From: Cephalotus follicularis
Taxonomy: Eukaryota > Streptophyta > Magnoliopsida > Oxalidales > Cephalotaceae
Assembly: GCA_001972305.1 (NCBI GenBank)
Contig: BDDD01002291.1
Coordinates: forward strand, 116,318 to 180,317
DNA length: 64,000 nucleotides
Reading direction: 5' to 3'
Of the stretch, positions 1-64,000 are shown piece by piece. The position numbers were made by a program, and so were the translations under genes. The notes under the pieces are model-generated. The model ran no database searches, was not told where the DNA came from, and saw only the letters and a list, made by a program, of their open reading frames with translations. How positions within the stretch are numbered: position 1 is the first letter of the stretch; each line of letters opens with the position of its first letter.

Positions 1-2260
1 TAGCCCCAACTTGTTACAAAGATAAGTCACTTGATTTACCCTTAAGAATTTACTGAAAAGATCAGTAATTTGGTCTTTAGATCGAGCATGATGTAGAACA
101 ATCTCTCCGCACTTGACTTTCTCACGATTGAAATGATAGTCCACCTCAATATGCTTGGTACGCTAACGAGAGACTGAGTTCGCTGCAATATGAATGACAA
201 ATTGATTATCACAATGTAACAAAGTTGTCTGTGGAGCTGTGAACCCAATCTCAACAAGAAGCATCCTCACCCATGTCAACTCACTAATAGCATATGCCAT
301 AGCACGGTAGTCGGCCTCTGCACTAGATCTAGATACTAGAGGAGGCTGCTTCTTGTTGTTCTAAGACACAAGGTTACCTCCCACGAACACATAATAACCA
401 AAAATAGATCTTCTATCCATAGGGCATCCAACCTAATCAGCATCTAAGTATCCAACCATCTGAAGTGCGCCCTTCTTGTCACCATCTGAATGACTCATGA
501 CTTGAAGATGCCCATGGTTCTTAAAGAGCAAACCATGATCAGGAGCATTCTTCAAGTATTTTACAATCCGTTAAGACAACACCCCAATGAGGTGTGTAAG
601 ATGCACTCATAAACTGATTTATCACACCAACTGCAAAGGAGATGTCAGGTCTAATCACTATTAGATAGTTGAGCATGCCAACAAGTATTCTATACTTTGC
701 AGGCTCATGTACCAAATCCCATTTTTCATTATCAAGCTTCACACTCGGGTTCATTGGGGTATCAATAGGTCTTGCTCCCATCAGACTTGTATCTCCAAGT
801 ATGTCTAAGGTGTATTTCTTCTGAGATAGAGCAATGCCCTATCTTGAATAAGCCACCTCTATACCAAGAAAATAACGTAGGCAGCCAAGATCCTTAGCGC
901 TAAACTCAGTCTGAAGAAATTGTTTCAGCCTCTGAATGCACTAGTACCACTGCTTGTAATCACAATATCATCAACATAAACAACCAACAAAATACAGCCA
1001 ACAGAAGATGTGAGGCTAAAAATTGAATGATCAATAGTATATTGGTGGATGCCAAAGCGCACCAAAGCATCACTGAATTTATCAAACCATGCACGAGGAG
1101 ATTGTTTCAACCCATATAACAATTTGCGCAATTTACATACTAACCTCTCTCCCTGAGCAACAAACCCGAAAGGCTTCTCCATGTAGACTTTTTTAGTCAA
1201 ATCACCATGTAAGAAAGCTTTTTTGACATCTAGATGATGTAAATGCCAACCAAAACAAGTTGCCAAGGAGATAAAGATACAAATAGAAGTCATCTTACCA
1301 ATTGGAGAGAATGTTTGATCATAGTCAATCCCATAGGTTTGAGTGTACCTTTTTGCCAGTACTCTAATCTTCAATTGTTCAACAGAACCATACGAGTTAC
1401 ATTTTTCAGCATAAACCCACTGCAGCCAACCACCTACTTGTCAGTAGGTAAATGTGTGAGCTGCTAAGTATTATTTTCATATAGGGCTTTCATTTCCTAT
1501 TCCATAGCCTTACGTTAACCTAGATGTGCCAATGCCTTTGATACACTGTCAGGAATAGAGAGATAGAAGACAAAGAGGACACAAACACATACATACAGGA
1601 GAAATATGATCATAACTAATAAAATTACTTATAGGATAAGAAGTGCCTCTAGTACGGTATCAAGTACGATGAGCTATAGGAGAGTCAGAAGAGAAATTAC
1701 CTAAAGAAGCAGAGGTAGGATCTGAGGTCAAAGGAGCAATTGATGATGGGGGTTCAGGAGCAGTCTGTGTGGACTCATGTGATCGAACAATTCCAGGAAA
1801 GATAGTTTGCTGTCCCCGCTGATATACCTGAATTGTATAGACTTTAGATGTAGGTTTTGTTGATGGAGTGAGGGGAACCAACTGAAGAGTAGCAGGTGTA
1901 ATTGATGTAGAAGTACTTGCAACTACCTGTTTGGGAAAATAAGCATCATTCTCGAAGAAAGTTACATCGGCAAACAAAAACAAACGACATAAAATAGGAC
2001 TACAACACTTGTACCCCTTTTGAGTACTAGAATACCCAACAAAACACACCGTTCAACTCTTGGATCCAATTCATCACGACCATGAGTGACATTATGTACA
2101 AAACAGATACATCCAAACACACAAACAGGTAACTCAAACAAAGAATGATCATGATGAAGAAGAGTAAATGGCACTCCTCCTTTCAACAGGGATGAAGAAA
2201 GACGGTTGATGAGATAACATGCTCTTTGAACTGCATAAGACCAATAGTATTTAGGAATAG
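1..2260 (-). pseudogene. Ty1/copia pol fragment (element 1): integrase C-term, RT, RNase H
   Basis: Broken copia polyprotein read right to left. At about 2260-1960 is the integrase C-terminal part, with the family patterns ACYLINRL and a HNVTHGRDELDPR-like stretch. A low-complexity linker follows at about 1930-1660. At 1374-925 is the reverse transcriptase core, with HHLDVKKAFLHGDL, YGLKQSPRAWFDKF and an intact catalytic YVDD. At 781-539 is the thumb/connection region. At about 400-1 is RNase H, down to the usual C-terminal end. Several in-frame stops and frame changes separate the pieces, so no protein is made. The integrase is cut at 2260 by the LTR of a second copia element. The left end continues outside the window, and gag and the 5' LTR are not seen here. 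Domain order IN-RT-RH identifies copia rather than gypsy. Confidence 0.85.
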
Positions 2261-2412
2261 TGTAGAATAATATTTTATTGATATCTTGTTGACTACTAAA
2301 GCCCTCAATTTATAGGGTTAATACAAAATCTAATGTAATTTAAGTATTAATTACAAATTGTAACAGCTCCTAACTTATAGGTAACTCATCCTAAATTATA
2401 GGTAACGGTACA
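2261..2412 (-). repeat. LTR (3') of second copia element, inserted in element 1 integrase
   Basis: On the minus strand this 152-bp stretch starts TGTACCGTTACC and ends TTCTACA. It is preceded by a purine tract (TTGAAGGGGAG, 2413-2423) typical of a polypurine tract. It sits immediately after the RNase H coding end of the second copia element and abuts the interrupted integrase reading frame of element 1. The LTRs at the other end of the block (6067-6487) do not match it, so the block is a mosaic or the partner LTR was lost. Confidence 0.6.
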
Positions 2413-5400
2413 CTCCCCTTCAAGTTGGTGTATAGATATTTCGCATGCCCAACTTGGATACAATACAATTAAACTATTTACAACTCAACCCCTTAGTAAA
2501 TACATCATCTAACTGATTCTCCGAGCTCACAAACGGGGTGCAAATTAGTTTATGGTCTAACTTCTCTTTAATGAAGTGCCTATCAATTTCAATATGTTTT
2601 GTTATATCATGTTGAACCGGATTATGAGCAATACTGATAGCAGCTTTGTTATCACAATGTAGTCTCATGGATCTCTCGTGTATCACTCGTAGATCCTTTA
2701 ACAGCAACTTAAGCCTCAATAATTCACAAACTCCTTGAGCCATAGCCCTATACTCAGCTTCAGCACTTTATTTACCCACAACTGTCTGCTTTTTACTTCT
2801 CCAAGTGACTAAATTCCCTCCAAGGAATGTACAGTACCCCGAAGTAGATCTCCTATCATCTCTTGAGCCTGCCCAATCTGCATCTGTGAAAGCTTCTAAT
2901 CTCAAATGCCCATGGTTAGAAAACAATATACCTCTGCCAGAGGCAGATTTCAAATATCTCAGAATCGTATAAACTGTTTCCAGATGAGAGGCACGAGGAT
3001 CATGCATAAATTGACTAACCACTCCTATAGCGTAGGCAATGTCTGGTCAAGTATGTGAGAGATAAATCAATTTTCCAACAAGCCTCTGGTATCTCTCCTT
3101 ATCAACTGGAGGGTCTGCTGATTTGCATCCCAACATTCCAGTCTCATCAAGTAGATCGAGCACATACTTCTTTTGAGAGATAAAAATGCCACTATAAAAT
3201 CTGGCCATCTCAATCCCAAGAAAGGATTTCTAGGATCCCAAGTCCTTTATCTCAAATTCTCTAGCTAAGTACGATTTAAGTTTGGATACCTCCCCGCCTC
3301 ATTGTTACCTATCACTAATATGTCGTCCACATATACAATAAGAACTGTAATCTTGTCTTCGTCCTTTTTAACAAACATGGTATGATCCACATTACTTTGC
3401 TTGTACCCAAACTTTAACATATCCTTAGAAAAACGGTCAAACCATGCCCTTGCTGACTGCTTCAACCCATATAATGCCTTTTTTAGTTTGCATACTTTCC
3501 CTTCAGTGAGATAAGATGGAAATCCTAGTGGAATGTCCACATAAACTTCTTCCTCTAGGTCTCTATGAAGGAAGGCATTTTCAACATCTAACTGTTGTAG
3601 ATACCACTCAAGATTAGTTGCACATGATAATAAAGTTATGATGGAATTCATCTTGGCTACAAGAGCAAAAGTTTCATGATAATCAATTCCATGGGATTGA
3701 GTAAAACCTTTTGCGACCAAGCGGGCTTTGAATCTTTCAACTGTACCATCTGCCTTTCGTTTGACTGTGTATACCCATTTACACCCCACTGTCTTTTTTC
3801 TAGTTGGTAGAGGAACTAGCTCCCACGTGTCATTCTTTTTCAGAGCTTTCATTTCTTCCATCATGGCTTCTTTCCAATTAGGATCCAAAATGGACTCTAT
3901 CTAACCGTGCGGAATAGACACAGAGGACAATGAAGAAAGAAAGGTACGATACATAGGAAATAATTTCTCATATGACACAAATTTAGAAATAGGATGTTAG
4001 TGCAGGTTCTAACTCCTTTCCTGATAGCAATAGGGACATCACTATCATCAATAAGAACGTGAATGATGTCAAGAATTTCATTACCTGATTTTTAAGAAGT
4101 TGGAGTTGGGCTTAGAGAGGAGGATTGGCCTGGTTGTTTGTGAATGGACTTGCCTATTCGGGCCTATCGCCTAGTATATGTGATCAAGTTTTTTTTTTTC
4201 ACAGGCAATTGAGTGGCTTTATCTGTACCCTTCTCCTCATTATAATTTTCATTGTCATAACTCTTACCCCCCTCCCTCAATGTAAACCATATTTTGATTC
4301 TCTTCCATATCAATGGTTAAAGGATCTTCTTTCAGTTGCTCTTCCTCAATACTATTGTTACTCTCCCCCTGAAGAGATGTCTGAAAGTAAGGTTCATTCT
4401 CACGAAAAGTAACATCTATGGTAATAAAAGCGTTACGCAAAAGAGGATGGTAACAAAGATAACCTTTTTGGGAACCAGCATATTCTAGAAAAACACATCG
4501 AAGAGCCCGAGGATCAAGTTTATCACAATTAGGAGTAGAATTGTGAACAAAACAAACACAATCAAATATCTTGGGTGGAAGGTAAGAAGTGAGAGAAGAG
4601 TCTGGAAGAAGAAAGACAGGAGTTTTGAAGGCAAGGACACTCGAAGGGACTCTATTAATGAGATGCAGCAGTGAAAACAGTATCTGCCCAATACATCTTA
4701 GGAACATGCATGGAGAACATGATAGCCCTAGTAACCTCTAAAAGATGCTTAATCTTCCGTTAAGCAATACCATTTTGTTCAGGGGTACGAACACACGAGG
4801 TTTGTGAAACTATATCATGCTCATTAGGATAGCGGCGAAAAATCTTACCTATATACTCAATCTCATTATCACTACGAAGAATCTGAATTCGAGAATTAAA
4901 TTGAGTGCGAATCATTTTATTATACAATTGAAAGCAGCTTCATCTTTGGTACGAAAAAGATAAACGCATGTGTGACGAGTGCAATTATCAATAAAAGACA
5001 TAAAATATCTATGACTAGCATGGAACACAGTGCGAGAAGGACCCCATAAATCAGAGTGTATACTAGAAAAAGGAACAAGACTTTTATTCAAACTCAAAGG
5101 ATAAGAATGAGTATGTTTTGCTAGTTCACAATCATCATAAACAAACTCTTGTTGATTACAAGTCTGAGCTAATTTAGGAAATAAAACAGATAAAACCCGA
5201 AAATAATGGTGGCCAAGACGCCTATGTCACTGGTGCAGAAGAGAAAGGTTGCTATAAGTTTGAATCAGATGAGCAAGAGACGTTGCAAAGGTCGATGCAA
5301 GGCTGGAATCCAGATAATAAAGTCCATCTTGTACTCTACCAAAGCCAATCATTCTCCATATGCCAAGTTTCTGAAAGACACAGTGGGTAGAATAAAAGGT

Positions 5401-5860
5401 TACACAACAACTGAGATCTAAAGTAATGCGATAGATAGAAAGTAAATTCGCACAAAGGTTAGGAACATGAAGTACAGAGGACAAAGAAATGGTAGGAGTA
5501 CTGTAAACTAGACCTTTTCCGGACATGTGTGATAGAGAACCATTAGCAACTCGAATTTTATCTTTACCAGAACAAGGGATATAACGGTCAAATACCTCAG
5601 AAGAATTAGTCATATGCTCATTGGCGTCGGAATCAAGACACCAGGAAGACTTGTGTGAAATGGACACATTATAGGTGTTAGAAACTATACCTGATTGTGC
5701 AAGGTCAGAAGTGTTATTGGCAGATCCATTGGAAGAGGAACCAGCAGAAGACAGTCCAGGATGCTGAGAAATCAGACGCTGAAGAGCAAGGATCTGATCA
5801 GAGGATAAGATTGGAGTAGGATCAAAAATAGCAACTAAATCAGCAGCGATTGAGCCTTCA
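2413..5860 (-). pseudogene. Ty1/copia gag-pol (element 2), degenerate
   Basis: Second copia polyprotein, nearly full in domain order but broken. Reading right to left: gag tail at about 5860-5670; aspartic protease at about 5650-5600, where the catalytic DSG reads DSD, so it is probably dead; gag-pre-integrase at about 5560-5240; integrase core at 5097-4912 with HSDLWGP; integrase C-terminal part at 4707-4264 with LINRVPSSVL; RT at 3888-3265 with LDVENAFLHRDL, YGLKQSARAWFDRF and an intact YVDD; then RNase H at 3022-2474 with TDADWAGS, DNKAAISIA and IEIDRHFIKEK. Stops and frame changes occur between about 4900 and 4710, 4260 and 3890, and 3260 and 3025. The gag N-terminal half is missing. Confidence 0.85.
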
Positions 5861-6066
5861 GAGAAATGAGCCTGAGAGGTGGAGAAGAGATCTTGCAGAT
5901 CGGAGTTGTCGCCGGAGTAGCCGACCGGCCGGAGGGGAAGAGCGACATGTGCGACTCACTAACGAAGGCGTGCAGCGCAGACAAAAACGTGTGGCGCTGT
6001 GCGCTAGGGTTTTTTCGTTTTTTTGTTGTTTTTTTAAATATTAAATTAGCCTAGGCTTTGATACCA
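5861..6066 (-). mobile_element. Copia 5' leader with tRNA-Met primer-binding site
   Basis: On the minus strand the short LTR at 6067-6176 is followed at once by TGGTATCAAAGCC (6066-6054). This is the initiator-tRNA-Met primer-binding site typical of copia elements, with one change from TGGTATCAGAGC. A leader of about 190 bases then runs into the remaining gag tail. Most of gag appears deleted, because the leader joins the gag C-terminal part within about 200 bases. Confidence 0.6.
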
Positions 6067-6176
6067 TGTTAAGATCTCCATTCCTAAAAGCATGCTTGTA
6101 AGGAAGAGATATCTCTCAAGTATATATATTGAACAAGCCCACTTAATCTTTTCATCGTGGGATTCACATCCTAACA
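6067..6176 (-). repeat. 110-bp copia LTR, copy A
   Basis: The minus strand starts TGTTAGGATGTGAATCCCAC and ends GGAGATCTTAACA, with perfect TGTTA/TAACA inverted ends. It is a near-identical neighbour of copy B (6177-6286) and touches it with no bases between. It is followed by a primer-binding site, so it serves as a 5' LTR. Confidence 0.75.
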
Positions 6177-6286
6177 TGTTAAGATCTCCATCCCTAAAAG
6201 CATACTTGTAAGAATGAGGTATCTCTCAAGTATATATATTGAACAAGCCCATTTAATCTTTTCAATGTGGGATTCACATCTTAACA
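6177..6286 (-). repeat. 110-bp copia LTR, copy B, abutting copy A
   Basis: Same family and length as copy A, with only a handful of differences. The minus strand starts TGTTAAGATGTGAATCCC and ends GGAGATCTTAACA. It is preceded on that strand by CACTTGAGGGCGGG (6300-6287), a good polypurine tract, so it behaves as a 3' LTR. The direct A-B junction has no internal domain. Confidence 0.75.
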
Positions 6287-6357
6287 CCCGCCCTCAAGTG
6301 CAACGTGGACTTATACACAAATTGTCCCACACGCGGACCAACCTTGCTCTGATACCA
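6287..6357 (-). mobile_element. Collapsed copia internal region: PBS plus PPT in 71 bp
   Basis: On the minus strand TGGTATCAGAGCAAGG (a perfect tRNA-Met primer-binding site) follows LTR C. After about 40 bases comes a polypurine tract next to LTR B. The whole coding region is gone, leaving only the two reverse-transcription priming signals. Confidence 0.6.
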
Positions 6358-6487
6358 TGTTAGTCAGAATTGAGAGAGCAAAAGTGTCAGACAAATTAGT
6401 CTGTACTAATTATATATTTATAGTGAGGTACAACTTCTTGATATAAAGACTAAGTTACCCTTAACCATAATTTATCCTTATCTAACA
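6358..6487 (-). repeat. 130-bp copia LTR, copy C
   Basis: The minus strand starts TGTTAGATAAGG and ends TTCTGACTAACA, with TGTTAG/CTAACA inverted ends and a primer-binding site at its 3' edge. Its sequence differs from copies A and B, so it belongs to another family or to a recombinant. Confidence 0.6.
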
Positions 6488-6894
6488 TATGTGATTGTTC
6501 TTGTGCAACAATATTTATTTCTCAAAATGCTACCGCATGTGCTAGCGACTTTTATTTTATTTATCTCTCTGCCCGTTTGCTCTATTTTTTTTCCTTCTCT
6601 AATTTAGTTTATTTGAAAAGTTTTTGTTTTGAAGTAGTACATCCACTTTACCATCTTGCTTCACGCGACTAACTGTATTTTAAAATTTGCAAAATAATAA
6701 TTTTAGTTTGTTTGATGTGTGCATGGACATGTCTTATTTAAGCCAATGCTTATTTTGTAGTGGCCTTAAGCTTCTTCACGGTGGTTCAGATCTTAATATT
6801 GATGAAATAGATTGCAATGCGTAACAAATACATACGAATTATTGTCTTATATAATTTGTTGTGCTCATTGTTGTTTCTCCTTTTCTTTTTGTAG

Positions 6895-9800
6895 CTTTTG
6901 GTCGAAATTGCTAAAGGCAGGGATCTGTTTGTTTGCTGTTGATGAAGCACATTGCATATCAGAATGGGGCCATAATTTCAGGTTGTGAACAAATATATTT
7001 CTATTTTCCTTTTAAACATGGTCCTGGAAATATTGTCATAGGCAGGCCCCTTTAGCCCCTAGGTACTTTGGGGAGGAGAGGGGCAGGCTTAGCTCCTTAA
7101 GACCCCCAAGGTGAGGCTTCTTCACTAAGGTGCTCGCCTTTGTGCTTAGAAGAGCGCCTTTTGAAAGGCCAGGTGACAGATGCAAGCGCTTTAATTAAAT
7201 GTTTAATTGTGTACAAAAGGACATCGCATTATTTTACATTTTGTCATTTAGAGATTTAAAAAGGGCAAATTCTCAACTTTGTAGTTCTTATTGAGGACTA
7301 ATAAAGGAAGAGGCTAATTTAAATGAGACCTTAGAGGAGGACGAAGATCATTATAAATGCGGTGTAGATGAAAGTGAAGAGTTGTGGGACATTACACAAA
7401 TTTATACTACTTAATTGGCACATTGCTTCACCTCATGAAAACACTTCTTTAGCTCCTAGCACCTCAAGCGATATGGAGGTTACAGTGCCTTGAGGGCACC
7501 CTTTGCCTTTGATTACCATTTTTAGTACTAGTTTTTTTTCCCGTTGTTCTCCAGCTTGTACACATGATCTGACATCTTGCTACGGTTATACTGTGACTTA
7601 AAGGGAGGGAAAGGGTTGTGGGACATTACACATGGGGATGCTGGTTCATTTAACACCACATATCTGCTCATTTTTCCTGTAGCCATGGTCTTGAGGTTGA
7701 ATAGATCAATTTTACGCAAAAAAAATTTCTCACTCGCATATTTGGGCTGTATCTTCATTTTCAGCAATCTTTCTTTTCTCATTTGTCACCCCCCTTCCGT
7801 GGTGGAGTTGTGGCACATGTCAAAATGGACCCCATGGCACATTTCATTGTATCGGGTTTCATTTCTTTTACTCTTTTGGACATATATATTAATCATTCAT
7901 TGGTCTCTGGTGCTTACTACCCAATTTGGTCCATTCGGCTTTGCCCCAGTTATCTGTGGTTGGCTACACAAATACAGTTCTTCTCAATTCATCTTCCAAA
8001 CTATTGTCAATCCCTGAATGCAGTTACAGGTCCTCAACTTTTGTTTAGGATCATAAGAAAAATATGATAAAAATATATACCTTCTCATAATGCCTATGGG
8101 AAGATGTAAAAAGCGTGACTATTAAATCTTAATCTTCTTTTCTATTAGTTCCCAAGTCATTTCATGTATTTTTCCTTTTTTCTTTTAGTTTGCATGAATC
8201 ACTCTATATTCCAAAAATAACAGAGCAAGGGCAACATGGCAACAAGGAAGGAGCCTTTAGATAACAAAAAAAAAAAAAGGGGGCAGATTTGCTAAACATC
8301 CTAATCAGAAGGAAGCTAACAAGTACAAGACTGACCATTGTGATAGTTATTTTGAATCATATCAATACTGCTTCCATCGTATTTCATTTGAGTAAGCATT
8401 ATATTTTTTCATTGTTTGCAAAAATTCTCCTTTTCGGTTCTCAGGGTGGAATACAAGCAGTTGGACAAGTTACGGGGTATTCTCTTAAATGTTCCATTTG
8501 TTGGCTTAACCGCAACCGCTACTGAAAAGTAGGTAGCATATTCAGTTTCAGGCTCAGATTCTATTTGATTTGTTATATTCATGCCATGGATCTCCATTTT
8601 GGAGAAAGGAGTCTTGTCAAATCATTGCTTATTGTATTACTGTTTGTTGTGTGAACATGCTAGCAATAAATCTCCCGCATGCTTTTTTTGTTTTTGTTTT
8701 TCTATTTTTTGTTATTTTGCTTGACCCTATAAGCTTGCAAATGTAGGTCAGCTCATGCCCTTTATTTTTTTAATGCGTTATCTTGAAATTGCTCCTTGTC
8801 TGTCATATATTGTGCGGCTGCAGCTGTATATCAGTTCACAATCTTTTTTTTTTTAATGGGTTGGATCTTGTGGTCCTCCCTATATTACACCTAAGTAGTA
8901 ACTGAGCATCATAGTTAGAAACATAATTGAGTCATTATCATAATCAGCCGCAATTCCCTATCATGTGTTTTGCGTCATATCTGTTATCCACAACTATGAT
9001 TTGTCTAGTCCATAGCTCTCACTTCTTGCTCTCTATGTTTCCCATGATAAAACTTCAATCTCGTATTTATTTTAGCCTTTTAGAATGCCTGTCACATGTT
9101 CTTATTGAAAATGGAAGACTAATATTGGGTGGCAAAAGTATATTCTTATATGTAAATGCATGAGTAACTGGATCTTACGTTAGATATCATGGTGGTGGGT
9201 TCTGTTATAGGCTCTCTGAGGCTTACTCTGTAGCTACATGCCCAATGGACATGTGGTTGGAGAGGTTCTTCGTATAAAAAAAAAAGTATGAGTAACTTGT
9301 CAAGTGTTGGATTTTAGAACAAAGAAAAATTTCCTTGTTAGGAGGGAATGTTCTTATTGAAAATGGAAGACTAATATTGGGTGGCAAAAATATCTTCTTA
9401 TATGTAAATGTGAGTAACTGGGTCTTACGTTAGATATCATGGTGGTGGGTTCTGTTCTAGTCTCTCTGAGGCCTACTCTGAGCTACATGCCCAATGGACA
9501 AGTGGTTGGAGAGGTTCTTTGTATAAAAAAAAATGCATGAGTAACTTGTCAAGTGTTGGATTTTAGAACAAAGAAAAAATTCATTGTTAGGAGGGAATGA
9601 TAATTTTAAATTCTATAATTGGAGCATTACTTTATTTATTACCATTTTATTGCTTCGTTTTATATTTTTCTTACAATCTTTGGTCCTCCTTTATATATTA
9701 GTTTGGTGATGCTGCTTTTCATTATTATGTATTGTTCAAAGTTCTATCTGTACTTTCCTTCTTAACTTTTAGCAGTGAAAGAATGCTTTATTTTCTTTCC

Positions 9801-12800
9801 TTTTTCTGTTTTTCTCCTCATAATTTCAGGGTTCGAATTGACATTGTTAGTTCCCTTAAGATGAAAGATCCCTATGTTCCCATAGGGTCATTTGATCGCA
9901 AAAATCTCTTCTATGGTGTTAAACGTATTGATCGTGGTCTACCATTTATTGAAGAGCTTGTGCAAGAAATTTTAAAATTCGTAGGTAGTGGTGGTTCAAC
10001 TATTATCTATTGCACAACAATTAAAGATGTTGATCAGGTATTTTTGTTTTTCACTCTTTATTTTTTCTTTTCAATTTAGAGGTCTTCACATATTAAACTC
10101 GGAAAAAGAGGCATTTAAGTATTCTGGGGAAACGTTGAAATGAAATGAATGCCATTTTACTATGTAAAGTTTTTTTTCCCAAGTCTTTTGGAGGCTAGGT
10201 CCAAAAACTGTGATCACCACATAAGATATAATGCTGTGAAGTTCTTTTGTATGGCCCTCACCTTACATGCTCACAACATTTTAAGTGTATGATGTACTAA
10301 TTTTTGTACTAGCACCGCATAAGTACGAGTATGGTGTGGGATATGGGCAGGAGATTTTCCCAACGGGGTGAGTCCAACAAAAAAGAAGAGAAGATCCAAT
10401 TAATAGCTGAACTTAAATTTAATAAGCAAAAGTTACAGTTCCATAACAGTAAAATTTCCCTGCAAGAATGCCATGTTACATAAACTTCATTGCACACTTT
10501 AGCACATGAAGAAAAATGAGAACAGAAGTACAAGTTTTTAGCCTTGTTCTTTTTCCTATATTTGGGAAGCAAGAGAATCCGTCAATTAGACATAACTCGT
10601 TACCTGCATAATGCACTTTTGTCATGTAACATAGCTACCACTTCCTAATGTTTCTTTTTCCCAAATAAGCAAAGGGATAATATATGTTCTAAACACACTT
10701 GAGCTCTTGATTAAATTTATGTTTCACCCTTCCATTCAAAGATTAATAGCTGATTCCTCTATTCTTTTATTTTATTCTTTGATTTCTTTAGATTTTCAAG
10801 TCACTTCAAGACACGGGTATTAAGGCTGGAATCTATCATGGTCAAATGGGAAGTAAGGCTCGCGAGGAGTCCCACAGGTTTTAACCTTTAGACCATTTTT
10901 TTATGTGAAGAGGAGCAATCCTAGTTGATCTTATCATAGATGCCATGATCCATATCAGAACGTGACATGGGATGGTCCTTCAGATGCTTAATTAATCCTT
11001 TGATATATTTCTCAGATTATTTATAAGAGATGAAGTGCCTGTAATGGTTGCCACTGTTGCTTTTGGCATGGGCATTGATAAGCCTAACATAAGACAGGTG
11101 ATACACTATGGTTGTCCAAAAAGTCTAGAGTCCTATTATCAGGAAAGTGGGCGATGTGGCCGAGATGGTATAGCTTCTGTGTGCTGGCTTTATTATACAA
11201 GAGCTGACTTTGCAAAAGCTGACTTCTACTGTGGGGAATCACAAAATGTACATAAATATTTCTCTTGTTCGACAAATTGCCAAAGTTTTGTGCATATACT
11301 TGGTTATTTAACTAAATTTTAAGGTATCTGTTGATGCAAGAATTACCTGCACCAGTATCTGTGCCTATGAAATTGGTGGCATTCTGCATTTTCTTTCAAA
11401 CAAGATATAACGCACATTCCATTTTGGTCTAATGAATTTACTAAGGCTGCCATTGACCAGGAAAATCATAGGAGAGCCATTGTGGAGTCGTTGATGCTTG
11501 CCCAGCAATATTGCGTACTGACAACTTGCAGAAGAAAGTTCTTGCTTGAACACTTCGGGGAAACATTTTCTGCTGACAAATGTGGTTTGGAATTAACTCG
11601 ATCAATCAGTTTAAATGTTTAATTTTTTGCCCCTTATTTGATTTTAATTAATAGTATATCATTTTATAAAGTTCTTGATTGTTTTATCTTTTTGTGAACA
11701 ACAATATATTACTATTGCATTTATTTCCTGACATATAACTTCTGCCTTGATTTAAAACGAAGGATATGGATTTGTTGTGATTATTTGGAATATCTAGGAA
11801 CTCATATTATTGATTATTTTTAGTTTTTTCAACTAGTATTTCACCTGTACTTTTACAATTGTCTTTGCTACTTTTTTTTTTTGGAAAATCGTCTTTGTTA
11901 CATTATTAAGATATGCGAATACCAGTTGCAGCTTTCAGCGTCCTGCTTTCTCCATAAAGTCTTGAACTGTTGAACTATATACAATTAGAATAATTTTTCT
12001 CTAAATCTGTACCAATAACATTCTCAATTCCAGTTCCCAAAAAAAAATAAATTCTCAATTCGCATATGGGTCACAGGAAATTGTGATAACTGCATGGTCT
12101 CAAAGAGGGAGCTTGACATGTCCAGGGAAGCTTTTCTCTTAATGGCATGCATTCTATCATGTAGGGGTAACTGGGGCCTCAATATGCCCATTGACATTCT
12201 TCGTGGGTCTCGAGTAAGTTATTATGTATAGAAGTAGCAGTTTATTCTTTCAATTTACCCTTATAGATGTATCATAACTGATACAAGTGGATACTTGTTT
12301 GTTTTATTGACAATGGTTAGCAGCCAGCTTAAAACATAGATATAAACTGTAATGATTTCAAGTTGTTAAACCTTTGTTACTATTGGTCAATTTGCTATTG
12401 AATTGATTGCTTGTAAACTGTTGAATTATTTTTGACTTTAAAAAATAAGTATTTGTTTGTTTTGAATAATCTTGACTTTTGAGTACAACTGGCATTATCT
12501 TGTGCCAGTGAAGGTTAATGGATGAATCTGCAGTTACTCCCACTTAAATTAAATCCAAATGTTTGTTCCATCTTCATTTTAAGGAAAGAATGTAGCCAGC
12601 CATGAATCTACCTAGACAATATTGATCACACATAGTTCTATACTGATTGCTGCTAATCATGCCATCAACAGTCAAAAAAAATTCTTGATGCTCAGTTTGA
12701 CAAGCTTCCTCTCCATGGACTTGGGAAAGACAAGTCATCAAATTGGTGGAAAGCACTCGCAAACCAATTAATATCGAATGGTACTACAAGGGATTATTTG

Positions 12801-15800
12801 TACTTCATGGTTGATGCTAGTTACTTATGGTAGAGTGGTGCTATGACGAACTTGAATTTACATGTTAGATTAATATTTAATTATTTACTTTTAGTGCAAG
12901 CTGCTTATGTATGTGTTCTTAAGATTTTCAGATTGAGCATGCCGGTTTCTGGTTGAGATATATTAACTTCCTTTTCATAATTATGAATGATTTTATGATA
13001 TTAAGTATGTGGGTTAGATTGATCATTTCTATAAATCTAACAGTTCACAAATGTAGGTAGGAAAAGACAACTTATACACAATATATTTTTAATTTTTAAT
13101 TTTCAACGCATCATCAGCACAACGATCAGGCCAAGCAAAGCGCTTTGGTCGCACATAACTCCTTGATGAAAAATGAATGTATGTATGTATGTGCAGAACA
13201 GGATTGTGAAATTTAAATTTTGATCACGTGTTAATATATATAAAGTTATCTCCTATTTTCCCTTAAATAAATCTTTTCCATTTAGTCTTTGTTTCACGTT
13301 GACAATGACTGCAATGTCTTTTTGACTTTCTTCAGAATAAGAATATAGATAGTAATGGTTGTTAATTTATTGTTGCAACTTAACACAGGTTATTTGGTGG
13401 AGACAATTAAAGATATATACAGAACAGTAAGGTAGATTTTCTTCTTTTATTTTCCACGTCAAATTATAATTAATATATCCCGCATCAGCTAGATATACAG
13501 GTCATTGCCGCTTTATATCCTTGGAGGCTCCTCATGAGCATGCTTTTGGGGTTGGACACTAGGTCTTATCATGTTATTAGAGTCAAGTCTAGACCTCTTG
13601 TCTTTATTAGTTCGAAGCCTGAGATTATCACATTCACGTGATGGCACGTCAAGACCAAATTTATTACTCGCGAGGACGAGTATTAGAATATCTCACATTT
13701 GCTAAGTACATAGGTCATGCCTGCTGTATATACTTCAGAACTTCTCCTCTTCATAAACATGCTTTTGAATTAAACCCCAAGTATTCTCATGTTGCTCGAG
13801 CCTCATCCGTTGTGCCTTCTATTTATGGTAAATTTCTGACTGCAATAAATGACAATATTTCTTTATTTGATGCATCAGTGTTAGTTCAAAAGGAGAGAAA
13901 TATCTTTGTTCTGCTAGCCCTGATCATCAACCACCATTAGTTTTGCCTTTGACCAGTGAGATGGTTGATGACGATGAAAAACAAAGCATATCAAGTGGGA
14001 GGGGAGAGTTTGAGAGTTTGACTACTTTGGAACATGAAGGATTTTCAGAGGTTGGTTATTTAAGTGTCATTATCAAGCACACTTCTTCATCTCCCCTTGG
14101 GCTGAATTTTTGGTTTTTGTTTTTTTGTTTTTTGTTTGATAACAAGACTTCTGGCACTCTTTGAGATACTGACTATCCCCGGACAACCTTGATACCAAAA
14201 CTATCTACTCTTGGCACATTTCACATTCTTCATGGGAAACACATCCATCAATAAACTAGGTAGTAACTATATGTACTCTCCTCATGTGTTTGGGTAATTT
14301 TTGCTGTTACAGGCTGAGGCACAACTCTATCACATGCTTATAGAAGAGCGAATGAAGCTTGCCAGAGGAATTGGAACTGCTCCGTAGGTTTTTCATATGT
14401 TGTCAAGTCTACTCCTGAAAGCAGTTTGATTTGTGTCATCTTCACAATAATTGACATTGTTCAATACTTTTTTCTTTGTAGATATGCTATATGTGGTGAT
14501 CAAACAATCAAGAAAATTGCACTGACAAGACCATCTACAAAAGCGAGATTAGCGAACATTGATGGTGTCAACCAGGTATTTTTTATGAATCCTTTTACTG
14601 TATGATGATGTTATATATAGTCGGAACCTGTCTCTATGATCTGTTTTTCACTGCAATTGATATTAATACATGCTGTAAAAAGGGGATGGTCTAGGGTGCT
14701 CGTCTATAATATGGTTGTTGCACATATTACTGTTCATGGTATTGTGACATGTTACCATAGTCATACTATTTATGCAGCTGTAGCAACTATTTTTTGTGAG
14801 ATTCATGTCTTTCTGCTTAGATGTGTTTAATAAGTGGATGAATTGTTTGTGAGCGTTTGTTACAATCACTTGCATTTGTTTCAGTGTTGATTAGTTAGTG
14901 TACCTCATAGCTAGTGCCTGTGTTTTCTCCCTGTTTGTATCTCGAATAGAGCTTTGACTTGCATTTTGGAACAAAGAAGAGAGATAAAGCATCAGAGTTA
15001 AAAAGGGTCGCGGCACATGTGCAACGAGTTTTGGTTGCAGATTTATGAGTTTGATTACGTGTGATACGTCAAGGCTGATTTTTTATGCTCATCGATGTTG
15101 CAGCACCTTTCATTGACACATGGGGATCATCTTCTTCAAACTATTAGGCACCTATCTGAAAAACTACACCTTTCCTTGGATGGTGAAGGAAGCATGCAGA
15201 TTGCAACTATAATAAAGGCCAATCAGATTCCCAGTCACCAAAGAAAGCTGACACAAGCAAAATTTGAAGCTTGGAGAATGTGGCATGAAGAGGGTCTATC
15301 TATTCAGAAAATTGCTGTATGTAACCATTACTTATTACCATAGTCTTTCTGTACTATCACCATCCTTCAATTGTATAACTCAGGTATTATTTTCATAGAT
15401 CTTTCCTGGTAGATCTGATCCTATAAAAGAACAAACTGTTGTGGGATATCTCCTAGAGGCTTCCCAAGAAGGATTTGAGATTGATTGGGTCAGATTTTGT
15501 AAGGAGGTTGGACTAACACGCCAGATTTTCTCAGATATTCAGGGTGCCATCTCAAAGGTTGGCTCTAAAGACAAGCTGAAGCCTATTAAAAATGAATTAC
15601 CAGAGGATGTAAGTATGATATGCTAAGCTTTTTAATTTGTGATTTTATTTTTTAATTTTCTGCCATAGATTATATTAGTAGAAATAATTCACTTCACCCT
15701 GAACCGTGCGTGCTTTATAGCTATATGTACAGGCCAATGAATTTCATGTAATTCATTTGAGTTTAAAAATGTAAAAATTTGCTTGATCATGCCAGATAAG

Positions 15801-16429
15801 TTACTCACACATCAAAACTGTTCTAACGATGCAAAACTGTGGGATGTCTATGGAAGCGATTCCAACTAGCCAACATGACATGGGGGAGGCTGATAACCGT
15901 CTAAACATGGAATCAGAATTGTATTCCACTGATGAGTGCCAAATCAAAGGGCATAATGAAGTTGAAGTTGGAAGTATAGTTGCTAACCGTTGCTTTGATA
16001 CTAATGAAGAAACAACCTCTCTTAACTACACAACGGGCCACAGAATGGAGGTACCCCTACTCCATGACGGTGATTTACTCTTACAGAAACGCCAGAAAGT
16101 TGATAGAGGAACTGAAAGGAACATTGAATTTGTGGCAACGGAGAGCTCCATAATAGACTGGCTCAAGAACTATGTTGAAGGGGTGAGTAGTGAAGTGCAG
16201 AAACCTGTGCAGAAGTTGATGGAAAATCCACATTCATCGTTCTCTGGTTTTTGTCATTTGTTGTTATAGTGACATGCTGATTGCTGATTTGGATGTATCG
16301 CAGGTTTCACTGACTGATATTCTGAACCACTTCAATGGGTCCACAGAGGAATCCGTGGTTGATCTTCTGAGTTGCCTTGAAGCTGAGTTTGTGTTGTTTA
16401 AGAAAAATAATAGGTATAGGCTTATGTGA
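6895..16429 (+). CDS. WRN-like RecQ family 3'-5' DNA helicase, 5' part missing (16 exons)
   Basis: ATP-dependent DNA helicase of the RecQ family, acting in the nucleus on recombination and repair intermediates (family knowledge). Exons read here: 6895-6981, 8445-8528, 9830-10037, 10792-10877, 11016-11247, 11461-11584, 12077-12213, 12672-12780, 13389-13431, 13879-14050, 14313-14383, 14482-14575, 15104-15316, 15399-15608, 15796-16182, 16304-16429. All junctions are GT-AG, and the frame stays open for 793 codons to TGA. Counted from the first visible codon: motif II DEAH at residues 16-19, then SEWGHNFR; motif III LTATAT about 50; motif [14 protein letters not shown] about 165; motif [12 protein letters not shown] about 197-206; zinc cysteines about 250-277; RQC domain about 280-420; HRDC about 427-500 ([14 protein letters not shown]); a C-terminal HTH_40-like segment about 530-620. 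No exonuclease domain is visible. Walker A and motifs 0-Ib are absent, so the 5' exons lie upstream or are lost. Motif VI has Cys where Ala is usual, and the aromatic loop has Asn for Asp. It could be the plant RecQ-SIM type instead, but the HRDC plus HTH tail favours WRN-like. Confidence 0.88.
6982..8444 (+). other. Helicase intron 1 with old repeat debris
   Basis: The intron carries a CG-rich stretch at about 7030-7180 made of short complementary AGGC/GCCT words. GTTGTGGGACATTACACA-like sequence appears at about 7381 and again at 7615. This looks like decayed transposable-element sequence. The reading frames at 7577-8067 have no family resemblance I can see. Confidence 0.4.
9099..9600 (+). 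repeat. Tandem duplication of about 250 bp in a helicase intron
   Basis: Two adjacent copies (about 9099-9349 and 9350-9600) start TTCTTATTGAAAATGGAAGA and end TTAGGAGGGAATG. They differ by a few substitutions and 1-2-base indels, plus the length of an A tract. They lie in intron 2, between the exons ending 8528 and starting 9830, so they do not affect the coding sequence. Confidence 0.85.
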
Positions 16430-17212
16430 GACGAGATGCATCGGACGGCTGGACTGACTTGTGTTTGTTGCGGTAATGACCGTTTTGTGCCTATATATGT
16501 GGCAGGAGCTTATAAGGATAAATGAGTCTGCCCTCGTCTTCGTGATCTACAGACGGAATGTGAAGTGATGCCAAAGGTTTCCTTTCCATAAAAAGACTCT
16601 TTCAGAAGCGAATATCAGGCACAAGACAACTTAAAGATCCATCCTTGATTTCCCTCTTCCAATAGGGGCTTCTGCACAACAGATAGCTAGTAGAAATGTA
16701 TATGAAAGGTCAATTATGGCTATCGTGGACACTTTTTTGTTCTATTTGCTCGACCCCAATCGTTTAAAATTAGACCAAGGGGAATACAATTGGGCTTGAA
16801 TTTATAAAGGATCAGTTTTGGGCCAAGATTGGATCCAAACGGGCTCAAAAATAGGTGCTTCTATCGAGATTACTTGAGGAAGAGGATGTTGTATGGCTCG
16901 CATCTAAGGACGATTAATTGTACAAATTGACACATGTTTAAACTCATTATTTAGATTATCATGTGTAATGTTCCTCATATTTTTAATTAGAGATGGATTT
17001 AGGCATTTTAGTGTTTTTTTTATCAATTAAATGTATCATGTTTGGATTTGGCCCCATTTTTTGTACTTTGTTAAGTCAATTTGGGAGAAATTCTAAATCG
17101 ATGTTGTTTTGCATTAGCGGACATTGGTGTGGAAGGTGTGATGCTTTGAAACAATTTCTATTTGTTTTAGTATTTATTGTATCATATTGAAATTTAGTAC
17201 AAATAGTATCAT
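16430..17212. other. Helicase 3' flank, no gene seen
   Basis: The stretch contains the probable 3' UTR, then AT-rich sequence. Short open frames here (for example 16993-17190) have no recognisable domain. I see no gene in it. Confidence 0.5.
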
Positions 17213-17867
17213 ATTGTTGGTGTATATGATTATAAATGGTTTGAGGCATTTAATACTCATATGAAATGTTAAGTGTTTATATGATGTCTATATGATGATT
17301 GAGGTATTCATTATCCGAAATCGTGCATATTATATTTATGGATGTTTTAGCCACTAAGATATGTACATGTTTATGCGTATTTATGAGATATGAAATGTTA
17401 TGTGTATATATGAGAGATAATATGGAGGTATTAGTTTACTTATGAAAGATACGAGCGTTTTAAACTTAAGAGAGAAAATCGAGCTTTACTATAAATAGAA
17501 TTGTTTCTATTATAAACATTCATTATTTCAACTCTCTCCCTCTCTCTACACTTTCTCTCCTTTCTCTTTATGCCTTAACTCGCCTCTCTCTCTCTCTCTC
17601 TCTCTCAGTCTCAATCCTTCAAACATTTGATCAAGAATAGGGGATCAATGGTAGATTTATAAGCTAAGAACTTGAGTTCTTCCTCCTGTAACTGATAGTT
17701 TCAACCGTTCAAACTTCGAAATTGAAAACAGTAAGAATTTCTTTATCTAAAATTTATTTGGATTGATTTATTGCTTTATGATATGCATGTATTGTGGTGT
17801 ATTGATGAACACTTAAGTATGAATGTGATTAGGAGCGATTAAAATGAATTAAAACGGATTTTTCACC

Positions 17868-17909
17868 TGTTGATGTCGAAATCAACTATACAACAGTCTC
17901 ATACGTGTA
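17868..17909 (-). repeat. Tat 3' LTR, first 42 bp
   Basis: Matches the right LTR (35750 onward) from TGTTGATG to CGTGTA, then stops at an insertion. The homology resumes at 25919, with about 46 bp of LTR missing at the break. Confidence 0.85.
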
Positions 17910-19973
17910 TATATATATGCCAATATATATAAGCAACCATGCCAAGTGGTTACAAACAGTCAGATATCAAGAATACTACAAAGGGTACAATCAATCAGTC
18001 CAGTTGTCCGAAAACCAGTAGTGGGTGTCATCTGTCGCTACCTCCTAGCCCCAACGATGCACCACCTAACTACCACCATACACTCCGATAATGATAGAAA
18101 AGGTAAACAGTATTGCTGGCACTTGGCGGACAATTAACAGTCACGGTTTGCATTGCAGATAAATTTGGTGTATAAGCTCTAGCCAACTCCTGACACCTAG
18201 GCTCACCTCTGTAGTCCGTGATACACTCCGATCACAAGACCATTAGAACTATCAATCACAATCAATACAGTACAGTACAATAATTACATATATAATGTAA
18301 TATGAAAGTAGTTCTCTTTTGAGAAAACAGTAAAACAGTTCAGTAGGTTTCCATTTTGAGGAAACAATAACAGTACAGTAGTAGTAACAGTGGTTCTCCG
18401 TAGAGAAAACAATAGTTTAAAACATTTAATTGTGCATATAGCACTTTTTCTAGAAATCTTTGAAATCCCTTTAAAACAGTAGTAATTTTGGAAATTACTT
18501 TGTAGATATAAAATATCTATGCAGTAACAGTATGAATTTCCTTAACAGTACAATCACTTGCAATACAAGAATCAGAATAGTGAACAGTGAATAAACAGTA
18601 TAATTCCTATCAATTTATGCAAATCAAACAGTGTTTGCATAAGTCGTTGGATCCTTATAATCTGATTACTCGTAACAATGATAGATTATTGGAATCATCC
18701 TATATGGCGCTAGTGTAATCCTTCAAGAATTGGACCTAAAACAGTACCAAATTGTCGACTGTCCAGTATTAGGCGATGACAGTTTCCTTTAAAGCGTCGA
18801 CAGTTATACCAAAGCGTCAACGACTATCTTAAAGCGTCGACAGTGTTCTTTACTTAAGCGTCGATAACTTACACGCAAATCATCGACAATTATGCCTTAA
18901 TCGTCGACAGTCCTACACTAAGCGTCGATGGTTTCTAGCGTTTATGCAATTCCAGAAAACAGAGTATGCATATTTCACACTTCAATTCAATTTCACAACA
19001 CATGCAATCATATATAACCCACCATAACACAATATACATGCTATATTTTCAAAATCATGTCATAAACCCTACCTCAATTCGCTATCCCAGAATCAATTGA
19101 TTGATTCTTCTCTTTATAACTCAAACTCCTTTAATTCCAATTTAATCTTCAATTTCCAGAATTTAATCTATGTTTGCATGCTAACAGTAGATATATGCAT
19201 GAGTCAGTATATATATAAACTGTATAACTATAAAACCAGTAACAGGATTCGAACTAGAAGCTTACCAATTCAAATCCAAGCTTCAAGTTCAACTTGAACT
19301 TAATCCTTCAACAAGAAAATTTCCAGCTCATTTCAGATTGTTTCCTCTCCTTTCTAGACGATTTCTAAATCCCAGTTCATCTTTCAACAGTATGATATAA
19401 GTGGTTTCGTTTCAGGAATTCATCTGATTCCCCTAACTCAAATTTCTGGCATTTTCTTTTCTCTCTCTCATTCATTGTTTTCTTCCTGTTTTTGTTCCTT
19501 CTTTTCTGTTTTACAAGTAACAGGTGTTGAAGACACTAATCCTTCTTCAAGCAGCAGCTGGTGACATGTTTTGGTATCCTTGACACGTTTGTAGGACACC
19601 TGCCCAGTTAGAAACGTCAGCCATGCACCACTCTATTCCAATCGTCACTTAACATACACCTGTCCGCGTGCAAAGCGTCATCGGTTGCTCCTTGGCGTCG
19701 ACGGTTTAGCACAAAGCGTCGAGGCTTGTCTCTTTGGCGTTGATGGTTTGGCGCCAAATACGGTTTTTTAAGTTTCTTTCAACTTGACTTCCAATTTCCA
19801 TTCAATTTAGCCCAATTTCTATTCAATTTAGTCCAATTTCCATTCAATTGAGCCCTCGATTTAACTCAATAATCACAATTCACATAATAAATGGACATTT
19901 AATTTCAATTTAATGTATACTTTATTCATCAATCATATAATATACATTAATTAAAATTTTACGGTTATTTCAA
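17910..19973 (-). repeat. Chromovirus-type LTR fragment, minus orientation
   Basis: A non-coding 2.1-kb block. Read on the minus strand it begins near TGTAAACACCAGG, has a purine-rich (pyrimidine-rich on +) stretch near 19440-19500, GTCGACGCC-type words, and an ACTACAGAGGTGAGCCTAGG segment near 18200. These features recall gypsy chromovirus LTRs. Its right edge merges with the truncated SIRE LTR at the shared word CCTGGTGTTTA. No coding sequence is seen. ORFs such as 19097-19297 look like chance. Confidence 0.4.
18721..19760. repeat. Dispersed GCGTCGACAGT-type words in LTR fragment
   Basis: Words close to GCGTCGAC or its complement occur about ten times at 18750-18935 and again four times at 19670-19755, at irregular spacing. 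They are not a regular tandem array. Their role is unknown. Confidence 0.6.
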
Positions 19974-20914
19974 ACCTGGTGTTTACACAAAGATTTTCAG
20001 GAGGTGTTTGTGTTTTTAGTAACTTCTAACAAGGTTGGATATAGCTCAAATAAGGCTCACAATAATATCAAAAAAATAAGGCTTGCAAATAGCTCAAACA
20101 ACTCTTGTAAAGCTTGTTTTTCTTTCACAAGTGTTGATTCTTTTCTTGTTGTTCCTTGTTGTTTTTCTTCACTGATTCAGCCTCTATTTATAGCTTTCTT
20201 GCAGGATATAGCCGTTGGAGATCATCAAAGAGCCGTTGGAATCATATATGGAAAGTTTTCACAATTTCAGCAACTTCAAATCTTGCAGATTTTTGTGTCT
20301 GGTTGTCTTGGGCATCGACGTTTACGCATAGCGTTAGTGTCTATGTCCTTATGCATTAACTCTTTTGGTTCTTCGCGTTGACCCCATTTGCTACAGTCTG
20401 ATTTTTGCATTATTCGCGTTGACGTGTACTCATGGCGTTACGCAAATGTCATTTGTATTGACTCCGTTCTCCTTATGCGTTAACGACAAAAGTCTCTGTA
20501 AGATTTGTGCACCTTTTCACGTTGACGTCTAAGAATGGTGTTGACGTCTTCAGTATAGGTGTTGACTCCTTCCCGTCTTCACGTTAACGTCTAAGTCTCT
20601 GTATGATTTTTGCACCTTTTGGCGTTGACGTCTTTAGTATGGCGTTGACACCAATATGACAATAACCAGCACGTCAACGAGAATCATCAGCACGTTGACG
20701 AAGATCATCTTGTAAAAACCCATACTTCATACTCAAGCCCAGCACGTTGACGCCAATGATCTAGGCGTTGATGCCAATAGTTCTGATATGCTTAATTTTG
20801 CATGTTTTTACTTCAATTTGACTTGTTTATTTTATATAATCATTCCTTCACATTAACAAATAAGTTAGGTGCTTTGTTATCATTAAAATCAATATTGTAA
20901 CATATATCTCAACA
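19974..20914 (-). repeat. SIRE 3' LTR (truncated) with GTTGACG word array
   Basis: About 940 bp matching 24998-25918. It contains roughly 17 words related to GCGTTGACG or CGTCAACG between 20307 and 20790. On the opposite strand a 125-residue frame (20004-20381) recurs at the same place in the other LTR (25027-25404) only because the two LTRs are copies. Confidence 0.85.
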
Positions 20915-22330
20915 ATCCCCCCCTTTTTTATGAGGACAAAACATTCACAATAAAATGTTTTAATCAATACCAATAAAAACAATCAATACCAACAAAAAAC
21001 AAAAAAAACCCCATTAACTTATGCATAAAGGCTTCTTTAACAAGTTATGCTCATTTGATTAATTATTCATCAACCCATTTCAGAAAATAGAATTGATTAG
21101 CTCCTCCTTAACAAGTTATGCATATTATACCAAAAACATTCACTACTTAGGAACAAAATTCCCTTAATCAAACATCTCCCCCAAATAAACATCCCCTTTA
21201 AACATAAATATCATCTCCCCCAACTTATTACTTTGAACTTGTTCATATTCATATAAACTTAAAACATCTCCCCCTTTTTAGAAATCATCAAAAAGGCTAG
21301 CATAAAACATTAATTCTCCCCCTTAATGATGTACAGGGTGTAAAAAATACAAATGCCATAAACAACACATATGCACATGACATTATTCTAATTCATATAA
21401 ACAAAGTTCTCTTCTAAGGTTTGAAAAAGTATTTTCATCAAGAGGTTTTGTGAAAATATCTGCAATTTGCTCTTTTGTGAGAATATATGTGAGAACTACA
21501 TCTTCTTTTTCTATATGATCTCTAATAAAATGATGTCTAATGTCAATGTGTTTAGTTTTAGAGTGATGAACAAGATTGTTTGATAAACAAATGCTACTTT
21601 TGTTATCACATTTTATTGGAATTTTACCAAACTTATATCCATAGTCCACTAGTTGTTGTTTCATCCAAATTGCTTGTGCACAACAACTTCCGACCTCAAT
21701 ATATTCAGCCTCGGTAGTGGAAAGAGCAACAAAGTTTTGCTTTTTACTAAACTATGAAACTAAGAATTGACACGAGTCACTTGTGCTCTTCCTATCAACT
21801 TTATATCTGTCGGAATCGGCATCAGTGTAGGTGTGTAATTCAAAACTAGATTATCTAGGATACCATAAGCCTAGTGAAGGTGTATATGCTAGATATTTGA
21901 AAATACATTTTACTGCAAATAAATGAGATTCTTTAGGATTAGCTTTAAAACGTGCACATAAACACACATCAAATAAGATATCTGGTCTATTAGCAGTAAG
22001 ATATAACAATGAGTCTATCATGCTTCTATATAGCTTTTGATCAATAGATGTACCTTTCTCATCCTTATCAAGCCTTGTTGTAGTGCTCATTGGTGTCTTA
22101 CTTTGCTTTGCATTTTCCAATCCAAAGCGTTTGAGAAGATCCTTCACGTACTTGGATTGGTTGATGAATATTCCATCTTTGAGTTGCTTTATTTGTAGTC
22201 CAAGAAAGAAACTAAGTTCTCACATCATACTCATCTCAAATTCATCTTCATCCGCTTTGGCGTCGAACTTACCAAGGTTGTCATTGTCGTTATTGTGCAC
22301 AAAACACTTGCAGTCGAATGCATGAAAGTA
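20915..22330 (-). pseudogene. SIRE copia RT remnant and RNase H
   Basis: RNase H at 21664-21383 shows CDNKSSICLSNN, HIDIRHHFIRDHIE and the terminal IADIFTKPL. The RT/connection region at 22147-21851 shows YRSMIDSLLYLTANRPDI. Upstream, at about 22290-22150, the sequence passes from an integrase-type CKCFVHNN...LGKFDAKADE directly into the late RT segment ELSFFLGLQIKQ. The polymerase palm with YVDD and everything before it is therefore deleted. A stop lies at the fusion. The internal spacer 20930-21380 carries CTCCCCC tracts typical of this lineage's 3' region. Confidence 0.85.
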
Positions 22331-23445
22331 ACTAATGTTAGGCTTTCTCTGCCTTCATAATTCATATGGAGTCTTTTTTAGAATAGACTTTATTGTTATA
22401 CGATTTAACAAATAGCATGCGGTATTAACGGCCTCGGCCCAAAAATATTTTGACAAAGAATTTTCGTAAAGCATTGTTCGAGCCATTTCTTGTAAAGTTC
22501 TATTCTTTCTCTCTACAACTCCATTTTGTTGAGGAGTTCTAGGAGTAGAAAAGTTATGATCAAAACCATTTTCATTGCAAAAATTTTGAAAATCAATATT
22601 TTCAAATTCTCTACCATAATCACTTCTAATAGATTTAATGGTAGAATTTCTTTCATTTTGAACCTTTTTACAAAAAATTTTGAATTCATTAAAAGCATCA
22701 TTTTTATGGGCTAAAAATAAAGTTCATGTATACCTTGAAAAATCATCTACAATAACTAAGGCATATAGTTTGCTACCAAGACTTCTAGTCCTAGATGGTC
22801 CAAACAAGTCCATATGTAATAGTTCTAATGACATAGTTGTAGAAACAACATTTTTACTTTTAAACAAAGATCGAGTTTGCTTTCTCATTTGACAAGCATC
22901 ACAAATCCTATCTTTTTCAAAAGAAAGTTTGGGATTGCTTTTAACTAATCATATTTTAAAATTTTGGAAATTGTGTTCACGCTAGCATGACCAAATCTTC
23001 TATGCCATAGCCAACTATCATCAATATTTATTGAGACAAGACATTTCACATTTTGAAAATCAAGATCTTTTAAATTTATAACATAAACATTATCTTGTCT
23101 ATAACCAATGAACTTGATAGAGTTATTTAAGATGTTAACTACTATCCAATGTGTCTTTTCAAATGTAACTCTATAACCTTTGTCACACAATTGACTTATG
23201 CTAAGAAGGTTATGTTTGAGTCTCTAGACATACAAGACATTATCAATAGAAGTTGAAGAGTTTTTACCTATGGTGCCAACTCCTCCAATTTTCCCTTTGG
23301 CATTGTCTCCAAATGTCACTTGTCCTCCATCTTTTGGCTTTAGGGTGATGAATTTATTTTTGTCACCCGTCATGTGTTTAGAGCAACCACTATCCATATA
23401 TCATTGATTGGATTTGGTCTTCAATTGCTCCTACAAAGAATCATA
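22331..23445 (-). pseudogene. SIRE copia protease and integrase
   Basis: The protease near 23400-23370 reads MDSGCSKHMTGD with an intact DSG. The GAG-pre-integrase segment at 23190-22945 shows WLWHRRFGHASVNTISK. The integrase core follows with LLHMDLFGP, IRSDYGREFEN and TPQQNGVVERKNRT, so the D,D(35)E residues are present. Stops interrupt the frame near 22720, 22360 and elsewhere. The integrase domain runs into the RT remnant after a deletion. Confidence 0.85.
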
Positions 23446-24533
23446 ATCATGTTGATTTCTTTGGTACCCAAATGGCTTTGGGTCCATCGAGGTTAGTAGA
23501 GATGGTTCCTTTTGGAACCCAAATTCTTTTAATCTTTGTATTGAACCTTTTATGCCAACAATTACTAGATATATGTCCAATTTTATTGCAATAATTACAA
23601 GTAACTACTTTATTAATTTTCTTTCTTTCTATCAATTTTTCAAAGTGTTTTACTTTGTTCATTTCGCCAAAGCCTAAACCTACTCTATCGAAAACACACC
23701 TTTGAACACCTAGTAGTCTATCAAGTTTTTCAATACTACTAGAGAATTTAGAGAAAGTTTTCTTTAGAGCATCTATTTCAATTTTAAGTTTTTCATTCTC
23801 CTCCTTAAAATTTGTTGATAATTCTAAAGACATACTTAAGATATCTATTTCATTTTTTAAGGATTCATTTTCTTTTGATAACAAACTATTGTTTTTCTTG
23901 AAAGCATCAACTTCAAATTTAAAACAATTATTTTCTATTTCAAGTAAACCTATTTTTTCTTCTTTAGATTTATCTTCATTCATCGAAGTAGAAGAAATAG
24001 TCGTTTTTAACTCATTGTTTTCAACTGTCAAGCATTTAGTTTTATTCTTTAAAGAAGAAATAATCGAAGTATATCTTTCTATAATTTCTATAAATTCATC
24101 GTAACTTACCTCATTTTCTTCTTTACTTGCATTCTCTTCATCACTATCACTTTCAGTTTCTTCTCTTGCCATAAGACACAAGCTTGTTGCTTCATCATTG
24201 TTTTCCTCATAAGTATGTTCCAACTTATCCCATATCTCCTCAGCCAGGATACAAGAAAAATACGACCAAATACGTTAGAACTCAAAGCACAAAATATCAG
24301 ATGTTTAGCCTTAGCATTTCTCTTTCTTTCTCATCATATCTAGTTCTTGGTTTGACTATAGATTCTTTGGGCAATTCTGAACCAAAAACAATTATATCCC
24401 AAAGGTCATAATCAAGGGATTGTATGAAGGTGGTCATTTTAACTTTCCATTGATTATAATTATTTCCATCAAAAAATGGTGGCATACTAATAGACTTACT
24501 AACATTATCATTAAAACAAGAAATGATTGTCAT
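23400..24533 (-). pseudogene. SIRE copia gag
   Basis: The N-terminal part (24533-24297) carries FFDGNNYNQWKVKM, the usual copia gag opening. A gap with a frame break lies at 24290-24225. The C-terminal part (24223-23447, 258 codons) is acidic, with long heptad stretches predicting coiled coil, then a CCHC zinc knuckle (CNYCNKIGHISSNC). Gag packages RNA in the virus-like particle (family knowledge). Here it is split and unlikely to be made whole. Confidence 0.8.
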
Positions 24534-24586
24534 GGATCAATCTATCTCAATTAAGATAAATTATAGATATCCGCTCTGATACAAAT

Positions 24587-25918
24587 TGTAGGTCCACTAA
24601 TAGCAACCTAGGGGGGTGAATAGGTTATGCGAAAAATTAGCCCTTTTTCGATTTTAATGATTAAGACAAAACAAGATCGACAATCAAATTACTCTAACAA
24701 TTAAAAACAATCAAATAATATAGAAATAAATTGCAATTACATAAAAGAGTAAGGGAAGAGAGATTGCAAACAGTTTATAGTGGTTCGACCAAATATGCCT
24801 ACGTCCACTCTCCCAAGCAGTTCTTGAGGTTCCACTAGGTTCGTAATCCCCCGATCACAATCCTAACTTTTGAATTTTTACAAGGCAAATACTAACTTGG
24901 ATTTTTACAAGCTAAATCCTAAATTGTAGTTTTTTACAAGACAAATCCTAACATGGATTTTATAACTAAATCCTAACTTGAAATCAGGTATTAACAACCT
25001 GGTGTTTAGACAAAGATTTTCAGTAGGTGTTTTTGTTTTTAGTAACCTCTAACAAGGTTGGATATAGCTCAAATAAGGCTCACAATAATATCAAAACAAT
25101 AAGGCTTGTAAATAGCTCAAACAACTCTTGTAAAGCTTGTTTTTCTTTCACAAATGTTGATTCTTTTCTTGTTGCTCCGTGTTGTTTTTCTTCACTGATT
25201 CAGCCTCTATTTATAGCTTTCTTGCAGGATATAGCCGTTGGAGATTATCAAAGAGCCGTTGGAATCATATATGGAAAGTTTTCACCATTTCAGCAACTTC
25301 AAATATTGCAGATTTTTGTGTCTGGCTGTCTTGGGCGTCGACGTTTACGCATAGCTTTGACGTCTATGTCCTTATATGTTAACTCCTTTGGTTCTTCGCT
25401 TTGACTCCGTTTGCTACTGTCTGATTTTTGCATTATTAGCGTTGACGTGTACTCATGGCGTTGACGTAAATGTCATTTGTATTGACTCCATTCTCCTTAT
25501 GCGTTAACGACAAAAGTATCTGTAAGATTTTTGCACCTTTTCACGTTGATGTCTAAGAATGACGTTAATGTCTTCAGTATAGGTGTTGACTCCTTCCCGC
25601 CTTCACGTTAACATATAAGTCTCTGTATGATTTTTGCACATTTTGGCGTTGACACCGATATGACAATACCCAGCACGTCGACGAGAATCATTAGCATGTT
25701 GACGAAGATCATCTTGCAAAAACCCATACTTCATACTCAAGCCCAGCACATTGATGCCAATGATATAGGCATTGACGCCAATAGTTCTGATATGCTTAAT
25801 TTTGCTTGTTTTTACTTTAATTTGACTTATTTGTTTTATATAATCATTCATTCACATCAACAAACAAGTTAGATGCTTTGTTATCATCAAAATCAAGATT
25901 GTGACATATATCTCAACA
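24587..25918 (-). repeat. SIRE 5' LTR, full length about 1.33 kb
   Basis: The minus strand starts TGTTGAGATATATG at 25918 and ends ACCTACA at 24587, right before a tRNA-Met-type primer-binding site. It has the same GTTGACG word array (25330-25790) as the other LTR, with some words decayed. Confidence 0.8.
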
Positions 25919-26331
25919 GGTGTTTTCAGATCCTACCTGCGCACAAGAAGCAAACAAAACGAAGGTCCAAGAGGTTTTATTCCCAGGGACTTTCCAATGT
26001 TAAAGTCAGACAGTGATGAAGAAGAAACAATAAGGTTCTTTAAGTCTTAGATTGATCGACCTATGTAAAGTGTTTTGTTATGATATTTATAGGATTACCT
26101 GGTTGTAACTGTCTCCCTACGATCTACTTGCGTTATGGAGATGATTATTGTACCCCTAGGAAAACGGCCGAGGATCTCATCCATTTCCTTATTTGGCGCC
26201 GAGACGTTATCTCGTGTGTTACCATTATGGATCTAAACTACTTGAGCACGTGACTGTATCTCTAGAGGACACATGGCTGAATTTCCAGAGGACACTTGGC
26301 ATTTTGTTTGGGTAGAAATTTTCTCATATTA
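25919..26331 (-). repeat. Tat 3' LTR, remainder
   Basis: Aligns with 35830-36248 of the right LTR, from GGTGTTTT to the CATAT end. On the minus strand it keeps a TATA-type CCTATAAATATC near 26090. The two LTRs differ at many positions, so the insertion is not recent. Confidence 0.9.
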
Positions 26332-26858
26332 TATGCCCACTGGTCTTCATTTTCTGGGATTGACAGAGGAGGAAGACCATTTGTCAGGTATTGTTGGTTT
26401 GAGCAGGCATGTGATGCGTAATTAGGACCATTTTAGCTTTTGGGCCTTATAGTCTAGCCCATCTCTGTCATTACTTATGACATGGCAGAGCAAGCGTTAC
26501 TCTCGCTTATGTCTTTTCACTTGCCACACATAATCTCTTCGTACCCCACGCCTGATTTGATTGGCTGATCTTAGCCGTTTGATTCCACAGAGATCTAATG
26601 GTCTGAAAACAATCCAGAGCCCTTTAAAAAGCTTTTTCTTCTTAGATAAGTCTCTTTACCTTTGTCTTCATCTTATTTTCTAAGTTTTTTTTTGCTCTCC
26701 CAAATCTTTCGATCTCCCAAACTTTCTATCAACTCCCTTTCGAATTTTCTCTGCAAAAATCTCAGGTGAGCCATTTTCTTCTATTTGCTTTGCAAAATTA
26801 TTTGGGATTTTCTTGGATTTTTCTTATCTCCCCCACTCTCCTCTTCTTAAATCTCCAT

Positions 26859-27740
26859 ATGGCTAGGGTTAAGCAAACTGCTAGGCAAACTACTACCCCT
26901 ACAGAGGTACGCCATATGATAGGATAGGTGACTGTCGCTGAGCGTCCTCTTGGTGCGGACGAGGACATGGAGGCCGCCACTGCGGGCGCTCCTAATGTCA
27001 CATCTCCCGAGACTGGGACCCAAGATTTTAGGACCCACTTCGGCAGGAGTGTGCTCGGCCGTGAAAAATTAAAAGAGTTGGCCAAAAAGTACTGCTTCTC
27101 GAGGAGCTTGGAGTTTTCCCTTCCTCGAGATCCCAAGGAGACAATAGAGAGCAAACCTGGTTTCTTTGTGGTGTTTGAAGATGCTTTGACGCATGGTCTA
27201 AGGCTCTCGATTCCACCCTTTGCCATTGCAATCTTAAGGCACTTCCAAATTCATCCTTCACTGCTCCAACCGCAATCCTGGGCCTTCATCATTGGTTTCT
27301 TGGTAAAGTGTTTGAAAACGGGGGTGACACCAATGGTGAGGCTATTCAAGGAGTTTCACTCCTTCAATGCATCGCCTGACAAGCTCGGTTACTATTTCAA
27401 GTAGCGCGTTAGTCTGACCAAGAAGCTATTGGTGGATCAGACGAAGTCCGTCAAAGGCTGGAGGGGAAGGTACTTCCTTGTTAGGAATCTCCTCGGCTTC
27501 ACTCCCTGCCAATGGTGCGATTCGTTGGATACCCAAAGTCTCAATCAGAGGATGATTTTGACTGTAATAGAGAAGGCAGACCTGGTGAAGCTCTCTGCAC
27601 TGGAGCCAGAAGAGGTGAACTCTACCATCTTCGAGGATTGTTTGCGCCGTGTTGGGCTGAGCATGTCCCATGGTCGGCGATATTCTTTGGATAAGGAAAA
27701 GGATATCCCAGTAGGGATAGAGAGAGGGGGTTCAAAATAG
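26859..27740 (+). pseudogene. Tat antisense accessory ORF, first part (Transposase_28-like)
   Basis: Runs opposite to gag-pol, between pol and the 3' LTR. The first ATG (26859) opens MARVKQTARQ, very like the histone H3 tail. A TAG at 26925 and another at 27402 interrupt one otherwise continuous frame. Residues encoded at 27150-27330 (PGFFVVFEDALTHGLRL...LQPQSWAFIIGF) match the pattern of the Pfam family called putative gypsy type transposon (Transposase_28). It continues to WRGRYFLVRN. Antisense ORFs of this kind are known in Tat-lineage elements and their function is unknown. A TATA-less, pyrimidine-rich leader at 26630-26780 precedes it. Confidence 0.7.
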
Positions 27741-29257
27741 CAGAGAAGAACCCGTGGCCTCGCCCCTTAACGAGGGGGAAAGTTGTATTAAGCCTTCCTC
27801 ACCTCCTCTGCTTCTAATACCTTCATCTCTTTTGTTCAATTACCATTTTCGTCATTCATGCTTTAGACTAAGTGTTTCTTGTGGTCCTCTGCAACAATGG
27901 CTTCTCGGCGATCTACGGCTGATGTCTTGAGAGCTGCTAGAGAGAAAGCAAAGGTTGCTGCCGAGGAGGAGAGGCAAAGAGCTCTGAAGAAAGTTGTTGT
28001 GGTGACAGAGAAGAGAGCAGTGAAGGAAGTTGCTGCTGCTGAAGCTACCAGGGCAAGGTCTGCCCATGGAAAACGTGTTACGGACAAGCAGCACCCTCCT
28101 CGGTCCAAAAAACAAAAGAGGAGAAGAGACGGAGATGGCCCTTCTCTTGATCAAGCTGTTGTGCCCCCCTAGGTGGGTTCTCATGATCCCGTTCGTCTTG
28201 GTGATCCTCGGGATGGTGAGCAGTTTGAGGAAGAGCTCGAGGGGCTGAGCTTATCTGGCGCGGACCTGAATACTCCAGGGGTGCCCTTTGAACATAGTAG
28301 GATGTGCTTCCTCCCTGCCGAGATGAATGTAAGAAAGGGTTGGACCATTAGCCAACTCTGGAACCACTGCCTTCAGAGCAACATCAGAGTATATAACTTT
28401 CTCTCTTTTTGTTTCTAGATATGCTCTCTACTTTTCCTCTGACTTTGGTCTATCTTTGCCAGGCTCTGAATGATGCCCATCTAACGATGGAGAACTCTAG
28501 GGCTGACCATCAACTCATTAACGAGCTTCGGGACCAGGTCGCAGAGTTCAAGCAAGCGGCTAATTCGGCCCAAGCTCAGCTGGAGGATGTTCTCAGGGCC
28601 CAAGAGTCTGTGCTGGAAGAGAAAAGAAAAGGCAGGCTCTCGAAGCTCTAGCGACGGTGAAGAGGGAGAAGGATATAGATGTTGATCATAATATAAAGCT
28701 TCAGGATATGCTGAAGACTATGGAAGAAAGGCATTCTAGGATCCAAGAAATGGAGGCTGCTCGGACCCAAGCAGCAGCGGATAGATCCCTAATGGATTTT
28801 AAGGCTTCATATGATTTCCAAGATGCTCTGGCTAAGGTCGTGGATGACTTTAGGGCTTCTCAAGCTTTTGAAGAGGAAGTCCTTATAGAGTCCGCGATAC
28901 TCTATCGCAGGGGCTTCTATACTTGTCGCAACTGGGTTGCTCGCCATCCAGAGGCTCCTATGGATTCTATCATCTGTTGTCCATCAGCGAAATGAGTTTG
29001 ACTTCTTTCCCGAGGGGATTGACGCAGATGAAGAGAAAGCTCTTCATGGCTTTGAGGAAAGAGAATGTCTCGCTCATGAATCTGAAGAGTCACAAAGGGC
29101 AGAGCACTCAGGTACGATTGTCCCTTTCACTGGTCCTGCTGCAGATCCTGGCATTGCTCCTTTACCCGAGGACTCCCAAGTGCTTGTTTCTCCTCCTGTA
29201 CAAAATATTCCCCAGAGGATAACAATGTTGAAACTTTTTGTTTTTGCACTATTGTAA
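27741..29257 (+). pseudogene. Tat antisense accessory ORF, second part with intron and coiled coil
   Basis: Same frame as the first part. A basic, Ala/Lys/Glu-rich stretch begins at ATG 27897 with a lysine/arginine cluster (KKQKRRR, about 28110-28127) that could be a nuclear localisation signal. A TAG at 28170 interrupts it. A likely intron with GT at 28389 and AG ending 28462 joins SNIR to ALNDAHLTM in phase. The downstream segment is a strong coiled coil (28460-28870), broken by a frameshift near 28630 and another near 28950. An acidic tail follows to 29257. No function is known. Confidence 0.6.
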
Positions 29258-29339
29258 TTTTCTCTGAGTAATAAAATTTAATTTTATCTTTATTCGAGAT
29301 TTTGCATTTTCCTTAGGAAAATTTATCTTAGTCTAACTT

Positions 29340-29960
29340 ATTTGTAGACTTTTCTTATATTAGTCTGATATTTTCCAGACTAGGTTGCCTAAACTTTTTA
29401 GCCCACGTAGGGCACTTTGTGTCAAAGTGCTTAGCCGAAGAGATTTGGTATTTGCGAGTTCTTAAGTGTTCGCAGACCAAGTTTTAGGTATGGACTGGAA
29501 AGTTCTTATGGATTTGTAGACTAGGATCTCGTCTGGTTTGATATTTTTCAGACTAGGTAGTCTGAGCTTTCTAGTCCCTTTAGGGACACTTGTATCAAAG
29601 CACTCAGTCCAACAACCTTGATCGTTGTGAGTTCCTATGTGTTCACCTCTCAGGTTACGATGCAGGTCTGGTCTGAGAAGTTCTTATGAATTTACCGATC
29701 AGCGTTTGCTCCTTTGGGAGTCTTTTGTTTGCTCCCTTAGGAGTCTTTTAGTTGTTCCCTTAGGAATCTTTTACGATTGCTCCTTTAGGAGTCTTTTAGA
29801 ATTGCTCCCTTAGGAGTCTTTTTGTTTGATTTCTTCCTTAGGAGTCATCTTTAATAAGCTTGTATTAAAGCTCTAGGTACTCCTTGGACGGGAGTCTTTG
29901 GTGCTCCTTTGACAGGAGTCTTTGGTGCTCCTCTGACAGGAGTCTTCTCTGACCTTAGCC
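29340..29960 (+). repeat. Short degenerate repeats in the Tat 3' spacer
   Basis: A word of the form GCTCCCTTAGGAGTCTTTT recurs about seven times at 29700-29850, and GTGCTCCTTTGACAGGAGTC about three times at 29880-29945. Each word contains a small dyad (CTCCYTWAGGAG). A pair of about 150-bp blocks (from 29340 and from 29520) share TAGTCCC..TAGGGACACTT..TCAAAGC patterns. Confidence 0.65.
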
Positions 29961-30263
29961 TGCTTGAGACCTTGGTCTGCTCATTGCTCCCTTGGGAGCG
30001 TGGCCTGACAAACTTGTATTAAAGCTTTTGTTAAGGGAACTTGTTGGAGGTTGTCCAGAGGTTTAAGGACATGAACATTGGACCTCGTTTCCCTTGGAAA
30101 ATTGGAACTATAATCTTGGAACTGCTCTTTTTGAAGAAAAATCTCTTTATTGAGATAATTGTACATTTTTACAATTTCACCAGTAGTACTTCCTCAAGTG
30201 CTCAGAATTTCAAGCCCTAGGAGTCTCCCTGCCCCCCAGAGTTTCAAGTTTGAATGTTCCAGG

Positions 30264-31408
30264 TCAGAGCACTTTCTTCACCTTGTAGGGTCCCTCCCAA
30301 TTAGGAGCTAATTTTTCTCTAGTGCCAGTTGGATCAGCGATTGTCGCATTACGGATGACCAAATATCCCTCCCTTAGTGGTCTGGGGTTCACCCTTTTGT
30401 TGTAATAACGACTCACCCTCTGTTGGTAAGCTGCTACTCTAATGACTGCTTTATCTCTAAGCTCTTCCACTAAATCGAGGAGATTCCTCAAACCTTCTTC
30501 ATTATTAACTTTATTGAAATGCACCACTCTGGGAGAATGCACCCCAATTTCCACCTGTATCATGGCTTCTAATCCAAAACAAAGGCTAAATGGGGACTTA
30601 CCCGTTGTGGTCCGAGGAGTAGTTCTATAAGCCCAAAATACACTGAGGAGCTCCTCTGTCCATCTCCCTTTGATAGCTTCGAGGCATTTCTTCAACCCCA
30701 AGATGATCTCTATGTTGATAACCTCTGCCCGACCATTGCTCTGAGGGTAGGCTACGGAGGCAAGTCTGTGCTCAATTCTCCACTCCTTGAAAAAGTTTCA
30801 AAAAGCTTCACAATCGAATTACTTTCCATTGTTAGAGACGATTACTCTGGGGACCCTAAATCTACAAATGATTGACTTCCAGACAAAGCTCTCCATCTTG
30901 CTCTCCGTTATTATGGCCATGGGCTCTACTTCCACCTATTTGGTGAAGTATTCCACGCCATGATTAGAAACTTTCTCTGCCCTGTTGCCACAGATAGTGG
31001 TCAGACAAAGTCCATTCCCCATTGTGCAAAGGGCCAAGGGGTAGTGATAGGTGTCAAAGGCTCTGATGGTCTTCTGCTTATGTTGGCATTCCTCTAACAC
31101 TTATCACACTTCCTTACAAAGTCGATGGCATCTTGGTGCATGGTAGACCAGAAATAGCCCTGTCTTAACAATTTGTTGGACAAGGTTCTGCCCCCTGTGT
31201 GACTTCCACATACTCCTTCATGGACCTCCCTTAGAGCGTAGTCGTCTTCTGAAGGAGCTAGACATCTCAACAAAGGGAAAGAGAATGACCTTTTGTAGCG
31301 AATCCCTCCTTTGAATTGGTAGCGGTTGGATCTGTATACCAACCTTCTTGCCTCTTCTGGATCCTCTGGAAAAATAGCATCCCTTAGCCAACTAATGAAT
31401 GGAGTCAT
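30264..31408 (-). pseudogene. Tat gypsy integrase
   Basis: The H2C2 zinc-binding region is at 31408-31094 (HEGVCGSHTGGRTL...CDKC). The catalytic core region at about 31090-30710 is broken by several stops. The C-terminal part is at 30701-30264 (WAYRTTPRTTTGKSPFSL, then YYNKRVNPR and a GPYKV chromodomain-free end). Integrase would insert cDNA into the genome. This copy cannot produce a whole core. Confidence 0.85.
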
Positions 31409-31423
31409 CCAGTTTGGCTCTTG

Positions 31424-31810
31424 TTAGACATTGATGTCCATCACATCAACCTCGGAGAAGGTGGTCCTGTCTAGGTAGTTTACTAGCACGGCTTGATTTC
31501 TTTCAAATTCCCCAGCTGTAGATAGTTTCGACAACTGGTCTGCTCTGACGTTCTCTGTTCTGGGAACTTTCAACACTCGGAAGACTTGGAAAGTGGTCCT
31601 CAAGTTTTGAACATGGGCCAAGTATTTAACCATTGTGTCTTCTCTGGCTTCGTACTCTCCGTTTACAAGACCAACCACCGGCTGAGAATCACTAGAGGCT
31701 TTTAATTTTTGAACCTCCAAGTGCTTTGCTATTGTCAGTCCGGTAATCAGAGCTTCCCATTCGGCCTCATTGTTTGTTGCTTTGAACCCAAATCTCAGAG
31801 AATACTCCAA
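31424..31810 (-). pseudogene. Tat gypsy RNase H
   Basis: A 129-codon open stretch with NNEAEWEALITGL, ASSDSQPVVGLVNGEYEAR and VPRTENVRADQLSKL, the standard order for the second RNase H of Tat elements. It is separated from RT by a stop near 31811. It would degrade RNA in RNA-DNA hybrids. Confidence 0.85.
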
Positions 31811-31813
31811 GGT

Positions 31814-33076
31814 CTACCCATCTGGGCTAGTTAGCACCAATCCTGCTCCTCCATCAATGAAAAGCTTCCATAACCCCTTCTCATTTTCAGAGGAGTCCTT
31901 TGTCATACACCCTATAGGTGTATTATCTCCTACAAAATCAACCAAGACCTGTGACTTTATTGCTGGTCTGGCTTCATATTTCACATCGTATTCACCCAAT
32001 TCGACAGACCATTTGACTAGTCCGCCTGACATGTCTGGCTTTGCTAGAACTTGTCTAAATGGCTTGTCGGTTAAAACTTTGATAGTATGGACTTGAAAAT
32101 ACAGCCTTAGCTTTCTCGCCGCAAGGATCAAAGCATAAGCATACTTCTCTACCTCTGGATATCTCCCCTTAGCATCGTTCCAGGCCTTGCTCACATAATT
32201 TACTGGCCTCTGAATTTTATCTTCCTCTATTACAAGCACTGCACTCACTGCTCCTTGCGTCGCAGCTAAATACAAATACAAATCTTCCCCGTCCATTGAT
32301 TTTGATATCAAAGGAGGGGAAGCTAAGTATTCCTTTAATTTTTCAAAGGCTGCTTGACATTCTTCAGTCCAGAGAAACCCCTTGAGGTCCCTTAATACTT
32401 TAAAGAAGGAAAGACACTTCTCTGCTAATTTGGAGACAAATCTGTTCAGGGCTGCAATTTTGCCATTCAGCCTCTGTACATCCCTAATAGATTGAGGAGG
32501 CTTCATTCTCTGAATAGCCGAGATCTTCTCTGGGTTGGTCTCTATTTCTCTGCTGGAGACCATAAACCCAAGAAACTTACCAGAGGTGACCCCAAAAGTG
32601 CACTTAGAAGGGTTGAGGCACATTTTGTATCTTCTCAATACCTCAAAGGTCTCCTCCAAGTCCTTGATATGAGGACTCCTTGCCGGTGTCTTGACGAGCA
32701 TATTGTCAATGTAAGCCTCCATATTCCTCCCGATTTGAGGTTCAAAATTTTTGTTGACCAACCGTTGGTAGGTCACTCCAGCATTTTTTAGTCCGAAGGG
32801 CATGACTTTATAGCAATACATACATTTATCAGTGACGAATGTTGTCTTGTTCTCATATGGTTTGTACATAAGGATTTGACTGTAGCCAGAGTAAGCATCC
32901 ACCAAGTGATCAATATTCGGGAGAGGGAAGTGGTCTTCTGGACAAGCTTTTTTGAGGTCTGTGAAGTCTATGCACATCCTCCACTTGCCATTCGCCTTCT
33001 TGACTAGTACTGGGTTCGCCAGCCAGTCAGAGTATTTCACTTCCCTTATAAACCCTGCTTGTAATAGCTTATTCAC
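31814..33076 (-). pseudogene. Tat gypsy reverse transcriptase
   Basis: 420 codons without a stop. The order is LLQAGFIREVKYSDWLANPV, KANGKWRMCIDFTDLKKACP, MPFGLKNAGVTYQRLVN, then AYIDNMLVK at the catalytic site, where the family has YVDD, so one metal-binding Asp is Asn. A short segment normally between HLVDA and YSGY is missing. Thumb and connection follow (GFMVSSREIETNPEKI), then the first RNase H segment. The long open frame suggests moderate age, but the polymerase is probably dead. Confidence 0.9.
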
Positions 33077-33094
33077 TTCATCTGCTATTACCTG

Positions 33095-34033
33095 TTACCT
33101 CTCAGGAGCGAATTTTCTCTTCTTTTGCCTGGTCGGAGGCTGCGTTGGATCCACACTTAGCCTGTGCACCATCACCTCTGGGCTGATCCCTGGGACCTCC
33201 TCTACTGACCAGGCAAATACATCTCTATTATTTTTAAGGAACGTTATTAGTTCCTCTTTCTCCACCTCTCCAAGTTGGGAGCCAACTTGGAAAACTTTCT
33301 CTGCACTGCCTTCCTCCAAAGGCACCTGCACGACATCCTCCAAGAGTTGTGGAGGCTCAGGCTCCACTTCTCCTCTGAGCTCCACATTAGCTATGGGAAG
33401 GGCTTTTCCCTTTCCCTTGTCCTTTATGGCAGTCTGGTAGCACTGCCTGACAACTTGTTGGTCTCCTCGGACTTCCCCCACACCAAACCTGGTCGGGAAT
33501 TTTACCAATAAGTGCCTTGTCAACACTATTGCCTCTATCAAGTTCAATCCTGGTCGTCCAATTATAGCATTGTACAGGCTTTGTGTATCAACCACCAGGA
33601 AAGTCATCTGTACTTGGGACTGGCGTGAGGTTGTGCCTACAACAACCGACAAATCGATGGATCCCATAGGATGAACTATCTCTCCCGCAAAACCTACCAG
33701 ATGAGTCTTGACTGGCCTTAGCTGGTCGACCAGGATCCTCAACTGATCAAAAGCATGTTTGTAAAGGATATCCGTCAAGCTCCCACTGTCAATGAGGATT
33801 CTCTTCATAGTGAATAGTTCCACTTGAAGAGTCACTACCACTGGATCATCATGATGGAGAAGTACTCCCTCATAGTCCACCTCTGAGAAGGATATTACCT
33901 CCTCTTCTCCACCAGTCTTCAATCTTTTGCTATGCGTGTATTGTTTCCGGGCAAAGGTTTGTCTAGCATAGGCTTTTCGAGCTCTACTATGGTCGCCACC
34001 AGATGCGATCGCTCCAGAGATGGTATGGATCAC
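33095..34033 (-). pseudogene. Tat gypsy aspartic protease region
   Basis: 313 codons open. The retropepsin is at about residues 70-170, with ILIDSGSLTDILY (catalytic DSG intact) and the flap-distal ILE-type motif NAIIGRPGLN. The downstream linker carries FLKNNRDVFAWSVEEVPGI, the usual lead-in to RT. It is separated from gag and RT by single stops. Confidence 0.85.
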
Positions 34034-34093
34034 ACCCCTAGGATGCTGCTCCTCTTCCTACTGCAGAGCTTCTTCTCTGTGCTCCCTTATTTG

Positions 34094-35707
34094 CTAAGGA
34101 TCATCTCTATCAACATACTTTCTTAGATGACCTTTTTGAATCAGGTCCTCAATCTGATTCTTCAAGTGCCTGCACTCTTCCGTATCATGCCCATGATCAC
34201 AGTGGTACTGGCAGTATTTGCTTGAGTCCCTCTTCTCCGTCGAGGATCTCAATGGGGATGGTAATTGGATTGGGACCATGTCCTTCTCCATTGCCAGTAT
34301 CCTGGCCCGCGTCTCCAAGAGAGGGGTAAAGTTGTTGTAACTGGGGATTGGTGTTCCCCTCTTTGGTGACTCCTCTCTCTTGGAGAGCTTGTGCCTAAGG
34401 TCATCATTGGTCAGCTTTGACCTCTTATTACTCTTATGCTTCTTCCCTGGAGCACTTCGTGAGTGCTCCTTTTTCTCCACCTGTTGCTCCGACCAGGAAG
34501 TCTTCTGCTTCCTAGCTGCCATAGCCTCCTCTGCATTGACATACTTCTCTGCTCTTCTCAAGAGGTCTGCCATGTCCAGAGCAGACTTCTTCATGAGGGA
34601 AAAGGTAAATGGTGAGTTATCTTTCAACCCATTATTCAGAGCTTCCAGAGCAAAAGATGGCTCCAAATCCTTAACCATCAGAGACTTCTTGTTGAATCTA
34701 GTGAGGTAGTCTCTAAGAGACTCATTCTTCCCCTGCACCACGTTGATTAGATGGTTCGAATTCTTTCTCTGCGTGGTACTGTTGAGGAATTTGGTGATGA
34801 ACATCTCCGTAAATCGCTCGAAGTTTGCCACTGAATTTTGAAGCAGCGTGGAGTACCACTCCTCGGCCGCGCCCGTCAGAGTTGCCGGGAATCCTCAGGA
34901 AAGTACAGAATCTGAAGCTTGATGCACTAGCATGATTTGGGTGTAGTAGTGCACATGCTGGATTGGGTCAGTGGACTCGTCGTACTCCTTGAGATTCGGG
35001 AACTGGAATCCTCTTGGGATACGCTCCCTCATTATCTCGGGTGTGAAGGGAGTACAGTTTATACTTCGTACCTCTGATAGGTACCCCTTCAAGTGCTCGG
35101 ATCCTCTGAGCTTCCTCTCCATCTCAGCAAACCTTATGTTCATGGTCTGCTCAATGTCCTCTATGTTCCTAGTCTTGCTAGAAACATGTGACTACCCTAC
35201 AAATCTAACCAAGTAGTCCGACCTACTCCTTGGTCGGGTCTCAGTCATGCGAGAAGCAGAGGATCATGCTTGGATCTCTTCGTCCTCCATTGAGTAATCC
35301 TTTTCCATAGGATCTTGCTCTGGAAGGTCTTGTTAGGGATTATAGCTATGATCCCTCGCACTCGAAGACTCCGCCCTCAGAGATATATCAATTTTTGACC
35401 GCCTTGGAAGACGCATGGCCCTCCTCGATGGGTTTCGCCTGGCCCCTTGAGGCTGTTGAACTTCTGTGGCTGGCCTGCTCGGTCCAGCCTGATCTTGAAG
35501 GGCTGGTCGGCTTGGCCCAGCCTGAATTTGTATGGCCAAGTTATTCGCTAGCAAGGTTGTGAGACGCCCCATTTTTTAGAGCAGCTGATTGAATTGCTCG
35601 CCAGTGATGGGAGCTTGCTTGGGAGCCTGACTGGTAGCAGGAGCTTGATTGTTAGTGGGTGCTTAGCTGCCAGTGGCTACAGAGCTGGTGTTTCTTCTCG
35701 GAGGCAT
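34094..35707 (-). pseudogene. Tat gypsy gag
   Basis: Starts at ATG 35707 (MPPRRNTSS), with stops near 35660 and 35575. A proline-rich linker is at 35572-35333. The retrotrans_gag core is split over 35143-34895 (RGFQFPNLKEYDESTDPIQH) and 34831-34094 (FITKFLNSTTQRKNSNHLI, LRDYLTRFNKKSL). A CX3CX4HX4C-like zinc motif (CQYHCDHGHDTEEC) is near the C-terminus. It would be the nucleocapsid precursor. The breaks make it non-functional as a single protein. Confidence 0.85.
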
Positions 35708-35728
35708 GGTTCAAAAACTTTTTGTTGC

Positions 35729-35749
35729 GTTTCCACAGACGACGCCAAC
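35729..35749 (-). promoter_or_regulatory. Tat primer-binding site
   Basis: On the minus strand TGGCGTCGTCTGTGG begins two bases after the LTR end. Position and the TGGCG start are right for a tRNA-primed gypsy PBS. I cannot name the tRNA from memory. Confidence 0.6.
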
Positions 35750-36248
35750 TGTTGATGTCGAAATCAACTATACAACAATCCCCTGCGTGTAGAGGTTTGA
35801 TTTGTTGAAGGAAATGCCGTGAATGCTCCGAGAATGGTGTTTTAAGATCCTACCTGCACACAAGAAGCAAACGAAACAAAGGTCCATGAGGTTTTACTCC
35901 CGGGGACTCTCCGATGCTAAAGTCAGATAGTGGCAAAGAAGAAACAATAAGGTTCTTTAAGTCTTATATTGATCGACCTGTGTAAAGTGTTTTGTTGTGG
36001 TATTTATAGGATCACCTAGTTGTAACTGTCTCCCCACGACCTGCTTGCGTTACAGAGATGATTATTGTACCCCTAGGAAAACGGCCGATGATCTCGTTCA
36101 TTTCCTTATTTGGCGCCGAGACGTTATCTCGTGCGTTACCATTATGGATTTGAACTGCTTGAGCACGTGGCTGTATCTCCATAGGACACATGACTGAATT
36201 TCCAGAGGACATGTGGCATTTTATTTGGGTAGAAATTTTCCCATATCA
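35750..36248 (-). repeat. Tat 5' LTR (499 bp)
   Basis: Starts TGATATGGGAAAATTTC and ends CGACATCAACA on the minus strand. CCTATAAATACC (about 36011-36000) is a TATA box in the minus orientation, consistent with transcription into gag. It is flanked by TSD TCACC at 36249-36253. Confidence 0.9.
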
Positions 36249-38212
36249 TCACCGAAAAAAGGTTTTTAGATCTATTTCACCCTTTTTTAGAACTAACGAT
36301 CTTAGGATGGTCTAAATGCTTTCAAATTGAAATATGTTGTTGTTATACTTTTCTAAAAGCTTCCCCTAGAGTTTTGTTTCAATCGGATTTGAAAAATGTT
36401 GTGAAAATCAAAAGTTATGTTGTTTTTGGGTTTACTAATAAAAGACTGATTTCTGCTGAATTCGAGTTGTCAATCGACTGGAGCCTTATCCCATTCGACT
36501 GGAAGAATTAAAATTATGCCAAATCCTACTGTATTGACCATAGCTGACAGGAGGTTCCTCCAATCGACTGGAATGCCCCTCTGCACTCAAAGTACTGTTT
36601 TCACCTAAAAAGTCATGTTTTGCTCGTTTTCTCAAACGGTTTTCAACGGGAGTCTTTCAATGCTCAAATAACATCTTTTTCAACATATTTTACCATATTT
36701 CAATATGTTTAACAAAAAATTTGACCAATTGATTAAAATGTTTTGAAATGTAATGTTTTACGAAGGTTTTCTCTGATGTAGCTCGTTTGAGACTTTTTAC
36801 TTGTTTTCCTCAAACGATCATTTTCGTGAGCCTTCTAAAGTGTGAATCTAACCTCTATGTAAACATATTTTACATTGAGTGAATGATTTTTTACAATTTT
36901 TTCTACAATGGCTTAGTAAAGGATAAGGGAGAGTTCATAAAAGTGTTCACCGTAGAGTGAACTGTAACTTCTAATCAAGTATGCTAAGCGTCGATCTACA
37001 GTCCATTGATCTCTCTGATAGAGTTACTCATAGTACGTGATTGATCGAGCTCCCTGAATAACCCTAGAGTTGTGTGTCACATTTAGGGGGCTAGATATTT
37101 TGCCTTTGAGCTGTGAGCCACCTTGAAAAGAGGGACTTGAGACTCGCATAAAGCTACTGTCGGTGAACTGATAGGTGACTAGATGTATAACCCTAGAGCT
37201 GTGTGTCACATTCAGGAGGTTAGATGTCCTTATCCTAGAGCTGTGTGCCACCTTTAAAGGACTTGAGACTTATGATGAGATTTGGTATGCTATGTATGTC
37301 ATGATATGACTTGTATGAATAAATCTGTAACTAGTTGAGACCTACCAATCTCAATGGTAGAAAACTAGTTCTAGTTGAACCCTATTGATTTCAATGGTAG
37401 ACAACTAGATGTCCTAAAGTTTGAGCTATCTGCCACCTTGAAAAAATTTAGACTTACAGATATTTGTATGTTTAGATTAACTGTTATATACGCTAGTATG
37501 GAACGATGTTATATAACTGATTAATTGTCTGATAGATGTATGGATATGAGTGTATGCTTAGGTTAACGATTTGTATATATACCGGTATTGGACGATTATA
37601 TATGATTTGGTTAATCACAACTATTATCATGCATTACTACATGACATGTGTATGAGTGTAATATTTGTTCAAGCATATTGCCATGACACTCATATATACT
37701 TGCGATACATGTTCATTATAAGCATGACGTTATTTCATGCTTGACCGTATGGCTAATCTAACATTCGAAATGAGGCACCTATAATGTGTTCAGGTTCATA
37801 TGAGGTAGGAGCAGGTAGCAATGGTTAAGGACATGACTATCAATGAAAGTAAAGTTGCACGGAGCATAGGTTTAAGATATTCTGTTTAATGTGATAGTAT
37901 TCTGTAAGGATTTGTAATGAGTAAAGTTAATACATAGACTAGTTATGAGATGTATGAAATGACCAAAGAGTAATGATTTGTATAAGTGTATTGAGTCTGT
38001 ATGTATATGTCAAGAATCTGTAGAGATATTTATAAGTAATTGAAAGGATATTTAAGAGTATTCGAATAGATATACACGCATATTCATAAAGTTTAAAGTT
38101 TTAATTGTTTTTTGCCGTATACAATAGATTTAACTAGTACCCGACTTATAGATTAAGAGACTGAATGGGTTTGTAGTGATGTCACGGACCTCAACCAGAT
38201 TCGAGTGTTATA

Positions 38213-41160
38213 GCTGTGCTAAATTGGAATTTTTTTAATTTAATGTAAAATGACGTTTGTGTTTCCCTCAAAATTGACCAAAACGTTGGTGGGGGGTACG
38301 CTAAATTGGATTTTTCCAATTCAATATAAAACGACGTTGTTTTGGGGTTTCTCCTAAATTGATTTAACAGAGTGCGAAAATTAAGACAAATTCAAATATG
38401 GTATGTTTAATTGAAAATAAAAAAAATGTTGTCCATTAAAATAAAGAAATATTAAAATGTGAGAGCTTAAAAGGGGATTTTCCCTACTTTTTAATTTTTA
38501 GTTTCTTTTTCTTTTGTATGAATTTGTTGCTATTTATATTTCAGTAACACATTTTATCATGTATATGATTTTATTGAGGAATGTTGTTTATAATCTAAAA
38601 TTATTATTTTGGTTTTAACTTTTAGTCTTCTCAAAAAAAAATTGGTGTGATTTTACTGTTATTTATATATCATGAATTTAGTTTTTTTTTTAGTTTTTTT
38701 TTGTCAATTTTCAAATTCGATATTTTTCTATTATTTAATGTGTATAACTACAAATATTAAGACTAGTTAAATGCAAGTACTATAATGGTGTCAGAGAGGC
38801 CTTGAATAATTATTGACCGTTTGGTGTTCTCTTTCGTCTCTTTGTTTTTAAATATTACACACAAAAAAAGGAAAATTTTAATCCATTTAAACACTTTTCT
38901 CCCTCTATTAGTTTTTCGCTAGATAAAGTCATTTGACATGCCAAACAAATTAGTAAAATTTATTAAAAATCTAAGAATGCCCTCGTCTTCAACCCTAAGC
39001 ACTTGTTTTAACCCAAAAAAAACCCCAAAAAAATGGATGGTGATCATGGCTTCTGTGGTGGTGCTGGTTGCACTTTTTCTTGTTTTTCAATTCAACCCTT
39101 TATTCAATACCAAGATCATATTCCACCATTGCCAAACACCACCAAGGTTCAACCACCACTTTCAAGCACTTTCGACCACCGCCATCACGTGCAAGCACTA
39201 ATGAGCACCACTGCACCTCATCACCATCACTACACCTAGCACCAAGTACTCTGACAGGACCAAACCCAAAACCGTTACACAACCAATTCAATACAAAGCA
39301 TATTTACAGAACCGATTGAATCAAAATAATTTACAGAACCAATCCAAGCATTACAAAGCAAAGAAATATATGTTTACAAAACAAATATTACCCATCCATG
39401 CATTATGCTATAACTTTGCTACCACCAACAAGGGTGATAAGCGTTTAATTGATCCGATAAATTATTTAGATAGACAGTTTATCACGTGATATGTAGACAT
39501 AATTCATAATAAAAAATGTTAATTATAAAACCCCCTAAAAGTTTCAACCGTTAACACATTAGTCTAGTTAAGGGAACAAACTATCGTCACCTAGCCCTCA
39601 AACTCCTTGTTGAACCACCATTAACAGCAAGCAAATGTGGTCTTGAGCACCATAGGCTCCATTACACATAAACCCACAAACTTGCTCGCGAAGAGGAGAC
39701 GCACAACGCCCCATGAAAGTAAACCAGTCCCAATCGAGAGAGACGAGACTGATGTATTAAGCCTTTACACGACCATGAGCCTCACTGGTGAACACCAACT
39801 CCAATCTTGAGGGCGAGATCCACACCATCGCCGCTAGCGTTGTCTTCTCTAACAACGCCAGTAACGGGGTCACTCAACAACAAGAACGAGATCACCAAAT
39901 TGGTCCAACAACACAAAACCCATCACCTACCCGAGCCTTCAGCACCCAAAGCCACCATCGCAACCGCTGTGTTCGCCTAATGACATCACCTGTTCCTCGA
40001 TTTGATTGGATCAACTCGAATCCTAAAGCTCCAGTAAGTGGTGTGTTTTGACTTCGAAGTCGATAGTTGATTAGCTTTTTTGGTGAAGGATGAGAAGAGA
40101 AAGGGGGACATTTTAGTCATGTAAAATTTTCAAACGGATTAAGACCTCAAAAGAGTTTTTATAATTTATCCTAATAAAAAAGATACATCATTATACTGTC
40201 ACATTATCATCTTTAAAACTTTCAAAACTAATGATATGACATTCTGTGTGCTACATGATAAATTGCGTCTAACCAAGAATTTTCCGATGAATCTGACTAT
40301 TGGTGTGCCCTCTTGCAAATGCCTCTTTGAACAGTGAGATTAGACAGAGGTTCCACAAATATCCACATCCTCTCTCGGTGCTTTCAACGGCTACATGCCC
40401 GCCGTACCTCATCCCCTCTTACTTCTTAATGTAGGACTGACTGCATTATACTCTTCACAAACTGATTTCTCTAGCTAGGTGGTGGTTTACCTAAAGCACA
40501 TTGAATCCCTTCTAGTCCTGCTGCAACTGGCTTAAACGTATGAAGAAGATGTTGCCAAATACATCTTTATTCGTCACTTGAGTGACAGCTTCTACTACGG
40601 AGTGTTAGTGGGGCTCCCAACTTACTTCAAAATACGGCAGGAAAACTTGTATGTGTGACATGCTGTCTCGAACTACAAATATATTTTCATTAACATCCCT
40701 AAGGCTAGTATCAAGATTTCCAACAGGGAATTGACCTGTTTGGATGGCCCACGGAGTAAGGAATAAAGGATATATATAGCTGTTTCTGATCGTCAAGGCC
40801 AATAGACGACCAACTCTTGTATTTTTTTGGATAAAAATACCGGATGCCCCATCTTATGACCAAAATGAAAGAATAAATTGTAAAAAAAAAAAAAACAATG
40901 TCATTACTCAGGACTACCATTACAAAAAAAAAAAGTAAATAAGTAAATAAGGCAAGTCTGTTAATTGCAGTAATTACTAAATATTTATTCGTTGTTCTCA
41001 AGGAAGAAGCTGCAAAAATGCAGGCAGCAAAAACTGAAATGTAGGCTTAAAAGGCTAGTATAAGGTTAAATATTTTAGCAATGAAAAAGTGACAAGGAGC
41101 AATATAGTTACCGGGGTGGATTCAGATGGCAGATGTTAAAAACCAAAAGATGAAAGAAAA
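38213..41160. other. AT-rich intergenic DNA, no convincing gene
   Basis: At 38213-38370 two imperfect copies of an about 85-bp piece begin GCTAAATTGGA and include AAAYGACGTT. At 38938-39201 an ATG frame of 87 codons contains one strong hydrophobic stretch (VIMASVVVLVALFLVFQF) after a basic segment, like a type II signal anchor, but no domain follows. Frames at 39788-40051 and 40605-41001 look accidental. I see no RNA gene. Confidence 0.5.
38938..39201 (+). other. Orphan ORF with a signal-anchor-like segment
   Basis: 87 codons from ATG: a basic N-terminus of about 35 residues, then a hydrophobic stretch of about 18 residues, then a His/Pro/Thr-rich tail. This is the shape of the first exon of a Golgi type II membrane protein. 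No splice partner or family match is visible downstream, so it may be a gene remnant or chance. Confidence 0.2.
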
Positions 41161-41163
41161 ACT

Positions 41164-42570
41164 TTAATCCCTATGTAAGGCATCCTCAAGTTCCAGTTCG
41201 ATCCCTACACAATTTTTGATAGAGTGAGTAGCATGACAGGGTATTCTGCATTTTCCCTGTAACTCCTTGAATCTGTTAACATCAAAATTGAGCTTCTTGA
41301 ACAGTTTTCTCTGCCTTGAGAGAAATAGCCTCTTCAAAAGGTCTTGGTAAGTTGGGTCTCTGGAAGTGAACAAAAAGTAGGCATAGCCTATGACTATGCC
41401 AATGGTTGTGGTGAAAAATGCAATGGGTTCCATTACATCCCATGAGAATTCCCAGAAGGTGAGGCGGAAGAAGAGACCAACTTGCAGCACAGACAACCCA
41501 AGCCCAGACCAGAGGATGCGTCGGACCTGCTTATGTGCCAATACGTCGATTTCTTCCTTCTTCTCCTGCAGCTTCTTCAGCTCATCCCTCATTGGGTCAT
41601 TTTCAGGAGTCAGAGCAAGGGGCACTGCTCTTCTAACCAGATCCACCACCTGCATATTATAGAATGAGATAAAGAAACAACAAACAATGAAAGAGAGCAG
41701 TATTATTCCCTAATAACTATCCATTCCATCCAAGGCAACTAAAAAATACAGACAACAAAATACTAGCAATTCAGTATGTTGAGCAGAATGAAATCAAAGG
41801 ATACAAAGTGGACTTGGAGCGCATATTGGGTATTAAACAAAAGTTAGTTAAATGGAGGAAGAATTGTAAAATCCAAGAGATGAATAGTAATTAATTGAAA
41901 ATTTTAACTAAGCAGATGGCAGAATGAAAAAACGCATGTTGTCATAGTCTGTAGATGTTGGGGGAATTAATAAACACAGAAAAAAAAATTGAAAAAGTGA
42001 GTGGGAATATAAAGGTAAACAACGAATCTGAAGATAAGAATAAAAAATAAATAAAAGAAGAAAGAATCTAATGATTAAAAAAGACAAGAGAAAAAAGGGA
42101 GAGCGTGAATATGATGATAAGTGAGGATCTGAGTAGTGGAAGTAGGTGGTAATAAGGTGACTTAAAAATACCTTGTCTGGATGAAGATAAACCTTGTCGC
42201 GGAAGAGAAGGACGACGCCAGCCTCATCAAGGACACGAGCGAAGGCCGTGGCCTCATCTTGAGATCTGGCGACCCCCATGGTCTCGCACGCCTCCAGAAG
42301 CTCCGCGTAACCGATCATCTCCTTCCCTTCCATCCCCAGCTTCGTCTTCAGCGATTGCACGTTCACGAGCCTCATCACCTTCTTAGCCTCTGCGAATGTC
42401 ATCTCATCACTCTTTTTCTTTTTCGATGAATCATCATCATCTTCTCCTCCACATGGTGGTGTTGGTGTTGTTGACAGTGCAGCAATAAGTCTCCTCGTCT
42501 TCGGCCTCCCAACTGTCGAACATACCCCCTGCTTCAATACCCCACCCCCCGACCACAATCTCCTCCACAT
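41164..42570 (-). CDS. MCU: Mitochondrial calcium uniporter pore protein (MCU), two exons
   Basis: Pore-forming subunit of the Ca2+ channel of the inner mitochondrial membrane. Exon 1 is 42570-42172 (133 codons, ATG to HPDK); exon 2 is 41649-41164 (161 codons and TAA). The intron is GT-AG, phase 0. Residues 1 to about 40 are Arg/Ser/Leu-rich without early acids, a likely mitochondrial transit peptide. An acidic-basic tract [10 protein letters not shown] follows. The matrix domain is about 55-140. A coiled coil is near [14 protein letters not shown]. The first membrane helix is about 178-196, the selectivity filter WDVMEP at 203-208 is intact (Asp and Glu rings), and the second helix about 209-227 is [17 protein letters not shown]. 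The C-terminus [14 protein letters not shown] is typical of plant MCUs. Total 294 residues, slightly short for the plant family. Plants have several MCU paralogues, so the exact member is not set. Confidence 0.93.
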
Positions 42571-43739
42571 ACTCTTTTTCTTCTTTTTCTTATTTATTTA
42601 TTTATATAAAACAATAACTGCCATTCCCTATCCTTCAACAAATAAACAAGTACAAGTTAAAAGTTACATCCATCAAGCAAGGCTGCAACATGATACGGTC
42701 GATGGGGAGAGAGAGAGCATGTGAGATTTCATTTCTGAGTGAGTTTCTTATATATATATATATATTTATTTATTTATCCTGTTTTTTTTAAAGCCTTTTT
42801 GATATTCGCTCTTTGCCCTAAATCAGTAAATAACAAAATAATAGTAGCACACGCTGGATGGGTAAGATCCCATTATGTAGGCATCCGCCTTCGTCTTCTC
42901 CCAACTGCTTTTGACTCGTCCTGCACCACCCGCGCCCACCCTCATTATATCTAAATAGATTTTAATCAATTAGATTAAAGTTATGATGAGTTCTTAACAA
43001 TCAGCCTTCCTATATCAGACAGGGCACGGCAAAGACAATGCATCCTAACCTAGACCTAACACTGGCTAAAGGTTGCTATCAGTCAACTGCTAAAACAACA
43101 TCCTCACACTCGCCTTAGACACGTAAACACGGTTTCTGTCGACTCTTAGCCGGTTCTCACTCCCTACTTCAATTGTTAGGTAAAATTATTTTGCCTTAAT
43201 CAATAATACAGTAAATATTAATTAAGGGTTTTGTAAACATAATAAAGAGTACTCTTTAAGCAATTTTTTTAATTGGTTAATCATCTTAGCAATTCAACTA
43301 GTAGCAAAGACACAAGACCCTGACATTCTAATGATTTTTTTTTTTTAAAAATCTTTATATATGAAAAATAAGGAAAAAATATTATATAAGAATTTTTTTT
43401 TTAATACCCCTCAATTATTTAAAATTTTTGCTTTAGTCCTCTCAAATTTTTATGATTGGATCCGTCGCTAACCATACGTGAATAGCATTATGAATTATTA
43501 AAATAATATTTTATTAAGAGCTTGACTAATAAGAGATAAACACATAAAAAATGAGTACAACTTTCAACACACATCGTAAATAGAATTGAAAATCAAACTC
43601 ACTTTTTATGTATTTTAATTTGAGATGAGTATCGTATCTAAAAGCCTAGTAATAATTAGGTTGAGGCCTAGTAATAATTAGGTTGAGGAAAATTAAACAA
43701 ACTGTAAAATGTAAAATAAATTTCACTGGTATTTCCTAC

Positions 43740-43935
43740 TAGAATAATTCTATTGATTCCGAAAGATTTTTTCAAAATTTTTTCTGAAAGTGATATGATC
43801 AAATATCATTAGTTATATTTTATACATTTTCAAACATCAGTTATGACTTTTTAAAACATGATAATGATATTTGACCATATCACTTCTGATTTTTTTTTTT
43901 TAAAAAAATCTTTAAGAATCCACAGAATTATTCTA
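43740..43935. mobile_element. Fold-back MITE-like element with about 70-bp inverted arms
   Basis: The left arm TAGAATAATTCTATTGATTC... ending CAAATATCATTA (43740-43811) is nearly complementary to the right arm ending GAATTATTCTA (about 43862-43935). The arms are separated by about 50 bp. If TA is the target duplication the ends are GAATAATTC/GAATTATTC. It has no coding capacity. Size, AT content and structure suit a non-autonomous Tc1/mariner-type (Stowaway) MITE. Confidence 0.65.
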
Positions 43936-44318
43936 TCATTACCATCATTTCTAGTTGAACTTGCTTGGTATAAAATTAAATAAACTTAACAAACAAACTT
44001 GGATCAACTAATCTAACTTGCCTATTTGACTCAACAATACACTATCTTTTATTAGTAAACAATCTTTGTTTGGGAATTTTTATTTTGATTCGAAATATAT
44101 ATCATCAAATATTTTATATAGAGTCGATAAGAGATAAGAAAAAACTGTGAACTCATAAATTGAAAATAATATAAACACTTATATATACTATGACGAACTC
44201 TAGTACAAAATCGATATGAGATATAAGACTTTCATATAAGACATTCACTTTTGAAAACCATACCGACCGGTCTAACCAGTTTGTACTAGATCCGAACCCC
44301 CATCGGTCTTGTAACTCT

Positions 44319-44420
44319 CTAAAACCTTTTTTAGCTTTAACCTAAGTTGAATTAGATTGATCCGACAATCTAAAACCGTTTTTAGCTTTAACCCAAGTTA
44401 AATTAGATTGATCTGATAAT
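44319..44420. repeat. 51-bp tandem duplication
   Basis: Copies 44319-44369 and 44370-44420 start CTAAAACC and end GAT...AAT, with about five differences. Function unknown. Confidence 0.8.
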
Positions 44421-45054
44421 CTAACTGATCAGACCAACTTGATCGATTCGACCGACCAAATCAGCCCAAACCTAACCATCTTGACGGGTCGATAACCGAT
44501 CCAATTTTAAAACATTAACACAACAATATTCCTCTAAGTTAGCTTTGGTACCAAATGTCACGTTCAACACGATCATACACAAGGTATATAGCTATTTATC
44601 CACTTCAGCCCATTGGACCTAACTGTTTCGTCCAAAAGACACCTCTCATATTAAAGGTAATATGAACACATACCCATGCGAAAGTCAAAGCTCCATTCTA
44701 TGACCCAGCATTTCTCTCCTAAAGTTATAATGGCAATGTGCCACTCACATGCTTTACTCAAAGTTGATAGATAACCTTACTAACAAAACTTGATATAAAG
44801 ATAATTTGGCACTTTGTACAAATCAAAGTTTCAAACAGCATCCTTAGAATTTGGTAAAACTTGAAGTAATTTGTCCAAAAATTACATTCCTATCTGGTTT
44901 ACAACATGGCAAGCACTTCCCATCGAATTACAACATGACAAGAAAGAATTTACAATTGAATAAATAATTTCGACTTTAATTTAATTCTCATTCTTTTATA
45001 CACCAAAACAAGTACTACACATTTCGCATGGCCACCGGCGTACAAGTGTTTGGA

Positions 45055-48000
45055 TCATTGATTGTGACTTGCTTTGTAAAGAGTTTTAATCATACCTTTA
45101 GCAATCTTCCAAAACCATACAACATTCATCACAGCCAATAGAGGAGGCACCACAAGCAAGCAATAGAAGCCAAATGGAAAAACTTTCTTCACCTGAAACA
45201 AAGATGGAACAAAGTAATGCAAAGTCATACTACTATAGAGGGAGAGATAGACTACTCAAGTATTTGGACATTAGCTGGAACTCATCTATTATAGTATAGG
45301 GATTTCAGGATTTTCAGATAATGTCAGACTCTTATACTACCCAAATTGAGGATTGATGAGAGAGATTTTGTAATTTAAAAACTGAAACATTGTAGCAAAT
45401 GATAAATACTAGAATCTTTTAGGTAGAAAAGCCAACGAAGTGTGCTTTGGCAAAAAAAATTTGACATGTCAAAAACATGGTGATTCACATCTACGTCACT
45501 CACCAATACAAATCAATCAACACCTCTAAAACATGACATTGCAGTAGCTAGGTTCTGTCAAATTCTTACAAATTGACCATCCCAGGAAAACCGCCTTTAG
45601 TCCAGTAATACAGAAGGGACCAGCAAATATACCTTAAAGGCCCTTATAGTTGCTAATAAGTATCCTTATCATTAGCTTAAATCAACAAAGCATGGCTTAT
45701 TCCTACAAACTAAGATGCATTTGAATTTTAAACAAAGCCTGGATCAATTTATAATTGTGTGCAACCTTGAGGACTAAATTGGAATTAATGCTAAAATAAG
45801 ATATAAAAAACTTTGGTATTTAAACATTTAAGAAAGGATTTAACCGTAAAGCACCACTCACCTGATCAAAATGGACTAGCATGTGGACGAAGAAGTAGAT
45901 GAACAAAAGAATCCTCGCAACCTGAAGGCAACAAAAGTCCATGTACAATCATTTCGGGTACATTAAAAGTGCAGTAAAATGAAATACAAAGCATAACAAT
46001 TTTTTAAAACAGACTTCCAGCTATACTAAAAAATCATATTGATCCCACCTATGGAAAGCAGTCATGGTCCAGTCCCAAGTTTCAACAAGATAAGCATAGG
46101 CTGCCTCGCAATTGATACAGATAATCATCCTTACAACCCTAAAGCACCATTTCCGCACAGGAATTTTTAATGAACTTTTACCAGTGGGCAATGCCAGAAA
46201 GCATGATCATGAATCATTCATTTTCAATCATCTTAAGGCTCCATTCGTTTGATGTCAATATGCCACTGAATCTGAAGCACTCAGATTTATGTTCATTAAG
46301 TCCATACGTTTTGTTATCAATTTAAGATCTTATTGGGTCTTTATACATCTGATTTATTAAGATATAGAATGGAGTTTGAAGTGCTCAGACATTAACTTAA
46401 TGAAAAATCTGGTCAAAAATATCCTCATTGAAATTTGAAAATCCCAACTTTACCTATCAAGCCTTTTATCTTCATTCGCATTCCCTTATCATTTTTCACC
46501 GCAGTAGCGGAACCAACAAAGTTCTGTTCTTCTTTTTCATTTTTTTATCTTTCATTCTTCTTTTTGTTTCTTTTCTGTTGATCCCTCTCCCAAATTTCTT
46601 GAAATTTTTTTATTTCATCTACTTTATTTTTTCACCAAAGATTCTTGATATCTTGATTTTTCTTAGATAATCACTGATTTGCCTACCTATTTCATTTGCT
46701 ATTTTGTTTTCTTAATTTTTTTGGATTATTTGTTTAGAACTAGTTTGGTTTGTATCATAATTTTTTTGTAGCTTTAACTTGAGTCAAATGATGATGATTC
46801 AACTTTACAATTGAACTTCATATTTGATGAACACTCCATTTCTGCTAAAATGCTTGAAAAATTATTGACACTGTATTAAATGTTTTTTCATACTCCTTAA
46901 AGTGTTGTCATATTATGAATTAATCTGTAGCATATTGACATATACTATTTGATGAAAAAATATATCAATATGTTTAAATTGATAATTTAATAGAAATTTT
47001 GGATTATTTGCATGCTATAACAAATAAAAAATGTTTATATTTATAGTTGAGTTCTATTTTTATTAAAAACTCTATTATTAATGGCTTAGAAGGTCAAAAT
47101 AGAAAATAATATACTCAAATCTTTCAAACAGATCAATTATCAAACGATCTTAACCATTCGGTATTCAGTATTTAGATACTGTCTCTTAACTATTCAGAAC
47201 TATGCAGATGTTTATTCAGGTTCAGCACTTATCACTTTATGCAAACAAATGCATCCAAAATCACTAATTCAGTATATTGTAGCACTTACTAGTACTTAAA
47301 ATGAGGGGTGGGGAGAAACAATAAAATCTTGTTCAGATAAACAGAATATGCTCCTTGCCTGATTATGCCCCAGTTTTGTATGTATTCATGCCAACAAGCC
47401 CATAAGTAACCAAAAGCACACTCAATATATTGATAGCCAACTAAAAAAAATTGGGATTTGAGACAGTACCAACCACCCTATGAACAGGGCAACACCATTC
47501 CAGATGTATATTGAAGAGTTCTTCTGACCAGCAACATCTAAATACCTGGATATGTAGTGAAAAAGATAAGGAATTGTCGACAGTCAAAGGGGAAAAAATG
47601 AAATAGAACTTTAATGTTGAGTTTACCATCTTAGATTTACGAAAGGTGTTGTAATCTCGGAGAAGAGAACCATTAGTATGTAAAATTGTCCTTGAGCACT
47701 CATTAGTGAGAGAAAGATAGAAAGCATGGATAGACCATGGTGCATGACCTAATAATAGGAGTAAATAGAACAACATAGTTGGTCAACTATTTTGCATTCC
47801 CTTCTAAAGCACGTATCTGAGTTCATTGCTGAATGTGAAGGGTCACAAAGCTCAGAAAGTGATTGAACAACGAAGATAATTCTATTGACATTATAAATTA
47901 AACGGACAATCAAAACATTAGTAAACCAAAATTCATTTAAAAAATACAAAAACACCCCTTCACCTCTTTCATCTCTCTGTTTCTCTGTCTAGAATTGACT

Positions 48001-51000
48001 TTTTTCTCTCTAAAACTCAGATTTCTACATACACAAGTTTGTAGAACTAAACTCTCTTTTTCAAATATTTCTTATGCAACTAACCTTTAATTTTTATTAG
48101 CATAATGCCAAAAACTAAGATGTTAAAACCGATGTTTTTGCTCATGCGTGCAGCCAAAGGCGTGATGAGGTGAACGAACGTGGTGGTGGGGATGAGCTCG
48201 TAAGTTTAACGAATCAGCATGAGGAAGTGAACAAATAGTGGTGGTGGATATCTTGCGGTGGTCGCACAAGGTAGAGACAGAAGATAAAAAAGTTGACTCA
48301 GTAATCACAGTTGATAACAAATTGACTCAGTTGATAGGTGAGTTGGCTGGGCCGAGGATGATAGAAGTTCGATTGTAATGAGTTTGGATGTAGGTCTAGT
48401 CTTTTTTTTCCCCCAAAAGTTATGAGTGCTTAGGGGTGTGCAAAATTACCCGAAAACCGAAAAACCGAACCGAACCGCATCGCATTTTTTTTCGGTTCGG
48501 ATATTTCGGGTTTTTTGGGTATTTTGGGTGGGGATTGCGGGTAAAGCTAAATTTGCGGTTCGGATGCGGGTATCAAAATTCTGAATTTTCGGGTATTCGG
48601 AAATCCGAATACCCGAAAATTATGTGCCATTTGGGCTTTTTGCAAGACAAAACAAACACTGACTAACGCAAGCCCACTGCCCCCCCAGCCCATTACAGCT
48701 CCGCACCATATAATGCAGCACAAACAAATACACAAAACGCACGCTTTTGAGACATTTCGCCCATAGCAAATTCCCAATTCCCAAATTTCAACAGACCATT
48801 TCGTTCGCAACCGGCAACCCTAACACTGTCAACGCCTCCTCCTCGTCTCCTCCTAGCCTCCTCCTCATCCCATTTCGTTACGGGAACGGCAAGTCACACT
48901 GTCAACACGCTTGAAGACAATTTTCGCCCATTCCCAAATCGCAAATCACACAACCCTAACACTGTCAAAGGCTATGGGTCCTCCTCGTCTCCTTGCCTCC
49001 TCATCCCAGTTCGTTAGCAACGGCAACAAGTTGACAACGACCACCTATCCTCCTCGTCTCCTCTCACTGTCAACGGCTACTCTCCTCCTCGCCCCTCACT
49101 CTCCTGAGACACAGACAACGTATAAAGTAGGTAGGTTTACTTCGTCATTTTCTTTTGTTTTTGTTTTTAGTTGGTGAATGAATGATCATAATTTTTTACT
49201 GGTTTGCTTTGCTTTGCCCGTTGTATTGCATCCCCTGTTTTTTTTTTTTATAATTTCTATAACTATTTAATTTATTTATACAAATTTTAATCACTATATT
49301 TTTTAGTTGTTGATAATTTATTTATTGAATTCAATGATAATTTATTTATTGAATTCAATGATAATTTATTTATTGCTTTGCCCGTTGCATCCCCTGTTTT
49401 TTTTTTTAAATTTCTTTAACTATTTAATTTATTTATACAAATTTTAATCACTATATTTTTTAGTAGTTGATAATTTATTTATTGAATTCAATGATAATTT
49501 ATTTATTGCTTTGCCCGTTGCATGTGGTTTTTGACTTATTTTTAGAGAATGATTTGCTTTAACGTTTGTAATGATAATTTTTGACTGATTTATTTATTGC
49601 ATCCCCTGTTTGAATTGTGAATTGTGACAAACCTTGATGATTGTTATGCCATAATGCCATAATCTACAATCCATACACATTAAGCCATGTGTAAGGCCCT
49701 TCCACTTTTGATATGCAGTACACATTAAACAAATACACTATAATTATTTGAGGGGGGGATGGATGCTATACACATTAAGTAAGGGGATGCAATGCACATG
49801 GCAATCCTTCCTCCTGTGCACTGCATCCCCTGGTTTTTGGATATGCTTATTGTAATTCTTACTCCAATTTACTTCTAGAATTCTGCTTGCAGTTCCAATT
49901 GCAACAGCTTTTCACTTGGTCAAATTCACAAACTTGTTTGTGTATATTAATAGATTATACTATTATGTGTAGATGTCGCTTGAAGAAGAAAGGGAGTTCG
50001 ACACAATTGATGAAACTGAAGTGGACGTGAATGCAATGGAGGATGCTAGTGCTACCGAGGCAAGCAATAAGAAGAAAAGAAAGATCCAAGAATCTAGGTT
50101 TGAGGTATGGCTTCACTTTTCAAAGTATAGACATAGTGATGGGAGGATGAAAGCAAAGTGTAACTATTGTGAGAGGGATTATGTAGCTGACACACACACA
50201 CACATGGTACTTCTTCTCTTAAGGCTCATCTTAGGACTTGTAAAAAATACCCCCCAAATTTAGATAAGACCCAAGCCATATTGAGTCTTAAACCTAAGGA
50301 CCAAGTGGTTGAGAGCTGTACGGGTAGCACACTTAGTAATTGGAAGATGGACCAAGATGCCGCTAGAAATGCCTTAGCTCGCATGATAATAATTGATGAG
50401 CTTCCATTTAAATCTGTCGAGAGTGAAGGGTTTAGACAGTTGATAGCTGTGATAGCACCATGGTTTAAGGTTCCGTCACGTTATACGGTGACGAGAGATT
50501 GCTATCAATTGTATTTGAATGAAAAGTTGAAATTGCAAAAAATTTTGAAATTGTCTTGTGATAGAGTTTGCCTAACCACAGACACGTGGACGCAAAGGAT
50601 TAACTACATGTGTCTAACGGCTCATTTCATTGATGATCAATGGAAATTGAACAAAATGATTCTTAACTTTTGTCCAATTTCTAGTCATAAGGGTGAAGAT
50701 ATTGGAATGGCTATTGAGAAGTGTTTGATGGATTGGGGAATTAAGAAAGTGATGACTATTACTGTAGATAATGCTTCCTCCAATGACCTTGCTATTAATT
50801 ATTTGAAAGATAGGTTTCGTAGTTGGGGTACTAATGTTTTGAACGAGCTACTCCTTCATATGAGGTGTGTAGCCCACATTATTAATCTTGTAGTGGGTGA
50901 CGGATTGAGTGAAGTGGGTGAGTCCGTGACTCGGGTTAGAGCGGCTGTGAGATATGTGAGACCTTCTCCAGCTCGATTGAAGAAGTTTAAGGAGTGTGTC

Positions 51001-54000
51001 CAATTTCTACAAATTGAAAGCAAAGGGTTGTTATGTCTAGATGTGTCTACTAGATGGAACTCAACCTATTTAATGTTAAATACTGCTTTAAAATTTCGTG
51101 AAGCATTTGATAGGTTTGATCTGTTAGATCCTTTGTATAGGATCGAGCTTGAAAAGTTTGATAATGTGAGTGCCAGTGGGAGGTTGAATGGGAAGGGAAG
51201 ACCTAGTGAGGAAGATTGGGAAAATGTTGGGAGGATGGTGAAGTTTCTAGAGAGCTTCTATAAGCTCACTGTACGTGTTTCAGGTTCTTTATTTGTCACC
51301 TCAAATATTTACTTCAATGAGATTTGCAGGGTGTATTGCCTTTTGAATAGGTGGATTGAAAATGGAGATTATGAGTTGAGGACAATGGCTTCAAAAATGA
51401 AGTACAAGTATGAAAAATATTGGGGGAACCCTAAGAAGATGAATTTCCTAATTCATGTTGGGGTTGTACTTGATCCAAGGCGAAAGATGAAGTTTGTGGA
51501 GTTTGGTTTATCAATAATGTATGAAAATGAAGATGAGTTGAAAAAGGAGATGATAAAGAAAGTTGAAGATATTGTTAAACCTTTATTTTGTGAATATGAG
51601 AAGATCTATGCTCCGAACACTCGAAGTGAAGGTGACCAATCAAGCTGAAGTGTGATGATGGATTCTATAATCCATGATGTAGATGATGTGGATCCAACGG
51701 ATATATTTAATTCTCAATGTATTAATTCGGATGATGTTCCTACCAAAACAGAATTGGATAGTTATTTTAATGAAGCAATCGAAAAGAACGTTGAGGGCTT
51801 TGATATTTTATGCTGGTGGAAAGTACATAGCCCAAGATTTCCTATCCTTTCACGCATGGCTAGACATGTATTGGCCATTCCCATCTCCACTATTGCTTCA
51901 GAGTCTGCATTTAGCACTGGAGGACGTGTGCTCGATTCATTTAGGAGCTCTTTGACTCCTACTATTGTTGAATCTCTCATATGCTCTCAAGATTGGCTTC
52001 GGTGTTCACAACGGATCAACGTTGAAGAAGCTGTAGAGGATCTTGAAAAGTTTGAGGATGGTAATTTTTATATTTTGCATTGTTATTAGTTATTCAATTG
52101 TATATTTAATTTCAAATAACCGCTACATCATTTTTGTTATTACTTATAATTCTTTTATACTTTTTTTTCTTTAAATTTTCAGATCTGGAGGAGTTGTCTT
52201 CAGCAGCAAGGGTGGACTAATTGGAAGTTTGGAACTTGGATGAATTTTACAGTCTTGAATGAGTTGATGTATTTTGATATTTGGTGTAATTGATACTGCT
52301 ATGTTGGTGGTTTGATACTTATGTAGGTGTAATTTGTACTGCTAGTTTGCCACTCTGCTATGTTCTTGAAACTGTAGATTAGAGTGCCCAATTTTCATTT
52401 GGTTAGATTACGTAGTTGGTATAATTGGTACATGGTAATAGGGTAAGGTATTGACTATTGAGTCTGCTAGTATTGAAATTCTTCTCTTTGTTGATTCAAA
52501 TTCTACAAATGTTGCTGCTATTAGTTGTATTTGTTTTCAAGTTGAGTTGTTAACTATATAGTTGTGTATGATTTGCTTGGAAACATGAAGCTTGGAAACA
52601 GGAAACATGTATGTAACATGTTGACTCTTCGGTTCATGTTGATTGTATATTGAGTCTGTTAGTGTTCAATTTTGATATTTATTTTCATGTTTGTTGAGTC
52701 CATTTCTTGTTGAATGTTATATACAACGAATACAAAATAAACAGGTTCAATTTATTTTCATGTTTTAGAGTCAGTATTTTTGTTGATTTAATTGGTAATC
52801 ATTTGTTGAATAATTGGATTATTTGAGTAGTATTTGATGTAATTAGATAGAGTATTAAGTATTAGATTTTTAATTTTAAAGATTTTGTATTAATTTTAAT
52901 TTTACCCGAAAACCGCACTGTAGTTTGGGGCGGGTAACCGCAACTCGAACTCCAAGTGCGGTTCGGTTGCGGGTTGAGATTTTTGTACCCACAAAACCGC
53001 AAAACCGAACCGCAAAAAATTGCAGTTCGGTTTTTACCCGCATAAACACCCCTAAGTGCTTAGTATCTTTTCTCTTTATAATCAAGGCAAATTGTGCTTG
53101 AAACTCATAACTGTGGTGTTAGTTGCGAAATCCTAACTGATAGATCCTAGATTCTTCCACAGGTTTTTATAATTCCAAATCAATCTGTATAGGTAAGAAT
53201 GAATACATTGAATCACTATTGTACCCGTGGTTATTAATGATCAACTATGGCACAAAAAACTTGATATTGTTAGTTGCTAAGTCTTTGATTAGTTGAGGGG
53301 TGTAATAGATATGAAGTTAGTAACAGCTGAACTAATTACGTAGCACAATAAAACCACAATACCTAAATTTGCTTGATGTAAGTGACGAAAGGAGCTCGTT
53401 CATTTGAGCTTTTAAGATGTATTATCATACCTTGAAAATAAAGTTTATACCATAAAAAGCATTTTGACAAGAAAGAATATTTCTTCAGAGTGTTTGTGTA
53501 AGAGAAAAGACAATAGGGAAGTTTTAGTAATAAGTTCATTTATATGAGGAAAGTTTGGTCTTTCTGTATTTTTTGTTAACCATGCTAATAGCCAAGGAGG
53601 AGTTTGTAATGTCAATAAAATGGACTGATGCAATTGTGTCAAGAGCTTACTTTAGGGAGGTTTTTGTAATTGTCCCTAAATTTAAATTGTATCACCAAAA
53701 CTCGGTTAAATAAAAAATGAAATAACTATATTAGTCGAAATCAAGGTTTGGAAGTTAAGATGCTCTCACACATTGGTTAACAGGATATGCCAGCATCAAG
53801 CATGCAATTTTTTATACTTACATACTCCAGACCACCTAAAGCTGGAAAATGCCAAAGAATCATTGCCAGGTCTGACAGAAAATAACCGAGGGAGATCTGC
53901 ACAAATTACCAGTCAGTCCAGAATTTTAAAAGTGGCAGCAAACAATAAGCAAAAGTGCCTTAACTGTTGAAAGATTATGAATATATTGCACTAGCCGTAT

Positions 54001-55749
54001 CCCTATTAAATTCCTCCATGCAAAAAGAGTAAACTTTAATTAATTTTAATTCAGGTTGCAGCAAAATATTTAGGTAAATTTCAGAAAACAAATAATAAAA
54101 TCTCTCTTACACAGAAACTTCACCTAGGAGTGCCTGTGTCGGTATCATGGGAAGGGTTCTGGTATGGTCTATATTTTGAACTTTCAAGTAAAACATCCAC
54201 TTTTCCAAGAAATACTAGTATCAGGTCCGATGAAATACCCAGTGATAGTACAAGAGTCTACGTTTGGATTAAACCAAACAGTACAAATGATACGGTAAAC
54301 GCCAATGTTAGATACTTGTCAAACTTTAGCTAGGTGATAAATATCCTCTTTGGCATACTATTTAGCTAACATTAATAATAAAAAAAAATGGTGTCACATT
54401 ATCGCATAGTTCAAACTAATTCACAAAACAGGCTCAAGTTCTTTTTAGCAGGATGCAAAATGGTTTAATTAATTAGTAAGAGGCGTGGAAACTAGAAAAA
54501 AATAGTCATTATAAGGGTTCCTCCTACATACTCACCCCCAGTATTGCGTCTGATACATTAGATGCTCTATTGACAATTAACTTATTTGAAGAATCCTCAT
54601 TGAAAAGGTCTGATAGCAAGAGAAGGTACGAGGAAGCAAAAGCTACAATGAGAGCATGGAATGTTGAAAATCCCCTGTATAACAGAAGCCACACATTAAT
54701 GTTTTCACAGAAAATGGATAAAAAAATTTAACAATAAAAAATGAATCAACAGGCAGAAGAATTCACCGATTATTCCATTCCACTTTCTGTGCACTGCTTA
54801 GCTTTCCATACCCCTTAGAGTACGAAAGGCTAATTATACCTGTTAATTTATAAACCTTAAAAAAATTTATGTCAATAGTAAAAATGTAAAACCATTAAAT
54901 AGTCAATGCTAAAATAACTTGTGATACACTGGTAATACATTATAGTTAAAAAGTCTTCCAATCCTACGTGCTATCACCCATTACTAATATCAACTTCCAG
55001 ATTTGAAGCACTGAATCCACCTAAAAAAAACTAAACCAATAACAAGCACAAATTATGTGCTAGATATTGGCATTAAGTTTCGATCTACCATCCAAAATAA
55101 ATTATAAGAATGATAATTCCATTGTGAGAACATTATAAGGCTTAAATTGGTAAATTTGTGTTTTGCTGTAGAAAAGTGTTGTGTTGTAAGATATGATGTG
55201 ATGTTGTGCGATGTCATGGCTGAAAGTGTATGGTAAATTGAATGTGAAAATTGCAGTAAATTGAATGTGGATAAGAAATATCTTATTATTTCAAGTTAAT
55301 CATATATAGCTATATTTGTTTATTTATTCATGAATTTTCAAAAAAAAAAAATCATAAAAGGTTAAAATAGTAATGAAAAAGACAAAGAATCTTAGAAAAT
55401 ATTCAAGAGGTTAATTAATGTTTACAGTTGTGATTGAACGAGAATTAAGAGGCTCGTGGGATTGACACGAGGGGGAATCTGTGTTGTATCATATAGAATG
55501 TTAGGCAATCTATTGGATAACAACAAATGAAAATGATGATAGACATGTATCACAAACTAACGTCATAACCAATGCATCATTTCATGACAAAGTGTTGATA
55601 AAACTAAACAGTCATGCTTGTGTAAATTGTACAAGAAGACTTACAATTATGCAGATAGTGATGCCAAAAAGGACAGATGGCAGACAGTTAATGACATTGT
55701 CGGTGATGGATATAACACCAGGCAGAGGGAAAGAAGACAAAACCACCAT
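45055..55749 (-). CDS. TLC-domain membrane protein (TMEM56/TLCD4-like), eight exons
   Basis: Polytopic ER-type membrane protein of the TRAM-LAG1-CLN8 family. Exons from 5': 55749-55645, 54855-54767, 54674-54536, 53896-53822, 47748-47627, 47545-47470, 45921-45862, 45192-45055. All junctions are GT-AG and phases agree, giving 267 residues. Visible motifs: VYKLTGIISL, VEWNNRGFSTFHA, GYFLSDLAMILWHFPALGG (about residues 115-133), VMHHGLS (137-143, with the paired His typical of TLC), MVLFSEITTPFVNLRWYLDV, and the last helix CLLVVPPLLAVMNVVWFWKI. At least six hydrophobic spans are seen. The length matches plant relatives, so the gene looks intact. Ceramide synthases share the fold, but the LAG-type active-site pattern is not seen, so the reaction is unknown. 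Intron 4 (53821-47749) carries a hAT transposon. A 5' UTR intron (about 56028-55783) is plausible. Confidence 0.9.
46232..47258. mobile_element. Possible non-autonomous DNA element in TLC intron 4
   Basis: The left end (GCTCCATTCGTTTG, then CACTGAATCTGAAGCACT) and the complement of the right end (GGATGCATTTGTTTG, then AGTGCTGAACCTGAA) resemble each other, as in the MITE/hAT relics common in woody dicots. The middle is AT-rich and non-coding. I do not see a clear target duplication. Confidence 0.35.
49211..49507 (+). repeat. Tandem duplication in hAT leader
   Basis: Units start GCTTTGCCCGTTG at 49211, 49375 and (partial) 49508. Inside the first unit, TGATAATTTATTTATTGAATTC is itself duplicated. 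Non-coding. Confidence 0.8.
49973..52089 (+). pseudogene. hAT transposase (BED / RICESLEEPER-like), two lesions
   Basis: Opens at ATG 49973. The BED zinc finger begins FEVWLHFSKYR and CNYC (about 50100-50180). The frame is lost at the (CA)n run 50190-50204, and the finger continues in another frame (KAHLRTC) into the long frame 50281-51648. That frame carries the RNase H-like core: CLTTDTWTQR with the first catalytic Asp, TVDNASSND with the second, RCVAHIINLVV, and DVSTRWNSTYLML. A single TGA at 51646 interrupts the same frame. After it, the C-terminal dimerisation domain reads DILCWWKVHSPRFPILSRMA and ASESAFSTGGRVLD with the catalytic Glu. About 700 codons, the usual length. One indel and one nonsense change suggest recent inactivation, or an assembly error at the microsatellite. 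Confidence 0.9.
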
Positions 55750-56304
55750 ATCGTTTAATTTGAACAATCAAGTGAGACCACTCTGCATACCACCAGAATC
55801 AAGTATGTAATATAAGCGACAACTTGAATACTATTCGTTATAAGTATTAGTGAAGCAAAACACCGCAAATTGGAAGACCCCCCGAGAGAGCACAAAGATA
55901 GCAAAACCCTACTCCTATTGTAACAACATAACTATATATAATGACCGTGATCAGTAATAAATACTAAATCAATGTAATTAGTAATAAGAATCCAAAGATG
56001 AATGCAACAGTAACAGATGGGCACTCACAAAATAGAGCAGCAATGCTTCGTTTGTAAACTGGGTATCGCAGATTCTGAGATGTTTAACTCAAATAGCAGT
56101 TGCAGATTGTAATGAAAGACAAGTAGAGATAGAGATAGCGAAGAAGAAGAGTGATCGATACTTTGGTAGAGACAAAGATGAAGCGGTGTTTCCTTCCCGA
56201 GAAGTTGTTTGGAATTGGATTCTGCTCAGCAAAAACTCGTATCCACAGTCATCGTACGGATCCCACTCTCCCACTTACATCCGAGTCGTATCCAATTTTA
56301 CTAT

Positions 56305-56312
56305 CTATATAA
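56305..56312 (-). promoter_or_regulatory. Possible TATA box of the TLC gene
   Basis: On the minus strand TTATATAG lies about 275 bases upstream of a plausible 5' UTR splice donor at 56028, and the pyrimidine-rich leader between them looks transcribed. This is position and composition only. Confidence 0.3.
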
Positions 56313-56518
56313 TGATTTTAGAATAGTTGTATGTTTTTTTAGTCCATTAGGTAGTTCAATAACGCAGTTGAGTTGTATTAAAAAAGAGAATTTAATTCAG
56401 GTGAAAATAATTTTTTTTAAAAGAATAATTAGGTATTTAAATAAGTTACTTGAATAATTAGTTTTTAAAATATTTTTTAAAAAAATAAAAGTTTATAATT
56501 TTTATTAAAAAAATATTT

Positions 56519-56541
56519 TATATATATATATATATATATAT
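56519..56541. repeat. (TA)n microsatellite
   Basis: Uninterrupted TA dinucleotides directly left of the third Tat-type LTR. Confidence 0.9.
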
Positions 56542-57419
56542 TATTGATTCAAGAATTAACCACACAACAGTCCCTTACGTAGAAGAGTTTGATTTGTAGA
56601 GGGAAACGAACTGAATGCTTCGAGAACGGTATCGGATTGAGTGTTTTACGATACTCTTTGCACACAAATAGCAAATTAGTCGAAGATCCAGGTTTTACTC
56701 CTGGGAACTCTCCGATACTTAAGTCAGACAGTGTACAAAGAAGAAAGTACTAAGGATCTTTCAAGGTTCAAAATGACCGACCTGTGTAACGTATTTGATC
56801 GCGGTATTTATAGTGAAGATCGGATGTAACTGCATTACTTGACTTGCGGAGATGATTATTGTACCCCTAGGAAACGACCGATGATCTCGCACCATTTCCT
56901 TATTTGGCACGCTGACGTTATTGAGCGTTATCTTTTCAGATTTTAAATGTCCCAACCACGTGTCTGTAGCTGTAATGCCCCCGATCCGAGTTCACTCTAG
57001 GCTCAAAGTGAGTCTTAAGGATCCGATGCGTTACGTGGGGTATGACCATTAACCATTTTAACCATATAACTTATTGTTAACATTTATTCTTAAATGCTCA
57101 TAATCTCAATATATCTCATCACATTCTATACTAATTCTTAATATTACATTCCATAATAATAATTGTCAACATCTTATGTTTACACAGGATTTGTCATAAA
57201 ACATTCCACGGCGAAAAATATTAACTTATTACATCATCACTAGTTTATACAAAACATTATTGTATAACATAATTTCTTTCCAAAACATCTTCTGTGAGCT
57301 CCAAGGCTCAACTTTCCACGTTCAATCGTTTCCTGAAAATTTATTTGAAAACCAAAAACATTGAAGGGAATGAGCATAAATAGCCCAGTAAGGTTTTCAA
57401 AACTAACGTACATCATAAC

Positions 57420-59501
57420 TGTGACATCCGTGTCCTTGTACGGTATGTGTCTATGAGCTTACGAGGCTTCTGTCTGTCTATCGGCCTGTTAATCTGTTTT
57501 CTGGCATTCATGATGTGCATCATGGCATTATTTGAATTTTTACGATTTTATTCTATGGTTTTTTGCATAAGAAATTGATTTTCTTTTCCGTAAATTAAAT
57601 GATGTTTTTCTGAAATGACTGCTGATTCGGAAAAATAGCCCAAGTGGTATGTCCTAAACATCCAATTTCTGTCCGTAACGGTTAAATTCTGGGTAAAAAC
57701 CCAGTCCGTTTTGAGTTATATATATGAGAAATGCAAAATTTTTAAAGAAATTTTGCCATTTCTCTCTCTCTCCCCGATTTCCCTTTCTCTCCCCGTTTCT
57801 CTCCCATCTCTCCCGTTCTCTCACTCTCTCTCTACTTCTGCCGCCGGCGTCAGAGCCGATCTGACGCCGGCGAAGGTACCGGCCGAACCGGCATGACGTC
57901 CCGAGCACACCGGTGCCCTCCACCGCGCCGGCAACCGGGCCGTTTGCGCGCCGTGACCTCTTCTCTCTCTCGGCTGTTTTCCTTCGTTCCGGCGTCTCCG
58001 GTGGTCGTCACGGCAAGGGGAGCCCAGATTCGGGCTCCTGGCCTCACGGCCGTTCGAACGGTGCCGGCCTCGACCCGTGATTCTGAAATCTGTTTAAGTT
58101 TTAATGTCTGAAACTTTCATTTACTGTTTTCAAAATGCTCGCACGGTTATAGTCATACTATGACACTATTTTCTGCTATATCTGTATACGATAAGGAAAA
58201 TGATTCCTCTATCTTTTTAAATTTATTTTTAATATGTTTTTATGACGATGATATCTGAAATCTGTTTTGATGACTCGGATGAGTCTCTGTATTCTGAAAA
58301 TTCTGAAATCTGAAATTCTGTTTTCTGAAATCTGTTTAAATATGTTTAGATGCATGACGATCTCGGTATTGTATATATATATGTATCTGATGCCCATGAG
58401 AGGCTTGTCTACACGTGTATGACTTTCTGCTGATGCTTGGACACGACGGTGTCCTTGCCACTATTTCTGCTGGACGTTCGGCCCGACGGGGCCCAAGCGT
58501 CAACCTTACCTAGTAGACCCATGGCATCGTTATATATTTTTATCTGTTTAAACTCTGTTAATTACTATATATACATATGAAATCCTGGTTTTGAATCTGT
58601 TGAAAGAAAGGATCTGGTTTTCTGATCTGGTTTTTCTGTTGATTTCTGGAAATACCGGTTTTTAAATCGGTTTTGATTTTACATTCTGTTTAAGTCGTTT
58701 ATTATCTGTTTTATAAATCAGATACTGTATTTGATTCTGTTTCAGTTGTTTTACATTTTTGTTATATATTTTCTGCAAAGATATTTATATGCGAGCAAAA
58801 CTCTACGGAGTCTTTTTGTTCCATCTCACTAGTCCTGTGGACTAACCCTCTCCTTTGTTTTCTGTTTTTAGTTCTGACAAGTTAGTCTGCTGCGTGTTGT
58901 CAACTGGAGTCTTTTTGTCTGCTGAGGTGAGACCATATAAAGGGCATGCTACCAGAGTCAACATATGCATAGCATACTGCATAAATGTTTTAAATTCTGC
59001 ATTACTTATATGTTTATATAAATGTTCTGTTTTCATTTAAAAAGGGCTGAGCCCTATTTAGATTTCTGTTTTTGATAATATGGTTGAGGCCAAGCCCAAC
59101 CCGTTTCTTGTTTTCTGCTTTTAAATTATGATCTGCTGAGGGCTGAGCCCATTTTATAAACTGTTTCCTCCTTCAGGAGTGTGATCTGTTGAGGGCTGAG
59201 CCCATTACAAACTGTTTCCTCCTTCGGGAGTGTGATTTTATAAAACTGTGTTTTTCTTTACAGGGGGCATAGTCCTATAAACGAATACTACATGCCCGAT
59301 TTTCGTAAAATTTTAAGAGTTAGAATTATTTTCAAGTTTTTCAAGAAATTTTTCTGTTCTTTATGTTTTGAAGAGATTTTCTGTTATAAATGTATTTTCT
59401 GAATCTCTGTTCTGCTGAACCTACGAGGTGAGTCTCTGATGGGAGACTTGGCCTCGTAGCGGGCACGACGGATTCCAGCCAGGCTGGGTCCGGGCGTGAC
59501 A
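57420..59501 (+). repeat. Solo LTR, 2082 bp, Tekay/Del-like, TSD ATAAC
   Basis: Starts TGTGACATCCGTGTCC and ends GGGTCCGGGCGTGACA, the classic chromovirus LTR termini. A perfect 5-bp duplication ATAAC lies on both sides (57415-57419 and 59502-59506). Inside are a pyrimidine tract (57752-57838), a CpG-rich segment (57840-58080) and a duplicated GAGGGCTGAGCCCATT block (about 59137-59235). The absence of gag-pol and of a second LTR shows LTR-LTR recombination. Confidence 0.9.
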
Positions 59502-60336
59502 ATAACATTCCTTATTCTGATAATATCTCATAAATCAGAAATCATTTCATAAAACTGAGGCTCATAAAATTGTAAAGAACTCCTTTCTGAACCACGTTTC
59601 ACTGGGACATTGTGCACTCCCCGATTACTATCCTTACATCACATGCATGTCCGTGTGCATCTCGCTCCATTATACCTCTTTGTATCACAATCCAAGAGTT
59701 GTTCATCTCAGTTCATTACATTTTCACATTTCATAAATCATTTCTTTGTTCCTTGAGTAATCAACTCAAAGCATTCATAAAAACAGCATCATACAACAGT
59801 TTTAAAACTGATTTTTTTCGTATATACGTAGTCATTTCCAGAGAAAACATAAAACATCAAAGTTAAAGTATACTTCTCAACGAATTCAGAGCATAAAGTT
59901 CATAATTTTTGACTGAGAAACGAAGCCACAATAAATTTTTAAAGTTGCAGGTTCCATATAATAGCAGAACAGGAGCAGTAATTTTGAACACAGAATTTTG
60001 TCAAGAAATTGGCAGAATTCCAAAGTTTACCAAACATAACAGTTTTTGAGGACGTCTTAAGGTTTCCACAACATTCAACCATTCAAAATTTCATCAAAAA
60101 ATGGAAGAGATATGCTTAAAACAATCTGCTGTAAAATTTTGAGAAATATCAGAGGAAAATCTTTAGCTTATAGGGTAGAAATTTTCCATAATTTGTTTTA
60201 ATTTCCTTTTCTCCTTTCTCTACACTACACTAATCTCAGCAGAAACTCTTCCTCTTCTCTTCTCCCCTTCACTTAACTGAGCTATCCTTGCAAACTTAGC
60301 AGAAAACAGCCCTTCCTCGGCTACACTACACATACA

Positions 60337-60344
60337 TATATAAA
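60337..60344 (+). promoter_or_regulatory. LTR TATA box facing the minisatellite
   Basis: TATATAAA lies about 80 bp upstream of the repeat array, near the end of the chromovirus-like LTR. Transcripts would start near 60370 and run into the array on the + strand. This is inferred from sequence only. Confidence 0.45.
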
Positions 60345-60417
60345 GAGTGAACTTGGGATGCAAGCTTGTCTTTCTCATGATGATTACCATGGTAGCAGCC
60401 CATGTGCTAAATTTTCC

Positions 60418-63400
60418 CTCAAAACCCCCTGAAAACCCAAAAACCCGAGGGAATCCTCAAAAACACTGGAAACCCAAAAACACGAGGGAACCCTCAAAAA
60501 CTCGAAGGAACCCTCAAAACCCCTGGAAACCCAAAAACCCGAGGGAACCCGCAAAAACCCCGGAAACCCAAAAACCCGAGGGAACCCTAAAAAACCCCAA
60601 GGGAACCCTACAAAACCAAGGAAACCCAAAAACCCGAGGGAATCCTCAAAAACCCAGGAAACCGTAAAACCCGAGGGAACCCTCAAAAACCCCTGGACAC
60701 CCGAAAACCCGAGGGAACCCTCAAAAACCCCTGACCCTAGAAACCCAAAAACCCGAGGGAACCCTCAAAAACCCCTGGAAACCCAAAAACTCGAGGGAAC
60801 CCTCAAAAACCCTAGAAACCCAAAAACCCGAGGGAACCCTCAAAAACCCCTGAAAACCCAAAAACCCGAGGGAATCCTCAAAAACACCGAAAACCCGAAA
60901 ACCCGAGGGAACCCTCAAAAACCCTGAAAACCCAAAAACCCGAAGGAACCCTCAAAAACCCCTGGAAACCCAAAAACCTGAGGGAACCCTCAAAAACCCT
61001 TAGAAACCCAAAAACATGAGGGAACCCTCAAAAATCCCTGGAAACCCAAAAACCCGAGGGAACCATCAAAACCCCTGGAAACCCAAAAACCCGAGGGAAC
61101 GGTCAAAACCACTGGAAACCCAAAAACCCGAGGGAACCCTCAAAACCCCTGGAAACCCAAAAACCCAAGGGAACCCTCAAAAACCCTGGAAACCCAAAAA
61201 CCCGAGGGAACCCTCAAAAACCCCTGAAAACCCAAAAACCCGAGGGAACCCTAGAAAATCCATGGAAACCCAAAAATCTAAGGGAACCCTCAAAAACCTC
61301 AGAAACCCAAAAACCTGAGGGAACCCTCGAAAACCCCAAGGGAAACCCTCAAAAACCCTGGAAACCCAAAAACCAGAGGGAACCCTCAAAAACCCCTGGA
61401 AACCCAAAAACCCGAGGGAACCCTCAAAAACCCTGGAAACCCAAAAACTCGAGAGAACCCTCAAAAACCCTGGAAACCCAAAAACCCGAGGGAACCTTCA
61501 ACAACCCCTGGAAACCCAAAAACCCGAGGGAACCCTCAAAACCCCTGAAAACCCAAAAACCCGAGGGAACCCTCAAAAACCCTAAAACCAAAAAACCCGA
61601 GGGAACCCTCAAAAACCCTTGGAAACACAAAAACCCGAAGGAACCCTCAAAACCAATGGAAACACAAAAACTCGAGGGAACCCTCAAAAACCCTAAACCC
61701 CAAACCCTAAACCCTAAAACCCTAAACCCTAAACCCTAAACCCTAAACCCCGAGGGAACCCTTAAAAACCAAGGAAAACCCAAAAACCTTAAGGAACCCT
61801 TAAAAACCCCAGGAAACCCAAAAACCAGAGGGAACCCTCAAAAACCCCTAGAAACCCAAAAACAAAAGGTAACCCTGAAAAACCTTGGAAACCCAAAAAC
61901 ACCAGGGAACCCTCAAAAACCCCTGGAAACCCAAAAACACGAGGGAACCCTCAAAAGCCCTGGAAACCCAAAAATCTGAGAGAACACTCAAAAACCCCAG
62001 GAATCCCAAAAACCTGAGGGAACCCTCAAAAAGCCCAGGAAACCCAAACACCAGAGGGAACCCTCAAAAACCCTGGAAACCCAAAAACCTGAGGGAACCT
62101 TCAAAAACCCTAGAAACCCAAAAACCCAAGGGAACCCTCAAAACCCCTAGAAACCCAAAAACCCGAGGGAAACCTCAAAAACCCTAAAAACCCAAAAACC
62201 TGAGGGAACCCTCAAAAACCCTGGAAACTCAAAAACCTGAGGGAACCCTCAAAAACAAAGGAAAACCCAAAAACCTAAGGGAATCCTCAAAAACCCCTAA
62301 GAACCCCAAAACCTGAGGGAACCCTCAAAAACCCCGAGGGAACCCTCGAAAACCCCTTGCAACCCAAAAAACTGAGAGAACCCTCAAAACCCCTAGAAAC
62401 CCAAAAACCTAAGAGAACTCTCAAAAACCCTGGAAACCCAAAAACCCGAGGGAAACCTCGAAAACCCCGGAAACCCAAAAACCCGAGGGAACCCTCAAAA
62501 ACCCTGAAAACCCAAAAACCCGAGGGAACCCTCAAAATCCCCTAGAAATCCAAAAACCTAAGGGAACCCTCAAAAAACCATAAAAACCCAAAAACCCGAG
62601 TGAACCCGCAAAACCCCTGGAAACCCAAAAACTTGAGGGAATCCTCAAAAACCCTGTAAACCCAAAAACCCGAGCGAACCCTCAAAAACCCCTGGAAACC
62701 CAAAAACCCGAGGGAACCCTCAAAAACCCTTGGAAACCCAAAAACCCGAGGGAACCCAAAAACCCGAGGGAACCCTCAAAACCCCTGGAAACCCAAAAAC
62801 CTGAGGGAAAGCTCAAAAATCCTAAAAACCCAAAAACCCAAGGGAGCCCTCAAAAACCCTGGAAACCCAAAACCCGAGAGAACCCTCAAAAACCCCTGAA
62901 AACCCAAAAACCCAAGGGAACCCTCAAAAACCCCTAGGAACCCCAAAACCTGAGGGAACCCTCAAAAACCCCGAGGGAACCCTCAAAAACCCCTTGAAAC
63001 CCAAAAACCTGAGGGAACCCTCAAAACCCCAAGAAACCCAAAAACCCGAGGGAACCCTCAAAAACCTTGGAAATCCAAAAACCTGAGGGAACCCTCAAAA
63101 ACCCCTGGAAATCCAAAAACCTCAGGGAACCCTCAAAAAACCTTAAAAACACAAAAACCTGAGGGAACCCTCAAAAACCCAGGAAACCCCAAAACCCGAG
63201 GGAACCCTCAAAAACCCTTGAAAATCCAAAAACCTAAGGGAACCCTCAAAAACCCCTGGGAGTCCCAAAACCCTAGGGAACCCTCAAAAACCCCAAGGGA
63301 ACCCTCAAAAACACCAGGAAACCCAAAAACCCGAGGGAACCCTTAAAAACCCCAAGAAACCCAAAAACCTTAGGGAACCCTCAAAAACCCAAGGAAACCC

Positions 63401-64000
63401 AAAAACCAGAGGGAACCCTCAAAAACCCTTGAAACCCAAAAACCTGATGAACCCTCAAAAACCCCTGGAAACCCCAAAACCCGAAGGAACCCTCAAAAAC
63501 CCTTCAAACCCAAAAACCTGAGGGAACCTTCAAAATCCCCTAGAAATCCAAAAACCTAAGGGATCCCTCAAAAAACCATAAAAACCCAAAAACCCGAGTG
63601 AACCCTCAAAAACCCTAGAAACCCAAAAACCTGAGGGAACCCTCGAAAACCCCTGAAAACCCAAAAACCTAAAGGAACCCTCAAAAACCCCTAGGAACCC
63701 CAAAACCCGAGGGAACCCTCAAAAACCCCGAGGGAACCGTCAAAAACCCCTGGAAACCCAAAAACCCGAGGAACCCTCAAAAACCCATGGAAACCCAAAA
63801 ACCTGAAGGAACCCTAAAAAATCCCTGGAAATCTAAAAACCTAAGGGAACCCGCAAAAAACCCTAAAAACCCAAAATCCTGAGGGAACCCTCAAAAACCC
63901 CTAACAACCCAAAAACCCGAGGGAACCCTCAAAACCCCTGGAAACCCAAAAACCTGAGGGAAAGCTCAAAAATCCTAAAAACCCAAAAACCCAAGGGAGC
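60418..64000. repeat. Telomere-like minisatellite, about 38-bp unit, runs off window
   Basis: More than 3.5 kb of a degenerate unit: AAACCCAAAAACCCGAGG, then GAACCCTCAAAAACCCCTGG, in total about 38 bp, so roughly 90 copies. The unit is built of A3-5/C3-4 blocks like CCCTAAA telomere repeats. Each copy carries the dyad GAGGGAACCCTC. Variants occur: a short unit CCCCGAGGGAACCCTCAAAAA at 62330, 62970 and 63728, and a longer block shared at 62808 and 63961. The minus strand is G-rich, with four G3 runs per unit. Satellite or subtelomeric DNA is likely. Confidence 0.95.
61691..61750 (+). repeat. Interstitial telomeric block, (CCCTAAA)n
   Basis: Eight near-perfect heptamers CCCTAAA, with one CCCCAAA and one CCCTAAAA, embedded in the 38-bp array. 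This is the plant (Arabidopsis-type) telomere repeat in the C-rich orientation. Confidence 0.9.

What the first reader, a model, noticed from the sequence alone, without database searches (positions are those of the whole stretch)
26859..26891. Histone H3 tail-like N-terminus on an antisense retrotransposon ORF
Seen directly: the first ATG of the antisense ORF of the Tat element encodes MARVKQTARQ. Histone H3 begins MARTKQTARK, so eight of the first ten residues agree, including Lys4 and Arg8 and the reader-binding start A-R-x-K. The second part of this ORF has a basic cluster and a coiled coil, so a nuclear protein is possible. Inference: the protein could mimic H3K4 and compete for, or recruit, chromatin readers or writers at the element. 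Chance, or capture from an H3 gene, must be considered. This copy has a stop 22 codons later.
Basis: partly seen in the sequence, partly recalled or inferred. Interest (0 to 1): 0.7.

Follow-up and report, generated by a model that had tools for sequence, protein, structure and literature searches.

The report
Retrotransposon protein with histone-like tail
A plant jumping gene makes an accessory protein whose first residues copy the tail of histone H3, and natural selection has kept that copy, so the element may trick the proteins that read chromatin.

Summary
Window 26859-26891 (+) encodes MARVKQTARQT, 8 of 10 residues shared with histone H3. It starts the antisense Transposase_28 (TRP28) ORF of a decayed Retand-type Ty3/gypsy element (LTRs 90% alike; stop at codon 23; putative splice acceptor lost). 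The host genome is held (1.58 Gb). I chose 85 copies by their TRP28 domain, not by their start: 22 begin exactly MARTKQT; one (L120) equals H3 over ten residues; 6 have no recognisable start. On internal branches of a TRP28-based tree, codons 2-7 show 4 nonsynonymous and 28 synonymous changes, the linker (codons 11-35) 100 and 66 (p = 4.6e-7); terminal branches do not differ (p = 0.46). R2, K4, Q5 and T6 never change on internal branches; H3's K9 is mostly Q. T3 looks older, the window's V3 derived. The H3-like start is therefore a selected protein feature. Best reading: an H3-tail mimic on a probably nuclear, DNA-binding accessory protein that engages readers of the K4 side of H3. Binding is untested. 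Capture from an H3 gene has weak DNA-level support. My literature searches found no report of the motif.

The parts
26859..26891 (+). H3-tail-like N-terminus MARVKQTARQT of the antisense TRP28 ORF
   Evidence: conserved in relatives
26925..26927 (+). Premature TAG at codon 23 in this copy
26766..26858 (+). Putative 5'UTR intron (CTCAG/GTGAG ... CCAT; acceptor AG lost in this copy); 36 of 41 N-term-picked copies have AG directly before ATG, 34 of 41 a donor-like AGGTGA/AGGTAA upstream
   Evidence: splicing itself inferred
26620..26632 (+). TATA-like CCCTTTAAAAAGC, possible core promoter of the antisense gene
   Evidence: and alignment; inference
26928..27404 (+). Rest of first antisense frame with TRP28 domain (PF04195, E 5.7e-12)
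27405..27737 (+). Continuation of the antisense frame, no Pfam match
27867..28169 (+). Basic, NLS-like piece of the antisense gene (KKQKRRR)
   Evidence: NLS by eye only
28564..28992 (+).
   Evidence: coiled coil not tested
29704..29946 (.). Short tandem repeats between pol and the antisense gene
34094..34894 (-). gag (Retrotrans_gag, E 7.6e-16)
33095..34057 (-). Open frame between gag and RT, protease region by position
   Evidence: no Pfam match
31814..33094 (-). RT and RNase H (RVT_1, RT_RNaseH_2, RT_RNaseH)
31427..31813 (-). Additional RNase H (RVT_3, E 2.3e-14) between RH and integrase
30264..31423 (-). Integrase region in two open frames (Integrase_H2C2 in 31094-31423; no Pfam match in 30264-30797)
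25919..26332 (-). 3' LTR, truncated where a copia element abuts it
35762..36249 (-). 5' LTR; 90% identical to 25919-26332 over 414 bp
   Evidence: outer limits approximate

Best explanation
The peptide is the N-terminus of the TRP28 accessory protein of a Retand-type retrotransposon, encoded antisense to gag-pol. Its first residues are a selected short linear motif copying residues 1-8 of histone H3. Shown: the start position in the ORF, its presence in two deep clades of this genome, protein-level constraint on internal branches, neutral-like change on terminal branches. Inferred: the initiator Met is removed and a free A-R-T/V-K-Q-T tail is displayed by a nuclear, DNA-binding protein on element chromatin. 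Proposed mechanism: the tail occupies or recruits factors that read the K4 side of H3. In plants the likeliest are readers of unmethylated K4 that steer Pol IV and RNA-directed DNA methylation (ZMP, SHH1), or H3K4 demethylases and other PHD proteins. The element would thereby blunt its own silencing. H3's K9, which carries the silencing mark, is mostly Q, which fits a K4-side reader.
For: TRP28-picked copies carry the motif; 22 of 85 begin exactly MARTKQT (recounted). Internal-branch changes: codons 2-7 4 nonsyn/28 syn, linker 11-35 100/66, TRP28 core 96-155 70/219. R2, K4, Q5, T6 have no internal nonsynonymous change. Codons 2-7 are the lowest of 59 six-codon windows in codons 2-65 under three trees. 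Synonymous third positions vary. Whole-tree ML omega 0.37 for codons 2-9, 0.60 for 11-35, 0.26 for 96-155 (fitted, read). Literature: TRP28 antisense ORFs in 97% of the recent Retand clusters analysed, with predicted DNA binding (PMC11963269, parts 1-3 of 5); nuclear localisation of the maize Grande antisense protein (PMC7264820, parts 1-2 of 3); PAF15 VRTK and DPPA3 VRT bind the UHRF1 PHD finger as H3 does (PMC7060239, PMC11187062, passages); ZMP and SHH1 read K4me0 for Pol IV (PMC7617993, passages).
Against: No binding, expression or localisation data for this family. phmmer with the 22-residue start finds nothing in the PDB set, H3 included, as may be expected of so short a query. T3 is V in 35 of 55 window-like sequences, A7 is S in 11 of 13 of the second clade, and R8 is R in only 5 of those 13. 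Some copies have R at Q5 (L147, L149, L151). The VIM1 PHD finger is said, in the title of a paper cited in PMC7617993, not to recognise the H3K4 peptide, so the direct UHRF1 parallel may fail in plants. Over the whole ORF the segment is not the most constrained: window 2-9 ranks 30th of 148. All relatives come from one genome.
Confidence: 0.45

Rival explanations
1. The motif is selected, but for an element-internal or other purpose, such as binding nucleic acid, Gag or a processing enzyme; the likeness to H3 is convergent and no histone reader is involved.
For: Selection is shown but a partner is not. The segment is basic. T3 and A7 vary.
Against: A merely basic tail would not need Q5 and T6, which never change on internal branches. 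Seven or more matches of nine arise with about 1.7e-7 per start. The state inferred at the root is closer to H3 at position 3 than the window copy.
Confidence: 0.35
2. Origin by capture: the coding start of a histone H3 gene was taken into an early Retand element; the first 8-9 residues were kept and the rest drifted away. This is about origin and can hold together with mimicry.
For: T3, as in H3, is in 13 of 13 second-clade sequences. Short DNA queries around the start give weak matches at H3 starts: L152 to the H3 gene of L012, 87% over 31 bp, E 5e-6; L120 to that of L031, 82% over 34 bp, E 6e-5. In the second clade likeness to L012 extends over the 11 bases before ATG: 16 of 24 copies share 8 or more, 2 share 10; of 2,416 ATGs of the window 4 share 8 or more, none 9. 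The linker evolves freely, so loss of likeness after residue 9 is expected.
Against: The upstream likeness was found after the fact, with one of 8 H3 genes, and true start contexts are A-rich, so the null is too lenient. The coding match is largely forced by the shared residues. With 1.2-kb queries of the 41 N-term-picked copies no hit overlaps the start (0 of 103 rows). R2 is AGG/AGA in 40 of 41 such copies but CGN in 8 of 8 H3 starts.
Confidence: 0.4
3. The conserved segment is a DNA or RNA signal (splice enhancer, promoter-proximal element) and the peptide is a by-product.
For: It sits at or near the first bases after a putative splice acceptor.
Against: Synonymous changes occur at R2, K4, T6 and A7 while the residues mostly stay.
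Confidence: 0.04
4. Chance resemblance in one decayed copy.
For: This copy is broken (stop at codon 23, putative acceptor lost).
Against: Same start in copies chosen by TRP28 and suppressed nonsynonymous change.
Confidence: 0.02

Closest known systems
Retand-lineage (Tat, Ty3/gypsy) retrotransposons with antisense TRP28 (PF04195) ORF
   Same: Same anatomy: additional RNase H between RH and INT, long pol-3'LTR region with tandem repeats, antisense TRP28 frame
   Different: No H3-like N-terminus is mentioned in the parts read of PMC11963269 (parts 1-3 of 5) or PMC7264820 (parts 1-2 of 3)
PAF15 (PCLAF) and DPPA3, H3 mimics of the UHRF1 PHD finger
   Same: PAF15: N-terminal V-R-T-K read like A-R-T-K of H3. 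DPPA3: internal VRT motif, competes with H3 for UHRF1
   Different: Vertebrate cellular proteins; the likeness named there is VRTK/VRT, in Retand it runs through T6 and often R8; partner of Retand unknown
VANC anti-silencing proteins of VANDAL transposons
   Same: TE-encoded protein that causes loss of DNA methylation in TEs; its targets often form tandem repeats (PMC5735166, abstract and outline). Retand also has tandem repeats and a predicted DNA-binding accessory protein
   Different: VANC belongs to DNA transposons; no homology was tested and no H3-like tail is named in the abstract
SNAG-domain transcription factors that recruit LSD1
   Same: N-terminal H3-tail-like peptide on a DNA-binding protein (general knowledge; only a search listing seen)
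   Different: SNAG peptides share little sequence with H3 (recalled); the Retand tail is nearly identical to it
Histone H3 genes of the same genome
   Same: MARTKQTAR start; one H3.3-like gene has AG directly before its ATG, as the window-like Retand clade does
   Different: No histone match in the Retand protein; different codon for R2; only weak DNA likeness, confined to the start

Membership tests
Retand lineage (Tat, Ty3/gypsy) | Additional RNase H between RH and INT (shared with Ogre) | tested here: met
   RVT_3 E 2.3e-14 at 31427-31813, between RT/RH and Integrase_H2C2
Retand lineage (Tat, Ty3/gypsy) | Antisense TRP28 ORF between pol and 3' LTR | tested here: met
   PF04195 E 5.7e-12 on + strand, gag-pol on - strand
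Retand lineage (Tat, Ty3/gypsy) | LTR 315-1,194 bp, internal region 7.4-12.9 kb | tested here: met
   LTR about 488 bp, internal about 9.4 kb (ranges from PMC11963269)
Retand lineage (Tat, Ty3/gypsy) | RT groups with Retand in a phylogeny | not tested
   No reference RT set at hand
Transposase_28 (PF04195) | Score above Pfam gathering threshold | tested here: met
   46.1 bits against cut-off 26.2
Histone H3 | Histone fold after the tail | tested here: not met
   No histone match in Pfam scans of the antisense frames
Histone H3 tail mimics | Sequence identity to the H3 tail at a protein N-terminus | tested here: met
   8 of 10 here; 10 of 10 in L120; exact MARTKQT in 22 of 85 TRP28-picked copies; that this ATG is used is inferred
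Histone H3 tail mimics | Likeness maintained by selection | tested here: met
   Internal branches 4/28 against 100/66 nonsyn/syn
Histone H3 tail mimics | Binding to an H3 reader or enzyme | not testable with these tools
   Needs peptide binding
VANC-like anti-silencing factors | Loss of methylation on own element, binding to own repeats | not testable with these tools
   Tandem repeats present; nothing else tested

The most novel reading that the evidence does not exclude
Retand retrotransposons carry an anti-silencing protein that presents a near-perfect free H3 tail, lacking the K9 silencing site, tethered to element DNA by TRP28. It captures readers of unmethylated H3K4, such as the Pol IV-targeting factors ZMP or SHH1, and so uncouples the element from RNA-directed DNA methylation. 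This would be histone-tail mimicry by a retrotransposon, perhaps begun by capture of an H3 gene start and kept since before the split of clades whose TRP28 domains are 68% identical.
Probability: 0.2. Interest if true: 0.92.

Novelty: new variant of a known kind. Interest (0 to 1): 0.76.

Why it matters
The role of the antisense TRP28 protein, reported for 97% of the recently active Retand clusters analysed, is described as unknown in PMC11963269. A selected H3-like tail gives it a concrete, cheap test: does the peptide bind readers or enzymes of H3? If so, a common class of plant retrotransposon uses histone mimicry, so far described mainly for cellular and viral proteins (general knowledge), and H3K4me0 reading becomes a point of conflict between transposons and hosts.

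Tried and rejected
Chance was rejected by sampling copies by TRP28 and by branch-wise counts. A first sample of 41 copies picked by the N-terminus gave stronger figures (22 nonsyn/62 syn for codons 2-10; omega-like 0.12) but is biased by its selection, so it is not the basis of the claim. In the 36-sequence TRP28-picked sample, simple column counts gave an omega-like ratio of 0.33 for codons 2-10 (codon 10 was left out by an alignment gap), about 1.1 for codons 11-14 and 15-24, 0.90 for 25-34, 0.58 for 35-50 and 0.17-0.40 for codons 81-170.

A DNA-level signal was rejected because synonymous sites vary. Capture from H3 was tested by blastn against 10 H3/CENH3 loci of the same genome. The strong match of 40 of 41 queries is to a Retand element lying next to a tandemly duplicated H3.3-like gene on C1961, not to the gene. 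With about 11,000 TRP28 candidates in 1.58 Gb such a neighbour is not surprising (rough estimate, no test run).

Scans of viral contigs and genome contigs with 26928-27404 found no relative; phmmer of the 22-residue start against the PDB set found nothing. AlphaFold on that single frame gave pLDDT 39.5, no use. The Pfam-profile search of PF04195 in the genome did not complete, nor was the genome-wide count of the MARTKQTAR DNA pattern, so total numbers with the motif are unknown. Reader complexes were not modelled.

Rows dropped before counts: L088 and L114 (no ORF start in the stretch) and L117 (same N-terminus as L116) before the trees. L076, whose first codons are lost, stayed in the trees. 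L144, L145 and L146 have no recognisable start; the loci are not in any tree. Two of the 85 places (L098, L104) are also among the N-term hits; L104 is the place of L062.

Full report
Observation. Window 26859-26891 (+) reads MARVKQTARQT, sharing M, A1, R2, K4, Q5, T6, A7 and R8 with histone H3: 8 of 10. The frame meets TAG at 26925-26927 and goes on as 26928-27404, which carries Transposase_28 (TRP28, PF04195, E 5.7e-12). gag, RT/RNase H and integrase are on the minus strand, with an additional RNase H (RVT_3, E 2.3e-14) between RNase H and integrase. LTRs at about 35762-36249 and 25919-26332 are 90% identical over 414 bp; the latter is truncated where a copia element abuts it. This anatomy is that of the Retand lineage as described in PMC11963269 (parts 1-3 of 5 read) and PMC6317226 (passages); an RT tree was not made.

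Chance. In a Markov model of the window, 2 of 11,684,900 stop-free ATG 10-mers match 7 or more of the nine H3 residues (1.7e-7). No other ATG in the window exceeds 4 of 9. This alone would not settle a case drawn from a wide scan, so relatives were needed.

Relatives picked by the N-terminus. The host genome is held (1.577 Gb). The 22-residue start has 71 matches at E <= 0.001 among 150 scored of 704 candidates. I fetched the best 40 of the other 70. With the window that makes 41: K4 and R8 in 41 of 41, R2 and Q5 in 40, Q at H3 position 9 in 40. 36 of 41 have AG directly before the ATG, and 34 of 41 a donor-like AGGTGA or AGGTAA within 150 bases upstream, which suggests a 5'UTR intron. The window copy has lost the AG. 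This set is biased by its selection.

Relatives picked by TRP28. A TRP28 query of the window copy gave 150 scored matches of 11,490 candidates. I took every fourth row (37 loci) and 20 rows chosen mostly for low TRP28 identity. A second query, from the more distant element on C1961 (L109), gave 150 scored of 11,214; of these I took 12 rows from the lowest 28 and 16 of the 21 seventh rows. In all 85 loci. Exactly MARTKQT begins 22 of 85: 3 of 37, 6 of 20, 8 of 12, 5 of 16; MARTKQTAR begins 4 (L077, L107, L118, L120) (recounted). L120 reads MARTKQTARK, identical to H3 over ten residues. Of the 16 seventh rows, 13 have a recognisable start: K4 and T6 in 13 of 13, T3 in 12. Misses: L076, L088, L114, L144, L145 and L146 have no recognisable start in the stretch fetched, and others carry stops, gaps or frameshifts. 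Two of the 85 (L098, L104) are also among the N-term hits.

Selection. A tree of 68 sequences (54 + 12 of these loci, the window and L109), built from codons 36 onward only, splits into 55 and 13 with support 0.998 and 1.0; TRP28 is on average 68% identical between the two. Fitch counts on internal branches give 4 nonsynonymous and 28 synonymous changes for codons 2-7, 9 and 33 for codons 2-9, 100 and 66 for the linker 11-35, and 70 and 219 for TRP28 codons 96-155. Codons 2-7 against the linker: p = 4.6e-7. On terminal branches the same comparison is 57/33 against 290/138, p = 0.46, as expected of copies decaying after insertion. R2, K4, Q5 and T6 have no internal nonsynonymous change. Under three trees codons 2-7 are the most constrained of 59 six-codon windows in codons 2-65, with p between 4.6e-7 and 1.9e-5. 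Within the whole ORF they are not unique: on the 56-sequence tree the window 2-9 ranks 30th of 148; the 15 lowest windows shown all lie in codons 107-147. Whole-tree ML omega is 0.37 (2-9), 0.60 (11-35), 0.60 (36-65) and 0.26 (96-155). Limits: parsimony counts, weak support at many nodes, possible recombination among elements, and a sample ranked by TRP28 likeness, which favours low omega in TRP28.

History. T3 is found in all 13 sequences of the second clade and in the deepest window-like branches (L108, L118, L124, L099, L101, L113). T3 is inferred to be older; V3, as in the window, derived. T3 also occurs in a younger window-like group (L072, L077, L120 and others), so reversal or recombination must be reckoned with. 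H3's K9 is Q in 40 of 55 window-like and 9 of 13 second-clade sequences, K in 2 of 55.

Origin. The genome has five intronless full-length H3 genes and four split H3.3-like ones. One of the latter has AG directly before its ATG, as the window-like Retand clade does; in the second clade the likely acceptor AG lies about 9 bases upstream. With 1.2-kb queries no blastn hit overlaps the start (0 of 103 rows), but short queries give weak matches at H3 starts, best L152 to L012, 87% over 31 bp, E 5e-6. In the second clade likeness to the H3 gene of L012 reaches into the 11 bases before the ATG: 8 or more of 11 in 16 of 24 copies, against 4 of 2,416 ATGs of the window. This favours capture mildly; it was found after the fact, with one of eight genes. 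Against it, R2 is CGN in 8 of 8 H3 starts and AGG/AGA in 40 of 41 N-term-picked copies. Capture is neither shown nor excluded.

Mechanism. From the literature: TRP28 is predicted to bind DNA (PMC11963269); the antisense protein of maize Grande is nuclear and its gene has its own promoter (PMC7264820). PAF15 shows that an N-terminal V-R-T-K can be read by a PHD finger as H3 is (PMC7060239, passages); DPPA3 competes with H3 there (PMC11187062, passages). In plants SHH1 and ZMP read unmethylated K4 to guide Pol IV (PMC7617993, passages). [quoted passage not shown] this element also has tandem repeats (29704-29946). Joining these, I propose a DNA-tethered H3-tail mimic that engages K4-side readers and so weakens silencing. 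Each joining step is inference. That PHD fingers need a free N-terminal Ala, and that Met is removed before Ala, is general knowledge.

Novelty. Searches for MARTKQTAR with retrotransposon, Retand/TRP28/gene23/histone H3, histone mimic/H3 tail/transposable element, histone H3/mimic/transposon/H3K4/plant, Transposase_28 and Tat-lineage antisense ORFs listed no paper whose title or start of abstract describes the motif; a 2026 review of gene capture by plant TEs does not hold the word histone (PMC13317346, term search). Only the listed top rows were seen and subscription papers are mostly missing, so this is not proof.

Noticed in passing
G000:C1961, L029/L030 and L109/L110: An H3.3-like gene is present in two tandem copies 8.9 kb apart, each with a second-clade Retand element whose LTR-like part starts about 650 bp upstream of the H3 ATG and whose TRP28 ORF points the other way.
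   Followed up: partly
L012 (G000:C2833), before the H3 ATG: The 11 bases before the ATG of this H3 gene resemble those before the second-clade Retand start (up to 10 of 11); a possible trace of capture.
   Followed up: partly
window 19973-25918: A Ty1/copia element with 91% identical LTRs (19973-20914, 24996-25918) abuts the truncated 3' LTR of the Retand element; the missing end of that LTR was not seen on its other side.
   Followed up: partly
window 56554-56971: A second Tat-type LTR fragment, about 73% identical to the 5' LTR of the main element; no TRP28 frame was recognised in the ORFs beside it.
   Followed up: partly
window 60416-64000: Tandem array of about 37-38 bp units rich in AAACCC, with telomere-like AAACCCT repeats at 61688-61750.
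   Followed up: no
L147, L149, L151: Three copies with R instead of Q at H3 position 5 (MARTKRT, MARIKRT, MAMTKRT), perhaps a subfamily that departs from H3.
   Followed up: no
codons 30-35 of the antisense ORF: A second, weaker constrained island in the linker: third in each of three lists of lowest six-codon windows in codons 2-65.
   Followed up: no
L026 (G000:C10): CENH3-like gene beginning MARTKARARYTKQ, sharing MARTK with H3 and Retand (CENH3 by eye).
   Followed up: no
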